From positions 19,685,001 to 19,749,000 of the forward strand of contig OX344763.1 of assembly GCA_947034895.1 (NCBI GenBank): a stretch of 64,000 bases of DNA. Direction: 5' to 3'. Positions within the stretch are counted from its first letter, which is position 1. Each line of letters begins with the position of its first letter. The notes beneath the pieces are model-generated. The model had not been told where the DNA came from. It was given only the letters and a program-made list of their open reading frames with translations, and searched no databases. This DNA is from Rhytidiadelphus loreus (taxonomy: Eukaryota > Streptophyta > Bryopsida > Hypnales > Hylocomiaceae). This document shows positions 1 to 64,000 of this stretch, in pieces. The position numbers and the translations under genes are program-made.

Positions 1-1413
1 ATAGCCATTTGTCCCAAAACCAAGAAAAAAATCCCTAGTTCCCATACAATTAGTCATTATATCATTTTTAGGAGGTTGTATTTTTTATTTCAAATAGCAA
101 TTAAAAATGTTTACTGTACTGCAGGACAATAAAACCATCCCACAAAGTCATACTAGCAAGGTAAAAACACATAAATTTTTTATTTTTCACACATGAAAAG
201 ATTTGAAAATTTTGAATTCATATTTGTAATAAGAGACCTCAAACTAGATAGAAGAGATCAAGAGCATATCCTAAACATGGCACAAAAGAGGGGACAAGAT
301 TTTTCTTTTACCTCAAAGAATGTATTATTTTGACATTGCTGGTCCTACTTTGTTTCATGGAATGCATTTAACATCTTGCTGTTGCAATAGGTGAAGGAGC
401 TTCCTACTTTGTGAAATTTAACCTCTAAAGCACCGGACAATGTTTTTTGGTTGTATAGAAATTTTGGGCAGGTACCTACGAGCGGAGATTTTCATATTTG
501 AGGCTGAAATTTTAATAGAATGTGTGGGTGTGGAAGATATTTCATATTCACCAAATTTCATGACATTTGGAAATACAAGTCAAAAGTTATAGCCTAATAT
601 GTTACTTTTTTTCGTAATTGGGCAATTCAAGCAGATCAGAAAAAATGACTATTTTCAGAAACAAAAATTTGGAATTGATTTTCTAGAGTTTTATATACAT
701 GAAAAGCTTTGAATCATTCCATTTTGATCAATGAGTCAAAAGTTATGAGGATTTTTTGTTTGTAGGCAATTTTGGATTTCCTACTCTAAAATAAACTTTG
801 AAATCCTTTATCTTATCCAATTCTCAATATTTTTGGAAAAAAATAAAATCTTAGGATGTAGATACATTATTGCAACATTTCAACCATTGGGATTGAAAAT
901 TTTCAATTCCATATTTAAATTGTAAATAATTTAGTATTTTTAATCATTCTCTACTGCTACCTACTTACTATTTTTTTCCTATATGTTGTACTATTCCAAA
1001 TGATCTGAAATTTTTCAAGCATGTGGCCAACTTGTCTAGGAAAACAAATCCAAAGAAGCACCACCATTTAGGTCATTTTTTCATAGAAATGTGAGCTTGT
1101 GAAGTGCAGCTGCCCTGCTTTTCGCAGGGTAAAAAAAATGATTTTAGTTAATTTGAATGCTTATATCTTGCAATCCACCCGGTGGAAATGTCTGAAATTT
1201 TTACCACATGTTTTTGATACTTTATAATACAACATCCTACGGTTAGATATGTCAAAAAAAGTTTTTTTTCAAAATTATGGTACTTGTACTAAAAATGGCA
1301 GTTTTGGAGCGTTTTTGGTGAAAATATAGTGACGGTCCTTTAAGGGTTAAACACTGACAATTAAATTGCAACTCCATGTATGGTATAACTTGGTTGCACT
1401 GTGCACTAAACTA
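1..1413. other. gene-free AT-rich stretch
   Basis: No ORF of useful length, no recognisable protein similarity and no clear terminal repeats were seen. The sequence is AT-rich with many short A and T runs, and looks like ordinary decayed intergenic DNA. Confidence 0.6.
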
Positions 1414-1828
1414 GGTATAAAATATTATGCTCTAAATGTGCCCATCTTCTTCAAATGGACCCTATTATTAGCTGGAGAATAGAGATGGAGTGATCCTTAA
1501 ATGAACCACTTTAGCAATTGAATGCATTGAGGAATTTTTTTTTCTATTGCAAGAGCCAAGCATTGTCTTTGATTTTTGCACATCTCTTTACAAGTTGCAA
1601 GTGGACAGATTTTGGGAGACCTATGTTCACAAATAGGTGTCTGTGCCCCCCAAATCTTTGAAAATTTATAAGTAATTCAAAAATGCTTGGAAATATACAA
1701 AACCACTTGTGTTAGGTTCTACATCTATTTCTCTTTCTCTGAAAAATGATAAAAAAATATTTTTTACTTGAAAACCTCTGAAAAAAGCAGACTAGCCCTT
1801 AAATGATCGCCTTTTAGAGCATACTACC
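1414..1828 (-). mobile_element. MITE (TA target site), copy A of a two-copy family
   Basis: This stretch matches the reverse complement of 18176-18584 along most of its length, for example the segment around 1560-1630 (GCAAGTGGACAGATTTTGGG) against 18370-18420. The ends carry an inverted repeat of the type AGGTA..TGCTCTAAAAGCGCCCAT, less well preserved here than in copy B, and both ends abut TA (1412-1413 and 1829-1830). It has no coding capacity. A TA target site fits a Tc1/mariner (Stowaway-like) element, but the superfamily is inferred from the target site alone. Confidence 0.65.
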
Positions 1829-1829
1829 T

Positions 1830-2600
1830 TAAGCATATGCAGAACGAGGCTAGACTCTCTCCATTGATTGAAAGCGTCAACAACTGAAATTGCGACACAG
1901 GCAAGCAGCTACAGTACCACACCCCCTGACCCTCCTTCACTCTGGCTGTGGCGCTCCGACGCAGTAAGGAAACAGTCAATCCTGTGCCCACGACGTGCTT
2001 AAACAACACTGTTCTTCACGTGGGGCGGCTACGCAACTACTGTAGTGGTGCCATTATTGGCACTCCTAACTACAGTTGGTCTACGCCACCGTCGGCCCAG
2101 ATTCCCAGGCTCCGACGCCCATCGTCTTCCCCAAACCCCAGCCTCGTCCACTGTTTCCACTCTTGCCCTTCCCCCTCTGCATCTGTTTTGCATCTGTTTG
2201 TGGCAGTTTCCGAGCTACGGCTACGGGCGTCTCCGAAGTTATGTGTGCTATGAGCTTATGCACACACAGGGAGGATAAGTTTGAGGCACTGCTCTCATAC
2301 ATGTGACCTGTGGAGTACTTCTGTGCTGGGCCGTTTCGTTGCTGGAGAGTTTCTTGCTTGCAAGCAAGCGCGAGAGAGACGAGCTTATGCACACACGGAG
2401 AGGATAAGTTTGAGGCACTGCTCTCATACATGTGACGTTGTTCTTGCTTGCCTGTGGAGTACTTCTGTGCTGGGCCGTTTCGTCGCTGGAGAGTTTCTTG
2501 CTTGCAAGCGGGAGAGAGAGAGACGACCCCAGGTGCTCTTGCATCCTCACGGGAGTACGTCAGGTATGCGCTTTCAAGTGTGAGTCTGAGGATTAGATTG
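1830..2600. other. GC-richer block, possible promoter/5' leader of the NLR gene
   Basis: The block is clearly richer in GC and CpG than its surroundings and contains the 2252-2527 tandem duplication. It ends with a good splice-donor context, CGTCAG followed by GTATGC at about 2562-2573. The next plausible exon begins at 6222, where the ATG directly follows an acceptor-like TTGATAG. A non-coding first exon with a long leader intron would join the two, but this is inference. The short ORFs here are not protein-like. Confidence 0.25.
2252..2527. repeat. two-copy tandem duplication (~130 bp units)
   Basis: Unit 1 (2252-2380) and unit 2 (2381-2527) both begin GAGCTTATGCACACAC, contain GTGGAGTACTTCTGTGCTGG and end in a GAGAGAGACGA tract. 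Unit 2 has an extra stretch of about 16 bases (GTTGTTCTTGCTTG region) before GTGGAGTAC. Similarity is very high, so the duplication is fairly recent. Confidence 0.85.
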
Positions 2601-5600
2601 AATTGGAATGCTTCAGATTGGAGTGGGGTTTTGGTAACACTGGAATGAGCATTTTAGCAAGATTGATTAGGGTGTTGTTTTGGGATTCTGTGTGAGTGAA
2701 TTTTTTGCATCTTGGAAGTGTTGTTGTAGGTGTTCTTATTAGTCTTGGTAGGCTTGTGTTTGTGTGTTTGGTGTTTGTAATGCAAGTAGGTTTAGTAGCC
2801 GACAATAGGTTGTGCTTGCAGTTATACAGTAGCTCTAGGTAGCGATATTCCAGAGTTGCACTTCATTACGTTTGTGTCGTTGCGTAGAAGCCTATCAATT
2901 GAGGGTTGGTGCTCTTTGACGTGTGAATTTATTGAATGTAGTATGTCCTAACATTGAGTCCTAGAGTATGTAGTGATGACTTGCCAAGTGGTGGAGAAGT
3001 TTGTGAATGGTTGCAATGTTGTGAGGATGAACAAACTTGTGAATGGTTACGGAGATGGTGGATGTAGACTTCTCATTAGAATAGTTGGTGAGGAGTGTAT
3101 TCTTTGAGTAGTTCTTGGAAAGAGCAGTGGTGAAAATTGGACTTCATTTTTCATTTATTTTGGGTCTCTCATGATGCAACAATTTATCATCTACCATTGT
3201 GGATATGGATGATGTATGAATTTGAAATAGTTTTTTCATCCAAAAGCATTCATTCATTCAAAGGAGTGATATTGTCTAAAATTTTGTTTTGCAATTTAGT
3301 AGTTTCATCCATTGAGAAATGGGAATCCATAGTGAAATATTCTTTTGTAGTTCTTTGTATCATTTTGTAGCATATTATATTGGGAAAAAAGGAGGTGTTC
3401 TTGAAAGTCAATCAATTACAAGGAGCTATTTGCCAAGTGATCTTTGATATGACTTGAAATTAAAAGTCTTATTATTTATGAGGTATAATATGTCTTAAGA
3501 AGCTCTATTATATTATTCAATGCATGTTCATGAGATTAGAGGTAGTGAGTGATGTACATGGTGGATAATATAGAATGATATATCCAATTGTAGCATTTGC
3601 CTAAATGTTTTATTTAAAAATTCTCTTTGAAGTTCACATAAGTTGACATTAGCTATTAATAACATTTTAATTTTATCATATTCTATCGAAATAATGACTT
3701 TGGGGAGTTATCAATTTTTGTTTTGATTTGAAGAAACTAAATTGTCATATTATTTTGCTTACAATAATTATTTCTCATATCACTTTTTGGTACATATATT
3801 CTAGTGAAAAAAGAAAATAATAGTAGTCCAATAGCGGTCATTACTTTGTAAGACTATTTTTGAATAGTATATACCAAGTGGCGGGGAGAGATTTGAAATC
3901 TTCCAAAGGTATCATCTTTAATCATGCAATTGACTTGAAATTTAATTTTTTCAAAGTTTTCAAAGCATATGTATGTTGAATTACAACTTATTACAATTGG
4001 AGTTGGATAATAGTCTAATATTGTAATTAGTCCTAGTTTCTATTAGTGAACTTTGTGCTCATGTTGAATTAATTATGGACACAACATGTCAAATGAAACT
4101 ATAGATCCCTTAGTATAGCAATTGGTACATGTGTGTTTATTCAACTTTGTTCAAATTTTTTTTTTTTTGTTACTCAACAAGTTTGTTTGTAATTAGGTTT
4201 TGAATTTAAGCATGTGTTCATGGCTTGAGGTATATTATTGTGCTAAGACAAATGGGAGTCATGTCCATCACACTTTTATATTTGTTTATGAAACTTTTGA
4301 AAATAGTTATGAATTTTTGAAGTTTGATTGACAAGTTTTTAAAAGTATCCCTATTTTGAATTGTTTGTTGTTGGTCCAACGAGGAATTTAATATGTACCT
4401 TTGTTTTAGGTTCTTTTATCTTCTTAGATTAGGGATTGATATAGGTTTGGCCTTCTAATTGGGAGATGTTACCTTTAATCATTAATTGTCATCATGTTCA
4501 CATTGTACATTAGAATACCAAAGGAAATTGGCTAGTGAACCTCTTTAGCTTTGTTAATGTATTGTAGAAATTCTCATCCGCATATACAAGATATGAGGTA
4601 TTTTTCATTTTGGGACAAAAAGTCATTATCATTTATTACATGTTCTTCCAAACACTTTCAAAATTAGACACAATTCAAGTTCTATTGAAAAGCTTTGTTT
4701 ATTGATTTCAACCATTGAGTAAATGTTGGCTGTATGGAATTATCTCATGGGACAATGGCAACCAATCAAAGAATATTCTTTTCCTACCAAGCTTGGCCTT
4801 GTCTATGTAAAGTACCTTGTACTTGATGCTTCCTCAAACAATTGTGTAGACGATGGATTTGGTGACCACTTGGGTATTATGAAGATTTTGTTCATGAAGG
4901 GGGTTAGGTTTCTTTATTCTAGATATTGAAGATGGGAGTATTGGTATATATTTCTAGAATCCCATTATTGCCTTTTTAAATTGATAGTAATTTTATCCCA
5001 CATTTGTCTATAGGTTTAAGCTTTTGTTCGAGATATTGTTAGGTAAACCTTTGAAGGAAATTGAAATCAACTATCATGATATATTATGTTGTCACTAACT
5101 TGAGTTATGGTTATAAAGTAGACAATTACTATGTATTTATGCTTCAATTTTTGAAAGATGGCATTTGAAAGTATGCAAGTAGGATGGCCTTTAGAAAAAA
5201 ATATATGCCCAATGAAATAGTCTTCATAATATTTATCACAAAATATGTGTAAAGTAATGTTGAAAAATGGATGTTAATGAATTGTAGTTGCAAATTTCCT
5301 TGTTATATTAGAGTTGGATAAGGATTTTGTAGATTGATGGGTAAAAGTAAATATAGTATTGAATGTGTATTTACTTTCACCCATTTGAGGATTTTGGAAG
5401 GATAATTTTGAATCAAGGGCATCAAACATTTTTTATACAATGAATAAAGACATATTTCTTTGTTATAGTTTGAAATGCAATTTTTGCGGTCCATTGTTGT
5501 ATATTTTAAAATGCCAATCATCCTCTAGTGGAGTTTTGTAGAGCAAATATCCAAATTGTTTTTATAGCATGATGGTTTTGAGTATCTAACAAAAGGTGTG

Positions 5601-6221
5601 AATCAAAGTATACAACAATGACAAAAGTTTATCTTTGTGTTGATTTGGGTTCAATGATCTATGGTACTTCCAATTTGATTCATTTCTAGACCTTCAACAT
5701 CTTTGAGAAGTGACAAAATTGTTACATATTTGAATTGCATGGTGTTGTGTTTGAACATTATAACATTTATATGGTGAAATGGAATTTAAATGAAAGATGA
5801 TCATTGACTAGTGCGTATCATAACCAATCGACCAGTGTGTATCATACCAAATTTTAGTACCAATTTGAATTTAAAACACAAATACAATGTCCTAAATTTG
5901 GTTCTCTCAAGTTCTTTTTAGGAAAAATGTACATTATGAAATTGATCTTGCAATATTTACAAATCATATTTCTAAGATTATGGCATGTGCCTTCAAAAAG
6001 TGGATAAGAATGTGTTATCTTTCAGCTTATTTATTATTGTATGGTATTAGGTTTATGTAGGAATTGCTTGCTTTATTTGATTGACTCTTTATATGAGATA
6101 ACTTTTAATATATTGATTATTTGAAATCCTCTAAGGACCTTTGCTATTTTTATGCGGTTGGGTGTTATTTTTTAACTACTTTCTTTGGGTGTTTTCTGAT
6201 ACTCTTGTTGAATTTTGATAG
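2601..6221. other. gene-free region upstream of the NLR gene
   Basis: AT-rich sequence. The few ORFs of 60-77 codons (for example 3137-3370 and 4723-4929) show no recognisable domain. No terminal repeats were found. It may contain the promoter or a leader intron of the kinase-NBS-LRR gene that starts at 6222. Confidence 0.5.
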
Positions 6222-9200
6222 ATGACTCCCCTTGTCGATCGAATGGCACGCTTTTTGATGTGGATGGTCAACTTCTTCACATTGGCAATTTTTTGGAAAT
6301 ACATGGGTATTACATGGTCTATTCGGTAAGCATAAATGTTATTTAGTAAGTGTTGGCGATTGGAAAGTGCATGTTAGAATTCAATATTGTTCACATTACT
6401 AAGTTTTTTGTATAGTTTTCTATTTGATTTTCTTTGAGTTGTACAACTAGTCTTGTTTTAAACATTTATATATATGATAAATCTAAAAAAGTATGTATCC
6501 TAAGTTCAATAGATAGGCAACTCTATCAATATTGCTCAATGAAGTTTCATTTGTTGGACATGCTTGATTCAATTATTTTATATCATGGAGTAATTTGCTC
6601 TCTATACATCCAAGCAAGATAGCTCATTGACAATACATATTAAATTCTTTGCAGGAAAGACAAGCATTTCTTGCAAGTGCAAAGTGAGCATTGTAAAAGA
6701 CTATGCAATGATATACCAAGACTTGAGAAATACTTGAAGGATATGGAAGCATCTGTAGCAAAGAAAGTCTTGAACAAAAATCAATGTGTACATCTTTTTG
6801 GCAAGCTCATCTTGGTCATGAAGGGCATTGACAAAATGTTGTCAAGTGCTACTGAGGATCTCAAGTTCCAATTTGCTTTTGAAGAGTTGTGTTATCTTCA
6901 AAAGAAAGTAGAGATTATGGGGAAAAATTGCATTGAACAAGATCGATGGTGTCATTTAGTTGTATTTCAACTCCAAAACAAAGAAACTTTTCGTGAGTTG
7001 CTTTTAGATTTGAAGTGTTGTTATGATGTAGCACGTGATATATACTTGTTCCACTATCCAATGCAATCAAACGATATTCTACCTATTCAGTTTGATGCAA
7101 CTACATATCAACAAGTCCTTGAAGATGGACAAGTTTTGAAGAAGAAGCTTGAACTTGTACTTCAAGGAGAAGTGTTAGAGGACTATGAAATAGCACAACA
7201 TCTATTGTTGAGATTTAGAAATTTGGATCGAGTTGATGGTGGAGATTTGGATGCTTTGGACGTTCCAAATGATTTCAAGACACCGGAATTAATTAATCAT
7301 ATAGGTGCAGGAGTGCACACATCAAATTGGTTAGGCATTGCATGTGCCACCAAAGTATTGGAAGGGGATCGTGAATTTCTCATCAATTCTCAAAAAGAGC
7401 CTGGCATCTTGGCTGGCTTGAGCCATCCCAATCTTGTCCAATTTTTTGGTTGTGGGACTAATAGAAATCTTAATGAGATTGTTGAGGAAGATGAAATGGT
7501 TGAGATGTATTTGGTGATGGAGCTTATGGAATCAAGCTTGTCTACCATATTGAGGAATAAAAAGAGACCTTTACCCTATTATCTTGCAATTGACATCATG
7601 CACCAAATTGCCAAGGGTGTATATTACCTTCATGACATGCAAGTTGCTCATCTTGATTTGAAACCTGATAATGTGTTGGTAAGTTCAATATCTATGGAGG
7701 ATTTGGATCCTTGTTGCATATTCAAGGTCACTGACTATGGAACTTCTCAATTGGAGGTCTGCAATAATCCTAAGAATCCAAAGCCATCAAAATATACTAT
7801 TGGAACACTAGGGTACATGGCCCTTGAAATGATCAAGGGGAGTAAAATTCCATTATATCCTTTCAAAGCTGATGTATGGTCATTTGCCATGATATGCTCA
7901 AAGATTCTATCTGGAAAAATTCCATACTCTGGTTTGAAACCAAAAGTTTTTTATGATCAAATATCAAGTATACATGGCATGGGTAATAAAAGCTTGCGAC
8001 CAGACCTACCCAACAATTGTAAAGAACTCACCAACTTAATTCAAGAGTGTTGGTCGCAAGATCCTCTTCAAAGGCCAACATTTTCCAACATTTGTGAAAG
8101 GCTCACACATTTAAAGAAGTTATTTATGAAGGGAACCTATTCATGCCAGATGTTTCCACAATATGTTTCATTTTGGTCCTTAAGAGATTCAAAGTCCATT
8201 GTAGACCATGTCCCACAGGTATGAAATTGTTGAAGTACGAAACTCAATATATTTGTTTTCCATAATTCTCTTTGGAACTTCACATTCATGGTTTGAAGTG
8301 TAGTGTTTTATTTTTATATGAAAATGACTTAGTAAATATGACTTTTGTATTTGTACAGGTGGATGAATCAATTGCACCTCTAAAGGAAGTTTTGATTGAT
8401 TTAGATCATCAATTATCTAAAGCCAAAGAGCTTTTGAAGATGAATTATATAGGCATTGTTGGCATGGGTGGAATTGGCAAGACTACATTAGCTAAGGCAA
8501 TGTTTGATGATGCGATAGAGAATTCTTCATACCATGCATCATGTTTTATTGCGCAATCCAAAAACTATCAAGGTTCATATGAGATATTGTGTGAGATATT
8601 ACCAAAACTTGGAAAAGATCAAAAACCCAAGAATTTGGGAGATGCTCAGGAGATGATGAAAGAACTCTTGGTTGGAAAGAAGGTTCTTTTAATTTTGGAT
8701 GACATCAAGGATGAAGCTCAAGTGCATGATATTGTACCTTTAGAGATGATTGATGCTAGTATGGGCACCACAATAATTCTCACAACACGCAAATGGAGGA
8801 CAATAGAATCATTTGTAGGCATTGAGGGAAGGTTGGACATTGAATTGTTGGATGAGAAGGCATCAACAATACTTTTCACCACTCACCTTTCTTGGGGTGT
8901 AGCTCCTCTATCAACTGACTTTGAAGACTTATGCAAGCATGTTGTGAAAGCTTGTAATGGCTTGCCTTTGAGCTTGAAAGTGATGGGTGCCTATCTCCAT
9001 AATAAACAAAGGTTGCGAAGTTGGGAACGAGCTTTACAAAGGATGGCAAGAGGAAGGAATTTGGATGGTGATGAAGAAATTTGGAATACATTGCAAATAA
9101 GCTATGACGGATTGAATGATGGTGTTGAAAAGAGGATGTTTTTGGATGTGGCTTGTTTCTTTTGTCGAGATGTATATCCATCTGGCCTATCAAAAGAGAC

Positions 9201-12200
9201 CATCTTATTCATGTGGTCCAAAGATGGCACCCTTCCAATGGGTGAGTTAGACAGGTTGATTGACATGTCATTGTTGAAGGTCAATAAAGATGATGACACT
9301 ATAGAAATGCATGATCAACTATGTGACATGGGACGAATGATTGCCAAAGGTACAAGAGTTTGGAAAGCTTCTATGATACGAGAAAGTGGATTTTTAAACA
9401 AGGTAATATTTCAATAGTGCAAGTGTGCATGAATAATGTGTTTTGCTACATACGTTTGAATGGAGTTAGTAAACAACTAAACATTCAACCCAAATTATTA
9501 CAAAAATTATGAATTTTGAAATATGTCCAAAAAATTAATTATCATTTGAGTCTACTATATAAAGATGTAATACATTCTAATCTAAATTTTTTTGAATGTA
9601 GGATGTTGAGGTCCTTGAAGGCATTTCTTGGCAAGAGACTATAAACCATCATTTTCCTTTGGTTCAACAACACCAAAGTTTTGATTTTGAAAAACTTCGT
9701 GTATTGATTTTAGTGAGCACTTTGGACAATCCTAAAGTGCATGTTGAAAACTTCAACTTACTAATACAAATAGCTTTACAATGTTCTCAATTGGAGGCAA
9801 TTATAATTGGAAACTCTCAAGATTGGATTGAATTGCCACATACACTTCCATCAAATACTTTAGTTACTCTACAAAGGAAGATATTAGACCTTTGTAAAAC
9901 ATGTGCATCACTAAAAGTTCTTGATCTAATAGGGCTAGGATTCCTTGAACAATTACCAATCAAATTTGCATCTAGCAATATCCTATTGAGACTAAGTCTT
10001 AGTTATTGCTTTAGCTTGACAACATTGCCAAAGGAAGTAGGGAACTTGTCTTCTCTAACTACTCTCAATTTATCGGGGTGTTCAAGTTTGGCAACCTTGC
10101 CAAAAGAAGTGGGGAACTTGTCTTCCTTAACCACTCTCAACATGTCGGGGTGCACAAGCTTGGTGGCCTTACCAAATGAAGTAGGGAACTTGTGTGGTTT
10201 GACCACTCTCAATCTAAACCAATGTTCAAGCTTGGTGGCTTTACCAAAGGAAGTGGGAAACTTGTTTTCTTTGACTACTCTCAATATGTGGGAGTGTACA
10301 AGCTTGGTGACCTTGCCAAAGGAAGTAGGGAATTTGTCTTCCTTAACCATTGTCAATTTAAAGAGGTGTTCAAGCTTGGCGTCCTTGCCAAAAGAAGTGG
10401 AGAACTTGTCTTCCTTGATCACTCTCAATTTGAGTGAGTGTTCAAGCTTGGCGTCCTTGCCAAAAGAAGTGGGGAACTTGTCTTCCTTGATCACTCTCAA
10501 TATGTGGGGGTGTACAAGCTTGGTAGCCTTACCAAAAGAAGTGGGGAACTTGTCTTCCTTGATCACTCTCAATATGTGGGGGTGTACGAGTTTGATAGCC
10601 TTACCAAAGGAAGTGGGGAATTTGTCTTCCTTGACATTTTTGGATTTGACTGACTATTCAAGCTTGATGACCTTGCCAAAAGACGTGGGGAACTTGTCTT
10701 CTTTGACTACTTTAGATTTGAGTAACTGTTCAAGCTTGACTATTTTACCAAAGGAAATAGGGAACTTGACTTCCTTGACCACTCTCAATATGTGGGGGTG
10801 TACAAGCTTGGTGGCCTTGCCAAAAGAAGTGGGAAACTTGTCTTCTTTGACTACTCTCAATATGTGGAGGTGTACAAGCCTAGTAGCCTTGCCAAAAGAA
10901 GTGGGAAACTTGTCTTCTTTGACCACTCTCAATATGTGGGGGTGTACAAGTTTGGCGGTCTTGCCAAAAGAAGTGGGGAACTTGTCTTCTTTGACCACTT
11001 TAGATTTAGATGAGTGTTCAAGCTTAGCGGCTTTGCCAAAAGAAGTAGAAAACTTGTCTTCCTTGACCACTCTCAATTTGAGTGGAATGTGTTCAAGCTT
11101 TACGGCCTCACTAAAGGATATGAAAAACTCTTCTTCCTTGACTACTCTCAAATTGAGTGGAACGTGTTCAAGCTTCATGACCTTACTAAAGGATATGAGG
11201 AACTTTTCTTCCTTGACCACTCTCATGCTGACTAAAAATTCAAGCATAACGACCTTACCAAAAGAAGTAGGAAACTTGTCTTCCTTGACAACTTTAGATT
11301 TAGATGAGTATTCAAACTTGATGGCCTTGCCAAAGGAAGTGGGGAACTTGTCTTCTTTGACCACTTTCAATATGTGGAGGTGTACAAGTTTCGCAACCTT
11401 GCCAAATGAAGTAGGGAACTTGTGTGGTTTGACCACTCTCAATCTAAACCAATGTTCGAGATTGGCGGCCTTACCAAAGGAAGTGAAAAACTTGTTTTCT
11501 TTGACCACTCTTAATATGTGGGGGTGTACAAGCTTGGCGGCCTTGCCAAAAGAAGTGGGGAGCTTATTTTCTTTGACCACTTTAGATTTAAGTGAGTGTT
11601 CAAGCTTGGCGTCCTTGCCAAAAGAAGTGGGGAACTTGTCTTCCTTGACCACTCTCAATATGTGGGGGTGTACAAGCTTGGTGGCCTTGCCAAAAGAAGT
11701 GGGAAACTTGTCTTTCTTAATATGTGGGGGGTATACAAGCTTGGTAGTCTTACCAAAAGAAGTGGGGAACTTTTCTTCTTTGAAATCTTTAGATTTGACC
11801 AAATGTTCAAGCTTGACAACTTTGCCAAAAGATGTGGGGAACTTGTCTTTTTTAACCACTTTAGATTTGGCTAAGTGTTCAAGTTTGACAGCTTTACCAA
11901 AGGAAATGGGGAACTTGTCTTCCTTGACCTCTTTACATTTAGGTGAGTGTTCAAACTTGGTAGCCTTGCCAAAAGATGTAGGGAACTTGTCTTCCTTAAT
12001 CACTCTCAATATGTGGGAGTGTACGAGCTTGATAGCCTTATCAAAGGAAGTGGAGAACTTGTCTTCCTTGACCACTCTCAAATTGAGTCAATGTTCAAGC
12101 TTGACAGTCTTGCCAAAGGATGTTGGGAACTTGTCTTCTTTGACCACTTTACATTTAAATGGGTGTTCAAGTTTGGAGGCCTTACCAAAAGAAGTGGGGA

Positions 12201-13831
12201 ACTTGTCTTCCTTAATCACTTTAGACTTGAGTGGATGTTCAAGTTTGGAGACCTTGCCAAAAGATGTGGAGAACTTGTCTTCCTTGACCACTTTCAAGCT
12301 AAGTTGATGTTCAAGCTTGACAACTTTGCCAAAGGAAGTGGGGAACTTGTCTTCTTTAACCACTTTAGATTTGACTGAGTGTTCAAGTTTGGAGGCCTTG
12401 CCAAAAGAAGTGGGAAACTTGTTTTCTTTGACCACTCTCAATATGTGGGGGTGTACAAGCTTGGTAGCCTTGCCAAATGATGTGGGGAATTTATCTTCCT
12501 TAACCACTCTCAAGATTAGTGGGTGTTCAAGCTTGGCAACCTTACCAAAGAAATTAGGGAACTTGTCTTCCTTGACCACTCTTAAGTTGAGCAAGTGTTC
12601 AAGCTTGGTGACCTTGCCAAAGGATGTGGAGAACTTGTCTTCCTTGACCATTCTCAAGGTAAGTGGGTGTTTCAGCTTGGTGGCCTTACCAAAAGAAGTG
12701 GGAGACTTGTCTTCTTTGTCCACTTTAGATTTGGATGAGTGTTCAATTTTGGAAGCCTTGCCAAAGGATGTAGGGAACTTGCCTTCTTTAACTACTCTCA
12801 AGCTAAGCCAATGTTCAAGCTTGATATCCTTGCCAAAAGAAATGGGGAACATGGCTTCTTTAACCACTCTAGATTTATGGAGGTATTCAAGCTTGGTGAC
12901 CTTGCCAAAGGAAGTAGGGAACTTGTCTTCTTTGATCACTCTCAATTTGAGTGGGTGTTCAAGCTTGGTGGTCTTGCCAAATGAAGTGGGAAATTTATCC
13001 TCTTTAATCACTTTTAATATGTGGGCATGTACAAGCTTGACAGCCTTGTCAAAGGAAGTAGGGAACCTGTCTTGTTTGACCACTTTTAATTTGAGTAGAT
13101 GTTTAAGTTTCGCAACCTTGCCAAAGGAAGTAGGGAACTTATTGTCTCTAACTACTCTTGGATTAATTGATTGCTCAAGTTTGTTGGCCTTACTAATGGA
13201 AATAGGGAACTTGTCTTCTTTGACCACTTCTAGGGTAAGAGAATGCACAAGCTTGGCAACCTTGCCAAAAGACGTGAAATTACTCTCTTCTTTGACCACT
13301 TTAGATTTGAGTGGGTGTTCAAGCTTGGTAGCCTTGCCAAAGAAAGTGGGAATCTTATTTTCTTTGACCACTCTAAATTTGAGTGGATGTTTAAACTTGG
13401 TAGCCTTGCTAAAGGAAGAGGGAATCTTGTTTTCTTTGACCACTTTAGATTTGAAGGAGTGTTCAAGCTTGGTGGCTTTGCCAAAAGAAGTAGAAAATTT
13501 GTCTTCCTTAACCACTGTCAATTTGGAGAGATGTTCAAGCTTGGTGGCCTTGCCAAAAGACGTAGGGAACTTGTCTTCCTTGATCACTCTCAATTTGAGT
13601 GGGTGTTCAAACTTGGCAGCCTTGCCAAAGGAAGTGGGGAACTTGTCTACCTTGACCACTCTAAATTTGAGTGGGTGTTTAGGCTTGGAGACCTTACCAA
13701 AGGAAGTGGGGAACTTGTCTTCTATAACCACTCTTATGGTAAAAGATTGCTCAAGCTTGGCGACCTTGCCAAAAGAAGTGAAGAATTTGCCGTTTCTGAC
13801 AATTCTCAATTGTAAGGTCAAAAATCGATGA
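6222..13831 (+). CDS. kinase-NBS-LRR disease-resistance-type protein (PNL class), four exons, internal TGA
   Basis: Predicted intracellular immune receptor. Proposed exons are 6222-6325, 6655-8218, 8359-9402 and 9602-13831. All introns are GT-AG and the phases agree (2, 0, 0). The ATG at 6222 is preceded by in-frame TGA and TAG codons and gives a hydrophobic N-terminus. Residues ~36-230 are helical and unassigned. The kinase spans ~240-520, with Lys268, the catalytic loop HLDLKPDN (367-374, Leu for Arg of HRD), DYG (395-397) and ALE for APE, so the key Lys, Asp and Asn remain. The NBS has the P-loop GMGGIGKTT (591-599), LILDDIKD, GLPL (757-760) and MHD (873-875). About 53 LRRs of 24 residues follow. 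A TGA at 12305 would stop the protein at 1805 residues; the same frame stays open for 508 more codons. The architecture is known from moss NBS genes; a role in pathogen sensing is inferred. Confidence 0.85.
6326..6654 (+). other. intron 1 of the kinase-NBS-LRR gene
   Basis: Donor ATTCG/GTAAGC and acceptor TTCTTTGCAG/GAAAGA. The upstream exon ends two bases into a codon and the downstream exon supplies one base, so the frame is kept exactly. That match supports the small first exon. Confidence 0.65.
8219..8358 (+). other. intron 2, between kinase and NBS exons
   Basis: Donor CCACAG/GTATGA and acceptor TTTGTACAG/GTGGAT, 140 bp, phase 0. Reading is continuous from the kinase tail into the segment leading to the P-loop. 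It shows that kinase and NBS belong to one gene rather than two neighbours. Confidence 0.8.
9403..9601 (+). other. intron 3, between NBS and LRR exons
   Basis: Donor AACAAG/GTAATA and acceptor TTGAATGTAG/GATGTT, 199 bp, phase 0. The downstream exon is open from 9602 and begins with a leader of about 125 residues before the first regular LRR. Confidence 0.8.
9985..13825 (+). repeat. 72-bp coding tandem repeat array (LRR, ~53 units)
   Basis: A 72-bp unit encodes a 24-residue LRR of the form LPKEVGNLSSLTTLNLSGCS. Units are very similar at the DNA level (for example repeated GAACTTGTCTTCCTTGACCA), which points to recent expansion or gene conversion. Irregular units occur near 11080-11230, where one extra codon gives GMCSS and GTCSS, and near 11710, where a unit is shortened to an ICGG segment. 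All length changes are multiples of three, so selection kept the frame during expansion. Confidence 0.95.
12305..12307 (+). other. in-frame TGA inside the LRR array
   Basis: The context is AGT TGA TGT where other units read AGT GGA TGT (for example 12229-12237) or AGT CAA TGT. A single G-to-T change of GGA, or C-to-T of CGA, gives the stop. The frame on either side is the same and LRR coding resumes at the next codon, so this is a nonsense change rather than an exon end. Confidence 0.9.
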
Positions 13832-16639
13832 CGTGGATGCAATAAGGAGTGTTGGATTCTATGAACCACATTTTTAATTGTATTACCTATTATGGAAAAT
13901 TGAAAAGAATTTGAGGGCTCCTTTATGAGTATAGTATCTTATTACTGTGATGAAATTTGACAAGTCTTTGACTATGTGGTTAAATTTAGACAATTTTTAT
14001 TTTAATACTTCTTATTATGTATTGTGTATGTATAAAAATGTTTGTTTCCATTTTTAAAGATGATGTTACTTTAGAATGTAATTTCAAATATTTTTAAAAA
14101 AATTGTAGAAATTTAAAAGGGAATGCAAATTTTGAATTATAGAAGTAGAAATAATTCACAACCCAAATCAATTTAATCATTAATGATCCAAGTGCTCTCA
14201 AACACATTCATTGATTGTAAGACTATAGAGTGTCTCAAAGCTACTTATAAAGATCAAATAACAAAAGATCTTTAAATGAATGGCATTTAAATTTAGAAAT
14301 TTAGACACATGAACTCATATTTGATGCAAATATTAGGTGGTGTGCCATGAATTTGTATGGTCTTTAGAGGCACGAGAACCTGATTTGACCCACATTTGGT
14401 TGATGCGGCCATTATATGTATGTATAAGGAGTGAATACATCAAAGAAGCAATTATTAGACAAAAATCAATAGATAAGGCTCTATTGCTATCTTTTGCTGT
14501 TTATGATTGCTTCTTCTTGATTTTTTGAAGGGATTTTTTAGAAGATCTTCATTCTATTTTCTTGTATCAAATTTTTATTGGTTGTAAGCGGAGGTTCTTA
14601 GAATTTTGTAAAGGACATAAGAAGATAAGATCTTAGTGATTTTACTTATTTTAAATTCATGAAACTTAAGAGGCTCATTGACAACAACAATTTTATTGTT
14701 GTCTTTATTGGGAGAAGAAAAAGTATTTAAATTCTTATTTCTAAATATTTCTAAATTATAAAGTGAAAAACTTATAGAGACATGAGTTGAACATTAAGCT
14801 CATAAAATATCATGTAAAATAGTTCAAAATATATCTACACCTTTCATAAAAAAATTGAACAATTTAAGTTTTTTGTTGTAACCAATCTAGACTTCAAGCC
14901 AATTTTATTTGAATTTCATTGATCTTTGCTTTGATCAAAGCTATTGATGAAATTTGTGCAAAACGTGTTTAAAAAATAGTCTTACACAAGTTAATCCGTT
15001 CAATTTTTGCTAAAATAAAAAAAATGAATATATATGGCAAATAAAATAAAATAAGTTATATAAATAACCTATTTGTAAGATAAGGAAATAACCAATTTGA
15101 CCCTCCCTTGAGAATTTTAGCATGGATCAATAGTGATAGAGGTATTTGAACTTGCTCTAGCATCTATTCTATCCATTGAAACTTTGCACAAAGAAAATGT
15201 AAGGATTGTCAATTTGATGATGAGGCTCACGACAATATATTTGTTATAAATAAGGTTGCAAAAAACCTTGTATACTAAAGCTTTGACCCTACTCTCTTAT
15301 TAAATGCACATTTGGATCAATGAACACATGCAAAATTTTCATCTAGGCCTTTGGATAACCACTAAAAAAATGGGCAATGTTTTCTAGTGAAATTCTATAC
15401 GAAATTGTTGAAAACTGCCATTTTTGGGTGCATTTGCCAAAATTGAAAATTAAATTATTTTTTGAACTTCAACTATACAAAAGTGTATATGATTGTTAGG
15501 GAAAGTTGTGAAAAAAATTCAGCCCATTTGAGGGAGTAAATTGCAAGGTTATAAAGTTTGAATTTAGAGAAAAATATTCTTTTTATCCATACAAAACAAC
15601 ATCAAATACACTCCAAGCCCTTTTTGAGTGAGTTTTGCACTGCACAATATACCCATGCAAAATTCAAAGCAAATAAAAGGGTTATCTTACTATAAACCAT
15701 TCTACAATATACTTGCCATTTTTTGATGATTTATTGTGCACTTTGGAATTTTATTTATTTTTAAATCCAAATGGTGAGTACATAGAACTAAACATTTAGA
15801 ATATGAAAAAAAAATTCAACATCTTTGACTTTACAAATTGTAAGAAATCTTATAACAATTGAAGTTAAGAGAAAATGTTATTTTTCAAAATTACCCCAAT
15901 ATAATTAACAAAGTTTGACTCTTAGGGTGTGATTTTAAAATTAGAATTTTTTTGACAATTTCATGCCTTATATATAAGTTACATACATGCCAAATTTCAA
16001 AAGTTGATGAGGGTTTTAGCAAAAGATGCATGAAATGAACTAAAACTATCCAAGCTACCTAATCTTTTTGAGCATCATAATTTTTCACTTGGGCATTTGA
16101 TTTGATTTATTTTTTTCCTTGCTTAAGTAGTTGGTATACAACTATAAGCACCTTGAATCAAAATTTCAAAAACATTTGAAGTTGACTTTATAGGAACCTA
16201 CCCAAACATTAAATTGTGTGTTCAACTAACAATTGTCCTTTAGAGGCTCAACGACGCTAGTTTATGAGCCTAAAAGCATGAGCTTAGGAGTTGTGAGCGT
16301 ACGTTTTGTGAACCTAGAGCATCAATTGAAAAAAACTTGAAATTTTTAAAGCCAACAAAGAAAAAATGAAGACATTTCAAAATTTTGATTTTGATTTTGA
16401 TCCCTATGACCGTGGACCTATGACCGTGGGGTCTTGTTGGCATATGTACTGTGCTTGGCTTGGCACGTTGACAGACAACAACTTTAATCCACCTCGAGGC
16501 CTATTTTTGTTCTTCTTGTGAAAATGTTTGTTCATGGTCAAGCTTTTGAAAAAATTCCAAGAGAAAACAAATATTTTGGACAATTGATAGACAGATAGAG
16601 GGCTCATGTAGTAAACACCATCTCGTAAAAACGAGAAAT
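13832..16639. other. gene-free AT-rich region
   Basis: No convincing ORF. The 63-codon ORF at 14337-14528 has no recognisable features. The 3' UTR of the NLR gene presumably lies at the start. No terminal repeats were identified. Confidence 0.6.
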
Positions 16640-18960
16640 TTTTTAGAATGTCTTACCCCCCAAGCCTCCAAAGGGACTTCTTAGTGCCTAAAGTTTTTTT
16701 TGGAGGTGATGGAGTTGTGATACATTCACACATTCAAAAAGAAAATTTGAAAATTATAAAAAAGAAAGTGCTTTCAAAGTCCCCTCCTTTAAAATTTGCA
16801 AGAGGATTCTTGAGATGGCGAAGTTGTGGAAACAAACAAATAATAAAAAAAATTTAGTTTTTAATTTTTAATTTTGAGAGTACGAAACTCCAAATTTCAT
16901 AAGGAGTCCTTCGGTAATGGAATAGGGTTTTAAGGGGTTACAAAGTTGTGATAAAGGAAAAATAAATAAAAGTAAAATCTTTTAATTATTCTTTTTTTTA
17001 AGAGTCCCAAACCCAAAACCCCACAAGGGATTTCTTGATACTGAAAGGGATATCTTGGGGTGATTAAGTTGTAGAAAAAATACAATAAAAAAAAAATATA
17101 TATGTATATATATATATATATATTTTTTTTTTTTAGTTTAAATTTTTTTGAGAGTCCTAAATTTTCAACTCCACAAGAGGTCTCTTCGAACCAAGAAGGG
17201 TTTCTTGGGGTGACAAAGTCCAAAAAAAAAAACTTAAGAGAAAAAGATTTTTCTTTTTTTCTAAATTTAATTTTAAAAAAAATGAAAGTCCCCAAACCCA
17301 AAACCTTGCCAGGGGTCTCTCATTACCGAGAGGTTTTTTTTGAGATGACAAAGTCGCAAAAATAAAATTTGAAAAAAAAAAAATATACATTTTTTTTTAA
17401 TTGAAAGTCTCAAACCTCCAAATCTAGCCAAAGGGTCTCTCTATACCAAGAGGGTTTTGGGGGGTGGCAAAGTTGCCAAAAAAAATTGAAAAAAAAAAAA
17501 CTTGGTTGAAAATTCCAAACTCCAAACCTTGCTAAGGGTCTCTCTGTACCGAGAGGGTTTTGGGGGGGTGATGAAGTCGCAAAAGAAATTCAATAATTTT
17601 CAATAATTCAAAAAAATCTTTTTTTTTATTATTTTCCCTTGAGATTCCCAATCCCCAAACTCCGCAAGGGATTTCTCGGTACCGAGAGACCCTTAACAGG
17701 GTTTGAAGTTTGGAACTTTCAACCCAAAATGAGTATTTTTTTGTTTTTTAAAAAAAAATTTGTCACAATTTTGTTACCCTCCAAAACCCCTCTCGGTACA
17801 GAGACATCTGTTAGGGTTTGGAGTTTGGGACTTCCAACCAAAATTTAATTTATTCCTTAAATTCAACTTTGTCACCTAAAAAAAAAACTCTTCGTACAGA
17901 GAGACGCCTTGTGGGTTTGGGAGTTTGGGACTTATACAAAAAAAAAAAAAAAAAAAAAAAAAAGCAAAAAAGCAAAAAAAAAAATAAAATAATAATTATT
18001 ATTATTTAATTTGAGGGTCACAAAACCTAACACACGCAAAGGATATCTCAGTACCGAAAGGGGTATGAGGGTGCCAAAGTCGGAGAAAAATTAATTATTA
18101 TATATATATTTTTTATTATTAATTTTTTTTTTTTGAGAGTGTCAAATCTGAAAGTCTCCAATAGTTCCTTCGGTAAGGTAACATGCTCTAAAAGCGCCCA
18201 TTTACGGGCTGTTCCACCTTTTTCATATGCTTATGGATACCGTAAGAATTTTGGATTATTTTTCAGAGAAAGATAAATGAATTCGCCAGATAACCCAAGT
18301 GGTTTCGTAATTTTCCAAGCATTTTTGAATTACTTATGGATTTTCAAAGATTTCAGGCATAGGCACCTATTTGTGACCATAGGTCTCCCAAAATGCGTCC
18401 ACTTGCAACTTGTAAAGAAATTTGCAGAAATCAAAGACAATGATTGGCTCTTACAATAGAAAAACATTTTTTCCTTGATGCATTCAATTGCAATAGTGGT
18501 CCATTTAAGGATCACCCCATCTCCATTCTCCACCTAAAATAGGGGCGGTTTGAAGAGGATGGGCGCTTTTAGAACACACTACCTTACTAAGATAAGTTTG
18601 TAGAGGTAATGAAGTCAGGAAAAAATTGAAAATATTTTTGAAGAAAAAATTGAAAAAAAATATTTTTAAAATATTTTTTGAGTCCTACACTCTGAAATCG
18701 CTGAGGGATCTCTCGGTACCGAGAGCGGTTTCTAGATGTGACAAAGTCATGGAAAAAAAATTTGAAAAAATAAAAATAAAAATTTTGAGAGCTTCAAATC
18801 CAAGGGACCACTAGATATCAAGAGGGGTTTCTAGGGTGATATTGTTGTGAAATAATAATATTAGTATTAATAAAAATAATAGATTTTTTTTTTTTTAAAT
18901 TTGAATTTTTTTGAAAGTTCCAAATCCTTGACCTTTCGAAAATCTCTTAATATATATAAT
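16640..18960. repeat. degenerate tandem array with palindromic CGGTACCGAG core
   Basis: About 14 diverged units of roughly 105-150 bp. Each has a C-rich part (CCAAACCCAAAACC-like, then CAAGGG), the core TCTCGGTACCGAGAG (often mutated), then GGGTTT..GGGGTGACAAAGTCG and an A/T-rich spacer. Well-kept cores lie at about 17326, 17555, 17672 and 18717. Units at about 17685-17935 run in the opposite direction, and the flip at about 17672 falls on the palindromic core. A MITE (18176-18584) interrupts one unit. Confidence 0.8.
18176..18584 (+). mobile_element. MITE (TA target site), copy B
   Basis: Inverted ends: the left is AGGTAACATGCTCTAAAAG then CGCCCAT, and the right end read on the other strand is AGGTAGTGTGTTCTAAAAG then CGCCCAT. 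TA lies on both sides (18174-18175 and 18585-18586). It sits inside a unit of the CGGTACCGAG array, whose sequence continues on the far side. It is non-coding and in the opposite orientation to copy A at 1414-1828. Confidence 0.8.
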
Positions 18961-19780
18961 ATTCCTTGTTGTATTTTGTTATCAAGAATTTTCCATTTCC
19001 ATAATTTTTTTCAAGATCAGCTTCCAAAGCACCCTCATTCTAATCCACGGTAATAGGTTCTAATCCAAAAAATTCCCTTCCAAAAATTCTAAAATCGGAG
19101 GCTCACAGGCTCATAGCTCTTGGGCTCCCGCTCCAAGGCTCACAAAATAGCACCCATGTTAGAGGCTAATGATTACATTTTAGTTTAGTTGTATGGTACA
19201 TTCACTGCAATTTTGTTTGTAATGTATATATAGTTGTCAATCCTTGTATGAAGACATGTTTGCCATATTACATTGAATTGTATGTAGAAACTATTATAGA
19301 GGTACAAACAAATATTTTTGTAGTAACAAAGACGCATTATAATGCAAATATCTCAATTTACCAAAATTATGAGGCATCAAAAGCTAGTGAGGACAATTCA
19401 ATTAGTGGCAAGAAGGATATTAATGATGCATGCCATAGTTTGTGTATTACAAAACTAAATTTGTTTTGCAATCAATATTATTATTACCTGATTTATATCT
19501 ATAGTCCTATAAATGAAGATAGGTTTAGCCTAACAATTTTTTATTTTTCTCCTTACATTCTTAGTGTATTTTTACATTAAATTTCACACACATGCAATTA
19601 ATTAATGACAATACATGCCTATGCATGCATTTTTGCCATCTATTGTAATATATGCATAGTGTGAGAAAAGTGAAAAAGCACAAAATGAGAATTGTATGAG
19701 ATGGAAATTCAAGGGATAGGGTCACGTGTAGTTACACGTACACAAACACGTGCTCAATCATTTCCAAGCAATGAGATATT
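18961..19780. other. gene-free stretch
   Basis: An ORF of 110 codons at 19248-19580 has no recognisable domain and an unremarkable AT-driven composition. It is probably the flank or body of the mariner relic that follows. Confidence 0.4.
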
Positions 19781-20345
19781 GCTTTGAACAATAGTATCAA
19801 CACTTGCTTGCAAAATGTTTTTATAGTCCGAACGAGCCTCTTGGTGTGGTTTGGATGAAGTATCCACCATGCAATCTCAATATATGGCTTTTTTCAACTT
19901 TATTGTGTTTTCATATTGCTTTCCATTAGCATATACAACATGCAACAATACCCTCCAAACATTCTCAATAGGGTTTAGGTATGAAGAAAGTACAAGCCAA
20001 TGCATAGGTGTGATTTGATGCTCATCCAACCAAGTTTAGGTGACTTGTGTTGTGTGGATTGATGCATTGTCATGTTGGAAAATGATGTTGCTATTATTTT
20101 TCAAGTAGTAAAAAAGGCATGAGGTGATCTTCTAATATCTTTGTGTATAAGTGCGTACTTTGTTTGCCATGCATAAACACAATTGTCAATTGATCCTTGC
20201 TATTGACCACAATCCAAACTATGACTAATCCGGCAACAAAAAAAGACTTCGGTTTCCTTCTACAGATCACGCAAATAGTATTTGAAGCCATCATGATGGT
20301 CTAGGTTTATTCTCGTTGCAGAACACCTCCAAGTACTTTACTATA
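19780..20345 (-). pseudogene. Tc1/mariner-type transposase relic
   Basis: On the minus strand the reading gives a second catalytic-Asp block IIFQHDNASIHTTQV (about 20045-20095) followed by a block containing LNPIENVWRVL (about 19935-19965), which corresponds to the D-x34-D/E region of Tc1/mariner DDE transposases. Upstream (20094-20294) reads GKQSTHLYTKILEDHLMPF, the typical preceding segment. In-frame stops and the missing N-terminal part show that it is dead. TIRs were not identified with confidence. Confidence 0.75.
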
Positions 20346-20890
20346 CCTTGCAATCCATATATACGTGCATTGAAACTTTTTATTATGGGGGCTATTTAGC
20401 TATAATTTCACAATAGATATGTCCCTATTTTTTTTTCTACTTCTACTTTTTATCCATTTTTCTACACCCTATGGTAATTAAAACTAGAATTTGAGGCATT
20501 TAAACATGTCTCTACTATATTTCAAAAATTTATATGAGGTTTTAAGGTTGATCTGTACAACATGACTTTTGAACTATTGTTGAACACAATCTACACAAAC
20601 ATCATATATCAAATAATTCATACAAACAAATTATACACATGAATCATACATGTATAATAAACAATGGAAATTAAAAACTCCACAAGTAGTATTATATTGG
20701 TTAAGCCTAACTTACACATTTACAAATATAGTGGTTTAAGGTCCGAAAACCTTACAAAATGTGCTAGCAAGTGAACTGGTTTCAAAGTTTAGGATTCAAG
20801 GTATGATACAATGATAGCTCCTATTTAGAAGAAAAAAAACCCTTCACTACTGTAGAGAGAATTTAAAAAAATTAGTTAAATTAGAATATA

Positions 20891-23800
20891 ACTACACTAA
20901 TAATGTTAATTAGTATTTAGTGAAGATTAGTATAGTCTATAGTGTTTACCCTTGAACACCAATTTCCAACCACTTTCCATTTAGTGTTGAAATCAATGCG
21001 CCACCTTCCGCTTCCACCACCTTTCCTTTCACCGCCTCCCTCCTCTCTTCTCTCCCCTGCTCCTCTTCGCCTACTCCATTGCGCCTGCCTTCCACTGCTC
21101 CGCCTCTCTCCGCTCTGCTTGGCTCAACCCCGTAAGGACACTACAACTGTGCGGCTGTGCATAGAGTTGCGTTTCCAAGTATTACGCTTTTGAATTAATT
21201 GGTTCTTGATAACTTGTGATGATTTTTGGTACTGTAGTTTTATTTCATTGCAAGATCTAGATGTTCTTGTTCATTTTGGGTGCACATACCTTAGCCTCAA
21301 TTGATTGGTGTACCCAGTTTGTTAAATTACCCGAGGTTACGGATGTTTTTTGCATCATTCTGATAGATTTGTGGCTTCTTTTTGCAAATTAATTGAGCAG
21401 TCACACTACAATCACACTGCAAATTTTTACTCAAGCTAATTTTTAGATGGCAACCCATGTGGCTTTTGTTCTTCCTGTGGATCTCAACCACAACGAGAAT
21501 CTTTACACTAGTAGCGGAGCAAATCCCCCACACCACCATGTTGCTCCAACGAACCATTTGTCAATGTCGACCCCCTCCCTAGTCCCTACAGGTGCACCGT
21601 CCGCAATACATGCCTTGAATATAATTGCAATATTCTGTAGTGTTGATTTTGTAAATTTTGCTTGCTTAGAATTCCATTTACAGAATAGAATTATGAAATC
21701 AATTCATTTACTACGAATATTTGCATGATCAATGTGATTAAGCTTATTTCCAAATTCAAATTCATATTGCAATGAACTCATGAGATCTTCATTATGTGGA
21801 TTGAAATTAAACAAAATGTTGAAGCATCAGAAATTATTCTATCCATATAATTTTGAAAATTTGACTAAATCTTCAAATCCAATGAATTATTGCAATTGCT
21901 TGCTTTATATGTTAGCATCTAAACTTCAAGAACCCCGTCAGGAACTTACTTGTTTTTTTATTTTTATTTTCAATGTCAAATATATATTTTAAATATAAAT
22001 TTAGAAGTTTGTTTTACATTCTCAATTTTATTTTAAGTTTATATTCTAAAGTATCATACCTTTATTCAAATTCATGAGTTCACTGCAATAATTTCACAAT
22101 TATTAAAAATTAAAAATTTACAGTAACTTCAAATTTAAATTAAAAAAACATCACAATACTTTCAATTTCAAATCTAAATTTATTCATTTAATTTTCAATT
22201 TTGAATTGTCAATCAAATTTTCAGTTCTCTACTTCTTTTTGAATTCCATTTTGAACCGTCAATTTCATTCTAAATTTAATACTTAGTTCACTTTTCAATT
22301 CAATTTTGAATTAATGTAATATGGTTTTCAATTTAAAAGATGCTTAAGAGCAAATACTTGCTGAATAATATATTGAGGAAGAATTGTTTTAAATATGGTT
22401 TGTTTTCTACATGTTGTTTTGTAGATCGTCCACCTCTTCACAACGCTTGCAACAAGTTTTCACTCTTCTCAACCGAAAAATAATCATTGCATGGATGGTA
22501 GAAGATGAAGCAATTCACGGACTTGCTGGCCTCAATGGACACACTATTCAAGCTTTTCTTGAGCACTTTCGAGGTCAGAAAGCTACCAATTATGTGAGAG
22601 CTACACAATGGTGGCAACAACGAGGCAACTACATTGAAGTTGATGAAGAATTACAATTAATGTGCAACCGCAATCAAGTTGGCAAATGGAAGAGAGTTGA
22701 CTTCAAAGACAAGACAAGACGTGGCAAGAAGTGCTCCAATTGGGTCCAATGGTTGTATCCAAGGGTCCTGGAGGCATTCAAAGGACTTCAAAAATCTGGT
22801 GTGAAATTTTCTTCCAAAATTTTGTTAGAGTTGGCTCTAGAGGTGTTACTGGGGCCAAAGTCAATTTATACCGTTGAATCCACTGATTCTGTAGACCAGA
22901 AATTGCTCACTAACAAATTGTGTCATAGTTGGATTCAAGAGTTTATAGGAGTACATAACATTGTATTTCTAACACAACGTGGCAGGCTCTCTTGTAGTTT
23001 TGAGAAAAAACTTCAAATTTAAATGCAAATTGCATTTCATTTAGGAGTTTTACAGAGGGGGTTCCAATCCGGTGTTTTGAATGAGAACTTAATGGAAAAT
23101 ATAGATGAAACACACTTCGTTGTCAATGTTGATAATGGCTAGACATTGGGTTTTTGGGGAGATATCACGGTGAAATATGCCGAGATAGTTTCAGGTGGAG
23201 AGTCTATGACCATGGTGGTCAGAATCTCTGGAGGTTGTAGATCAGTTATTGAATCTTCTATGTTGATTTTTACAAATCAAATTAAGAGCTATCCTATTCG
23301 GGGATTAGAGGATAACATCCTTGGAGTTTCATATAGAACTGGTCCAAAGGGTTGGATGGATCAGTCTATTTTCCTTAAGTACTTTAAGGAAGCTCATGCT
23401 TTTTAGTCTAACCTTCACCAACGGTTGAAAACTGTATGGGTAGATAATTCTACTACGCATACGATAACTCTAGTGTTGAGAGATGTTCTAACAACTAAAA
23501 ATACCACTTTGACCCTCCATGCTCCACCCACTTATGCCAACCTGCAGATAACTTTATTATTTCAAAGATAAAGTCCGATGCTTGGACTACTCGTTGGGAA
23601 GCCAAAAAGACCAAATTGATTCAATTAAATGCATGGCAAAATATCCCTCGTGAAGATGGTCAGTGGTCTGGCAAATTGACAAATTCTGGTAAGAGATTTT
23701 TTTTGCAGTTGCCAGTGGATAGTATAGAAGATGTGAATAGGCAAGTGGATTTTGGCAATATGCCTTATGCCAAAAAGGCCTTAGATGTTGATGGTTCATG

Positions 23801-24219
23801 GAATGTGAACCAATTGTTTCCTCATCTATAGGAAATTATTGCAAAGCATTTGCAATACTTCCAAGGTCAAGAAGTGCCTAATTTTATTAGAGCACCCTAG
23901 AAGTATTTTCTAGTGCTTTGCATTGCATGTGATGGATACATGTTGTTTGTAATAAAATGGTTGGCTTTTTGAAAATGTTTTCTTCATTGTTTTATGATTT
24001 TTGTGCCAAAGTCTATAAAACGTGGTTCTTTTTTCTTGAAATTGGAAAAGAATGGTACTCTCGATAAACACTAAATATCAACTTTGTAAACTTTCGAAGG
24101 TGTAAAACATCATGGATGATGGAAATTAGAGATTTAGTGTGTACACATTATTGATTCAATTGATAGTGTTCAAGTTCGTAATTAGTGTTACAAACACTAA
24201 TTAAAATTATTAGTGTAGC
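20891..24219 (+). mobile_element. complete pogo/mariner-type DNA transposon, 3329 bp, TA target site
   Basis: Left TIR ACTACACTAATAATGTTAAT, right TIR on the other strand GCTACACTAATAATTTTAAT. The similarity continues inward through TTAGT and CTTGAACAC motifs. TA flanks both ends (20889-20890 and 24220-24221). It contains a broken DDE transposase (22411-23831). The part between about 20940 and 22400 is non-coding, with a C/T-rich tract at 20995-21120. Confidence 0.85.
22411..23831 (+). pseudogene. DDE (DDD-type, CENP-B/pogo-like) transposase, broken
   Basis: Transposase of the element at 20891-24219. Visible blocks in order are an N-terminal DNA-binding-like region (about 22500-22700), NIDETHFVVNVDNG around the first Asp (about 23100), then GVSYRTGPKGWMD, VWVDNSTTH around the second Asp (about 23430) and PADNFIISKIKSDAWTTRWE around the third Asp (about 23540-23600), with a C-terminal extension. 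Stops at 23020, about 23140 and 23404 and a shift of frame before 23587 inactivate it. This is the IS630/Tc1/mariner group with a DDD-type triad; the pogo-like assignment is by motif order and not by a database search. Confidence 0.7.
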
Positions 24220-24221
24220 TA

Positions 24222-25438
24222 TTAAGGGGCCCCTTTGTAGAAAAAAGTTTAGAATAAAATAAAAGTAAAGGTAAATTACACTTAATAGTGTAAATAGGTC
24301 TATGAGCCTAGGATGGATGAAAAATAAATAAATAAATAAGTAAATAAATAATTATTAAGTAAATCAATGTTTTCAAAAAGTTAATAGCTCTCAAAGAGTC
24401 AATAACTAATCAAATAAATAAATAAATAAATGAATGAATAAATGAATAAATGAATAAATAAAAACACTTGGATGGATGAAGTGTGACTTAGGTCACACCT
24501 CTTCATAATCACATCGGTTCGTTTTTTTTAGGAAACTATAAAAACCTAAAAAACTAAACAATTGACAATATTGTGTAAGTCCCAAATTTTATATGTGAAT
24601 TACATTATTATGTGCATTATTGTGTGATTGTTTTATTATATGCCTTGTTGTTTTCGTTTATGTAAATTTCTTGTAATTAGGAATTCTTACCTATTGCGCA
24701 TGCATTGTATGTATTCGTGTGTTTGTCGAGTGAATTTTCTGTAGAGGCATTCAAAGCATAATGCATCTGATGCAGGGTCATTGGAGTATTTTCAGTAAAG
24801 AAGGAATCATTTCATGAGAAAAATGAGTGTGTGTTTTGGATCCGTTTTGGTAGCTCTGAAATCTGAGGGTCGGAAGACAAAGCGTTTGGATTGAAGGAAG
24901 AAGGATCAATTATGTGTTCTTACAGTAAATTGATGTATTTGAGCAATAGGAGGAGCGATCGACATTTGAGGAGAATTTGAATTTGAATCTGATTGGGGGA
25001 AAGGAAGTCCAACGTCGCTGCAATTTGGGCTGTGGAATTTAGTGGAGTGAAGCAACAAGAGGCGAGAATTCTGATCAAAAGGCGACATTGAGATTGCAGC
25101 GCTGGGGTGGTCACGAATCAGACGATCAACAGCTCGCGGTTGCCAATTTGTGAGGATCGAGAGAAGTAGCAGATTTGAAGCAAGCGGAAAGGAGCGCTTG
25201 AGCAACCGAATCCAAATCAACGGAGATCATGTTTTGAGCAAACTAGTGAGCAAGAATCTTGAATTCTTTTCCATTATGAACGGGTTGCGTTCTCTTCCGT
25301 CCAAATTGCTTGTGAATAGCTACTTACAACTGGAGAATCGAAACTCCAACCACTGTGAGATTGCAGCATCAACTCAACAAAGCAACAAATAAATTTTTTG
25401 TTTTTCTTTCTTTCCTTTTTTGACCATGGAGAGATCTC
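24222..25438. other. gene-free region with microsatellite
   Basis: Contains an (AATA)n/(AATG)n microsatellite at about 24319-24470. From about 24840 to 25400 the sequence is richer in GC and resembles a transcribed leader, but no recognisable protein is encoded. The Copia element is inserted at 25444. Confidence 0.5.
24319..24470. repeat. tetranucleotide microsatellite (AATA/AATG)
   Basis: Runs of AATA with AATG variants, interrupted by about 60 bases of non-repeat sequence near 24355-24410. Confidence 0.85.
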
Positions 25439-25443
25439 TAAGG

Positions 25444-25601
25444 TATTAATTTGTAACCTAATTATCTAGATTAGTAGATTAGTGATTAAGGGATACGACT
25501 CTTGAGATAATCAAAAGGCATTAGCCTTATATATAACTCTTGTATTTCTCTTTTCATATATATTATAATTGTTCAATTTAGCATCTTGCTTCTTTACAAC
25601 A
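25444..25601 (+). repeat. Copia 5' LTR
   Basis: 158 bp, starting TATTAATTTG and ending TTTACAACA. The first two bases are TA rather than the usual TG, and the same is true of the 3' LTR. By eye it differs from the 3' LTR at 9 positions (about 94% identity), 8 of them transitions. TATATATAA at about 25532 may be its TATA box. Confidence 0.92.
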
Positions 25602-25614
25602 TGGTATCAGAGCC
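25602..25614 (+). promoter_or_regulatory. primer-binding site (initiator Met tRNA)
   Basis: TGGTATCAGAGCC directly follows the 5' LTR. It is the standard plant Copia primer site complementary to the 3' end of initiator methionine tRNA. Confidence 0.92.
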
Positions 25615-25708
25615 AAGTATGGCGCAGCAAAAGCTGAAGCATGGTTTAGAAATTTCCTTAAAACTTTAAATATCATTTCAAAACTAATGAAATTTTCTTT
25701 CAACCAAT

Positions 25709-26041
25709 ATGTGTTTTCCTCAACTACCACCTGCAGATGTTTATGATTTATTGATAGATGATTCTAATCGTATTCAACTCAAAACTAATCTTCGAATTGA
25801 AAATGCACTATACGAATTTCAACTTGAGTCTTTATCATTAGATTTTATTGACGATGGTTATCCCTTACCTTCAGATTCAATTGAAGAACAAATTATGCAT
25901 ATTAATATTCAAGATGCATTTGTTCAAACTCCTACAAATTTTTTAGATGAGGTAGTTTTTTTCTTTGATGAGCTTAACCCTCATTTTTTCTCTAATGCAA
26001 ATAGTTTTGATGAGCCTGTGACTTATCCACAAGTATTTTAG
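25709..26041 (+). CDS. small leader ORF of the Copia element (110 aa)
   Basis: An ATG-started ORF between the primer site and gag, rich in Asp, Phe and Leu. I do not recognise it. It could be a chance ORF, a former extra gene or a leader. It lies upstream of gag in another reading frame. Confidence 0.3.
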   Translation: MCFPQLPPADVYDLLIDDSNRIQLKTNLRIENALYEFQLESLSLDFIDDGYPLPSDSIEEQIMHINIQDAFVQTPTNFLDEVVFFFDELNPHFFSNANSFDEPVTYPQVF

Positions 26042-26150
26042 AATTAGAATAATTGAAGTATCATTTTTATTAAAGAAATAATCTTTGAATCAAATGGAGC
26101 AACGTCCATACCGTAGTTGAAATTATTTGTCCAACAACAATATTTCTACT

Positions 26151-27110
26151 ATGGCTACTTCAACATCTATGAATTCTTCTTCCAAAACATATTTGGTTGA
26201 GAAGTTAAATACAACTAATTACAATTCTTGGAGTGTCAAGATGGAATTAATTTTAATCTTAAATGATTTTTTCTTAGTTGTGGACAAAAGTAAAACCAAC
26301 CCTAGAACTGCCACTCCCGAAGCTACAACATCTCAAATTCTTTGGAAACAAAAAGATTCCAAAGCACGTGCTACTATAATGCTACATTGTGGTGAAAAAC
26401 AATTTAGTACAGTTAAAACACTAAAAACTTCTAAAGTTGTTTGAGATAGATTAAAGGAAACATATCAACAAATTGACATTGCTACCCAGGTCACAGCCCA
26501 AAAGAAATTATCGCAATTAATAATGACAGAAGATACCCCTATTGCCGAATTCATTGAAGAATTCCAAAATATTATTGATGAAATAAGTGTTTCAGGACTA
26601 ACTATCCCTGAAGACTAACAATTTATTTATCAAGAGCTCTACCTCCTTCATAGAGACCATTTATATCCTTACAAGGTATGTACTATTACAAACAAAACAG
26701 TATCTAATTTAATTGCTCAAATTTTAGAAGAAGTTGCCATGAAAAATTATGAAGATTCTAAACAATCTCATATTACTACCACTAAACCTGGAGCATTTTT
26801 TTTGTAAGAAATGGTCAAAACAAACAAACAAATTAGAAAACAAAGAATTATTCAAATAATTCTCAAAATAATTCAAAATATAAAAGTGGAAATTTTTCCA
26901 AATTTACACGTAATCTACAAGTTAATAATAAATTTAATTATTCAAAACCAATAATTTGTTACAATTGTGGCAAACCCAGGCATATTTGACCTAATTGTCA
27001 AAAATTACCCCAAAATAAAATAAATCGCACCTACAAGCGTATATCTAATCAAGCCAACCTTACGTCAACTGAAAATCCTTCTATAAATTCTACAAAATCC
27101 AATATAATAC
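26151..27110 (+). pseudogene. Copia gag with zinc knuckle, broken
   Basis: Starts at the ATG at 26151. The segment KLNTTNYNSWSVKMELIL is typical of Copia gag N-termini. In-frame stops occur at 26442 (TGG-like to TGA), 26616 (CAA-like to TAA) and about 26803, and the frame then shifts. The CCHC knuckle CYNCGKPRHI..PNC is read at about 26957-27001 with a TGA where Arg is usual (CGA to TGA). Confidence 0.85.
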
Positions 27111-27118
27111 GAAGGTTT

Positions 27119-27509
27119 ATGGCCACCATCAAAGACCATTCACTTGACTCACATACATGGTACCTAGACTCCGGTGCCACCCAACATATGACCCCTATCA
27201 AAGAATATTTTATAAACTATACAATAATAAGTCCCCCTTTAAAAGTATATTCTTGTGTTGATCAAGTTCATGAAGCTATAGGTAAAGGGATAGTTCAAAT
27301 CCATCTTAATAATGGACAAACAACTACAGTATTTGATGTCTTGCACATTCCAACACTTGCCAAAAGTTTAACTTCCGTATGCAAAGCCACTATTCAATGC
27401 CAAAGTATTGAATTTTTTCACAATTATGCTATTATAAAGCATAAAAATAATAATGATGACTTAATTGAAATGCGTTTTAATCAAGTAGACAATTTATACT
27501 CCCTTGCTA
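27119..27509 (+). pseudogene. Copia protease and start of GAG-pre-integrase, cut by the hAT insertion
   Basis: The protease signature WYLDSGATQHMT has its active Asp in DSGA at about 27160-27190. The ORF continues through the linker until the hAT element begins at 27510. The 8-bp target duplication 27502-27509 is the last Copia sequence here, and coding resumes in the same frame at 42438. Confidence 0.9.
27502..27509. repeat. hAT target-site duplication, left copy
   Basis: CCTTGCTA, repeated exactly at 42430-42437. Eight bases is the diagnostic length for hAT transposons. Confidence 0.95.
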
Positions 27510-27519
27510 CAGGGTTGAC
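27510..27519 (+). repeat. hAT left terminal inverted repeat
   Basis: CAGGGTTGAC, matching the right end exactly over 10 bases. CAGGG-type ends are common in hAT. A palindromic GTCCGGACGTCC block follows at 27524-27535, and a related block lies in the right end at about 42353-42382. Confidence 0.95.
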
Positions 27520-28000
27520 AGGGCGTCCGGACGTCCAGAGTCCGCGGACGCTGACCCCAGGACGTCTTTTAACATACCTGGCGGTAGATGGCGTCCGACC
27601 GCTGGACGAGCGAACGACCGATTCTTCCGACGGAACAGGAGCGGACGGGCCGACGGTACAGAAGCGGACGCCCCGTCGGATCAGAAGCGGACGGCCCGAC
27701 AGAACAGAAGCGGACGGGCCGACGGTACAGGAGCGGACGGCCCGACGGAGGAGGAGCGGACAGGCCGACGGAGGAGGAGCGGACAGGCCGACAGGGCAGG
27801 AGTGGACAAGCCGACGGGGTAGGAGCGGACGGCCCGACGGAACAGGGGCGGACTGGCGACCGGATGTTCGTCCGCCCGTCGGGGGCCCGTCCGCTTTGGA
27901 CGGTGACCGTGCGATGTGACGGACGCCGATTTTCCACCGTTCGATCTTGCCGTCCGCATGTGTGCCGTCCGATGCTCCCGTACGTGGATTCATGCCGTCC
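27520..28000 (+). promoter_or_regulatory. motif array 1: left subterminal repeats and promoter of the first gene
   Basis: Nine exact-length 23-bp units (27641-27847) each begin with GCGGAC, most followed by GGCCCGACGG- or GGGCCGACGG-like sequence, with looser CGGACG or CGTCCG motifs on both sides. This array is both the subterminal region of the element and the upstream region of the gene at 28181. Subterminal repeats in hAT elements are known transposase binding sites; use as a promoter element is inferred. Confidence 0.85.
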
Positions 28001-28005
28001 GACTG

Positions 28006-28014
28006 CATAAATAG
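28006..28014 (+). promoter_or_regulatory. TATA box of the first hAT gene
   Basis: CATAAATAG lies 175 bp upstream of the ATG at 28181, right after the GCGGACGG array. Confidence 0.55.
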
Positions 28015-28180
28015 CGGAGAGCACGGCTTATTTTGCCACAATCGTTTCCCTTGCGGAGTGGGTGATCTAGTGCCTAAGGCTCTGTGCGCCTCTTCCGTTT
28101 TGGTGTGCAAATGATTGTGATCGAACCCTAAATTGTTTCAAGTGTAAGTGCGAATCATTAATCATTTAAGCAAGCTTACC

Positions 28181-29281
28181 ATGCCTCGCGATAAGAAATC
28201 GAAGTCTAGTAAGAAGGGCAAATCTCAAGACATAAATTGGGATGATTGGGACAACCAAATGTGTGTAGCTGAACCGGGTTGGGAAGAAGAATCCAAAAAA
28301 ACTTGGGACTGCACGACGTGCAAGAAGTACATCAAAATGACGCACCTCTCCAAAATATGGTCCAGAGAACGCGCAGAGGTGCAAGTTCGTCGTTGGGAAG
28401 GACAAATTTCCACATGCCAAAGCAAACACTTTGTTCATCGATACGAGGAAGTAACACGTTTAGCTCAAATACGGGACTCCAAACCGAATTTAATGAACTA
28501 TTCCAACATGAGCATGGTTTGGGCGGAGATTGTACTCCACAAAGATGTAGATTGGCGCACAATTTACGGAAAAGATGTTACCCACTTGAATCGCAGTGAT
28601 GCGGTACTTTATACCAGTTGGATTGGGCCGAGCGATTGCATGCCAGAGTGGTCTAATCGAGGCCAGTTTGGATTTCCACCGGTTGTATTGCCGGATGTAG
28701 AAGATGAATGGTCAGGTGATGATGATGAGAAAGACACTCCAACACCCGCGAGGATGGAAGAGAGGCACGAGCGTACAGAAGATCGGGAGGACATTCAATA
28801 CCAACAAGAAATGCGAGAGGCAATGCAAAGAAGCCTAGAGGACCGTGGTCGACAATATGGCCATCATGGGGTGTACAGACCCGATCGTGGTGCATATGGC
28901 TCGCAAGATACGCGAAGTATTTCACACTACAATAATGACCCTCAAGGGGGGTATCACAGCTCAAGGACAAGCCACGGAACCACGCATCATTTTGAAGGTA
29001 ACCAGGGAGGCTCCCAATACAACTTTACGTCTACTGGAGGTGGTTCTCATGAACCTCAAGGAGGCCCTTCTTATGGCGGTTCAACTCAAGGAGCATCTAC
29101 TCACAATGATTCAATTCCTCCTCCAACTTTTGGAGGTCCATACCAAGGACATTATGGACAAGCAAGTGGGCAAAACAGATATGGAGACGACTACTATGGC
29201 GGAGGACCATTTCTCAATGTTTATAGGTCTAGTGGTACAGGCCCAAGCCAAAAAGATGACACCGAATCAGAATCTGAGTGA
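28181..29281 (+). CDS. hAT cargo protein 1: Cys/His domain plus Gly/Tyr/Ser-rich tail (366 aa)
   Basis: Intact ORF starting at the first ATG, MPRDKKSKSSKKGKS, whose basic N-terminus could direct it to the nucleus. Residues ~40-127 contain C47-x7-H55-x23-C79-x3-H83-x2-H86 and then NYSNMSMVWAEI and DVDW. The same pattern with identical spacings occurs in the gene at 34263, so the two share a domain that I do not recognise; a zinc-binding, possibly DNA-binding fold is inferred. Residues ~185-230 are acidic and charged; ~235-366 are a low-complexity Gly/Ser/Tyr/His/Gln region typical of disordered, condensate-forming tails, ending TESESE. It lies directly inside the left end of the hAT element. 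A poly(A) signal AATAAAA is at 29446. Confidence 0.85.
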   Translation: MPRDKKSKSSKKGKSQDINWDDWDNQMCVAEPGWEEESKKTWDCTTCKKYIKMTHLSKIWSRERAEVQVRRWEGQISTCQSKHFVHRYEEVTRLAQIRDSKPNLMNYSNMSMVWAEIVLHKDVDWRTIYGKDVTHLNRSDAVLYTSWIGPSDCMPEWSNRGQFGFPPVVLPDVEDEWSGDDDEKDTPTPARMEERHERTEDREDIQYQQEMREAMQRSLEDRGRQYGHHGVYRPDRGAYGSQDTRSISHYNNDPQGGYHSSRTSHGTTHHFEGNQGGSQYNFTSTGGGSHEPQGGPSYGGSTQGASTHNDSIPPPTFGGPYQGHYGQASGQNRYGDDYYGGGPFLNVYRSSGTGPSQKDDTESESE

Positions 29282-30304
29282 AGTAGATTGGACTATTGGA
29301 CATTTGTAAGATTGTAGTTGTTGTCTCACAATACAATCAAGTGATTGTAAATTTGTAATCTCTTGCCACATAATATAGAAAGTGACAAGCACGGTACAAA
29401 GATGTTGGCTCTTAACAAATAGTATTTTCCTATTTGTAAATTATGAATAAAATATATTGTAATTAAGCCCTAAAGCCCTATGGATGTTTTTAGAAAAATG
29501 GATTTGTTTGGACCACTTCTACGGTATATACCGTAGAAAAACATCAACATCAATTTCTAGGGGGAATTTAAATAAAGTATTTTGTACATAACTTATTTGA
29601 GAGCATGGCGCCAAAATTTCAAAAATTTTGACTGCATGGATTGAAAGATATGGCATGATAAGCACTGCATTTGAAATTGAGAACGCCTTTAATCTCAGAC
29701 AAAATTTCAGTAAAGAATTTTTACAAATTAAAATCTGCAATTTCGGTTTAATTTACAAGACCACAACCCAATTATGCTTTGGAATTTTAATTTCATTTAG
29801 GGTTCTAGAATAATGAACGGAAAATTGATTCAAGGAGTTTGGCACTTAAGCTTCTCCTAAACAAAATCAACTTCGCAAAACAACATATTGTATAATTGTA
29901 TTATTTCAATACAAATGGTGTTGTTACTTTGTTGCCCCCCAATGAAAATTTGGGGGATTCTCTTGCATGTGCCATACACATTTACACGATAGATCATACA
30001 ATTTAGCACACCACCTTGCCAACCTAGGTGGCTAGGTACCCAACAATCCAACATCAATGATACATCAAGAAGAAGAACTCCAAGTCTACATTTCTCATCC
30101 ACCCAAAAAAGATGTTTTGTATTTAAATAGTTTGTGTTCCGAAAAATACAAAATGTTCAAAACGGAAAGCCAATTTCACATATATTGGCATACATTGATG
30201 GTGTATATATAGTCTATAGTTAGCACACATAGTAACGTACATCCTCACTGATACATTTATCGATTACTTCTATAATCTATAGTACTATGTAGCACACTCA
30301 TATA
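29282..30304. other. intergenic region between convergent hAT genes
   Basis: Holds the 3' ends of the gene at 28181 (+) and the kinase gene (-). It includes a poly(A) signal at 29446 and an 18-bp perfect palindrome at 29519-29536. No further gene seen. Confidence 0.6.
29519..29536. repeat. 18-bp perfect palindrome
   Basis: CTACGGTATATACCGTAG is its own reverse complement. It lies about 240 bp after the stop of the first hAT gene, away from the GC-rich arrays. Confidence 0.9.
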
Positions 30305-31789
30305 TTAATATGAGTGACGGAAGTGGTCATCTGGAATAGGCCAATTGTAAGAATTAGTAAATCGTTGGATGATTTCGGAAAAACTTCCGCGCTCCGCAAT
30401 CACTGAATTGCAAAGGCGATCCAAGTAGAGGTGAAATACCCTTGCCAAATCATGGTGGCTAAACCTCGTATGTCCTTCATTTTCACGATGAAGCGATGTG
30501 TTGGCCTCTGACATGCATAGTTTGTTGATCCGTTGAGCTATTCGACCAACGGCATATTCCTCCGATTTACGTGACAAAGTTGGAATCATTTCCACATCCG
30601 CATCTTTGCGGTGCACGTATGCAATTGAAGGGTCCACCCACCACCTTCGGTTCAAAGCTGCATCCCGATCTGCCGCGGATGTGAACGTATACAATGACTT
30701 CATTGGTTCAGTACGAACCGTAGACATGCCCCAATCGCAAACTCCAATGTAAACACGTGATTCATCCTCAGGAAAGTGAAACATGATATTGTCGGGAGAA
30801 ATATCATTGTGTAGATGACCCGCATTGTGGACCGCATTCATGATATGCACCAATGCCCATGCCAACTTGGTGCGCTTCTTTCTCCATCGACCAAGACGGA
30901 AAGCTTGAATCACCTCTTCGGGCGTTGGTCGTGAATAAGACAATCGAATGGCAATGTTATCTGGATAATCATTATCGAGAATCAACATTTGCCGCAATGT
31001 ACCACCATTCCACCAATATGCATACTCTTCATTGTTTGTTGCATGGACAGTGGCAAACCGAATAACTCCGTCATGTGGAATCCTCACTGCCATTGATTCG
31101 TTTTGGTGCTCCAACTTCGCAAGTTGAGGACGAATCCGTTGTTGATGAGATATCTTTGCAGCAAATTCCCAAAATGACGGAATCTCATGACATCCTTCAA
31201 TTCGAACCCTGCGAATTGTTGCGTATCCGCCCTTCAAGATTTTGTCATCTTGTAGAATCACCCTTGCTGTGTCTGGTAGTGCTATGAGATGTCGTCGTCC
31301 ACGTTGCAATTCTACATCTCCTTCATCCGAAGTCCACCAACCCAATGACCCTCGCCGATTGCGTCTCTTTGCAAACGGAGCGCAACGACGAACAAACAAG
31401 TCAGCTTTGAGAATGACTTGTTCAAAGCTTTCATCACTTGCACGGTGTTCCCTCCCGTATTTTTCTAGGATCACCTTCGCATTCCACAATGCGTCTTGCA
31501 CCCTGTTCTTTAGAAATTGTTGGAAGCCTTTCTTCTCCATTTCATGAATCCATTCTGGAACGTTTAGAGCATCCGTGAACTTCTGTGTCATATCCATCTT
31601 GAATTTGTCTACACATTCCTCTTGGTATCTCACATATTTAGTGTCAAGAGACACTGTAGTTTCCGCCTCATAAAACTTCACAATGTATTCAATCAAGAAT
31701 GCTTTGCAAGCATTGGAAGGAAGTTCACGTGCTAAGTCAATATCGGGCACCACATTCTTCCCCTTCGCTGCTCTTTTCGGTCTCGGCAT
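30305..31789 (-). CDS. hAT cargo protein 2: divergent protein kinase (494 aa)
   Basis: Intact ORF on the minus strand starting MPRPKRAAKGK, a basic N-terminus similar in style to that of the first hAT gene. Residues 1-170 are mostly helical and unassigned. The C-terminal half has kinase motifs: Gly-rich loop KGGYATIRRV (186-195), candidate ATP Lys212 in EFAAKIS, catalytic loop HNDISPDN (327-334, keeping Asp329 and Asn334) and DWG (352-354) for DFG. The catalytic residues are present, so activity is plausible, although HND for HRD and DWG for DFG mark it as far from standard plant kinases. Substrate unknown; phosphorylation of the transposase or of host chromatin factors is only a hypothesis. 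Its 5' end faces motif array 2. Confidence 0.8.
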   Translation of the reverse strand: MPRPKRAAKGKNVVPDIDLARELPSNACKAFLIEYIVKFYEAETTVSLDTKYVRYQEECVDKFKMDMTQKFTDALNVPEWIHEMEKKGFQQFLKNRVQDALWNAKVILEKYGREHRASDESFEQVILKADLFVRRCAPFAKRRNRRGSLGWWTSDEGDVELQRGRRHLIALPDTARVILQDDKILKGGYATIRRVRIEGCHEIPSFWEFAAKISHQQRIRPQLAKLEHQNESMAVRIPHDGVIRFATVHATNNEEYAYWWNGGTLRQMLILDNDYPDNIAIRLSYSRPTPEEVIQAFRLGRWRKKRTKLAWALVHIMNAVHNAGHLHNDISPDNIMFHFPEDESRVYIGVCDWGMSTVRTEPMKSLYTFTSAADRDAALNRRWWVDPSIAYVHRKDADVEMIPTLSRKSEEYAVGRIAQRINKLCMSEANTSLHRENEGHTRFSHHDLARVFHLYLDRLCNSVIAERGSFSEIIQRFTNSYNWPIPDDHFRHSY

Positions 31790-31989
31790 CGTAGAAAGTA
31801 TTAATTTTTAGTCCCAATTTAATTCATAAAAAATTACAGTGCACCAAGTACACATAAACTGGAAAAAACGGGCAAAATATAGGCCCCCAAAACCCACCTC
31901 CTACCTTCCCAACGAAAGGAGCTAATGGAGGATAAACCACCAAGCTCTCCGCTCTCTCTTGCAAAGCACAAGGGGGAAGGCAAAAGTGA

Positions 31990-32320
31990 GAGCGGACGGG
32001 CCATCTGCACCGCCTTATATGAGGCGGACGGCCTCGAGGTCCGCACGAGTGGACGGACCCCAAAGCGAACGGCCAACGGTTCGCCTCGCTTCGGCCGTCC
32101 GATGAAACGCACGGATCGGCAGTCCGCTTCATCGGACGGCCAGAACATACCGCCCAGCCGGACGCCGACTCCGCGACGCGGACGGCAGCGCCGAAATCGC
32201 GGACGGCGATCAGCAGCCGGACGGCGGCCTGCAGTACGCGGACGGCGACTCCAACACGCGGACGGCAGCGTGGGAACGGAGGACGGCGGGGTCTGCCTAA
32301 GCGGACGGGGGTGGGATTTT
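31990..32320. promoter_or_regulatory. motif array 2: upstream of the kinase gene
   Basis: About a dozen GCGGACGG or CCGTCCG motifs. The regular part (about 32175-32300) repeats GCGGACGGC plus about 12 bases, for example GCGGACGGCGACTCCAACAC, at 20-21 bp spacing. It lies 200-530 bp upstream of the kinase ATG. Confidence 0.85.
32014..32021 (-). promoter_or_regulatory. TATA box of the kinase gene
   Basis: On the minus strand it reads CATATAAGGCGG, about 228 bp upstream of the ATG and embedded within motif array 2. Confidence 0.55.
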
Positions 32321-32329
32321 GAAGTGCAT

Positions 32330-33700
32330 CCCGCCCAAATTCATCATTACGGCCTTAGGGGTCTTTGAATCCTTGATGTCACCAGCTGGCTGGCCCTCCG
32401 GTTCAATTTCATTTTTAATGTGGTTCCTTTGTGCCAATGGCGCTGGGATTTCATTTGATCTAAAAATTAAAAAATAAATAGAAAAAAGGATGTGTGAATT
32501 TAGGAATTATCTAAAAGATTCACATATTTTTTTATGTTGTTTTTACGTGCATGCATTGAGTTTATAATTTTCTCTTATTTTCTAGGGATGCAATTGAATT
32601 TCCTATGATATAAATTTTTGAATGAAATGAAGAATTGAACACATGGTAATTTAATTCTACTTATTTGAACTTCGAGAAAAAACTTAAAGCTTCTCATTGT
32701 CCAAATGAAGCTACGAGGTTTGTTTCTTGTATGTCAACACCTCATAAAATGGTCATTTCAAAACCAAAGACAAAAATTCTTTTAAATGGTATTTTACATG
32801 AAGGGGATATTAGTAGCTTGCAAAGGTTTTGATACTCTAGCATGAAAACGTGTGGAAGTAGATTTCTAGAAGTCTCCCCCCCCCCTCCCTTTGAGTTGAA
32901 TGAATTTATTGATTTCCAATGTATTGATTTCCATTCTTTAAAGAATCATAAGGTGCCAAAATATTAGCGCCAATTATATCAAGTTAAATTAATTCTAGTA
33001 TGAAATTATAACTTGCTCAATCACTAGGATGGGACAACATGCTATGAAAATAGTGCATACACTTGTCTTCTTATAACCTCACAAGTTCATGTGCACCCTA
33101 CTAGGCATTCAAGCAAATTTTTTAAAGTCTAAACATCTACATGGTTAGGAAATGCAAGGACAAATGTTTCTTTCGTTGTGGATACTAAAAGGCCATTTTT
33201 TTTTTCATACGTACAACACACTTTGAATGGCTTGGGCACTCAAACCTCTAAAAGATTTGATCCATTGGAAAATTAATCAACTTTGAATATTACATGAATT
33301 GGACCTTGGGAATTGTTTGCAATTCAATAACTCCTTTCCATTTTGTTATTAGTTCTATTTGGAATTTTGGGGGGCATATTTGTTTATCCAAAATCAAAGA
33401 CAAAGGATTGTGATTGTCACCCCCATTTGGACAACGAAAGGCCTAAACCCTATACCCTAAACCCTAACAAGGGTTTGGAGGCATTGCATTAGTCAAAATA
33501 CTACCTTTGAGTCCGTGGATTGCCTTGACATTTATGAAAACCAAGTCAATGCATCGAACATTGAAACATTCCTTCATCAATGAGCACCCGGTACTAGTAC
33601 AACGTCTCTACATTCCCAAATGAAAGAATCCTATGCTTCTGGAAATCAGGAGAGGACTAGAGGACTCAAGAGGGTGAAAACAAGGCCCAAACTCCCCAAG
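32330..33700. other. gene-free central segment of the hAT element
   Basis: AT-rich, with no ORF of note. It lies between the divergent kinase gene and the RING gene. It includes a C-run at about 32876-32886 and a short telomere-like stretch (CCTAAACCC copies) at 33442-33468. Confidence 0.6.
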
Positions 33701-33714
33701 TGTGCTTGGGCGGA

Positions 33715-34035
33715 CCTCGGGGAGGGAAGGGCGGATGGCAGCGTTGGAAATGCGGACGGACCCGTCGGAGTAGGCGGACGGACCCGTCAGAAATGCGGAC
33801 GGACCCGTCGGAGTAGGCGGACGGCGGCCTGCAGCACGCGGACGGCGACTCCGACGGGCGGACGGCCCGTCGGAAATGCGGACGGCGGCGGCGGGAAGGC
33901 GGACGGCAGCGTCGGATTTGGAGACGGATGGGCCGTCCGATTGAGCGGACGTTCGGGTCCGCTTCGCATTGGTCGGGGGAGGTTCGGTGGCGGACGATCT
34001 TAGGTTTGGTTTCGGACGGCTATAAGGGCGGACGG
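33715..34035 (+). promoter_or_regulatory. motif array 3: upstream of the RING gene
   Basis: About ten GCGGACGG-type motifs at 19-22 bp spacing, for example repeats of GCGGACGGACCCGTCGGAGT at 33750-33830. It ends right at the TATA box at 34021. Confidence 0.85.
34021..34027 (+). promoter_or_regulatory. TATA box of the RING gene
   Basis: TATAAGG within CGGCTATAAGGGCGGACGG, 242 bp upstream of the ATG at 34263. The arrangement resembles that at the kinase gene, where TATAAGG is also followed by a GCGGACGG-like motif. Confidence 0.6.
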
Positions 34036-34262
34036 CCTTCTTGTTTTTTCTCACTTCCCTCTCCTTCCTAGGACTCACAACTGTGTTGGATGTGCTACTG
34101 TTGCTTCATTGTGCCAGTTGCTCCTACATGGTGGAGAGGTGGGGTCATTCATCTATCATTATTGGTTCACATACAAACATTCATTGAAACTTGGGTGGAT
34201 TGAAGACACATACTTTTGGTGACTATTTAAATTCAATTGGGGACAAGTTCAAGTTGACAACC

Positions 34263-37200
34263 ATGAGTGGTCAAGGCGTTGAAGGTAGCGGTGGGTTGAC
34301 CGGCGGAGGTGACAATAGTAGGAGGCCTAAACCAAAGGGAACCGCCCATGAGCTCCACTATGAGATTTTAGATGATCCCAACATCAAAGCAGAGGGTGGT
34401 TGGGAAGCGGCGGAAGCGGAATATTGGTCCTCCAAAACGTGCAAGAAGTATGTGAAGATGTACCACATCGACAAGTTGTGGCCTAGGGAGGCCCACATCA
34501 TCCATACTCGTGGTTTTTGTTGCAAACCAGGGAATTGCAACAATGCGCACTTCATTCACCGAGCGCATGAAGTTTGGCGGGCCCTCTTCGGGGATAAAGC
34601 AATGTCCAAGGGGTATATAAACTACAGCTTGGCTTCTATGGTGTATGTAGAATTGATATTGGCACGCAAGGTGGATTGGAGCACGTTTCCAACGACAACG
34701 AACGCTCCACGTGTGCTTGAATGTAATCGGAAAGATATTCCTGATTTGTACAATCCACAAGCAAGGCCAAGTGAGGCATTTAAATCCAAAAGAGAGGTCA
34801 AACCAATGACAATGACTATGACCAAGGACGTGGAGGTCACAAGTTCGGCAATGCAATTGGCTTCAACACAAAACCGTACGGCAATACAAGATTTCAAAGG
34901 CGAGCATGTGGAGGGAGACATATTTTTAACTCCTCCAACGGATTTGATATGCACACCAAATGGAACAACAATGGTGGAGCACGTGGCCCCATCCGCACCA
35001 CATGAACGTCATGATGATGTCATTGAGGGAGAAGTTGCTAATGCGGGAATTGCCATTCAGAATCTTATAGACAGCAATGCTTTAAATCATTTGGCAAGTA
35101 CTTCAAAGCAAAGTTTGCCGAAGACACCGAGCCCGACATTGAATCTAGGAGTTGAGGTGCATCCTTCACCTCATCATGGAGAACAATCGGATGGCATGCT
35201 CCCAAATGAGACCATTCTTGGTGGATTTATCGATTCCAAGTATCCACATTTGTCATCATTGAGGACATCAAAATGGCAAATTGTTCGTCGGATGCCCTCG
35301 GTTGCATTATTAGAATCTTTGTGTAAAGGTTCACATTTGTGGCGGTCACACGAAGAACGTTTAAAGAACATGGAGCACACCAACGAGGATGGCACAAGTA
35401 ACGGAGGCGCGTAAACCCAAGATGAGCCTTCCGAGAGTCAATAGGCTGATTTTGTTTTGACCGCATCAAAATTGGCAGTTACGGCTCAATTTGTAGCAGA
35501 AGTCGCTCCAAGGCTGCAAGAAGTTGCAACGGATTTTTCCAAATTAGCGCCTGAATTGTTGAGTGGTGCCTTGGACTTCGTGAAGTTCAGCCAATCTATG
35601 ACACCATTTCTCGACGAGCATGTTACAGATTTGAAGGTTTTGAGTGAATACCAAGAGGAGATCAAGAAGTATAAGGATATAGATGTTGAGAATCTCAAGT
35701 TGGCGGCGGATGCTTCGAAATTGAAAGAGAAGCTAGAGACATTGGAGGCTCAATCAGATCGTCGCCATAATACATTGCTTTTCCAAAGGAAGTTTATTGA
35801 AGACTTGGAGTATGAAATTGTAGCGTTGAAGAAGAAAATCCGAGAAGGTGAGGTGGTTGTTGAGAAGGGAAAGGAGAAAGTGGAGGACAGACTAGATGGC
35901 ATTGAGGAAAACAACAATCTGGATTTGTTGTATTTGACCCCCATCGGTAATACTAATTCGACATTCCACGATGCTTCCATGCAAACGGAAAGCAATGAGG
36001 TCAAATAATTGAAGCAAAAATTGAACAAGGTCACCGAAGAAAACACGCATTTGGAGGCCGAGTTGAAACGATTGCAACGGATAGTGCAATTGGATGAATG
36101 TATGCCGAAGGGCACTTTGGACTCTCGATGGTTGGCATGGGTGCAAAAACTCGAAGACAAACCGTCTGTAATATCACGAGCAATGAAAGGGCTACTCAAA
36201 TTGGCAATGAAGTCGGATGAAGAATGCGATAGCGTGGAGTCCTCTCTTTGGCGTTTGAAGAAGATGTTTGCCTTTGTGCCAACGGGGTCTACCGAAATCA
36301 CATATTGGGGAGACATGGATGCAATGTTCGAGCGTTTGAACCACACAAAGAAGGAAGAGGTGGCCTCCATTAATTGGGCCTTGGAACTAGAAGAAGGTTG
36401 GGTCCCTTATCCCACACTTTCGGCACACATCAAGAAGAATGACAAGACAATGGTGCATGCTTGTGATCCTTCGGCCTTAATATTGGAGGGTCATTGTAGC
36501 CTTTGTCGAGTTCATTTTGGGCCCGAGGGAGCCCTCACCATGGGCCAATGTCCCCACACTTTCCACGTCACATGCATCGTGAGAGCATCCCTTATTCGTT
36601 CGGTGTGCCCCGAGTGTCGTTCTCCCTTGCCTCCTAGGTTCTACGAAATGCTCGGGATCTCGGAAGCTATGCCCCCCGGCCATGAATACAATCGATGGAC
36701 CCTTCCGTTAGACCAAGCGCCATTCAAATTTCAAAATTATGCGCATTGGGGAAAAAGTCTAACGTGGGATTCGGTAAATTCTACACATGGGCTATACGAA
36801 TCATCGGAGGTGCCGATAGATTCCTTGGTGTGGATGATCCACGATCGAGAGGTGGAGTTGCGAGCTAGAGGTATTGCCAATGAGGAGGATCGAGAAGTGT
36901 TTTGTCGTAGTATGGGGGGCCATTGGAGCATGCAACACCACAAATTCTTTCGATTTCCCGAAAAGGAAGTGAAGAAAGGACTAGATGGCAATTGGATAGA
37001 GGTGGAGCCTACACAAGAGTTTAATGAGCAATACGGGGATTACAATCACACTTTGCTAGGGAGGGCCCTGTTTTTATCAAAGTTGGAGGAAGCTGCACAA
37101 GTTCGTGCCTTTGTGGAACTAGATGGGCAATCAAGCACAGAAAATTCAATGGTGGAGGTGGCGGGGGCATTTGATAAGAGGATGGGCGAAATCATAATGC

Positions 37201-37550
37201 ATTGGAGGGCATTTTTAGTGGGGGGAGAAGAACCAAAGTGGTTTTCCATGAAAAATGATGATGACGTGGTCAACTTTTTGGTAGATAAAGTGGATGCTGC
37301 TTTGAGAGCGTTGAAGGCAGAAGACGTGGATTTGACTCCAAAACGGAAGAATAAACGGAAGATTGAAGATGAGGATGACTACTCTCCGGATACGAAACGA
37401 CACTTTTCCGCAGTAGACATGGAAGCTGCGTCCAGGGGGCCTATGAGTGAGGGCAGTCTTGGTCCTCAAACACGCCGTGCAAGTGCAAGGCTGAAGGATA
37501 AAGAGGGTTCGTCGCGTCTTTCTGAGGGAGGTAGCACGGATAATATATAG
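34263..37550 (+). pseudogene. hAT cargo protein 3: Cys/His domain, coiled coil and RING finger, with three in-frame stops
   Basis: One reading frame of 1095 codons, with stops at 35412 (TAA), 35442 (TAG) and 36006 (TAA) and no frame shift. I start it at the first ATG, MSGQGVEG. Codons ~57-140 carry C60-x7-H68-x23-C92-x3-H96-x2-H99 followed by NYSLASMVYVEL and KVDW, the domain shared with the gene at 28181. Codons ~400-620 are predicted coiled coil. Codons 745-791 form a RING-H2 finger: C-x2-C-x14-C-x-H-x2-H-x2-C-x10-C-x2-C. A C-terminal region of unknown type follows and ends with a basic KRKNKRK signal. RING fingers are mostly ubiquitin ligases, so the intact protein may have been one. All three stops can come from CAA or CAG by C-to-T. 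Confidence 0.8.
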
Positions 37551-37884
37551 GGTAGTTACACCTTGTTTGTATTTCGATATGACATTATGGAGTGTTGTTA
37601 ATTTTGAATCTCGAGAGGATTCAATACTATTAATTCACAACACTCATAGTATGCTATGAGTTGCTTTTCATTAATATAAAAATATGTGGGTTACTCAAAT
37701 GTTTTTGAATTTACTCTCCTAAGTTTTTGATATTTTATGCGATACTTTTTTGTCAAGTATGATTTTGGACATGCCTATCTCTCAACATAATTTTATCTCA
37801 TTAATTTCTGTATTCCTAAAATTACGTGCATCTCTAAACTAAGTCCCTAAAATTAAAACTTGTAGAATTAATGAATTACTCAAA

Positions 37885-38155
37885 ATCCACCAGCCGTCCG
37901 CTAGTCCGCCACCCGCCTACAATTTCAACACTGCCGTCCGCCTGTCGGAGCTCGCCGTCCACGATTCCGCCGCTGCCGTCCGCCTGTCGGAGCTCGCCGT
38001 CCGCGATTCCGTCGCTGCCGTCCGCCTGTCGGAGCTCGCCGTCCGCGATTCCGATGCTGCCGTCCGCCTGTCGCAGGTCGCCGTCCGCGCTTCCGACGCT
38101 ACCGTCCACCTATCGCAGGTCACCGTCCGCGCTTCCGTCGCTACCGTCCGCATTT
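37885..38155 (-). promoter_or_regulatory. motif array 4: upstream of the transposase gene
   Basis: Five 42-bp units, each of two ~21-bp halves (GCTGCCGTCCGCCTGTCGGA, then GCTCGCCGTCCGCGATTCCG). CCGTCCGC is the inverse of GCGGACGG, so the motif runs opposite to arrays 1 and 3. The array ends about 325 bp before the transposase ATG. Confidence 0.88.
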
Positions 38156-38237
38156 TTGTTCTCGGAACCGTTGGGGCTTTAGAAATGTTTTAGTTTTTGC
38201 TGCTCAACGGTCATGAGGAATGGGCCTGATCTGAAAT

Positions 38238-38244
38238 CTATAAG
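38238..38244 (+). promoter_or_regulatory. TATA box of the transposase gene
   Basis: CTATAAG, 241 bp upstream of the ATG at 38479. That is nearly the same distance as in the RING and kinase genes. Confidence 0.5.
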
Positions 38245-38478
38245 TTCTTAGAATTTCAGACTAATAAGCACTCTTGAGAAATTGAACGCTAAGATTTCCA
38301 AGGGCTAGGAGCTGCAATTTATTTTGTGTCCCTTGCTTGGTAATGCATAGTTCAGTGGACAGGGGGGCTTTGGTTTCCAAGGCTTCATTCACACATTGTT
38401 TCTAATATTTTTTACAAATCTTATCCAACGGTTACATTTTTAATTTGAATCCAATTTACGGAATTGGAGGTGATCACT

Positions 38479-41415
38479 ATGAGCAAGGATTGGTCTTCTT
38501 GGTATGGCTTCCCGGAGGTTGGTAAAGTGCAATGCCGGTTTTGCAACTTGGTGTTTGCCAAGAAAGTAAGCCGGTTGTTTAGCCACTTAGGATACCAAGG
38601 CACATCGGGGGCTCGTGACAAAGGAATTAGCCTTTGCGCAAAAATGACATCTCAAGTTCGAGCTTTATTTTTGGGTTGCCAAGGGGTGATCCCACGAAGA
38701 TCGTCTCTGAACAATGTGGATGGCAGTGGCACACCTATGGCTATGCGGGAATGCGATAATTCAAATGGAAGAAACATGGCACGGTCTACACATTCCGACT
38801 CATGCACTGCACCGGAGGATTTGGATCCATTGTCTTCTGAAGTGAACCTCAGTACACAAAGATCAAGTGAGCGTGGTACTCCACGGGGATCAAGCAGTAG
38901 GCCTCTGATTAGTCAGAAGCAAAGTAGTCTAGTGAATGGATTTGAAGAAGCAAATAAACGCAAGTTGAATGCGGTGTGGGCCAATTTCTTTTATGCTGCA
39001 AACATACCATTTGCTGTTGCGAGGAACCCAGCATTCAAAGAAGCGGTGAAGCGAACCGCCGAGTTTCAACGGCCTTATATCCCACCGTCTTATCACGACT
39101 TACGCCATAAATTGCTTGACCAAGCAAAGACAGACATTGAGGTCAATCTCCGAAAGCGGACCGAACACAGCATTAGGAAGTTTGGAGCAACATTGTCTAT
39201 TGATGGATGGACGTCGGTTACGAATCGGCCGTTGATAAATGCCATGCTCGTGTCTTCTGCAGGTGAGCAATTCTTGGGAGCGGTGGATACGACAGGGCAC
39301 GAAAAAAATGCAACATACTTGGCTGGCATACTTGAGAGCTTCATAGAACAAGTAGGCCCCAACAATGTGGTGCAGGTGAGTACAGATAATGCGTCAGTGA
39401 ACCCTGCAGCATGGAATTTGATATCTAGTAAATATCCCCACATTTTTTTTCAAGGTTGTGTGGTGCATGCCCTCAATTTGTTGCTGAAAGATTGGGGGAA
39501 TGAACAATGGATTGAAGAGGTCGTGGAAAATGCCCGTATCGTGGTGAAATTCTTCAAGAAGCAGCACATGCCACTTGCAATATTTCGGAAGTACTCACCG
39601 GAATATAATTTGTTGATGGCAGTGGAAACAAGGTTTGCCTCTAATTACAACATGATTGGGCGCATGTTGAAGGTCAATGGGAAGTTGCAACAAACAGTGA
39701 CGGACCCGCAATGGGATGAATACGCAAGGAAGTTTGGGCGGAACTCCAAATCCCGCAATGAATGTCGGATGGTGAAGAAGATAATTTTGAGCGAGCATTT
39801 TTGGCGCCGTTGTCAAAATTTCAAGGACTTGTCGGCTCCCGTTGTAAATGGTCTACGTGACTTGGATGCAAAGAGGCCATGCATGGGCAAGGTGTTGCAC
39901 ATAATGAGGAAATTAGAGAAACATGTCCTCTCTTTAGATAAACCGCCTTTTCGTTTATCCTCAGACCTTGCCATTCCACTAGTGCAACCGTATTATGCCC
40001 GACGGGAATTGGTGGAGACCGATCTACATTATGCAGGAGCTTTGTTGAACCCCTACCTTCTTGAAGATAAAGAGCTAGCCGACGATCAAGATGCAATGGA
40101 TGCATGCAAGCGTGTTCTAATGAAAATTTGCAAACAAGGGGAGTACGCCTCGGTCGTGAAAGAATTTGTAGCCTTCCGCCACAGGGAACCTCCATTTCAC
40201 AACATGTTGAACCCGGACGAGCAACAATTGTCGGCGCACGCTTGGTGGGATTTTGAAGGTGCGTGTGGGAAGCTCATTGCTCCAATTGCTAAGAGGATTT
40301 TGGCCCAACCGGTATCTTTGTCTTCATGTGAACGAAATTGGAGTAGCTATTCATTTGTTCACAACAAATTTCGAAACAAGTTGAAGCCACAGAGAGCCCA
40401 AGATTTGGTGTATGTGTACACCAATTCCAAAGTCCTTTCTGCATCAAAGGAAAACGATGAGAAGAAGTGGTACACCGAGAATGTGGAGTCGGAAGATTCT
40501 ATGTCGGAGGACGAGCGTGATGAAGATGGTGAAGATGGTGATCCTCTATTCGATGACGAAGATGCTATGAATGATGACATCACCAATTTGGATGATGAAC
40601 CGCTCCGGAGCCCAAATCGGAACAATGAAGAAGGGGATAGAAATGCGGAAGACATTTACAACTTTCCATTGGATGAGGACAATTGTGAATACGATGAAGG
40701 TGGCCCTTCTATAGCTAAATTTGTAGATGGAACCGGGTTGTTGACTAGCGAAAAGATTCTAGCCAATACGGAGGACACTCATGCGCAAATAGTGGAGGAA
40801 AATGAGGCAATGTTTGTCAATGATTGCATCCCCCAAACAGATGAAGTGATTCCAATTCTCGAGAGTCTACCCATGGCAATGGCACTTGTAGAAGAAAATC
40901 CCGAAGTCAATGACATGGGAGAGTGTGGGGTGAAGTCTGACATGAATGTGGATAATACAAGTGTTGAATGTGTGGAATTACCATCGAATGTAGATGCACG
41001 TGTGACGGAGTTTGATCGCCCAATGCTAGTTCACAACGTCAAAGACCAGAAGCAAATTGTGCAAGATCTCCAATTACGACCACGTAGCGATCGTCCATCA
41101 ACACTACATACAAGAGGTAGTACAACTTTGAATGGTCCCGGAGGCTCAAGATTTGGGAAACAAGTTGAACAACATTTGACCAGTCCGACCGGAATGCACC
41201 TTCGTGTCAATCCAGATCCATTCAATTCATCATGGAGCGATGATGAGAAGGACGAGACATTGGCATCAATGTTTGGTCAACGTTTTGGCCAAACAAAACG
41301 TGATTCATTCAAATCGTCTGATGGAACATTGCAGCAGATGATTGGAGCAAAGATACCCAATCAAGGAGGATCGCAAGTAAGACCACCAACGGTGAAAGAG
41401 TCCCACAAAGCTTGA
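38479..41415 (+). CDS. hAT transposase with BED zinc finger and acidic tail (978 aa as read)
   Basis: Nuclear cut-and-paste transposase. N-terminal BED-type finger C19-x2-C22..H36..C53 (CRFCNLVFAKKVSRLFSHL) for DNA binding. The catalytic core has Asp242 in SIDGWTS, Asp303 in STDNASVN, the hAT-specific C327-x2-H330 in GCVVHALNLL, and Glu618 in SSCERNWSSYSFVHNKFR within the dimerisation domain. Residues ~690-978 are an acidic, disordered extension not usual for hAT. The ATG at 38479 is the first in frame. The ORF ends in TGA at 41413, but the same frame continues openly to 41766, so the original protein was probably about 1095 residues. The catalytic core seems complete; without the lost tail it might still function. 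Confidence 0.92.
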   Translation: MSKDWSSWYGFPEVGKVQCRFCNLVFAKKVSRLFSHLGYQGTSGARDKGISLCAKMTSQVRALFLGCQGVIPRRSSLNNVDGSGTPMAMRECDNSNGRNMARSTHSDSCTAPEDLDPLSSEVNLSTQRSSERGTPRGSSSRPLISQKQSSLVNGFEEANKRKLNAVWANFFYAANIPFAVARNPAFKEAVKRTAEFQRPYIPPSYHDLRHKLLDQAKTDIEVNLRKRTEHSIRKFGATLSIDGWTSVTNRPLINAMLVSSAGEQFLGAVDTTGHEKNATYLAGILESFIEQVGPNNVVQVSTDNASVNPAAWNLISSKYPHIFFQGCVVHALNLLLKDWGNEQWIEEVVENARIVVKFFKKQHMPLAIFRKYSPEYNLLMAVETRFASNYNMIGRMLKVNGKLQQTVTDPQWDEYARKFGRNSKSRNECRMVKKIILSEHFWRRCQNFKDLSAPVVNGLRDLDAKRPCMGKVLHIMRKLEKHVLSLDKPPFRLSSDLAIPLVQPYYARRELVETDLHYAGALLNPYLLEDKELADDQDAMDACKRVLMKICKQGEYASVVKEFVAFRHREPPFHNMLNPDEQQLSAHAWWDFEGACGKLIAPIAKRILAQPVSLSSCERNWSSYSFVHNKFRNKLKPQRAQDLVYVYTNSKVLSASKENDEKKWYTENVESEDSMSEDERDEDGEDGDPLFDDEDAMNDDITNLDDEPLRSPNRNNEEGDRNAEDIYNFPLDEDNCEYDEGGPSIAKFVDGTGLLTSEKILANTEDTHAQIVEENEAMFVNDCIPQTDEVIPILESLPMAMALVEENPEVNDMGECGVKSDMNVDNTSVECVELPSNVDARVTEFDRPMLVHNVKDQKQIVQDLQLRPRSDRPSTLHTRGSTTLNGPGGSRFGKQVEQHLTSPTGMHLRVNPDPFNSSWSDDEKDETLASMFGQRFGQTKRDSFKSSDGTLQQMIGAKIPNQGGSQVRPPTVKESHKA

Positions 41416-41766
41416 AATAAAAGATTAATGGAGGCTTTTGCAATTTCCCCATCAAAGAGACAAAGTCTTGGTAAAACCCCTCTTGATGTATGTCAACCAA
41501 TTTCAGCGAGGAAATTAAAACCGATTCATGGCCTTAAAGAAGGTATAGGAAAGTCTATACTAAGAGCCAAACAAGAGCAGAGGAAGGGCCGACCAACGAG
41601 GTCAGTTGCATCCAAGCAAGTACAAGGAGGGGCAATTGTACAATCTTTATCAGAGGATATGGAAAAGTCAGACAACGATGAAGATGAAGATTCAGGATGG
41701 GATACTAGAGGTCATAGTAGCGGGGCAGAGGTGAAAGGAGATAGTGATTATCAGCCTTCGGGATGA
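41416..41766 (+). pseudogene. in-frame C-terminal continuation of the transposase beyond a TGA
   Basis: The frame of the transposase stays open after the TGA at 41413 for 116 codons, with basic (IHGLKEGIGKSILRAKQEQR) and acidic (KSDNDEDEDSGWD) stretches like the preceding tail. CGA to TGA by C-to-T would explain the stop. It could instead be a separate small ORF from the ATG at 41428, which I think less likely. Confidence 0.6.
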
Positions 41767-42019
41767 AAGGGATGTATAATTCATTATTCAAGTGTTCATA
41801 ATGAATTGTTACATGGAAGCATGTAACGGCAATTTATTTTTTGAACCTATCATTGTAATGCACCTGAACTTAATGATGTTCAAAATATCATCAAGGTTTT
41901 TTTGTTTCTAAATAGTCAAGCACTATTGACTGAAATTACATTGTGTGCATCATTTTCTGGATCAAGTATTACCTACAAAAATGTAATAGTATAATGCATC
42001 AAATTTGGCTTCATGTACT
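41767..42019. other. 3' flank of the transposase gene
   Basis: AT-rich non-coding sequence between the transposase frame and the right subterminal array. No gene seen. Confidence 0.6.
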
Positions 42020-42027
42020 GTAGTTTT

Positions 42028-42410
42028 ATGGATGTCCGCCCGTCCGCGCCGTCCGCCATCCGCGCCTTTCGTCCGCCGACCGCGCGGATGCGTCCGCCGT
42101 CCGCGCCTTCCGTCCGCTGTCCGCGCGGACGTGTCCACCGACCGCGCCTTCCATCCGCCGACCGCGCGGATGCGTCCGCCATCCACGCCTTCCATCTGCC
42201 GTCCGCGCCTTCCGTCCGGTGTCCGCGCGGACATGTCCGCCGTCCGCCCGTCCGCCGACCGCGCCGACCGCGCCGACCGCCCATCTGCGTCGGCCAAACG
42301 ACCGACGGGTGCCGTCCGATGGACGCCGTCCACATCGTCCGCGCGTCCCGAAAATGTGGACGTCCGGACGTCCGGACGTCCGAAAAATGGACGTGATTTT
42401 GCCCCGGACG
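42028..42410 (-). promoter_or_regulatory. motif array 5: right subterminal repeats of the hAT element
   Basis: Repeats of about 41 bp made of ~20-bp and 21-bp halves (CGCGCCTTCCGTCCGCTGTC, then CGCGCGGACGTGTCCACCGA), rich in CGTCCGC, the inverse of the left-end motif. Further CGTCCGGACG palindromes lie at about 42353-42382. No gene starts here, so this copy of the array serves only the element end. Confidence 0.88.
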
Positions 42411-42419
42411 TTGAAATTC

Positions 42420-42429
42420 GTCAACCCTG
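42420..42429 (-). repeat. hAT right terminal inverted repeat
   Basis: GTCAACCCTG, the exact inverse of the left end, followed by the duplication CCTTGCTA at 42430-42437. Confidence 0.95.
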
Positions 42430-42437
42430 CCTTGCTA

Positions 42438-42959
42438 ATGATGCTTTAATTAAAAATTCTAGCTCAATGGCAATAATCAAACCTTCTATTCATGCTACCA
42501 TGACATGGCATCATCGACTTGGTCATCTAAACAATTTTTTCCTACAAGAAATGCAAAGGCAAAATATGGTTAAAGCTGTGAATACAAATTTTTCAAAACT
42601 ATCTTTTTGTGAAGGTTGCATGTTAGGAAAGCAACATAGATTGCCTCTTCCTAAAAATACATCATTTCATAATGTCTTCTAATATATTGGAACTTATAGA
42701 TTTGGACATTTGTGGCCCTATGCAAACCCAATCTATTAATGGTTATTATTATTTTCCCACTTTCATTGATGATTGTTCCCGCTTTACAGTGGTTTATTTT
42801 CTTAAATTCAAATCTGAATTTCTTTCAAAATTCAAAGTCTATAAAGCCTTAGTTGAAAATCAAACTAATAAGACTATTAAAATTTTACGATTTGATAATG
42901 GAAGCAAGTACAAATCTTTAGCTTTTATGAATTTTTGTGTGGAACATGGCATAGTTCAC
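42438..42959 (+). pseudogene. Copia GAG-pre-integrase and integrase, first part
   Basis: Resumes in the same frame as the protease ORF once the hAT element and one duplication are left out. WHHRLGHLNN and CEGCMLGKQHRLP form the His2-Cys2 zinc domain of Copia integrase. A stop and a change of frame follow at about 42680. The core then has Asp in LDICGPM and Asp in RFDNGSKYKS. It is cut at 42960 by the solo LTR, between the second and third catalytic residues. Confidence 0.9.
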
Positions 42960-44532
42960 TGTAGATAATGTGCATATTTAAATTTTGGTTCATTTTGTAG
43001 TTATTGAGGCTTAGTTTACTCTTTGTACTACGTTTTTCCAATTTGGCTGTTAAAATGTCGACTATAGGCTGATTATTGGTCTAATAGTGCTTTTAATCCT
43101 AGTTGGCCGGAGTAAACGGTCATGTTGTAGTTGAATTCCGATTTGGGAGATCCAGTTTGATGACTCAGCCGATTCAGTTGGGTGGGCAGTTAATGCCGTT
43201 GTTTGTGAATCCTATTAGGTGAGAAGTTGTAGATCCAATCAGGACCCATTACTGCTGAGTGCGAGTGGAGTCTAGCCCGATTTGACTATTTTTGCTTGTG
43301 TTTTGTTTTGGTGTGTCGTTGTAGTTTGTGTGCGTGAATTGGATGAGGATTTGTGGTTGTGAGTACTAATTGGGCGAGATGCTGTGGAAGCAAGTTGGAA
43401 TTTAGAACACTAATTCAATGATTGTAACATTAGTTAAAACAATTTGGAAGTAAAATTGGAATATTTTTAGACAAATCGGTTTGTGCATAAATGTGAAATG
43501 TAATTCAATCTGTTAAATAATGAAATATTTGGAGTCGATTTGGATATATTTTGTGTATGCGTTAATGCATGAGTTCTCTTGAGTCCTAATCGGAATTTGG
43601 TCTGTCGTTGTCGACGTATGTAACAAATGGAATTAATTGTGTTTTCTGTGATGAATTTTTTGCAATGTCTGATTTTCATAATCGGTTTTAATTGTGATAT
43701 CCTTCGTGATTGAGATTTTGCTTGTGTGTTATTCCAATTTGGATTTCAATCATGGTTTGTGCAGTGGGATATTTTTGTTGTGATTTGATGCCTTTAGTCT
43801 AGTAAGTCCGAATGGGGTATGAGTGCATGGCAAATGAGATCGTTATGTATGAGCTATTTGGTTGTCTAAGTTTAGCCTGTTTGTAAGTCTAATTGCAATT
43901 CAATTGGGAAGTTGAAGAGTTTTAATTGAGGGTAATTGCTTGTGAGATTTGAGAATTATTAGGAGTATAAGTCTGGCAATGTAATAAAGCCAATTTGGGT
44001 AGTTTTTAGTCTGAGTGTGATGTGGAATAATAGCTGATTGGAGATTAAGAGCAATTTGGATGATTAAGCACTGCTGCAAGTCCAATTCGGTCATGTGTGG
44101 TGCGAAGCTAGTTGTTGTATGCTGTGGTATAAAGATCAAATTGGATTAGTTTTGGATGAGTGTTGTAATGCCAATTCGGATATAGAAGCAGTGAAAGCGA
44201 TTTGATGCTGTGTATCGTGCTGTAAAGCCAATTTGGAGAAAACTTGAATAAAGTAAAAAGAATAAAGATTGAAATTGGAAAAGCTGAAAGAAAGAATTAA
44301 TTTTAAAAAATAAATTAAAATGGGAGCAATTCTTATCCTTGTGGCCTTTAAGAGTGGAGAGCAGATTGCAATTAGGCCTAGTGTAAGGATTTGTTATTTA
44401 ATGTCCTTGTGTTGTGCTGCCTAGTAGGATTTGATCGACTAGTCTATTATCCTATTTGAAATTCTCCCTAGGAACGAATTTAATATACTATTGGGTATTT
44501 TTTCTTAAATTATCAAATATCCTATTTCTACA
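42960..44532. mobile_element. solo LTR-like insertion (1573 bp) in Copia integrase
   Basis: Starts TGTAGATAATG, ends TATTTCTACA (TG..CA, with a short imperfect inverted end), and is flanked by a 5-bp duplication TTCAC (42955-42959 and 44533-44537). It has no ORF of note. This fits a solo LTR of a different retrotransposon. Diverged internal copies of CAATTTGGAT-like motifs are scattered through it. Confidence 0.8.
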
Positions 44533-45240
44533 TTCACCAATTTACAAATCCATACACCCCTAAACAAAACGGCGTTTTTGAAAGAAAAAACTGTACTCTT
44601 GTTGAGTCCACTCGATCTATGTAACAAATAGCTAATCTACCAAATTTGTTTCGAGCGGATGTTGTTGCAACAACTTGCCATATCTAAAATCGTTCTTATA
44701 CATCTAAATTTAGAAATAAAATCCTTTTAACCATGTGGAATGGAATTGTACCTTATCTTAGTTATCTAAGAATTTTTGGTTCACCGACCTATGCCCATGT
44801 GCCGGAATGCCGGATGAACTTTGTAAGAAATTACATCCCAAAAGCCATAAAGGCATATTTGTTGGATATGGTGAACAAAAAGGCATTAAGGACTACATAT
44901 TATATGATAAAAATAAACGAAAGTATTTCACAAGTCGGAATGTTATATTTAATGAAGAAAGTCTTCTTCCTATTCTAGAAACTACACAAAATATTGATTC
45001 CTTACCTATTCCAAATACATCAACACTATATAAACAAAATGTTCCTAAAGATTTTGTAAATGATTATGTGGAAGTCTTTTATGATGATAACCCACATCAA
45101 CAAATCAATCCACCACCACCTCATATTGAGTTTCCTGTACTTCTACCAATTATTTACAATTTACCACCTGACCTATTTGAACAAGGCACCCAATCAACAT
45201 CAATTGATGCTCCTCCCATTTTAGAGGTTAATACTTAATA
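44533..45240 (+). pseudogene. Copia integrase, second part
   Basis: Begins at the C-terminal side of the integrase core with the third catalytic residue in PKQNGVFERKN. The conserved LRIFGSPTYAHVP and GIFVGYGEQKGIKDY blocks follow. There are stops at about 44622 and 44683 and a frame shift near 44805. Confidence 0.88.
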
Positions 45241-45332
45241 TCCCTATTAGTAAGTTACAAAGACGAAGAATATTTTCAGATATATTAACTACATCAAAAA
45301 TCCCACTCCCGGATGATGATGATTTTGATGAA

Positions 45333-46244
45333 GTGACATCCAATCTAACACCCCCTAACAATCAATGCCTTGTACGAAAAACCAAAGGTACATTACCTCC
45401 CAAATATAGTGATTATATATTATATATTAAATATTTGAACAATAATCCATCCTTGTTATCGGCCCTTGATACACCAGCTACTATACAAGAAGCCCTTAAT
45501 AGTATTGATGCTCAAAAATGGAAAGAAGCAATGGATGGTGAATACAATTCACTCATGAAAAATAATACATGGGTATTGACCGACTTACCCCCAGGATGAT
45601 CCATTGTTAGTTGTAAGTGGATTTAAAAATATATATATAATGCTCACGGTATAATTACTCGCTACAAAGCTAGATTAGTTACTCGTGGTTTTTCACAAGA
45701 AAAAAAAATTGATTATAACAAAACTTTTTCACCAGTGGTTAAAATTACCTCATTAAGAATCTTACTTGCATTAGTAGCAATATTTGACCTACATGTCCAT
45801 CAAATCAATGTAAAAACCGCTTTTCTTTATGGTCTAATCCTTGAAGAAATATATATGGCACAATCCAAGGGATATATTAATCTTGAATTTAAAAACAAAG
45901 TTTGTAAACTTCTAAAGTCACTTTATGGTTTAAAACAATCAACACAAATGTGGTATAAACACATTGATGAGTATCTAATTACAAATGGATTTATTAGGGG
46001 AATTTTAGACCTCAATGTTTATATAAAAAGGAAACTTGTTCAACAAAAATTTGTTATTTTGACTCTATATGTAGATAATTGCATAATTATAAGCAATGAT
46101 TTAAATTTCCTCAATCATACAAAACGAACTCTTGCTACTAGCTTTGAAATGACAGATGAAGGCCCCATAGAAGATGGATACGGATGCTTAGGTATGGTTA
46201 TTAATAGAAATAAAAAAGATAAAGCTCTTTCTATTGATACCTAA
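45333..46244 (+). pseudogene. Copia reverse transcriptase, inactivated
   Basis: Blocks EALNSIDAQKWKEAMDGEYNSL, RYKARLVTRGFSQ, QINVKTAFLYG and SLYGLKQSTQMWY identify a Copia RT. The active-site box reads YVDN (46068-46079) instead of YVDD, so a metal-binding Asp is lost. Stops occur at about 45598 and 45626. Confidence 0.92.
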
Positions 46245-46267
46245 TAAATATCCTCAAAAGATATAAT

Positions 46268-47047
46268 ATGATAGATTGTAAACTAGTGTCTATTCCTTTA
46301 AAAACAGGAATTAAATTAACAACAACAATGAGTCCCACAGAACCTCAAGACATAGAAACAATGAAAGTAATACCGTATTCTACTGCCGTTGGTAGCCTAA
46401 TATATGCTATGACAACCACTAGGATTGATTTAGCATATTCCAATAGCCAAGTTAGTAAATATATGGCAAATCCTGGTTCAATACGTTGGTCTGCTATCAA
46501 GCGTATCATGAGATATATTAAAGGAACCTTAGATTTTAAAATAACTTATAAATACGAAAATAAAAATTCCAAGTATTCTCATCAAATTCAAGGCTGGTCT
46601 AATTCAGACTGGACTAGTGATATAGATTCTAGAAAATCTACATCAAGTTATGTTTTCACTTTAGGTAGTGGCCCAATTTCATGGCAAAGTTGTCGTCAAG
46701 TGACTATTGCTTTGTCTTCTACTGAGGTTGAATACATTGCATGTGCATCAGCCGCAAAAGAAGCTATGTGGCTTAAAAAATTTATGAAAGAAATTGGATT
46801 TATTCAATTGGAACCATTACCTATATCTTATGACAATCAGTCATGCATTGCTTTAACGAAAAATCCAAGACATCAATAAAATTCTAAACACATAGAAATA
46901 AGACATCACTACTTGCGTGAAAAAGTTGAACATGGTGATATTGAATTGTTGTTTTGTCCAACTGAAGAAATGATTGCAGATGTGTTAATAAAAGCTTTAC
47001 CAAAATTCAAGCATAAAAAATGTTTAGACTTACTGGGTATTAAGTAA
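46268..47047 (+). pseudogene. Copia RNase H
   Basis: VGSLIYAMTTTRIDLAYSNS, SDWTSDIDSRKSTSSYVF and SSTEVEYIACASAAKEAMWL are standard Copia RNase H blocks. A stop at 46877 (RHQ then TAA) interrupts it; the frame continues to the normal end at 47047, just before the purine tract. Confidence 0.92.
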
Positions 47048-47065
47048 ATTTCTAATGTAGATATA

Positions 47066-47078
47066 AATTAAGGGAGGG
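47066..47078 (+). promoter_or_regulatory. polypurine tract
   Basis: AAATTAAGGGAGG-type purine run immediately before the 3' LTR. It primes plus-strand synthesis in LTR retrotransposons. Confidence 0.8.
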
Positions 47079-47236
47079 TATTAACTTGTAACCTAGTTAT
47101 CTAGATTAGTAGATTAGTGATTAAGAGATACGACCCTTGAGATAATCAAAAGGCATCAACCTTATATATAACTCTTGTATCTTTCTTTTCATATATATTA
47201 TAATTGTACAATTTAGCATCTTGCTTCTTTACAACA
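47079..47236 (+). repeat. Copia 3' LTR
   Basis: 158 bp, TATTAACTTG...TTTACAACA, followed by the duplication TAAGG (47237-47241). See the 5' LTR for the comparison. Confidence 0.92.
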
Positions 47237-47241
47237 TAAGG

Positions 47242-48537
47242 TTGCAATCGATTGATTGAGAACCTTAGCTTTTACAATCACAGGCTTTAACGGACCCACA
47301 TTGATTCAGTTTGGAAATTGCAAACTTTTTAGTTGAAGTTGCTACACCTACTCCGACCTCTTTACCAAATCACCAAATTTTTGAATTTTGCTTGAATTCG
47401 ATCGCATATGAGTTGCAATGATCAGTTTGATGGATTGCATAAACAAATTTGACAAAATTTGACAATCGTAGATTGAAATTTGGGATGCTGGATTTGAAAG
47501 CAGTAGCACTCTCAAATAAAAATTTCAAATCCTGGGTTGTGAAACAATCAGTGCAATTCACCATGTATAGTTGTTGGATCTCATAGTATGAATAGGATAC
47601 CTTGGGAAATTTTTGTAATCAATTGGAAAAAATTGCCCAAATTTGCAATCAAAATTGAAGCGCAGGCAGTCTGTGGTGAGTTTGCAATGAGCTTTGATTA
47701 GGGATTTGATCGCACAGTAATAGGGTGCGCCGTGCAGCCATAGGGCTAGATCACACAGTCATAAGGACAAAAACTTGAAAAATGCATTTTTGAGTTGTTT
47801 TTTTGTTTTAAGTCATTTTGTCATGTTTTGTGGCTTTAGAGCTGATTTCTATGGCCTTAGGATCTAGATTATGGTCATAGGCCTTGTGCACGCTTATAGG
47901 TGCTGATTTGTGCGATTTTGGCTGTTGTTTGGCTCATGGTTTTAGGTTTATTTCTTGAGCAAATATGAAAATTGGATCAATGTTTGTTGCATGTAGGTAC
48001 TAACTTTGTGGTCAATTGGATCATTTGACCTGGAATCATTTGACAAAAACAAAAGTGGAAAAAAACAAAAAGAAAAAAATTGACCATTGGTAAATTTCTA
48101 AACTCAGAATACTTTGCATAATTGGAAACCATTTGACATAGAATACAGAAACACTAGACATATTTTTGCATGATTGAGATAGCTGTAGATTGACTAGACA
48201 AATTTGACCTAAACATAAAAAGGTATAATTAATGAATTATGTGTACTATTTTATAAGTATTATCTTGTTATGATTAAATCTTAGAGCATGCATCATATAA
48301 GATTCATTTGACAAAACCTCATTTATATGACAAAGAATGATTTGACCTCCCTTATAACACTATATAAGACTGGGACTTTATACAAACATTGGTAAAAAAC
48401 TAGCCAACAAATTTTACACACAAGAATAAAAGTGTTATAATATTATACTAAACTTGTAAATATAAATCTATTTGTAAAAGACTTTTAGTCATAAAACGTT
48501 AGACTGATTAAACCTTTCCATAAAACTAAGAACCCCT
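47242..48537. other. gene-free region
   Basis: AT-rich, with no convincing ORF. The first several hundred bases are the continuation of the DNA into which Copia inserted. Confidence 0.5.
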
Positions 48538-48869
48538 CACTACAACAACGACAGTGTTTTATGACTACAAAAATATGACTAAGGATGACTAGTGACTACT
48601 TGCAGTCATATTCTTGGAGGTCAATACCTTGGGGAGAAATATGACTACAAAATATGACTGCCAATCGTTTTTGGGCCTTGTACTTCACCGGCGTATATTA
48701 TACGTCCGTTGGGAACACCAAAGTATTTCATAGGGAACGGTAGGGAACTCGTTTGAGAACATTGAGTTATATTATTAGTCATATTTTCATGGTAGTAACA
48801 TTTTTTTGTTGTTGGGCAACCTAAGAAAATTATGGGCAATCAAAAAAAATATAGACAAGCCATTGTTTA

Positions 48870-48990
48870 AAATTTTGAAACCTAATCACCACTTTTTAAG
48901 GGTTTTGAAACCCTAGCCACCACTTTTTAGGATTTTGAAACCCTAGCCGTCATTTTTTTAGGGTTTTAAAATCCTAGCCACTACTGCTTT
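48870..48990. repeat. short tandem repeat GGGTTTTGAAACCCTAGCCACCACTTTTT
   Basis: Four diverged copies of roughly 32-34 bp inside the CACTA element. Confidence 0.75.
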
Positions 48991-49024
48991 TGACTCTTCT
49001 TCCTTACCTTTTGTTGTTTGTTGT

Positions 49025-49270
49025 CTCTTGTCTCTTGTTTCTTTGAGTTCACTCTTGTTTCTTAGTTGTTGTGTTTTGTTTTATTTTGAGTTCACTCTTG
49101 TTTCTTAATTGTTGTGTTTTGTTGCATCTTGAGTTCACTCTTGTTTCTTAATTGTTGTGTTTTGTTGCATCTTGAATTCACTCTTGCTTCTTAGTTGTTG
49201 TCTTTTGTTGCATCTTGAGTTACTCTTACTTCTTAGAGTTGCTATCTTTTGTTGCATCTTCACTCTTACT
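49025..49270. repeat. ~54-bp tandem repeat inside the CACTA element
   Basis: About four to five copies of GAGTTCACTCTTGTTTCTTA followed by ATTGTTGTGTTTTGTTGCATCTT. A T/C-rich tract continues to about 49510. The ORFs across it are low-complexity and not genes. Confidence 0.8.
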
Positions 49271-50084
49271 TCTTGTTTTTTTCTTCTTGCATCTTAATTC
49301 TTTCTTCTTCTTATTTCTTCTTTCTTACTTTTTGTTCTCTCTTTTTGTTTCTTGTTTCTTTTTGTTGCATCTTAATTCTTTTTTGTTGTTTCTTGTTACC
49401 TCTTAGAGTCTTAGTAGTTGCTCCTTATTGTTTCTTATACATCTTAACTTGTATTTGTTGTTATCTTTTAGCACTTGTTACCTTTTTTCTTCTTATTCCT
49501 TGCATCACCATTAGTTTTCTTCTTACCCTAAATTTGTATTACATATTTTCTATTGTTGTAAACTTTTGAAAATTGAGCTTTGTTGTATGTTCATTAAAAA
49601 ATTAACCTCCTATTTCATTAATTGTATATGCAGGCAACAAAATTGAAATAAAGTCGTTGGAGGCTACTTGCAACTCACTTCATATTATTGTAAGAAATAT
49701 AGTCTCTATTGACTTGTGTAAATAATTCATTATGATATACATATTTTGTATTTGTGACTAATAAATTATAAATGTCATTGAAAAGAGTCACATTCCTTCT
49801 TATATATTCCCTCTCTAATATAATTGTTTCTTTTATATCTTTAAAATCCTATGTATTTGTTTTTAACTACATGAAATCTTTTATTCAATTGTTAAATCAT
49901 TTTAATGTATGATTGCAAATATGCTTAAGTATCCTACAACCGTTGTATGATTTATTCAATTCATAGTTCAAAATACATATCAATAAAAAAATGACTACTT
50001 GGAGTCACAAAATGATTATAATAATTTTCAAAAAATGACTAGGTGCTCTCAATATGACTAAGAAGAGTTGTTTTACAAATCATC

Positions 50085-50396
50085 AAACAATATGACTCAC
50101 CGCAATCATATTTCACATGACTATAGAATATGACTCACCGCAGTCATATTCCACGTGACTGCAAAATATGACTCACCACAATCATATTCCACGTCATCAA
50201 AAAATATAACTCAATGTAGTCGTATTTCATAGTAATAAAAAATATGACTAACCGCAGTCATATTCCACGTCATCAAAAATATGACTCAACGCAGTCATAT
50301 TCCACGTCATCAAAAATATGACTCAATGCAGTCATATTCCACAAAATATGACTGACCACAATCATATTCCACGTCGTCAAAAAATATGACTGAACG
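50085..50396. repeat. CACTA subterminal repeat cluster
   Basis: About nine copies of a 30-45-bp unit AATATGACTCACCGCAGTCATATTCCACGTCATCAAA, each holding the inverted pair ATATGACT/AGTCATAT. Such clusters bind the transposase in CACTA elements. Confidence 0.85.
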
Positions 50397-50399
50397 TAG

Positions 50400-51124
50400 G
50401 GGTAGATGCAAAAAACACCGAACGATTTAGGGAGCGTTCTGCCAAAACTGAGTTTTTTCTGCCTAGTACTGCTAGTACTCGTAGTACTGCAAAATGGAGT
50501 AATCTTAGCCGTTGATCTGAAAAATCAACGGCCAATAGTACTTTTGAGTACTCAATAATACTGAAATAGTACTCTTTGAAAAAAATGACAGTTTATCACA
50601 AAAAATAGATAAAATTAAGTATAAATTAATAATAATTAGAAAATCATGAATAAAAAAAAACTAAAAATTGGCCATTTGTAGAGACTTGATAGTGATTACA
50701 TTTCACCAAAAACTAAAAGTTGAAACCATCATGAATGTTTGGAGCGCTATGGGCAAGGGACCCCTATTTGCATGCATGTTGAGGACAAAGAATTGTGTTT
50801 TTTTTAGTGCCCTTTGGTGGGCACATGCCCTTCTATTGTGGCAGTAGCCCACAACAATCCTAGACGTACATCATCATTTTTAGATGCTCCACAGTACTAA
50901 AAAACCCTAAAACGCAAAGTGTGACAAATTAGGTAAATTACAATTTAATTAAAGGATTTTTTTTCAAAATTTCTCAAAAGTAAGGAATCTAAGGACTTCC
51001 AAGTTAGCCATCTCCAATAAAAATTTCAAGTACATGGACTTCATTTCCCAAAAGATATGGCAAATGGCATCTCCGTCATTCTAATTGTGACGCCAAATAG
51101 TACCGGTGTTTCTTGCATTCACCC
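50400..51124. mobile_element. 725-bp TIR element nested in a CACTA repeat, TSD GTAG
   Basis: Left end GGGTAGATGCAAAAAACACC, right end on the other strand GGGTGAATGCAAGAAACACC. It interrupts a CACTA repeat unit, and GTAG occurs on both sides (50396-50399 and 51125-51128) where other units have it once. Non-coding. The superfamily is not assigned; a 4-bp duplication is uncommon. Confidence 0.8.
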
Positions 51125-51418
51125 GTAGTCATATTCCACATAAGATTTTTTCATTTACTCGGGAAGCTCAAAAAAAAGTCAAAGAAAGTCAAAATATACG
51201 CCTTGTTGGCATACTATGGCTAATTATGGGTATTTATACCCCTCAACTTATATGATTGCCAATATGACTGATGTCTAAAGGGACTGCTTCTAAACGACTA
51301 CAGTCAGTCATATTTCGAGTCATCTACAGTGATTTTTGCGCGAGTCATATTTTTTGATTTTATGACTCACTACAGTCGTTTTTTGCAATCATAAAACACT
51401 GCTTTTGTTGTAGTGCCT

Positions 51419-53041
51419 ATACTATTGTTTTCTGGGTTTTGTGGAAGTACAAAATCTAGTTTACAACTACACACATACACAACCAAAAATGAGATATTCA
51501 TTATTATGTCTCTCTGCGTATAGAAAGTGGAAGCTCCTCATACACGTTCCTCCCCTCCTTTTTTGACTGTCCCTTGTATAGATTTACAAATTATGTACTA
51601 TGGATCATTATAATATATTGTATAGTAGTTGTAATTATAGTATGCTTCAAAAAAATGATGCTATAGTAACTTGATTTTTTTTTAATTATTAACCCCAACA
51701 TGTAAAATATACACTATAGAAGGTCTCATAGTGTTTCTAAAGTAACCTCTAGTGCAGTACCTAGAAGAACACTATGTCGTTCAATTTGTCACGTAGGTCA
51801 ACATGGTCACAAGCCCACTCGATGCTTCAACACTTGTACGCATGGGTTAGGATTGGCACTCTTTTCCACTTTTCAAACTTGAAATGCTTGTTGTCTGCTT
51901 CATGCAACGGCTAGTAGAGATAGTCATATTGATGTCACTAACAAGCCTTGAGGACAAGCAACATGTCCTTGATGCTTCGTGAAATAAGTTGGACTTATCC
52001 TTTGCTCTCATTTTGTACTGCGTATGGTTGCTAAAGTTCCATCTATCCCCCTTTGGATCCTCTAAAAATATTATGACCTTATTTGGAAACATTTCAACAA
52101 TTTTGCCACACTAGTAGAAAACATGTCCTAAATGATTGAAAAGTATCCGCAATGAGCCAATGACTCATGTATAGTCATTGTGGACAATTTCCAATCATTT
52201 AGGACAATCATTAAATAATAGCTTATTTTCTACTAGTGTCACTACCCTTCCGCTCCCTCCCTCCTCGCTAACCTTGTATGCAAAATGATCCTTCACTCTT
52301 CATCACTCAAAGTCTTTTCCCTACCTATATATGTTGCAACAAAAATACACACATCTAAGTAATTGCCACTATAAGAAACTTGTGTCTTTCTTGACGGGGT
52401 TTTTTAGACTTCCATTTGTTTTCATGTTAACAATAATGCCAAATCTAACATCGATTATAGTCAATGTACAACTTCTTTTAGACTTCCATTTTTAAAAATG
52501 ACACAATAGTATATGAGATTTTCAAAATTAGCATTATGAACTTCAAAGAAAAAAATGCAGTAGAAGTCAATTATATTCAATGTACAACCTCTTTTAGAAG
52601 GAATTTTTTGAATTTTGAATTCCAAATTTTATTTATAAAAATTAATTAGCACAATGGTAGATTAACCCTTAGAAGACCAAACAATATTTTTTGGCAACAT
52701 AACAATTTTGGGTAGCTCACTAAGAACAAAAATATTTACTATATATTTATTTTTTATGTAGGGATGAGAAGTACCTTGCCGCCCCACCCAAAAAATTTAC
52801 AATTGGATTTACCCATAAAGAATTATGGGGGGAAATGTTGTTATTGATTGATAGGGGGTAGCACAAGTAGGGTTATTTACACTAGAACAAAATTTGTACT
52901 ACAATGCCTTAAAGAAACTTGGGCAAAGCTTTGGGTAGGCTATCATTCAAGGTTCAAACTAGGTTACTTCTCTAATATTTTTTTAAACTCATAAAATCTG
53001 TCACAATGTACAAGGAGGTCGTGACAATTAGGAGTAACCAT
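51419..53041. other. gene-free region with one small MITE
   Basis: No convincing ORF; the 81-codon minus-strand ORF at 51847-52092 is not recognised. It contains the hairpin MITE at 52109-52238. Confidence 0.55.
52109..52238. mobile_element. small CACTA-type hairpin MITE (130 bp)
   Basis: Ends CACTAGTAGAAAACATG and ..ATTTTCTACTAGTG. The interior carries the inverted pair GTCCTAAATGATTG / CAATCATTTAGGAC. The flanks are CCA and TCA, so the 3-bp duplication is imperfect. Confidence 0.75.
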
Positions 53042-53719
53042 CCCGTGTGAGATATGTAAATTAGGATAAGTAGGAGCTTAACTACTCATAATTAAGTGAA
53101 AAGTAGGCATTTTGTTCAAAGTAGAATTTCAGCCTTTCTTTTGGTGTAGTAGAATAACTTTTTACAAAAGAAAGTTATGGACAAAATTCAAAGAGGATGT
53201 TTGAAAAAGTCCCTTCCAACCCCTCTCTAACATTAGATGTGTTTCAGCTACACTGGAGGGCCGTTTCAGGACCCTTCTCGAATTTGTTCCTTATGCAGCG
53301 AGAGAGCACGTGCTGTATTACCAAAAAAAAAAATTTGCTTCTGAAATGAAAAACTGAAAGTAATTTTTTTTCCCCAATGACATGGTCGTCGCTCAGCCTT
53401 GTCAGACTGCTGCACTGGCGTAGCGTAGCGCGTTCCCTGCAATTGGGAACTCATGGCCCTTCGGATGGGCCAAATCCCATCTAATGACTTTGTCCATAAC
53501 TTTTGATTGGAGACTCAAAATCTCAAACATGTTTTTGGAGATGAAAGTTAGCTTGATTTTCCAATAAGAATTAGTCCAAAATTTTCTAAAAAAATTTATT
53601 CTATTATGCCTAAATGAGGTTTGAAATTCTACTTTGAACACAATTCCTAGTTTTCTCTTAACTATGAGTGGTTGAGTCATTGAGCTCCTACTAATTATAA
53701 TTTACATATGCCACATAGG
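53042..53719. mobile_element. long-TIR element, copy A (~680 bp)
   Basis: Inverted arms of about 200 bp: the left arm (ATATGTAAATTAGGATAAGT, then TAGGAGCTTAACTACTCAT and TTGTTCAAAGTAGAATTTCA) is repeated in inverse at 53510-53719. A GC-richer centre (53240-53460) lies between. A related copy is at 57211-57655. Confidence 0.75.
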
Positions 53720-54144
53720 TTGCTTTATCTCCTACCACCCATCTTATATAAGAGCATCGCCACTAGTACTGTTTAACGTTCTCGGCAACGGTACTCCATC
53801 TTTGGCGTGCCTTTTTAACTGTAAACGGTTCCACACCAACAACACGTTACGGTATAAATTTTGGCGTCCATCACGTCACATTCACATTTCCACGGCAAGG
53901 GAGGGCCTTTGTAGAGGGTAGTATTACAACTCACGGTATTTTAGATTCTTAGTCAACATAGACTATTCCCTCAATGGATGTCAACGTGGAAGCAATGGAG
54001 GGGGGCGGGGGGCATGCAAAGAAAGGGAAGAACTTTTTTGAGGCAAAGGAGAAGCAACTTTGTTGTTTTTCTTACACATTTTATAGGATCCGAAGCAAGG
54101 GACTGGACATAAGGGTGGGAATTTTTGGAGACACATCATAGAGC

Positions 54145-54335
54145 ACTACAATGCAAACAAGACTTTTTCCCATGTGTACTCTCAAGAATGTGCGGACGCT
54201 TTGAAACCAAAACTTTTCAATGCACACATCACACTCTTGAGGAACAAGACTTTTTTCCATGTGTACTCTCAAGAATGTGTGGACGCTTTGAAACCAAAAC
54301 TTTTCAATGCACACATCACACTCTTGAGGGATGGG
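54145..54335. repeat. two-copy tandem repeat (~94 bp)
   Basis: The segment beginning CAAGACTTTTTCCCATGTGT and running through GGACGCTTTGAAACCAAAAC is repeated almost exactly in tandem inside the Harbinger-like element. ORFs on both strands across it are artefacts of the duplication. Confidence 0.9.
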
Positions 54336-54464
54336 AAAAATAATAAAAGACTTTTTATATAAAAACATAACATTAATACATTATATAAGATTTCATTCAA
54401 ACTTAAAATTAGAAGTTCTATAAATATTAACAAGTATATGTATATGTTAGGTAATGTAAGAGAT

Positions 54465-54910
54465 AAACCTTCTATTTTTAATCCATTAGTATATGTTCAT
54501 ATGGAGTACAAAATAAAAAAAATTATTTTTAATCCATTAGTATGTGTTCAAACTTAAAATTATAAGTTCTACAAATATTAACAAGTACATGTATGTGTTA
54601 TACATACCTTTAATGTAAAAGATAAACCTTCTATTTTTAATCCATTAGTATATGTTCATATGGGGTACAAGATAAAAAGTTTTATTTTTAATCCATTACT
54701 ATGTGTTCATGTGGGATACAAAATAAAAAGTTTTATTTTTAATCCATTAGTATGTGTTCAAACTTAAAATTATAAGTTCTACAAATATTAACAAGTACAT
54801 GTATGTGTTATACATACCTTTGATGTAAAAGATAAACCTTCTATTTTTAATCCATTAGTATATGTTCATGTGGGGTACAAGATAAAGTTTTTATTTTTAA
54901 TCCATAGATT
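54465..54910. repeat. AT-rich repeats TTTTTAATCCATTAGTATATGTTCAT
   Basis: Six to seven copies of TTTTTAATCCATTAGTATRT with longer units of about 180-220 bp that include TATAAGTTCTACAAATATTA, within the Harbinger-like element. Confidence 0.8.
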
Positions 54911-55141
54911 CATTGCAATGTTCAACAAAAAACTCAATCTTAAAATTTTTAGCTCCAAGAATAAGCCACAGTGTCCGGTGCCTTGGTAGCACTTGAAAAC
55001 TTATACTCAATCCAATTTTAGAGGGTTGTTGGTGGGGATCACTATGTGATCACGGCATAACCACATCTCACGGGACTCCAAAGCCCTCGCCACTTTTGGG
55101 TACAGTGCTCATTTGGCGTGCAACTGGTGGCGATGCTCTAA

Positions 55142-57210
55142 AGAGCTTTTCTTCTCATCTCCATACATACAAATGAAGTGGCTTTTGAATCTATGTGTGA
55201 TAGTTGCCAAGTATTTTGAATTTATTGAATTTTATGTTGAATTTTCTAAAACTATATTTTAGAGAGCAGAAGAATCACAGTGTTAGTAATCAATAATGAA
55301 TTGGACATAACTTACCCTGATCCAGTCTCCTCCCTTACTAGGCCAATATGTCCAACTACCATTTATTTTAGATTTGCCATAAATTTATCAAGTGAACCTT
55401 GCCAAAGTTTGATATTTCGGGTGATTTTTTTTACTCCCTCTAGGACTAACTGAAACCTAGAACTCCACCATTCACATTTTGAAGAGATTATTGTATGTAC
55501 AAGCCTTAAATTGTTGAAAAAAAGGCTTTATATAAGAATTTTCTTGAAGTTAGTTCCTTATTGGGATTTTTTGGCACATATTCTCTAATTTGAAATGTTA
55601 TGAATTTTTTTGGAAAATGTAGTCCATTTTGTTATAAAAAGAAATCCAAAAAATTAAATTTAAGCAAAAAGTAAAATTAACTTGTGCAAAAGCATCCTTA
55701 AATTAAAATTGCCTAGAAATTTGATGCTCTCAAAAAACATTTTTTTAATGTCAAACACTATAATCATGCAATTTGTGTAATCAAAATCTCCCATTTTATT
55801 ACTATAGATTAATTAAATAGTCTACCATTAGGTCTTACTATAAGATGCAATAAGATTCCGTTTTTCATTTGGAGGGGCCTTTTGCCATCAAAATGGCCCA
55901 TTTTGAGGGTTTTTCGATGAAACATAAAAGCATCACTACCATGATTCAGGCAACATGGCTAGGATGCCATAGATCAGTCTTGGAAGCCCAATCGCCTCCA
56001 CCATAGCTCTAGACACTCTTTTCCAGGTATCAGGTACAACATATTTTTGTTCAAATACCTTAGCTTGGCATGAACAAAGGAGTTTTGGACCAGGCTTGAA
56101 GTTGACCAATCTTTGGTACTATTTTTTTAATTTTTGTTCAACTTTTTTTTGTTTTTTGGTAGAGAGCCTTCAATACACAAGCAATGTTCCTTGTTTTCCT
56201 TCAACTTTGTGTGTTTTAGGCACTGCTTTATTGTTTTGTTTTTTATTTTTTGAATCAGAATGGAGTATCATAGTGGGGAACAAGGAGTCATTGTGCCCAA
56301 AGGGTTCAATCAATCACACCAACGCCAACCTATTGTGGGTATTTGGCCTCCCCACAATGGTGATGCTCTAATCAAAGAACTTTAGGAGTGAAACCATATT
56401 GTCAAAAATACCAAACAACTAATTGTGTTAAGATTTGTTCTTGATAATTCTACTAATAGAAATTGATAAATATTATCACTAATCCCTTCTAAAGACTAAA
56501 GATCAAAGATTTTTTTTACTAGAAATTGAGAGCAATGGCTATTGTTACAAAATTCCTTAAACATGATGGATATTTGCCATAAAAATCCATAGACTTTTTT
56601 CCAATATATAGAAAAGCGGACATGATGGATATCTATTGTCATTAAAATTCCTTGAACATGATAGGTATTGCCACCAATGCCTTCTACAAACCGCAAACTC
56701 TTTAACACTAAAATGTTGAATACAATTGTACAATAGGTATTTCAATTCATGCAATATTGACTAAACAAGAAGACTTAGAATAGAAGAAACAACAAGATTA
56801 GAAGAATAAAAAAAAAAATTAGATTTCATTGATTGAAAAGCAAAGTACAAGAATACTATCCAAGACTTGTGTTGGTAAGATTGAAGTTTCCATCCTCACT
56901 CTCTCCACAACTTCCAGAAGTTCCCACTTATTGCATTGTTCTTGGAAAGCTCGCAATTGTCTCTCTAGAATGATGATAATTGGTGGGCTGATGGCCCAAG
57001 GCTGCTATGTTGTTCCTAAAGCGCCAATTAATTAAGTTTCAACACTTTAAAATATCCTTTTTTTAAGAATTTGACTTTACACTCAAAACATTCAAACAAA
57101 TTTGGCATCTATGTCACATAGCATCAAAAGCCACTTATTGTGTGCGTAAAGAGATGAAAAGACAAGCTCTTTATACAAGTAGGGTAGTATACTAGTATTA
57201 GATTAAACAA
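55142..57210. other. gene-free region with one probable small element
   Basis: No recognised gene. ORFs at 56096-56371 and 56829-57035 lack domains. Short direct repeats (TTCCTTRAACATGATRGRTAT) occur at about 56550 and 56648. A probable Harbinger-like MITE lies at 55928-56368. Confidence 0.5.
55928..56368. mobile_element. possible Harbinger-like MITE (441 bp)
   Basis: The left end AAGCATCACTACCATG and the right end on the other strand GAGCATCACCATTGTG resemble each other and the 53752 element ends. TAA lies on both sides (55925-55927 and 56369-56371). The inner similarity is short. Confidence 0.5.
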
Positions 57211-57655
57211 CCCATGTAGGATATATAAATTAAGATTAGTTGGATCTCAACCACTCATAGTTAACTCAAAAGCAAGAGTTTTGTTCAAAGTAGAATATCA
57301 TACCTCATCTAGGCATAGTAGAATAAATTTTCTCAAAATATTCTGGTCTAAGTTAATGTGGGATATCAATTTGAATTTCATCTCCGATAATCTATTTTAG
57401 ATATCAATCCTCCAATAAAATGTTATAGACAAAATTCAAAGAGGGGTTGGAGGGAAATTTTTCTTTTACATTTTCAAACATCCTCTTTGAATTTTGTTCA
57501 TAAATATTTTTTAGAGGCTTAAAATCACAAACATGTTTTTTGGAGATGAAACTTGAAATTGATTGCCAACTTTCATAGTTCAAAGTTTTAAAAAAAAACT
57601 TATTCTACTATGCCTAAATGAGGTTTGGACTTCTATTTTGAACAAAATTCCTAAA
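57211..57655. mobile_element. long-TIR element, copy B
   Basis: Shares with copy A the arm containing CAACCACTCATAGTTAA, TTTTGTTCAAAGTAGAATAT and GGCATAGTAGAATAAATTTT, inverted again at about 57430-57655. The right arm is less complete than in copy A. Confidence 0.7.
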
Positions 57656-59561
57656 CTTTGAAAATGAGAGGTCAAGATCTCATCTTCAAATTATTCCATA
57701 CCCTTTTAGGATTCATGATGGACAATACATTTCAATGTAAAAACAACCTCTCCATCCTTCCATCTGACAAAATCTCAATGAATTTATTCCTCAATTATGC
57801 CATGATCAACGTATTTCTAAATAGTAGGTAGTCAAATGATAGATAGATAATTGACTCAATGGATTCTCTTTATTGTCTTGCATTTTTAATTAATTTGTGT
57901 TGATGTTGCTATTGGCATACATGAATTTCCTTGTTTAATGTGACAATCTCTTGACTACATTATATTTGTTCCCACAACAACCACCATCAAATTAAGGTGT
58001 GATGATGGGAACATCTTTGAAACTTGTAGACTTCTTATCGCCTCAAAAATCATCTATTAAACTACTATAGAGCTACAAAAAGTTATCCAAGGAGAAACCT
58101 AAGGTGTATGCCCATGAAATATATAAATATACTCTATGAGTCATGGTTTGCAACTTTGGCTTAAAATTGTCCTAAAATTATTATTCTAACATATCTTCTC
58201 AATTTTGAAAATTAGTCAAATTAGTAGTCTTCATTCATCAAAAGATTTAGGAACCCATTCTAAAAATGAAGACAAACTCTAAAGGCTTTGTATTTTGGAA
58301 TTTTTAAGGAAATTTTTATGATAACTTCTAATCATCATATTCAATATGTGAAGTATATTTGTTATATCACTCCAATATATTTCATGTCATATAAAAGTTA
58401 GTAGAGTTTTCAAATATTTATTCCAAAGAAAGAAACTAAAAATATTATTATTTTTTTAATTTGATTAATTGTATTTGATTGAATGGACTAATGCAAAGCT
58501 TTGAAACATTGTATTTTGACTAATGAGACGAAAGTTATGAGGAGTTACATTTCGAAAATAATATATGGAATTGATTTTTTATTTCAAATTTTAAAAAGAT
58601 CGTATAAAATAAAAGATATTAAATTTGTAGATAAAAAACATTCTTACTATTTGGATTGAAATTTGAATCAATGTTATAGGATTTTAGATTTAGATTCTCT
58701 TTTCATCATATACATTTTTTTCACTTAATAAATATTTTATTTTTACATGAATTTTCAATTCATTTCTTAGCATACTATTCAAAATGCACAAATTATGGGA
58801 CACTAAGAGTTTTTAATAAAATTTCTAAAAGATAAAACTTCACCTTTGGAAATGATAAGACTTGTTTCTTGATATTTTGGTTTTGTCATCTTGCAATCAA
58901 TGGGATTTTCTCTCTAAAATTTTGAATAAATTAACCAAATTTTTATTGTTGGATTCAAATAAAAAATTTGGAAAAGATGAAGATTTTAGATTTGCTTTGA
59001 GAAAAAGTAATTTGGTGTAGTTTTGATCATAAAAAAATCATAGAATTTTAGAAATGAAGGTATTTTGATAAATGTACTTCATTTCAACCATATAATCATA
59101 AATATCCAATCTAAATTATTACCTAATATGTAAAATCTTTGAACATAAGAGCTTGAGGTTATTTCAACCCCTAAACCCAACTTGATTGTAAGTGACCACT
59201 TAGAAATTTGGATGAGTTTATATGAAGTCAATTTTGAATGGATCTTTTTGAAATATTGACATATGTCATTTTGAAGATCCCATCTTTTCTTCAATTAGGT
59301 CTTTGAATCAAAATTTATGCTAATTAATAATTTGAATAATTTTAGGCAACAAGTAAAAGCTCCTCTTCTATTTTTGAAATTTAGCAAGTATGTATGTAAA
59401 ATGATATACGGAGTATTAAGCAACAATCACAAAATGAACTATGAGTAATGCAAATATCTCACCCTACAAAGAGACCGAGTTTTTTAATTTTCTATGGGTC
59501 CGAAAATATTTTTTTTCTAATTTCAAATGCAAATGTATGTGCTGATTTTGCAATGTACAAT
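57656..59561. other. gene-free AT-rich region
   Basis: No ORF with recognisable features and no clear terminal repeats were seen. Confidence 0.55.
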
Positions 59562-59808
59562 GGGTACAATTCATTTACAAATTTTTGAATCCTATTGAGA
59601 TAAGGAGAACTTTGGAAGGCCACTGTGCTAAAAAATGAATGGAATTTCAAATTTCAAAATGTGTTGGAATCACATTGACGTCTACTTAATCATCATTACA
59701 AAATACAAACACATATGTGTAATTGAAAATCATACAAAGAATTTGATGTTTTCTATACACTATGTACTATCTAGTGTTGCTAACATTTGTGAAAATTACA
59801 ACTTGCAT

Positions 59809-59997
59809 TCAATGATATATATATAAGAAATGAACCTTCACAATTGCTTTAAAGATACTTATTCCCATACCACTTGAATTGCTTGTATGATTTCTTGCTT
59901 GTTCTTCACCCAAATGCAAAAATTCTTTGACTATCCTCCAAAGGTTCTCTATGAAATGCTGGTAGATAGTGTATAAAAGGAATCCAAATTTTGGCAT
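59809..59997 (-). pseudogene. Tc1/mariner transposase C-terminal fragment
   Basis: A block of about 60 residues with IENLWRIVKEFLH, matching the region around the last catalytic residue. Everything upstream is missing. A comparable block occurs in the relic at 19780-20345. Confidence 0.6.
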
Positions 59998-60114
59998 GAT
60001 TTTAAATTATTCATTTTTCACTTGTTATGAAGTTGAAGTGAACTTCGTTGCAATTCCAACACAATTTGCAATTTCAAAATTGGTTCATTTTTTAGCACAC
60101 TCGAGCTTTCTAAA

Positions 60115-60238
60115 CACTACAAAAAGACAAGGGTAAACATGACTTGTCCACAATGATTGAAAGCACAACAATGACTACAAAATGATTGTTTTGTAGTCAT
60201 TGCGGACAAGTCATGTTTACCCTTGGTTTTTTGTAGTG
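60115..60238. mobile_element. CACTA-type hairpin MITE (124 bp)
   Basis: Ends CACTACAAAAAGACAAGGGT and its near inverse ..ACCCTTGGTTTTTTGTAGTG, arms of about 40 bp, flanked by AAA on both sides. It is nested in the right arm of the mariner-type element. Confidence 0.85.
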
Positions 60239-60294
60239 AAAGTTGCACTTTTTAGTGAAAACTAATTGAAAAACTTGTAAATGAATTGTGCCCC

Positions 60295-62235
60295 TCTATA
60301 TAGCATATGTTGATCAAAGACTTAGAGTTTCTAAACTTTTTTCCCCATACATTGCCATAATAATAAATCTAACATAGTTTTGTATGGTTAAATTTCAAAG
60401 AAAATTTTCCCAATTTTTTTACAATCTTTGTACGATATGTACTATAGTCTCCTAGGGAATAAATACACCTATTTCCAACACATTGAAAGCTAATTTTTTC
60501 ATTCATACAAATATACAATGTCCTCTAATTCTAGAAAATCAAATGTATAGGACATTTTCAATTTAATATATAAAAATATGATTAAGTCACTAGAAGAAGC
60601 CCATGTTTTTTTGAATGTTTTAGATGTCAAAGTTGATGGATTTTGCTAGACATCTTTTATAACAACTTGTGTTTTTATATCAACAATGATATCTAATGTA
60701 ATGTCAAGATGTTACATTAAATGTCATTGTTGACATAAAAACACAAGTTGTTACAAAGGATGTCTAGCAAAATCCATCAACTTTGATGTAAGAAAATTAA
60801 AAAAAACATGGGCTTCTTCTAGTGAGTGTTTATTTGAATGATTTTAGGTGTAGTCACATTATTAGAGCAACACTACCTTCACACAAAACCTTAGACATTG
60901 ACAAATTTTGGGTGAAATGCATATACCTAATGCTTGGACTGGCCAAATTTGTAATTTAACACTAGATTGGTACCTCTATCAAATAAGACTATTTCTTTTA
61001 CAAACAACGTGTTGACTTCAATACTAAACCAACATTTTAGGGGAGACCATATATCACTCACTTTGACATGTTTCAACATGTTAGGGTCGGTCCCTCCAAA
61101 TTTCAACCCACGTAATGAAGGCATTTTTAACTTATTGTTCGAAAATATTAAAAAAACTTGATTGAGACTCTATTTTTACAAACTACATGACTTACAATTG
61201 GTTAATTGGAAATTTAAAAATACATAGAAATTATTTACCACTAAGGGAGAGGTCCCTTTCACATCTTTGGAAAAAAGACTCCTACTAGAAATAAAATTGT
61301 TTTATATGGCTCTTCAACCAACCCCAATCTTTGAATTAAATGGAAATCTCTCCTAGGCATCTAGAGAGGCATAATACCTTCCTAGCATGGGGAGGGCCAT
61401 TGCCTAGTTATATAGTCACTTCAAAAATTGAATCTATGTTTTGTTCAGTTTCACTCCATGCAATATATATTGAAAATGAGTGAACAAAATGCAAATGAAC
61501 AAACATGAATGTTATAGTATCCTTTGTGTACTACAATCTTAAAAATACTTAAAGCCAAAAGCAATTATAGTTTGGAAGTAAATGAATTCCGAAGCTAACC
61601 ACCCCATATACTCAATTATTGAGGTGGGTTTCATAATCACTCCCAAAATTGCCTATGCTTCTTTTTTGAGCCTTGATGACTTGAATATTTTACTTCATAT
61701 TGTACACCATTTAAGACCCACTCCCATTGCTATTGTAAAAAATTGACATAGGTATGAATCAAAAAAATTATATATAGAGAAAAATACATATAATATTAAT
61801 TTGAATTGAAGTTGAAGATTCTTAATAAATCAAAGACTTGAGATTTCATTTACGATCATAGATGATCTATAGGTTGCAATTTGAACCGTTGTTGCATCAA
61901 CTTTGAATAGATTTGAAGATATTTGTCGTAATACACAATTAATACAAATCATTATAATTTGTATTTAGCACCTCAAACAATGATTTTCACTGCAATCTTT
62001 TTGAATCCAACATATTAATTTGTAAGGGCTATGTATAGTACATTTGTTTGGATTGTAGGTGATTTAAAGTATGATATGACAATAACAAAGCGATATTAAA
62101 ATTTCGATAATACGTCTTAATTATGTTTTTTATCAAATGCATTTGTGAATATTTTGTCATATATATTTTCATTATTCTATAACATACCAACTAACTAATT
62201 AACTAACTAACTAATTAACTATATTTAATGCATTA
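60295..62235. other. gene-free region with one hairpin MITE
   Basis: AT-rich, with no recognised gene. It contains the MITE at 60598-60824. Confidence 0.55.
60598..60824. mobile_element. CACTA-type hairpin MITE (227 bp), TSD AGT
   Basis: Ends CACTAGAAGAAGCCCATG and CATGGGCTTCTTCTAGTG, almost perfect arms of about 100 bp (GTTGATGGATTTTGCTAGAC and its inverse), and AGT on both sides. The near-perfect hairpin could give rise to small RNAs if transcribed. Confidence 0.9.
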
Positions 62236-62637
62236 ATGGGCAATTTCATTAAAATGGCATTATTCCATGTGCCATTTTCAAACTGCCCGGTTTGAACTGT
62301 ATAAGTGCTACCTAGTACATGTGTAGATTTTAGAAATCTTTGTTTTTTATAGATTTTAGAAATCTAAGATCGGTATAGATTTCAAACCGCATAATTTGAA
62401 CCATAAAAGTGGCATCTACGACATATGTAGATTTCAGACATATAAAAGAGGTATAGATTTCAAACCGCATAATTTGAACCATAAAAGTGGCATCTACGAC
62501 ATATGTAGATTTCAGACATATAAGAAAGGTATAGATTTCAAACATCTAGGACATTTGTACTTTCAGACCATTTGGTTTGAACTGTCAAAACTGCCAAAGT
62601 AGTGGAATGGCACCATTACTTTAACGAAATTGCCCAT
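62236..62637. mobile_element. MITE with 4-bp TSD ATTA, copy 1 (402 bp)
   Basis: Left end ATGGGCAATTTCATTAAAAT, right end on the other strand ATGGGCAATTTCGTTAAAGT. ATTA lies on both sides. The interior has a roughly 75-bp tandem repeat with TATAGATTTCAAACCGCATA, and GTGCCATTTTCAAACTGCCC. Confidence 0.85.
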
Positions 62638-63219
62638 ATTAGTAAATGATTGGATTTCAATTAAAAGTACTTATTCATCACCTCCTACACCTTGCATCTT
62701 TGAAAATTTTGTAACAAATTCAAAATGCTTCCACAAATTATGGAACCACTTGGCATTTTGATTCATACTCCTTCACCAAAGTTTGAAAAATTGTTGTTCA
62801 TTTTCTAGACCATATCAGTTATGCCACAAAAGCTTATTTTGGACAATCTTTTAAGTGTAGTTACCTCATAAACAGGTGAACCACTTCATGAACCATTGCT
62901 ACTCTTGAACCTGCCTTTAGTTTTCAAATAGTATGAAAAGTTTTGCCAAGTGGTGGAGAGTTTCAATCCTTCATATTCTTGACATAGGCTTGGTAAGCTT
63001 GTAACCTACTGTATCTTTTTGCAATGAAATTCAGTTTGATTTGGTTCAAAACAAAAACAAAAATTAATCCTTGAATGACAATTGAGCTGGTCATTGTGTG
63101 AATTGTTGGCTTAAAAAAAATGCAAAAAGCACTTGGTGGAAGTCAAACTATTGTAGAAGACATTCCCTTTTCACACAAAATTTGGAAGGATGAATAGTTA
63201 CACTTCTATCCCACATCAC
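62638..63219. other. gene-free stretch
   Basis: No gene seen. It includes the first copy (63068-63159) of a direct repeat whose second copy is at 63892-64000. Confidence 0.55.
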
Positions 63220-63381
63220 CGGAAGAACGGTAGGGCATCACCCCAGGGGGTATTATAGTTAAACTTGCATCTTTACCCCCACCCCAAACTTTCTTAAAAT
63301 AGGAAATTTGATGTGGGGTGGGGGTAAAGATGCATGTTACACTATAATACCGCCTAGAGTGACACCGTTGCCGTTCTTCCT
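63220..63381. mobile_element. imperfect hairpin MITE (~162 bp)
   Basis: GGAAGAACGG..GTATTATAGT..GCATCTTTACCCCCACCCCA is repeated in inverse as TGGGGTGGGGGTAAAGATGC..ACTATAATAC..CCGTTCTTCC. The loop is about 30 bases. Confidence 0.8.
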
Positions 63382-63443
63382 ATGCATCATGGAGAGATTC
63401 TTTGTCATTCATCGGCCAAGAAAACGTTCTCACTATTGTTTAT

Positions 63444-63758
63444 ATGGGCAATTTCGTTAAAATGGCGCCATTCCGCTGTTTTGGCAGTTTTCACAATTCA
63501 AACTGGGTTGTCTTAAATGTACAACTGTCCTAGATGTTTGAAATCTATACCTTTTCTAGATTTCTGAAATCTACTCATATCCTAGATGTCACTTTAAAAA
63601 TCCAGACCCTGAAATCTATATATGTCTTAGATATTTGAAATCTATATAAACCAAAGATTTCTAAAATCTACAAATGTATTAGATGTTACTTTTATAGTTC
63701 AAACTGGGTGATCTAAAAATGGCACATGGAATACCGCCATTTTAACCAAATTGCCCAT
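63444..63758. mobile_element. MITE with 4-bp TSD TTAT, copy 2 (315 bp)
   Basis: Left end ATGGGCAATTTCGTTAAAAT, right end on the other strand ATGGGCAATTTGGTTAAAAT. TTAT lies on both sides (63440-63443 and 63759-63762). The interior shares TTTGAAATCTATA and CATCTAGGACA-type motifs with copy 1 in the opposite direction. Confidence 0.85.
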
Positions 63759-64000
63759 TTATGGGTTGAACAAACTTCACATTGTGCAACATGTGCACAC
63801 TGAAATGCACTGTCTTTCAGTTTGTACTCACTGGGTAATCAACATTTTATCTACTGAAATGTGGATCAAAATTGGCGGATGCTTATTAACCCTTGAACGC
63901 CAAGCTCGTCAACATGGAAATCATCTGTGTTGTCACTGTGTAAATTGTTGGCTTAAAAAAAATGGAAAAATACTCATTGGAAGAAAAACTATTGTAGATG

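Follow-up and report, generated by a model that had tools for sequence, protein, structure and literature searches.

A 15-kb multi-gene hAT transposon in the moss Rhytidiadelphus loreus, with gene kinds that recur in a distant hAT family of the same genome

To our knowledge, known autonomous hAT elements carry a transposase alone, measure about 3 to 6 kb and are taken as one-gene transposons. In the 64,000-nucleotide stretch of R. loreus DNA analyzed here (contig OX344763.1, hereafter the window), a Copia frame is interrupted by a hAT element that carries three genes beyond its transposase, which raises the question of whether these genes serve the element or are random host scraps. The element is delimited by an exact 10-bp terminal inverted repeat (TIR), CAGGGTTGAC, found at 27510-27519 (+) with its inverted match at 42420-42429 (-), and is flanked on both sides by the exact 8-bp target site duplication (TSD) CCTTGCTA. 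Of 5170 exact 10-bp inverted pairs lying 0.5 to 25 kb apart in the whole window, two have an exact 8-bp flanking duplication, namely, the hAT ends and a poly-A pair. Once the element and one TSD are removed, the Copia frame is unbroken across the insertion site, as a preliminary description of this locus had claimed; the frame is broken further downstream. The inverted ends, 8-bp duplication and hAT transposase reported in that description were all confirmed, with borders defined to the base.

The window element belongs to a multi-gene hAT transposon family that has amplified recently, designated family A, whose copies span about 14.6 to 15.2 kb where uninterrupted. Its gene set consists of the hAT transposase together with a divergent protein kinase, a RING protein with a domain that we named TCKxY, and a second TCKxY-domain protein with a Gly/Tyr-rich tail. 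The features of the window copy are as follows:

27502..27509, no strand: left TSD CCTTGCTA, 8 bp
27510..27519, forward strand: left TIR CAGGGTTGAC
27510..28180, forward strand: left terminal block, CGGAC/GTCCG-rich (20 matches), including a 23-bp tandem array at 27627-27857; also the G1 5' region
28181..29281, forward strand: G1 (gene 1), 366 aa, N-terminal TCKxY domain and Gly/Tyr/Ser-rich low-complexity tail
30305..31789, reverse strand: divergent protein kinase, 494 aa
31990..32320, no strand: CGGACGG block before the kinase start
33680..34045, no strand: CGGACGG block before G3
34263..37550, forward strand: G3 (gene 3), TCKxY domain, coiled coil and RING
37890..38160, no strand: CGGACGG block with a 42-bp tandem array, before the transposase
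38479..41415, forward strand: hAT transposase (DUF659, Dimer_Tnp_hAT; Pfam), 978 aa in the window copy
41416..41766, forward strand: 116 further codons of the transposase frame, joined in frame to the transposase in the other copies examined
42030..42429, reverse strand: right terminal block rich in GTCCG/CGGAC
42420..42429, reverse strand: right TIR
42430..42437, no strand: right TSD CCTTGCTA, 8 bp

Further copies of family A were searched for in the same 407-Mb genome as the window, and 14 of them, chosen because both ends paired, were read end to end. All four genes were found in 13 of these 14 copies, the remaining short copy having lost two, and no sign of introns was seen in the copies read. 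An exact 8-bp TSD flanks 12 copies (10 detected by script and 2 by eye), two of which share one TSD via segmental duplication; the copies lacking an exact TSD are C2_56.88 and C3_75.60. At the level of single genes, the places scored and matched were 84 of 1121 first-look candidates for G3, 87 of 1156 for the kinase and 47 of 1544 for the transposase. Among the 47 transposase matches listed, 29 lie close to both G3 and the kinase and a further 15 to one of them, such that G3 and/or the kinase adjoin 44 of 47 (chance of ~0.1% and ~0.5% each). These linkage counts cover the best-scoring matches listed for G3 and the kinase, with G1 outside the count. Whether the four genes travel together, the same-genome check suggested in the preliminary description, is answered in the affirmative as far as these counts reach, for all four genes in the end-to-end copies and for the transposase, G3 and the kinase among the matches listed.

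The window copy itself is damaged, with stops in both the RING gene and the transposase. G3 forms a single 1095-codon frame (34263-37547) with in-frame stops at 35412, 35442 and 36006, and because of these three stops the earlier statement that the three extra genes are large ORFs does not hold for G3 in this copy. The transposase is stopped at 41413, after which its frame runs on to 41766, and a sense codon occupies this position in all 13 of the other copies that were read. We nevertheless rejected the view that this stop is private to the window copy, since C4:42194770, among the matches listed, matches the window copy in having a 988-codon frame and may carry the stop too. Attribution of all four in-frame stops to C-to-T decay was likewise rejected, as relatives do not support it at one stop.

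Comparison between family A copies gave raw pN/pS values of 0.46 to 0.68 for the four genes, with C>T/G>A accounting for 71 to 79% of the mutation spectrum. Against a spectrum-matched null, N/S ratios of singletons were 0.83 to 1.12, and those of shared changes were 0.46 for the kinase (P = 0.05), 0.64 for G3 (P = 0.04), 0.94 for the transposase and 1.03 for G1. Singletons in G1 included 2 stops versus 6.9 expected (P = 0.02); stop counts for the other genes were near, or not clearly below, expectation. Purifying selection between copies was therefore rejected as proof of usefulness, change being near neutral under the matched null, and the comparison of nonsynonymous with synonymous change that had been proposed at first gave weak signs, limited to shared changes of the kinase and G3. 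Family A is a young, mostly neutrally decaying burst, so its common gene content alone is no proof of usefulness. With mutation bias taken out, the copies differ in a nearly neutral way, so the case for constraint rests on family B, described below, and on intact relatives elsewhere.

Family B is a distantly related hAT of 26,076 bp in the same genome, with TIR CAGGGTTGTCT and exact TSD ATCATTAC. Two copies are known, each nested within a family A element; the TSD is exact in one, and 7 of its 8 bases match in the second. The two families hold the same kinds of genes at 26 to 37% identity, the transposase being the most conserved (phmmer, 1.1e-139), with values of 1.4e-56 for the kinase, 1e-26 for G3 versus the family B RING protein and 2.2e-14 for G1 versus one TCKxY protein. 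In both families each element carries at least two TCKxY paralogues. Because the same kinds recur in the copies and in family B, the extra genes look like the element's own toolkit and not like stolen host genes.

The transposases of both families exceed the Pfam cut-offs: DUF659 (1.6e-36, 125.7 bits versus a cut-off of 34.7) and Dimer_Tnp_hAT (2.5e-9, 37.2 bits versus 21.4) in the window copy of family A, and scores of 123.4 and 31.5, respectively, in family B. The blocks IDGW/SDGW, TDNAS and SSCERNW are conserved between them and include candidate D, D and E residues for a catalytic triad like that of Hermes. By sequence, the transposase gave no match to Hermes, and a PDB search returned no useful relatives. 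A BED-like CxxC motif is present at the N-terminus, with Pfam zf-BED at only 0.14. The 8-bp TSD, the Dimer_Tnp_hAT transposase and the short TIRs with subterminal repeats place the element in the hAT superfamily (Ac, Hermes and Tol2 type), with which it also has in common a short TIR starting CAGGG, DUF659 and the BED-like N-terminus. Unlike known hATs, it reaches 15 kb (26 kb in family B) and has three or four extra genes, with motif blocks before genes. VANDAL elements have a MULE transposase (VANA) and a TSD of about 9 bp, and membership in that group was rejected given the hAT transposase and 8-bp TSD.

The kinase scores below the Pfam cut-off (Pkinase, 1.8e-5), and its profile had no match in PDB at 1e-5. 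Residues K212, E231, D329, N334 and D352 are nonetheless invariant in 32 aligned kinases (the window copy and 31 of 62 matches), with HND/SPDN and DWG motifs; we presume them to be the catalytic Lys, the alpha-C Glu, the catalytic Asp and Asn, and the Mg-binding Asp, respectively. Judged by these residues, the protein is a predicted eukaryotic protein kinase. The RING of G3 is also below its cut-off (zf-RING_2, 4.7e-5). In other data, we found 62 relatives of the kinase (28 to 76% identity) and 34 of G1 (38 to 73%), together with 7 uninterrupted relatives of G3 (960 to 1140 aa, 35 to 52% identity), and the kinase and RING domains of relatives retain their signature residues. A G3 relative (P0064) and a G1 relative (P0074) both come from a contig with a length of 17649 bp. 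No relatives were found in IMG/VR, and GTDB genomes gave one weak 63-residue match only, to an Erythrobacter record, taken as spurious. The nearest named relatives are from Ceratodon purpureus, in which kinase loci include M758_3G001500 and KC19_VG055000.

The TCKxY N-termini of G1 and G3 are paralogous. C47, C79 and H83 are invariant among G1 relatives (25 sequences), as are C87, C92 and H96 among G3 relatives (8 sequences); two family B TCKxY proteins lack most of the invariant Cys/His positions. Pfam zf-C3HC reaches 0.014 for the window protein and 0.1 or better for 9 of 25 G1 members (best, 0.0054), and a search of PDB by sequence with the G1 profile gave no useful relatives. The term zinc finger was rejected on the basis of the family B proteins and the weak zf-C3HC scores, and the initial label of "Cys/His" proteins had to be dropped for the shared domain, in which the pattern differs between proteins. 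Because of this difference, DNA binding by the TCKxY domain is a guess from sequence.

Five CGGAC blocks are present in all 13 long family A copies, with varying length, and the prevailing motif orientation in the right block mirrors that in the left. CGGACGG occurs 49 times in family A and twice in each of the two family B copies, while GGGCGAC occurs 70 and 84 times in the family B copies and 0 times in family A. Each family thus has a motif of its own, arrayed in tandem blocks at its two ends and in front of its genes, with hardly any in coding sequence, and family B has some extra blocks. On the criterion of family-specific, copy-variable, non-coding tandem blocks, the element fits a working type that we call "VANDAL-like anti-silencing element." CACTA/En-Spm (TnpA/TnpD) and MuDR (MudrA/MudrB) elements also combine a transposase with an accessory gene and have subterminal binding motifs that overlap promoters; the present element resembles them as a DNA transposon with these traits but differs in transposase and TSD.

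Further parallels come from Arabidopsis VANDALs (PMC5735166, PMC10398659), which have VANC proteins that read family motif arrays and undo silencing, in MULEs with VANA, VANB and VANC that share with our element several accessory genes and family-specific non-coding tandem motif blocks whose length varies between copies. Unlike VANDALs, the moss element has a hAT transposase and shows no sign of introns, and kinase, RING and TCKxY proteins stand in place of VANB/VANC. ToxhAT, a 14-kb fungal hAT with a virulence gene as cargo (PMC12506042), is similar in type and size but differs in its cargo, and the part of that report drawn on makes no mention of a gene set recurring across distant families. 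A word search of titles and abstract openings in the open-licence literature found no multi-gene plant hAT or hAT-encoded kinase.

Recurrence in the copies, in family B and in other data supports the original proposal: the extra genes very probably form a set that serves the element. The element is best read as a member of a lineage of multi-gene hATs in which the added genes would regulate or protect the transposon. The best explanation as a whole, to which we give an even chance, combines element-serving genes with self-addressed motif blocks and anti-silencing, followed by hAT transposition. A DNA-binding protein encoded by the element would read the blocks; the TCKxY proteins are the likeliest readers, alone or together with the BED-like transposase, and the genes and both ends of one copy would thereby be addressed together. 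The kinase and the RING (E3-like) protein would be effectors that are either brought to the blocks or target host proteins of silencing or transcription. Element promoters would stay active against host DNA methylation, and ordinary hAT cut-and-paste would follow. Such action would resemble that of VANDAL/VANC, though both the transposon superfamily and the proteins involved differ. The anti-silencing step, proposed by analogy, is tentative and falls somewhat short of an even chance.

In hAT elements the transposase normally binds subterminal repeats, so the CGGACGG and GGGCGAC motifs may need no TCKxY protein. The blocks could then serve the transposase in transposition at the ends and in self-regulation at the promoters, with the kinase and RING protein aiding transposition, for instance through modification of the transposase or by tying it to the timing of the cell cycle, and having no silencing role. 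This alternative is unlikely, although the mirrored orientation at the two ends is as expected of subterminal repeats and both the conservation of the transposase between families and its BED-like CxxC (despite the zf-BED score) agree with it. Against it, blocks also precede the other genes in all 13 long copies and in family B, and the presence of at least two TCKxY paralogues per element in both families suggests that the domain, and not the transposase alone, is tied to the motif system. We regard it as quite improbable that the extra genes act on the host at large (defence, DNA repair or development) without motif-specific action; the signature residues kept in kinase and RING relatives would fit, but the family-private arrays argue for a local, self-addressed system. 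One-off host gene capture with passive hitch-hiking as one chimeric copy amplified (Pack-hAT style) would suit the young, mostly neutrally decaying burst of family A but is very improbable indeed, since two families keep the set, genes of these kinds are present in distant family B and among proteins from other data, the copies read show no sign of introns, and G1 is paralogous to G3.

In its boldest form, which we hold to be more doubtful than true, the anti-silencing reading proposes that giant multi-gene hATs form an old lineage in mosses and that their TCKxY proteins read private arrays at ends and promoters and recruit a transposon-encoded kinase and RING ubiquitin ligase against silencing. 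If true, sequence-specific anti-silencing of the VANC type would have been invented twice independently, the second time through phosphorylation and ubiquitination. Within a single genome, two distantly related families have kept similar sets of genes, each with a motif array of its own, and the extra genes have relatives elsewhere. The escape of plant transposons from silencing thereby becomes testable in mosses, a lineage with good genetics, and transposon-encoded kinases and RING proteins could lead to new host silencing factors.

The window copy of family A, a hAT of about 15 kb with several genes, spans 27510-42429. Its TIRs (CAGGGTTGAC) lie at 27510-27519 and 42420-42429, and the TSD CCTTGCTA flanks it at both borders. 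Among 5170 inverted pairs in the window (exact 10-bp pairs, 0.5-25 kb apart), only two carried an exact 8-bp flanking duplication, namely, this copy and one poly-A pair. Furthermore, the Copia frame runs unbroken across the junction of the empty site left by excising the copy. The borders in the preliminary description are therefore correct to the base. Further downstream, beyond the insertion site, the frame of the Copia host (26990-27509 and 42438 onward) is disrupted by stops or shifts in frame. Family A is a hAT on the evidence of its TSD, its TIRs and its transposase domains (Pfam Dimer_Tnp_hAT, 2.5e-9; DUF659, 1.6e-36), which upholds the hAT part of the earlier BED/hAT assignment. The three extra genes are as follows:

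28181-29281, plus strand: G1, a TCKxY protein with a Gly/Tyr/Ser-rich tail
30305-31789, minus strand: kinase
34263-37550, plus strand: G3, a TCKxY, coiled-coil and RING protein

TCKxY is our name for the N-terminal domain common to G1 and G3, which are 33% identical over 157 aa (E 4e-24) and paralogous in this part. All three genes named in the first description are present; G3, though, is not an intact large ORF in the window copy, where it contains three in-frame stops. The transposase contains one, at a position read as a sense codon in all 13 other copies read. Elsewhere in the window, 6644-13828 (plus strand) holds, by eye, NLR-like gene(s): a P-loop/NB-ARC-like frame (8266-9414), then frames encoding a leucine-rich repeat array that is regular and very long (GNLSSLTTLNLSGCSSL).

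The assembly (407 Mb in 489 contigs, five with known lengths of 50.7-94.4 Mb) holds many further matches. A first-look candidate does not count as a confirmed copy, and the scored matches are the best of each candidate list. The left end (191-bp query) was found at 87-100% identity in all 40 best-scored of 226 candidates, the right end at 92-100% (40 best of 369), the G3 C-terminal part at 92-100% (84 best of 1121), the kinase at 95-100% (87 best of 1156) and the transposase at 96-100% (47 best of 1544). Forty-seven of the 87 kinase matches are stop-free. Among the 47 transposase matches, 36 have a frame that stays open for at least 1094 codons when in-match stops are read through, 16 reach this length without a stop, and one (C4:42194770) has the same frame, 988, as the window copy. 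Correctly oriented upstream G3 and kinase accompany 29 of these 47, G3 only 7, kinase only 8 and neither 3, among the matches listed; chance would give G3 for about 0.1% of transposase matches and kinase for about 0.5%. Likewise, for 53 of the 84 G3 matches the list includes a kinase no more than 45 kb away and oriented as expected, most commonly at about 5.7 kb.

Fourteen copies, the window copy and 13 chosen because both ends were among the matches listed, were followed end to end. All four genes are present in 13, where most of their length shows about 92-98% amino-acid identity (one piece, 87%); in copies chosen for paired ends the genes thus mostly travel together, in answer to the test proposed. 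A 6.4-kb copy on C3 (75.60 Mb) has G1 and transposase alone. Exact 8-bp TSDs flank 12 of the 14 (ten by script, two by eye) and are absent from the short C3 copy and one 40-kb C2 copy. Two of the 12 stem from a segmental duplication on C5 (46.02 and 46.07 Mb) and have the same TSD and the same flanks; C5:46021631-46036308 and C5:46070403-46110747 are 97% identical over the element, and the duplication includes the flanks.

Two of the three 40-kb copies (C4 and C5) contain a nested element, family B, a distantly related hAT. On C4 it measures 26,076 bp, with TIR CAGGGTTGTCT and exact TSD ATCATTAC; on C5 it measures 25,932 bp, matches its TSD at 7 of 8 bases and sits at the start of G1. Only the second C5 duplicate contains it, and the first is thus a natural empty site for this insertion. 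The third 40-kb copy (C2_56.88, C2:56882227-56922980) has instead a 22-kb CACTA/En-Spm-like insertion in G3 (oriented about 11100-33167; ends CACTAGTAGAAAATT; 3-bp TSD TTT) and a 4.0-kb insertion (oriented 2481-6435; 5-bp TSD GGTGG). Several ORFs lie in the former, one encoding an NLI-interacting-factor-like (FCP1/CTD-type) phosphatase (Pfam NIF, 1.8e-12). The ends of the 4.0-kb insertion start TGTCG, as do those of a 3.4-kb insertion in another copy (C3_22.00, C3:21999227-22017439; oriented 7387-10819; 5-bp TSD ACATA), and both contain ORFs of more than 300 aa.

Genes of family B
hAT transposase (Pfam): 1095 aa on C5, where it is a single open frame; interrupted on C4
Kinase: 546 aa on C4, where it is open; interrupted on C5
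TCKxY and RING protein, read as a single gene: stops in the C4 and C5 copies
Two further TCKxY and coiled-coil proteins: 497 and 525 aa on C5, where both are open

By phmmer, the A and B proteins match at 1.1e-139 (transposase), 1.4e-56 (kinase), 1e-26 (G3 versus the B RING protein) and 2.2e-14 (G1 versus the 525-aa protein). Family A is a multi-copy, multi-gene hAT, and the gene set has been retained in two distant families. Among 40 kinases placed in one tree, a well-supported split separates the A and B types, each with relatives from other data; the B kinase forms a long branch, which leaves its exact placement unsure.

Each family also has its own short motif. The 14.9-kb element contains 93 occurrences of CGGAC (both strands), versus 14 in the remaining 49 kb of the window; four of the 93 lie within the transposase coding sequence and none within that of G1, kinase or G3. 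The motif forms five blocks, at the two ends and ahead of kinase, G3 and transposase, the left-end block directly preceding G1. All 13 long copies keep the five blocks (one left block is split by family B) at varying lengths, such as 782-1118 bp for the region ahead of the transposase and 498-743 bp at the right end. Family B has GGGCGAC, with 70 and 84 occurrences in its two copies and none in A (about 1.3 on average in mononucleotide shuffles). CGGACGG has 49 occurrences in A and two in each B copy. GGGCGAC blocks lie at both ends of B and ahead of the 497-aa, kinase, 525-aa and transposase genes, with additional ones elsewhere between genes; the left-end block precedes the G3-like gene. A script counted none in the coding ranges of four B genes and three in the range taken for the 525-aa gene, before its domain. 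Such private, tandem, non-coding and copy-variable motifs match the description of VANDAL21 and VANDAL6, Arabidopsis MULE transposons with per-family motifs and VANC proteins (PMC5735166, PMC10398659). By analogy, the TCKxY proteins would read the motif blocks; the chief rival explanation is that the transposase alone reads them.

Relatives were sought among 5.8 billion proteins, yielding 62 for the kinase (28-76% identity), 34 for G1 (38-73%) and, among the best 8000 candidates scored, at least 7 for G3 (35-52%, 960-1140 aa), all 7 of which match RING at E 0.1 or better. Residues K212, E231, D329, N334 and D352 are kept in our kinase and in the 31 aligned of its 62 relatives. The sole named plant among these relatives is Ceratodon purpureus, with two kinases; one, P0034 (KC19_VG055000; labeled hypothetical/protein kinase domain-containing; cluster of 126 member sequences), probably belongs to a transposon, although annotated like any ordinary gene. 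One record named as a Bacilli MAG presumably reflects contamination. P0064 (G3 relative) and P0074 (G1 relative) each come from a 17649-long contig of the same source, and are therefore almost surely on the identical contig. Passive capture of the extra genes is unlikely, since the same gene kinds recur in two distant families and other data.

Selection between copies was assessed in 12-13 copies, with one member of the duplicated pair omitted. Raw pN/pS was 0.68 for G1, 0.46 for kinase, 0.50 for G3 and 0.58 for transposase, and C>T or G>A made up 71-79% of changes. Against a base-context-matched null, singletons gave 1.10, 0.83, 1.00 and 1.12, respectively, that is, near-neutral decay after insertion, with fewer stops than expected among G1 singletons (P 0.02). 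Changes in at least two copies gave 1.03, 0.46 (P 0.05), 0.64 (P 0.04) and 0.94. The proposed nonsynonymous/synonymous comparison is thus weakly positive for kinase and G3 in shared changes and near neutral in singletons. The case for long-term constraint comes from family B and the relatives in other data.

Although not a VANDAL itself, family A resembles VANDAL, by its anatomy, in mode of working: alongside TCKxY proteins that would read the blocks, the kinase and RING protein would act against silencing. A CACTA element that carries a phosphatase gene and a hAT that carries a kinase gene occur in the same genome, a pairing that merits attention.
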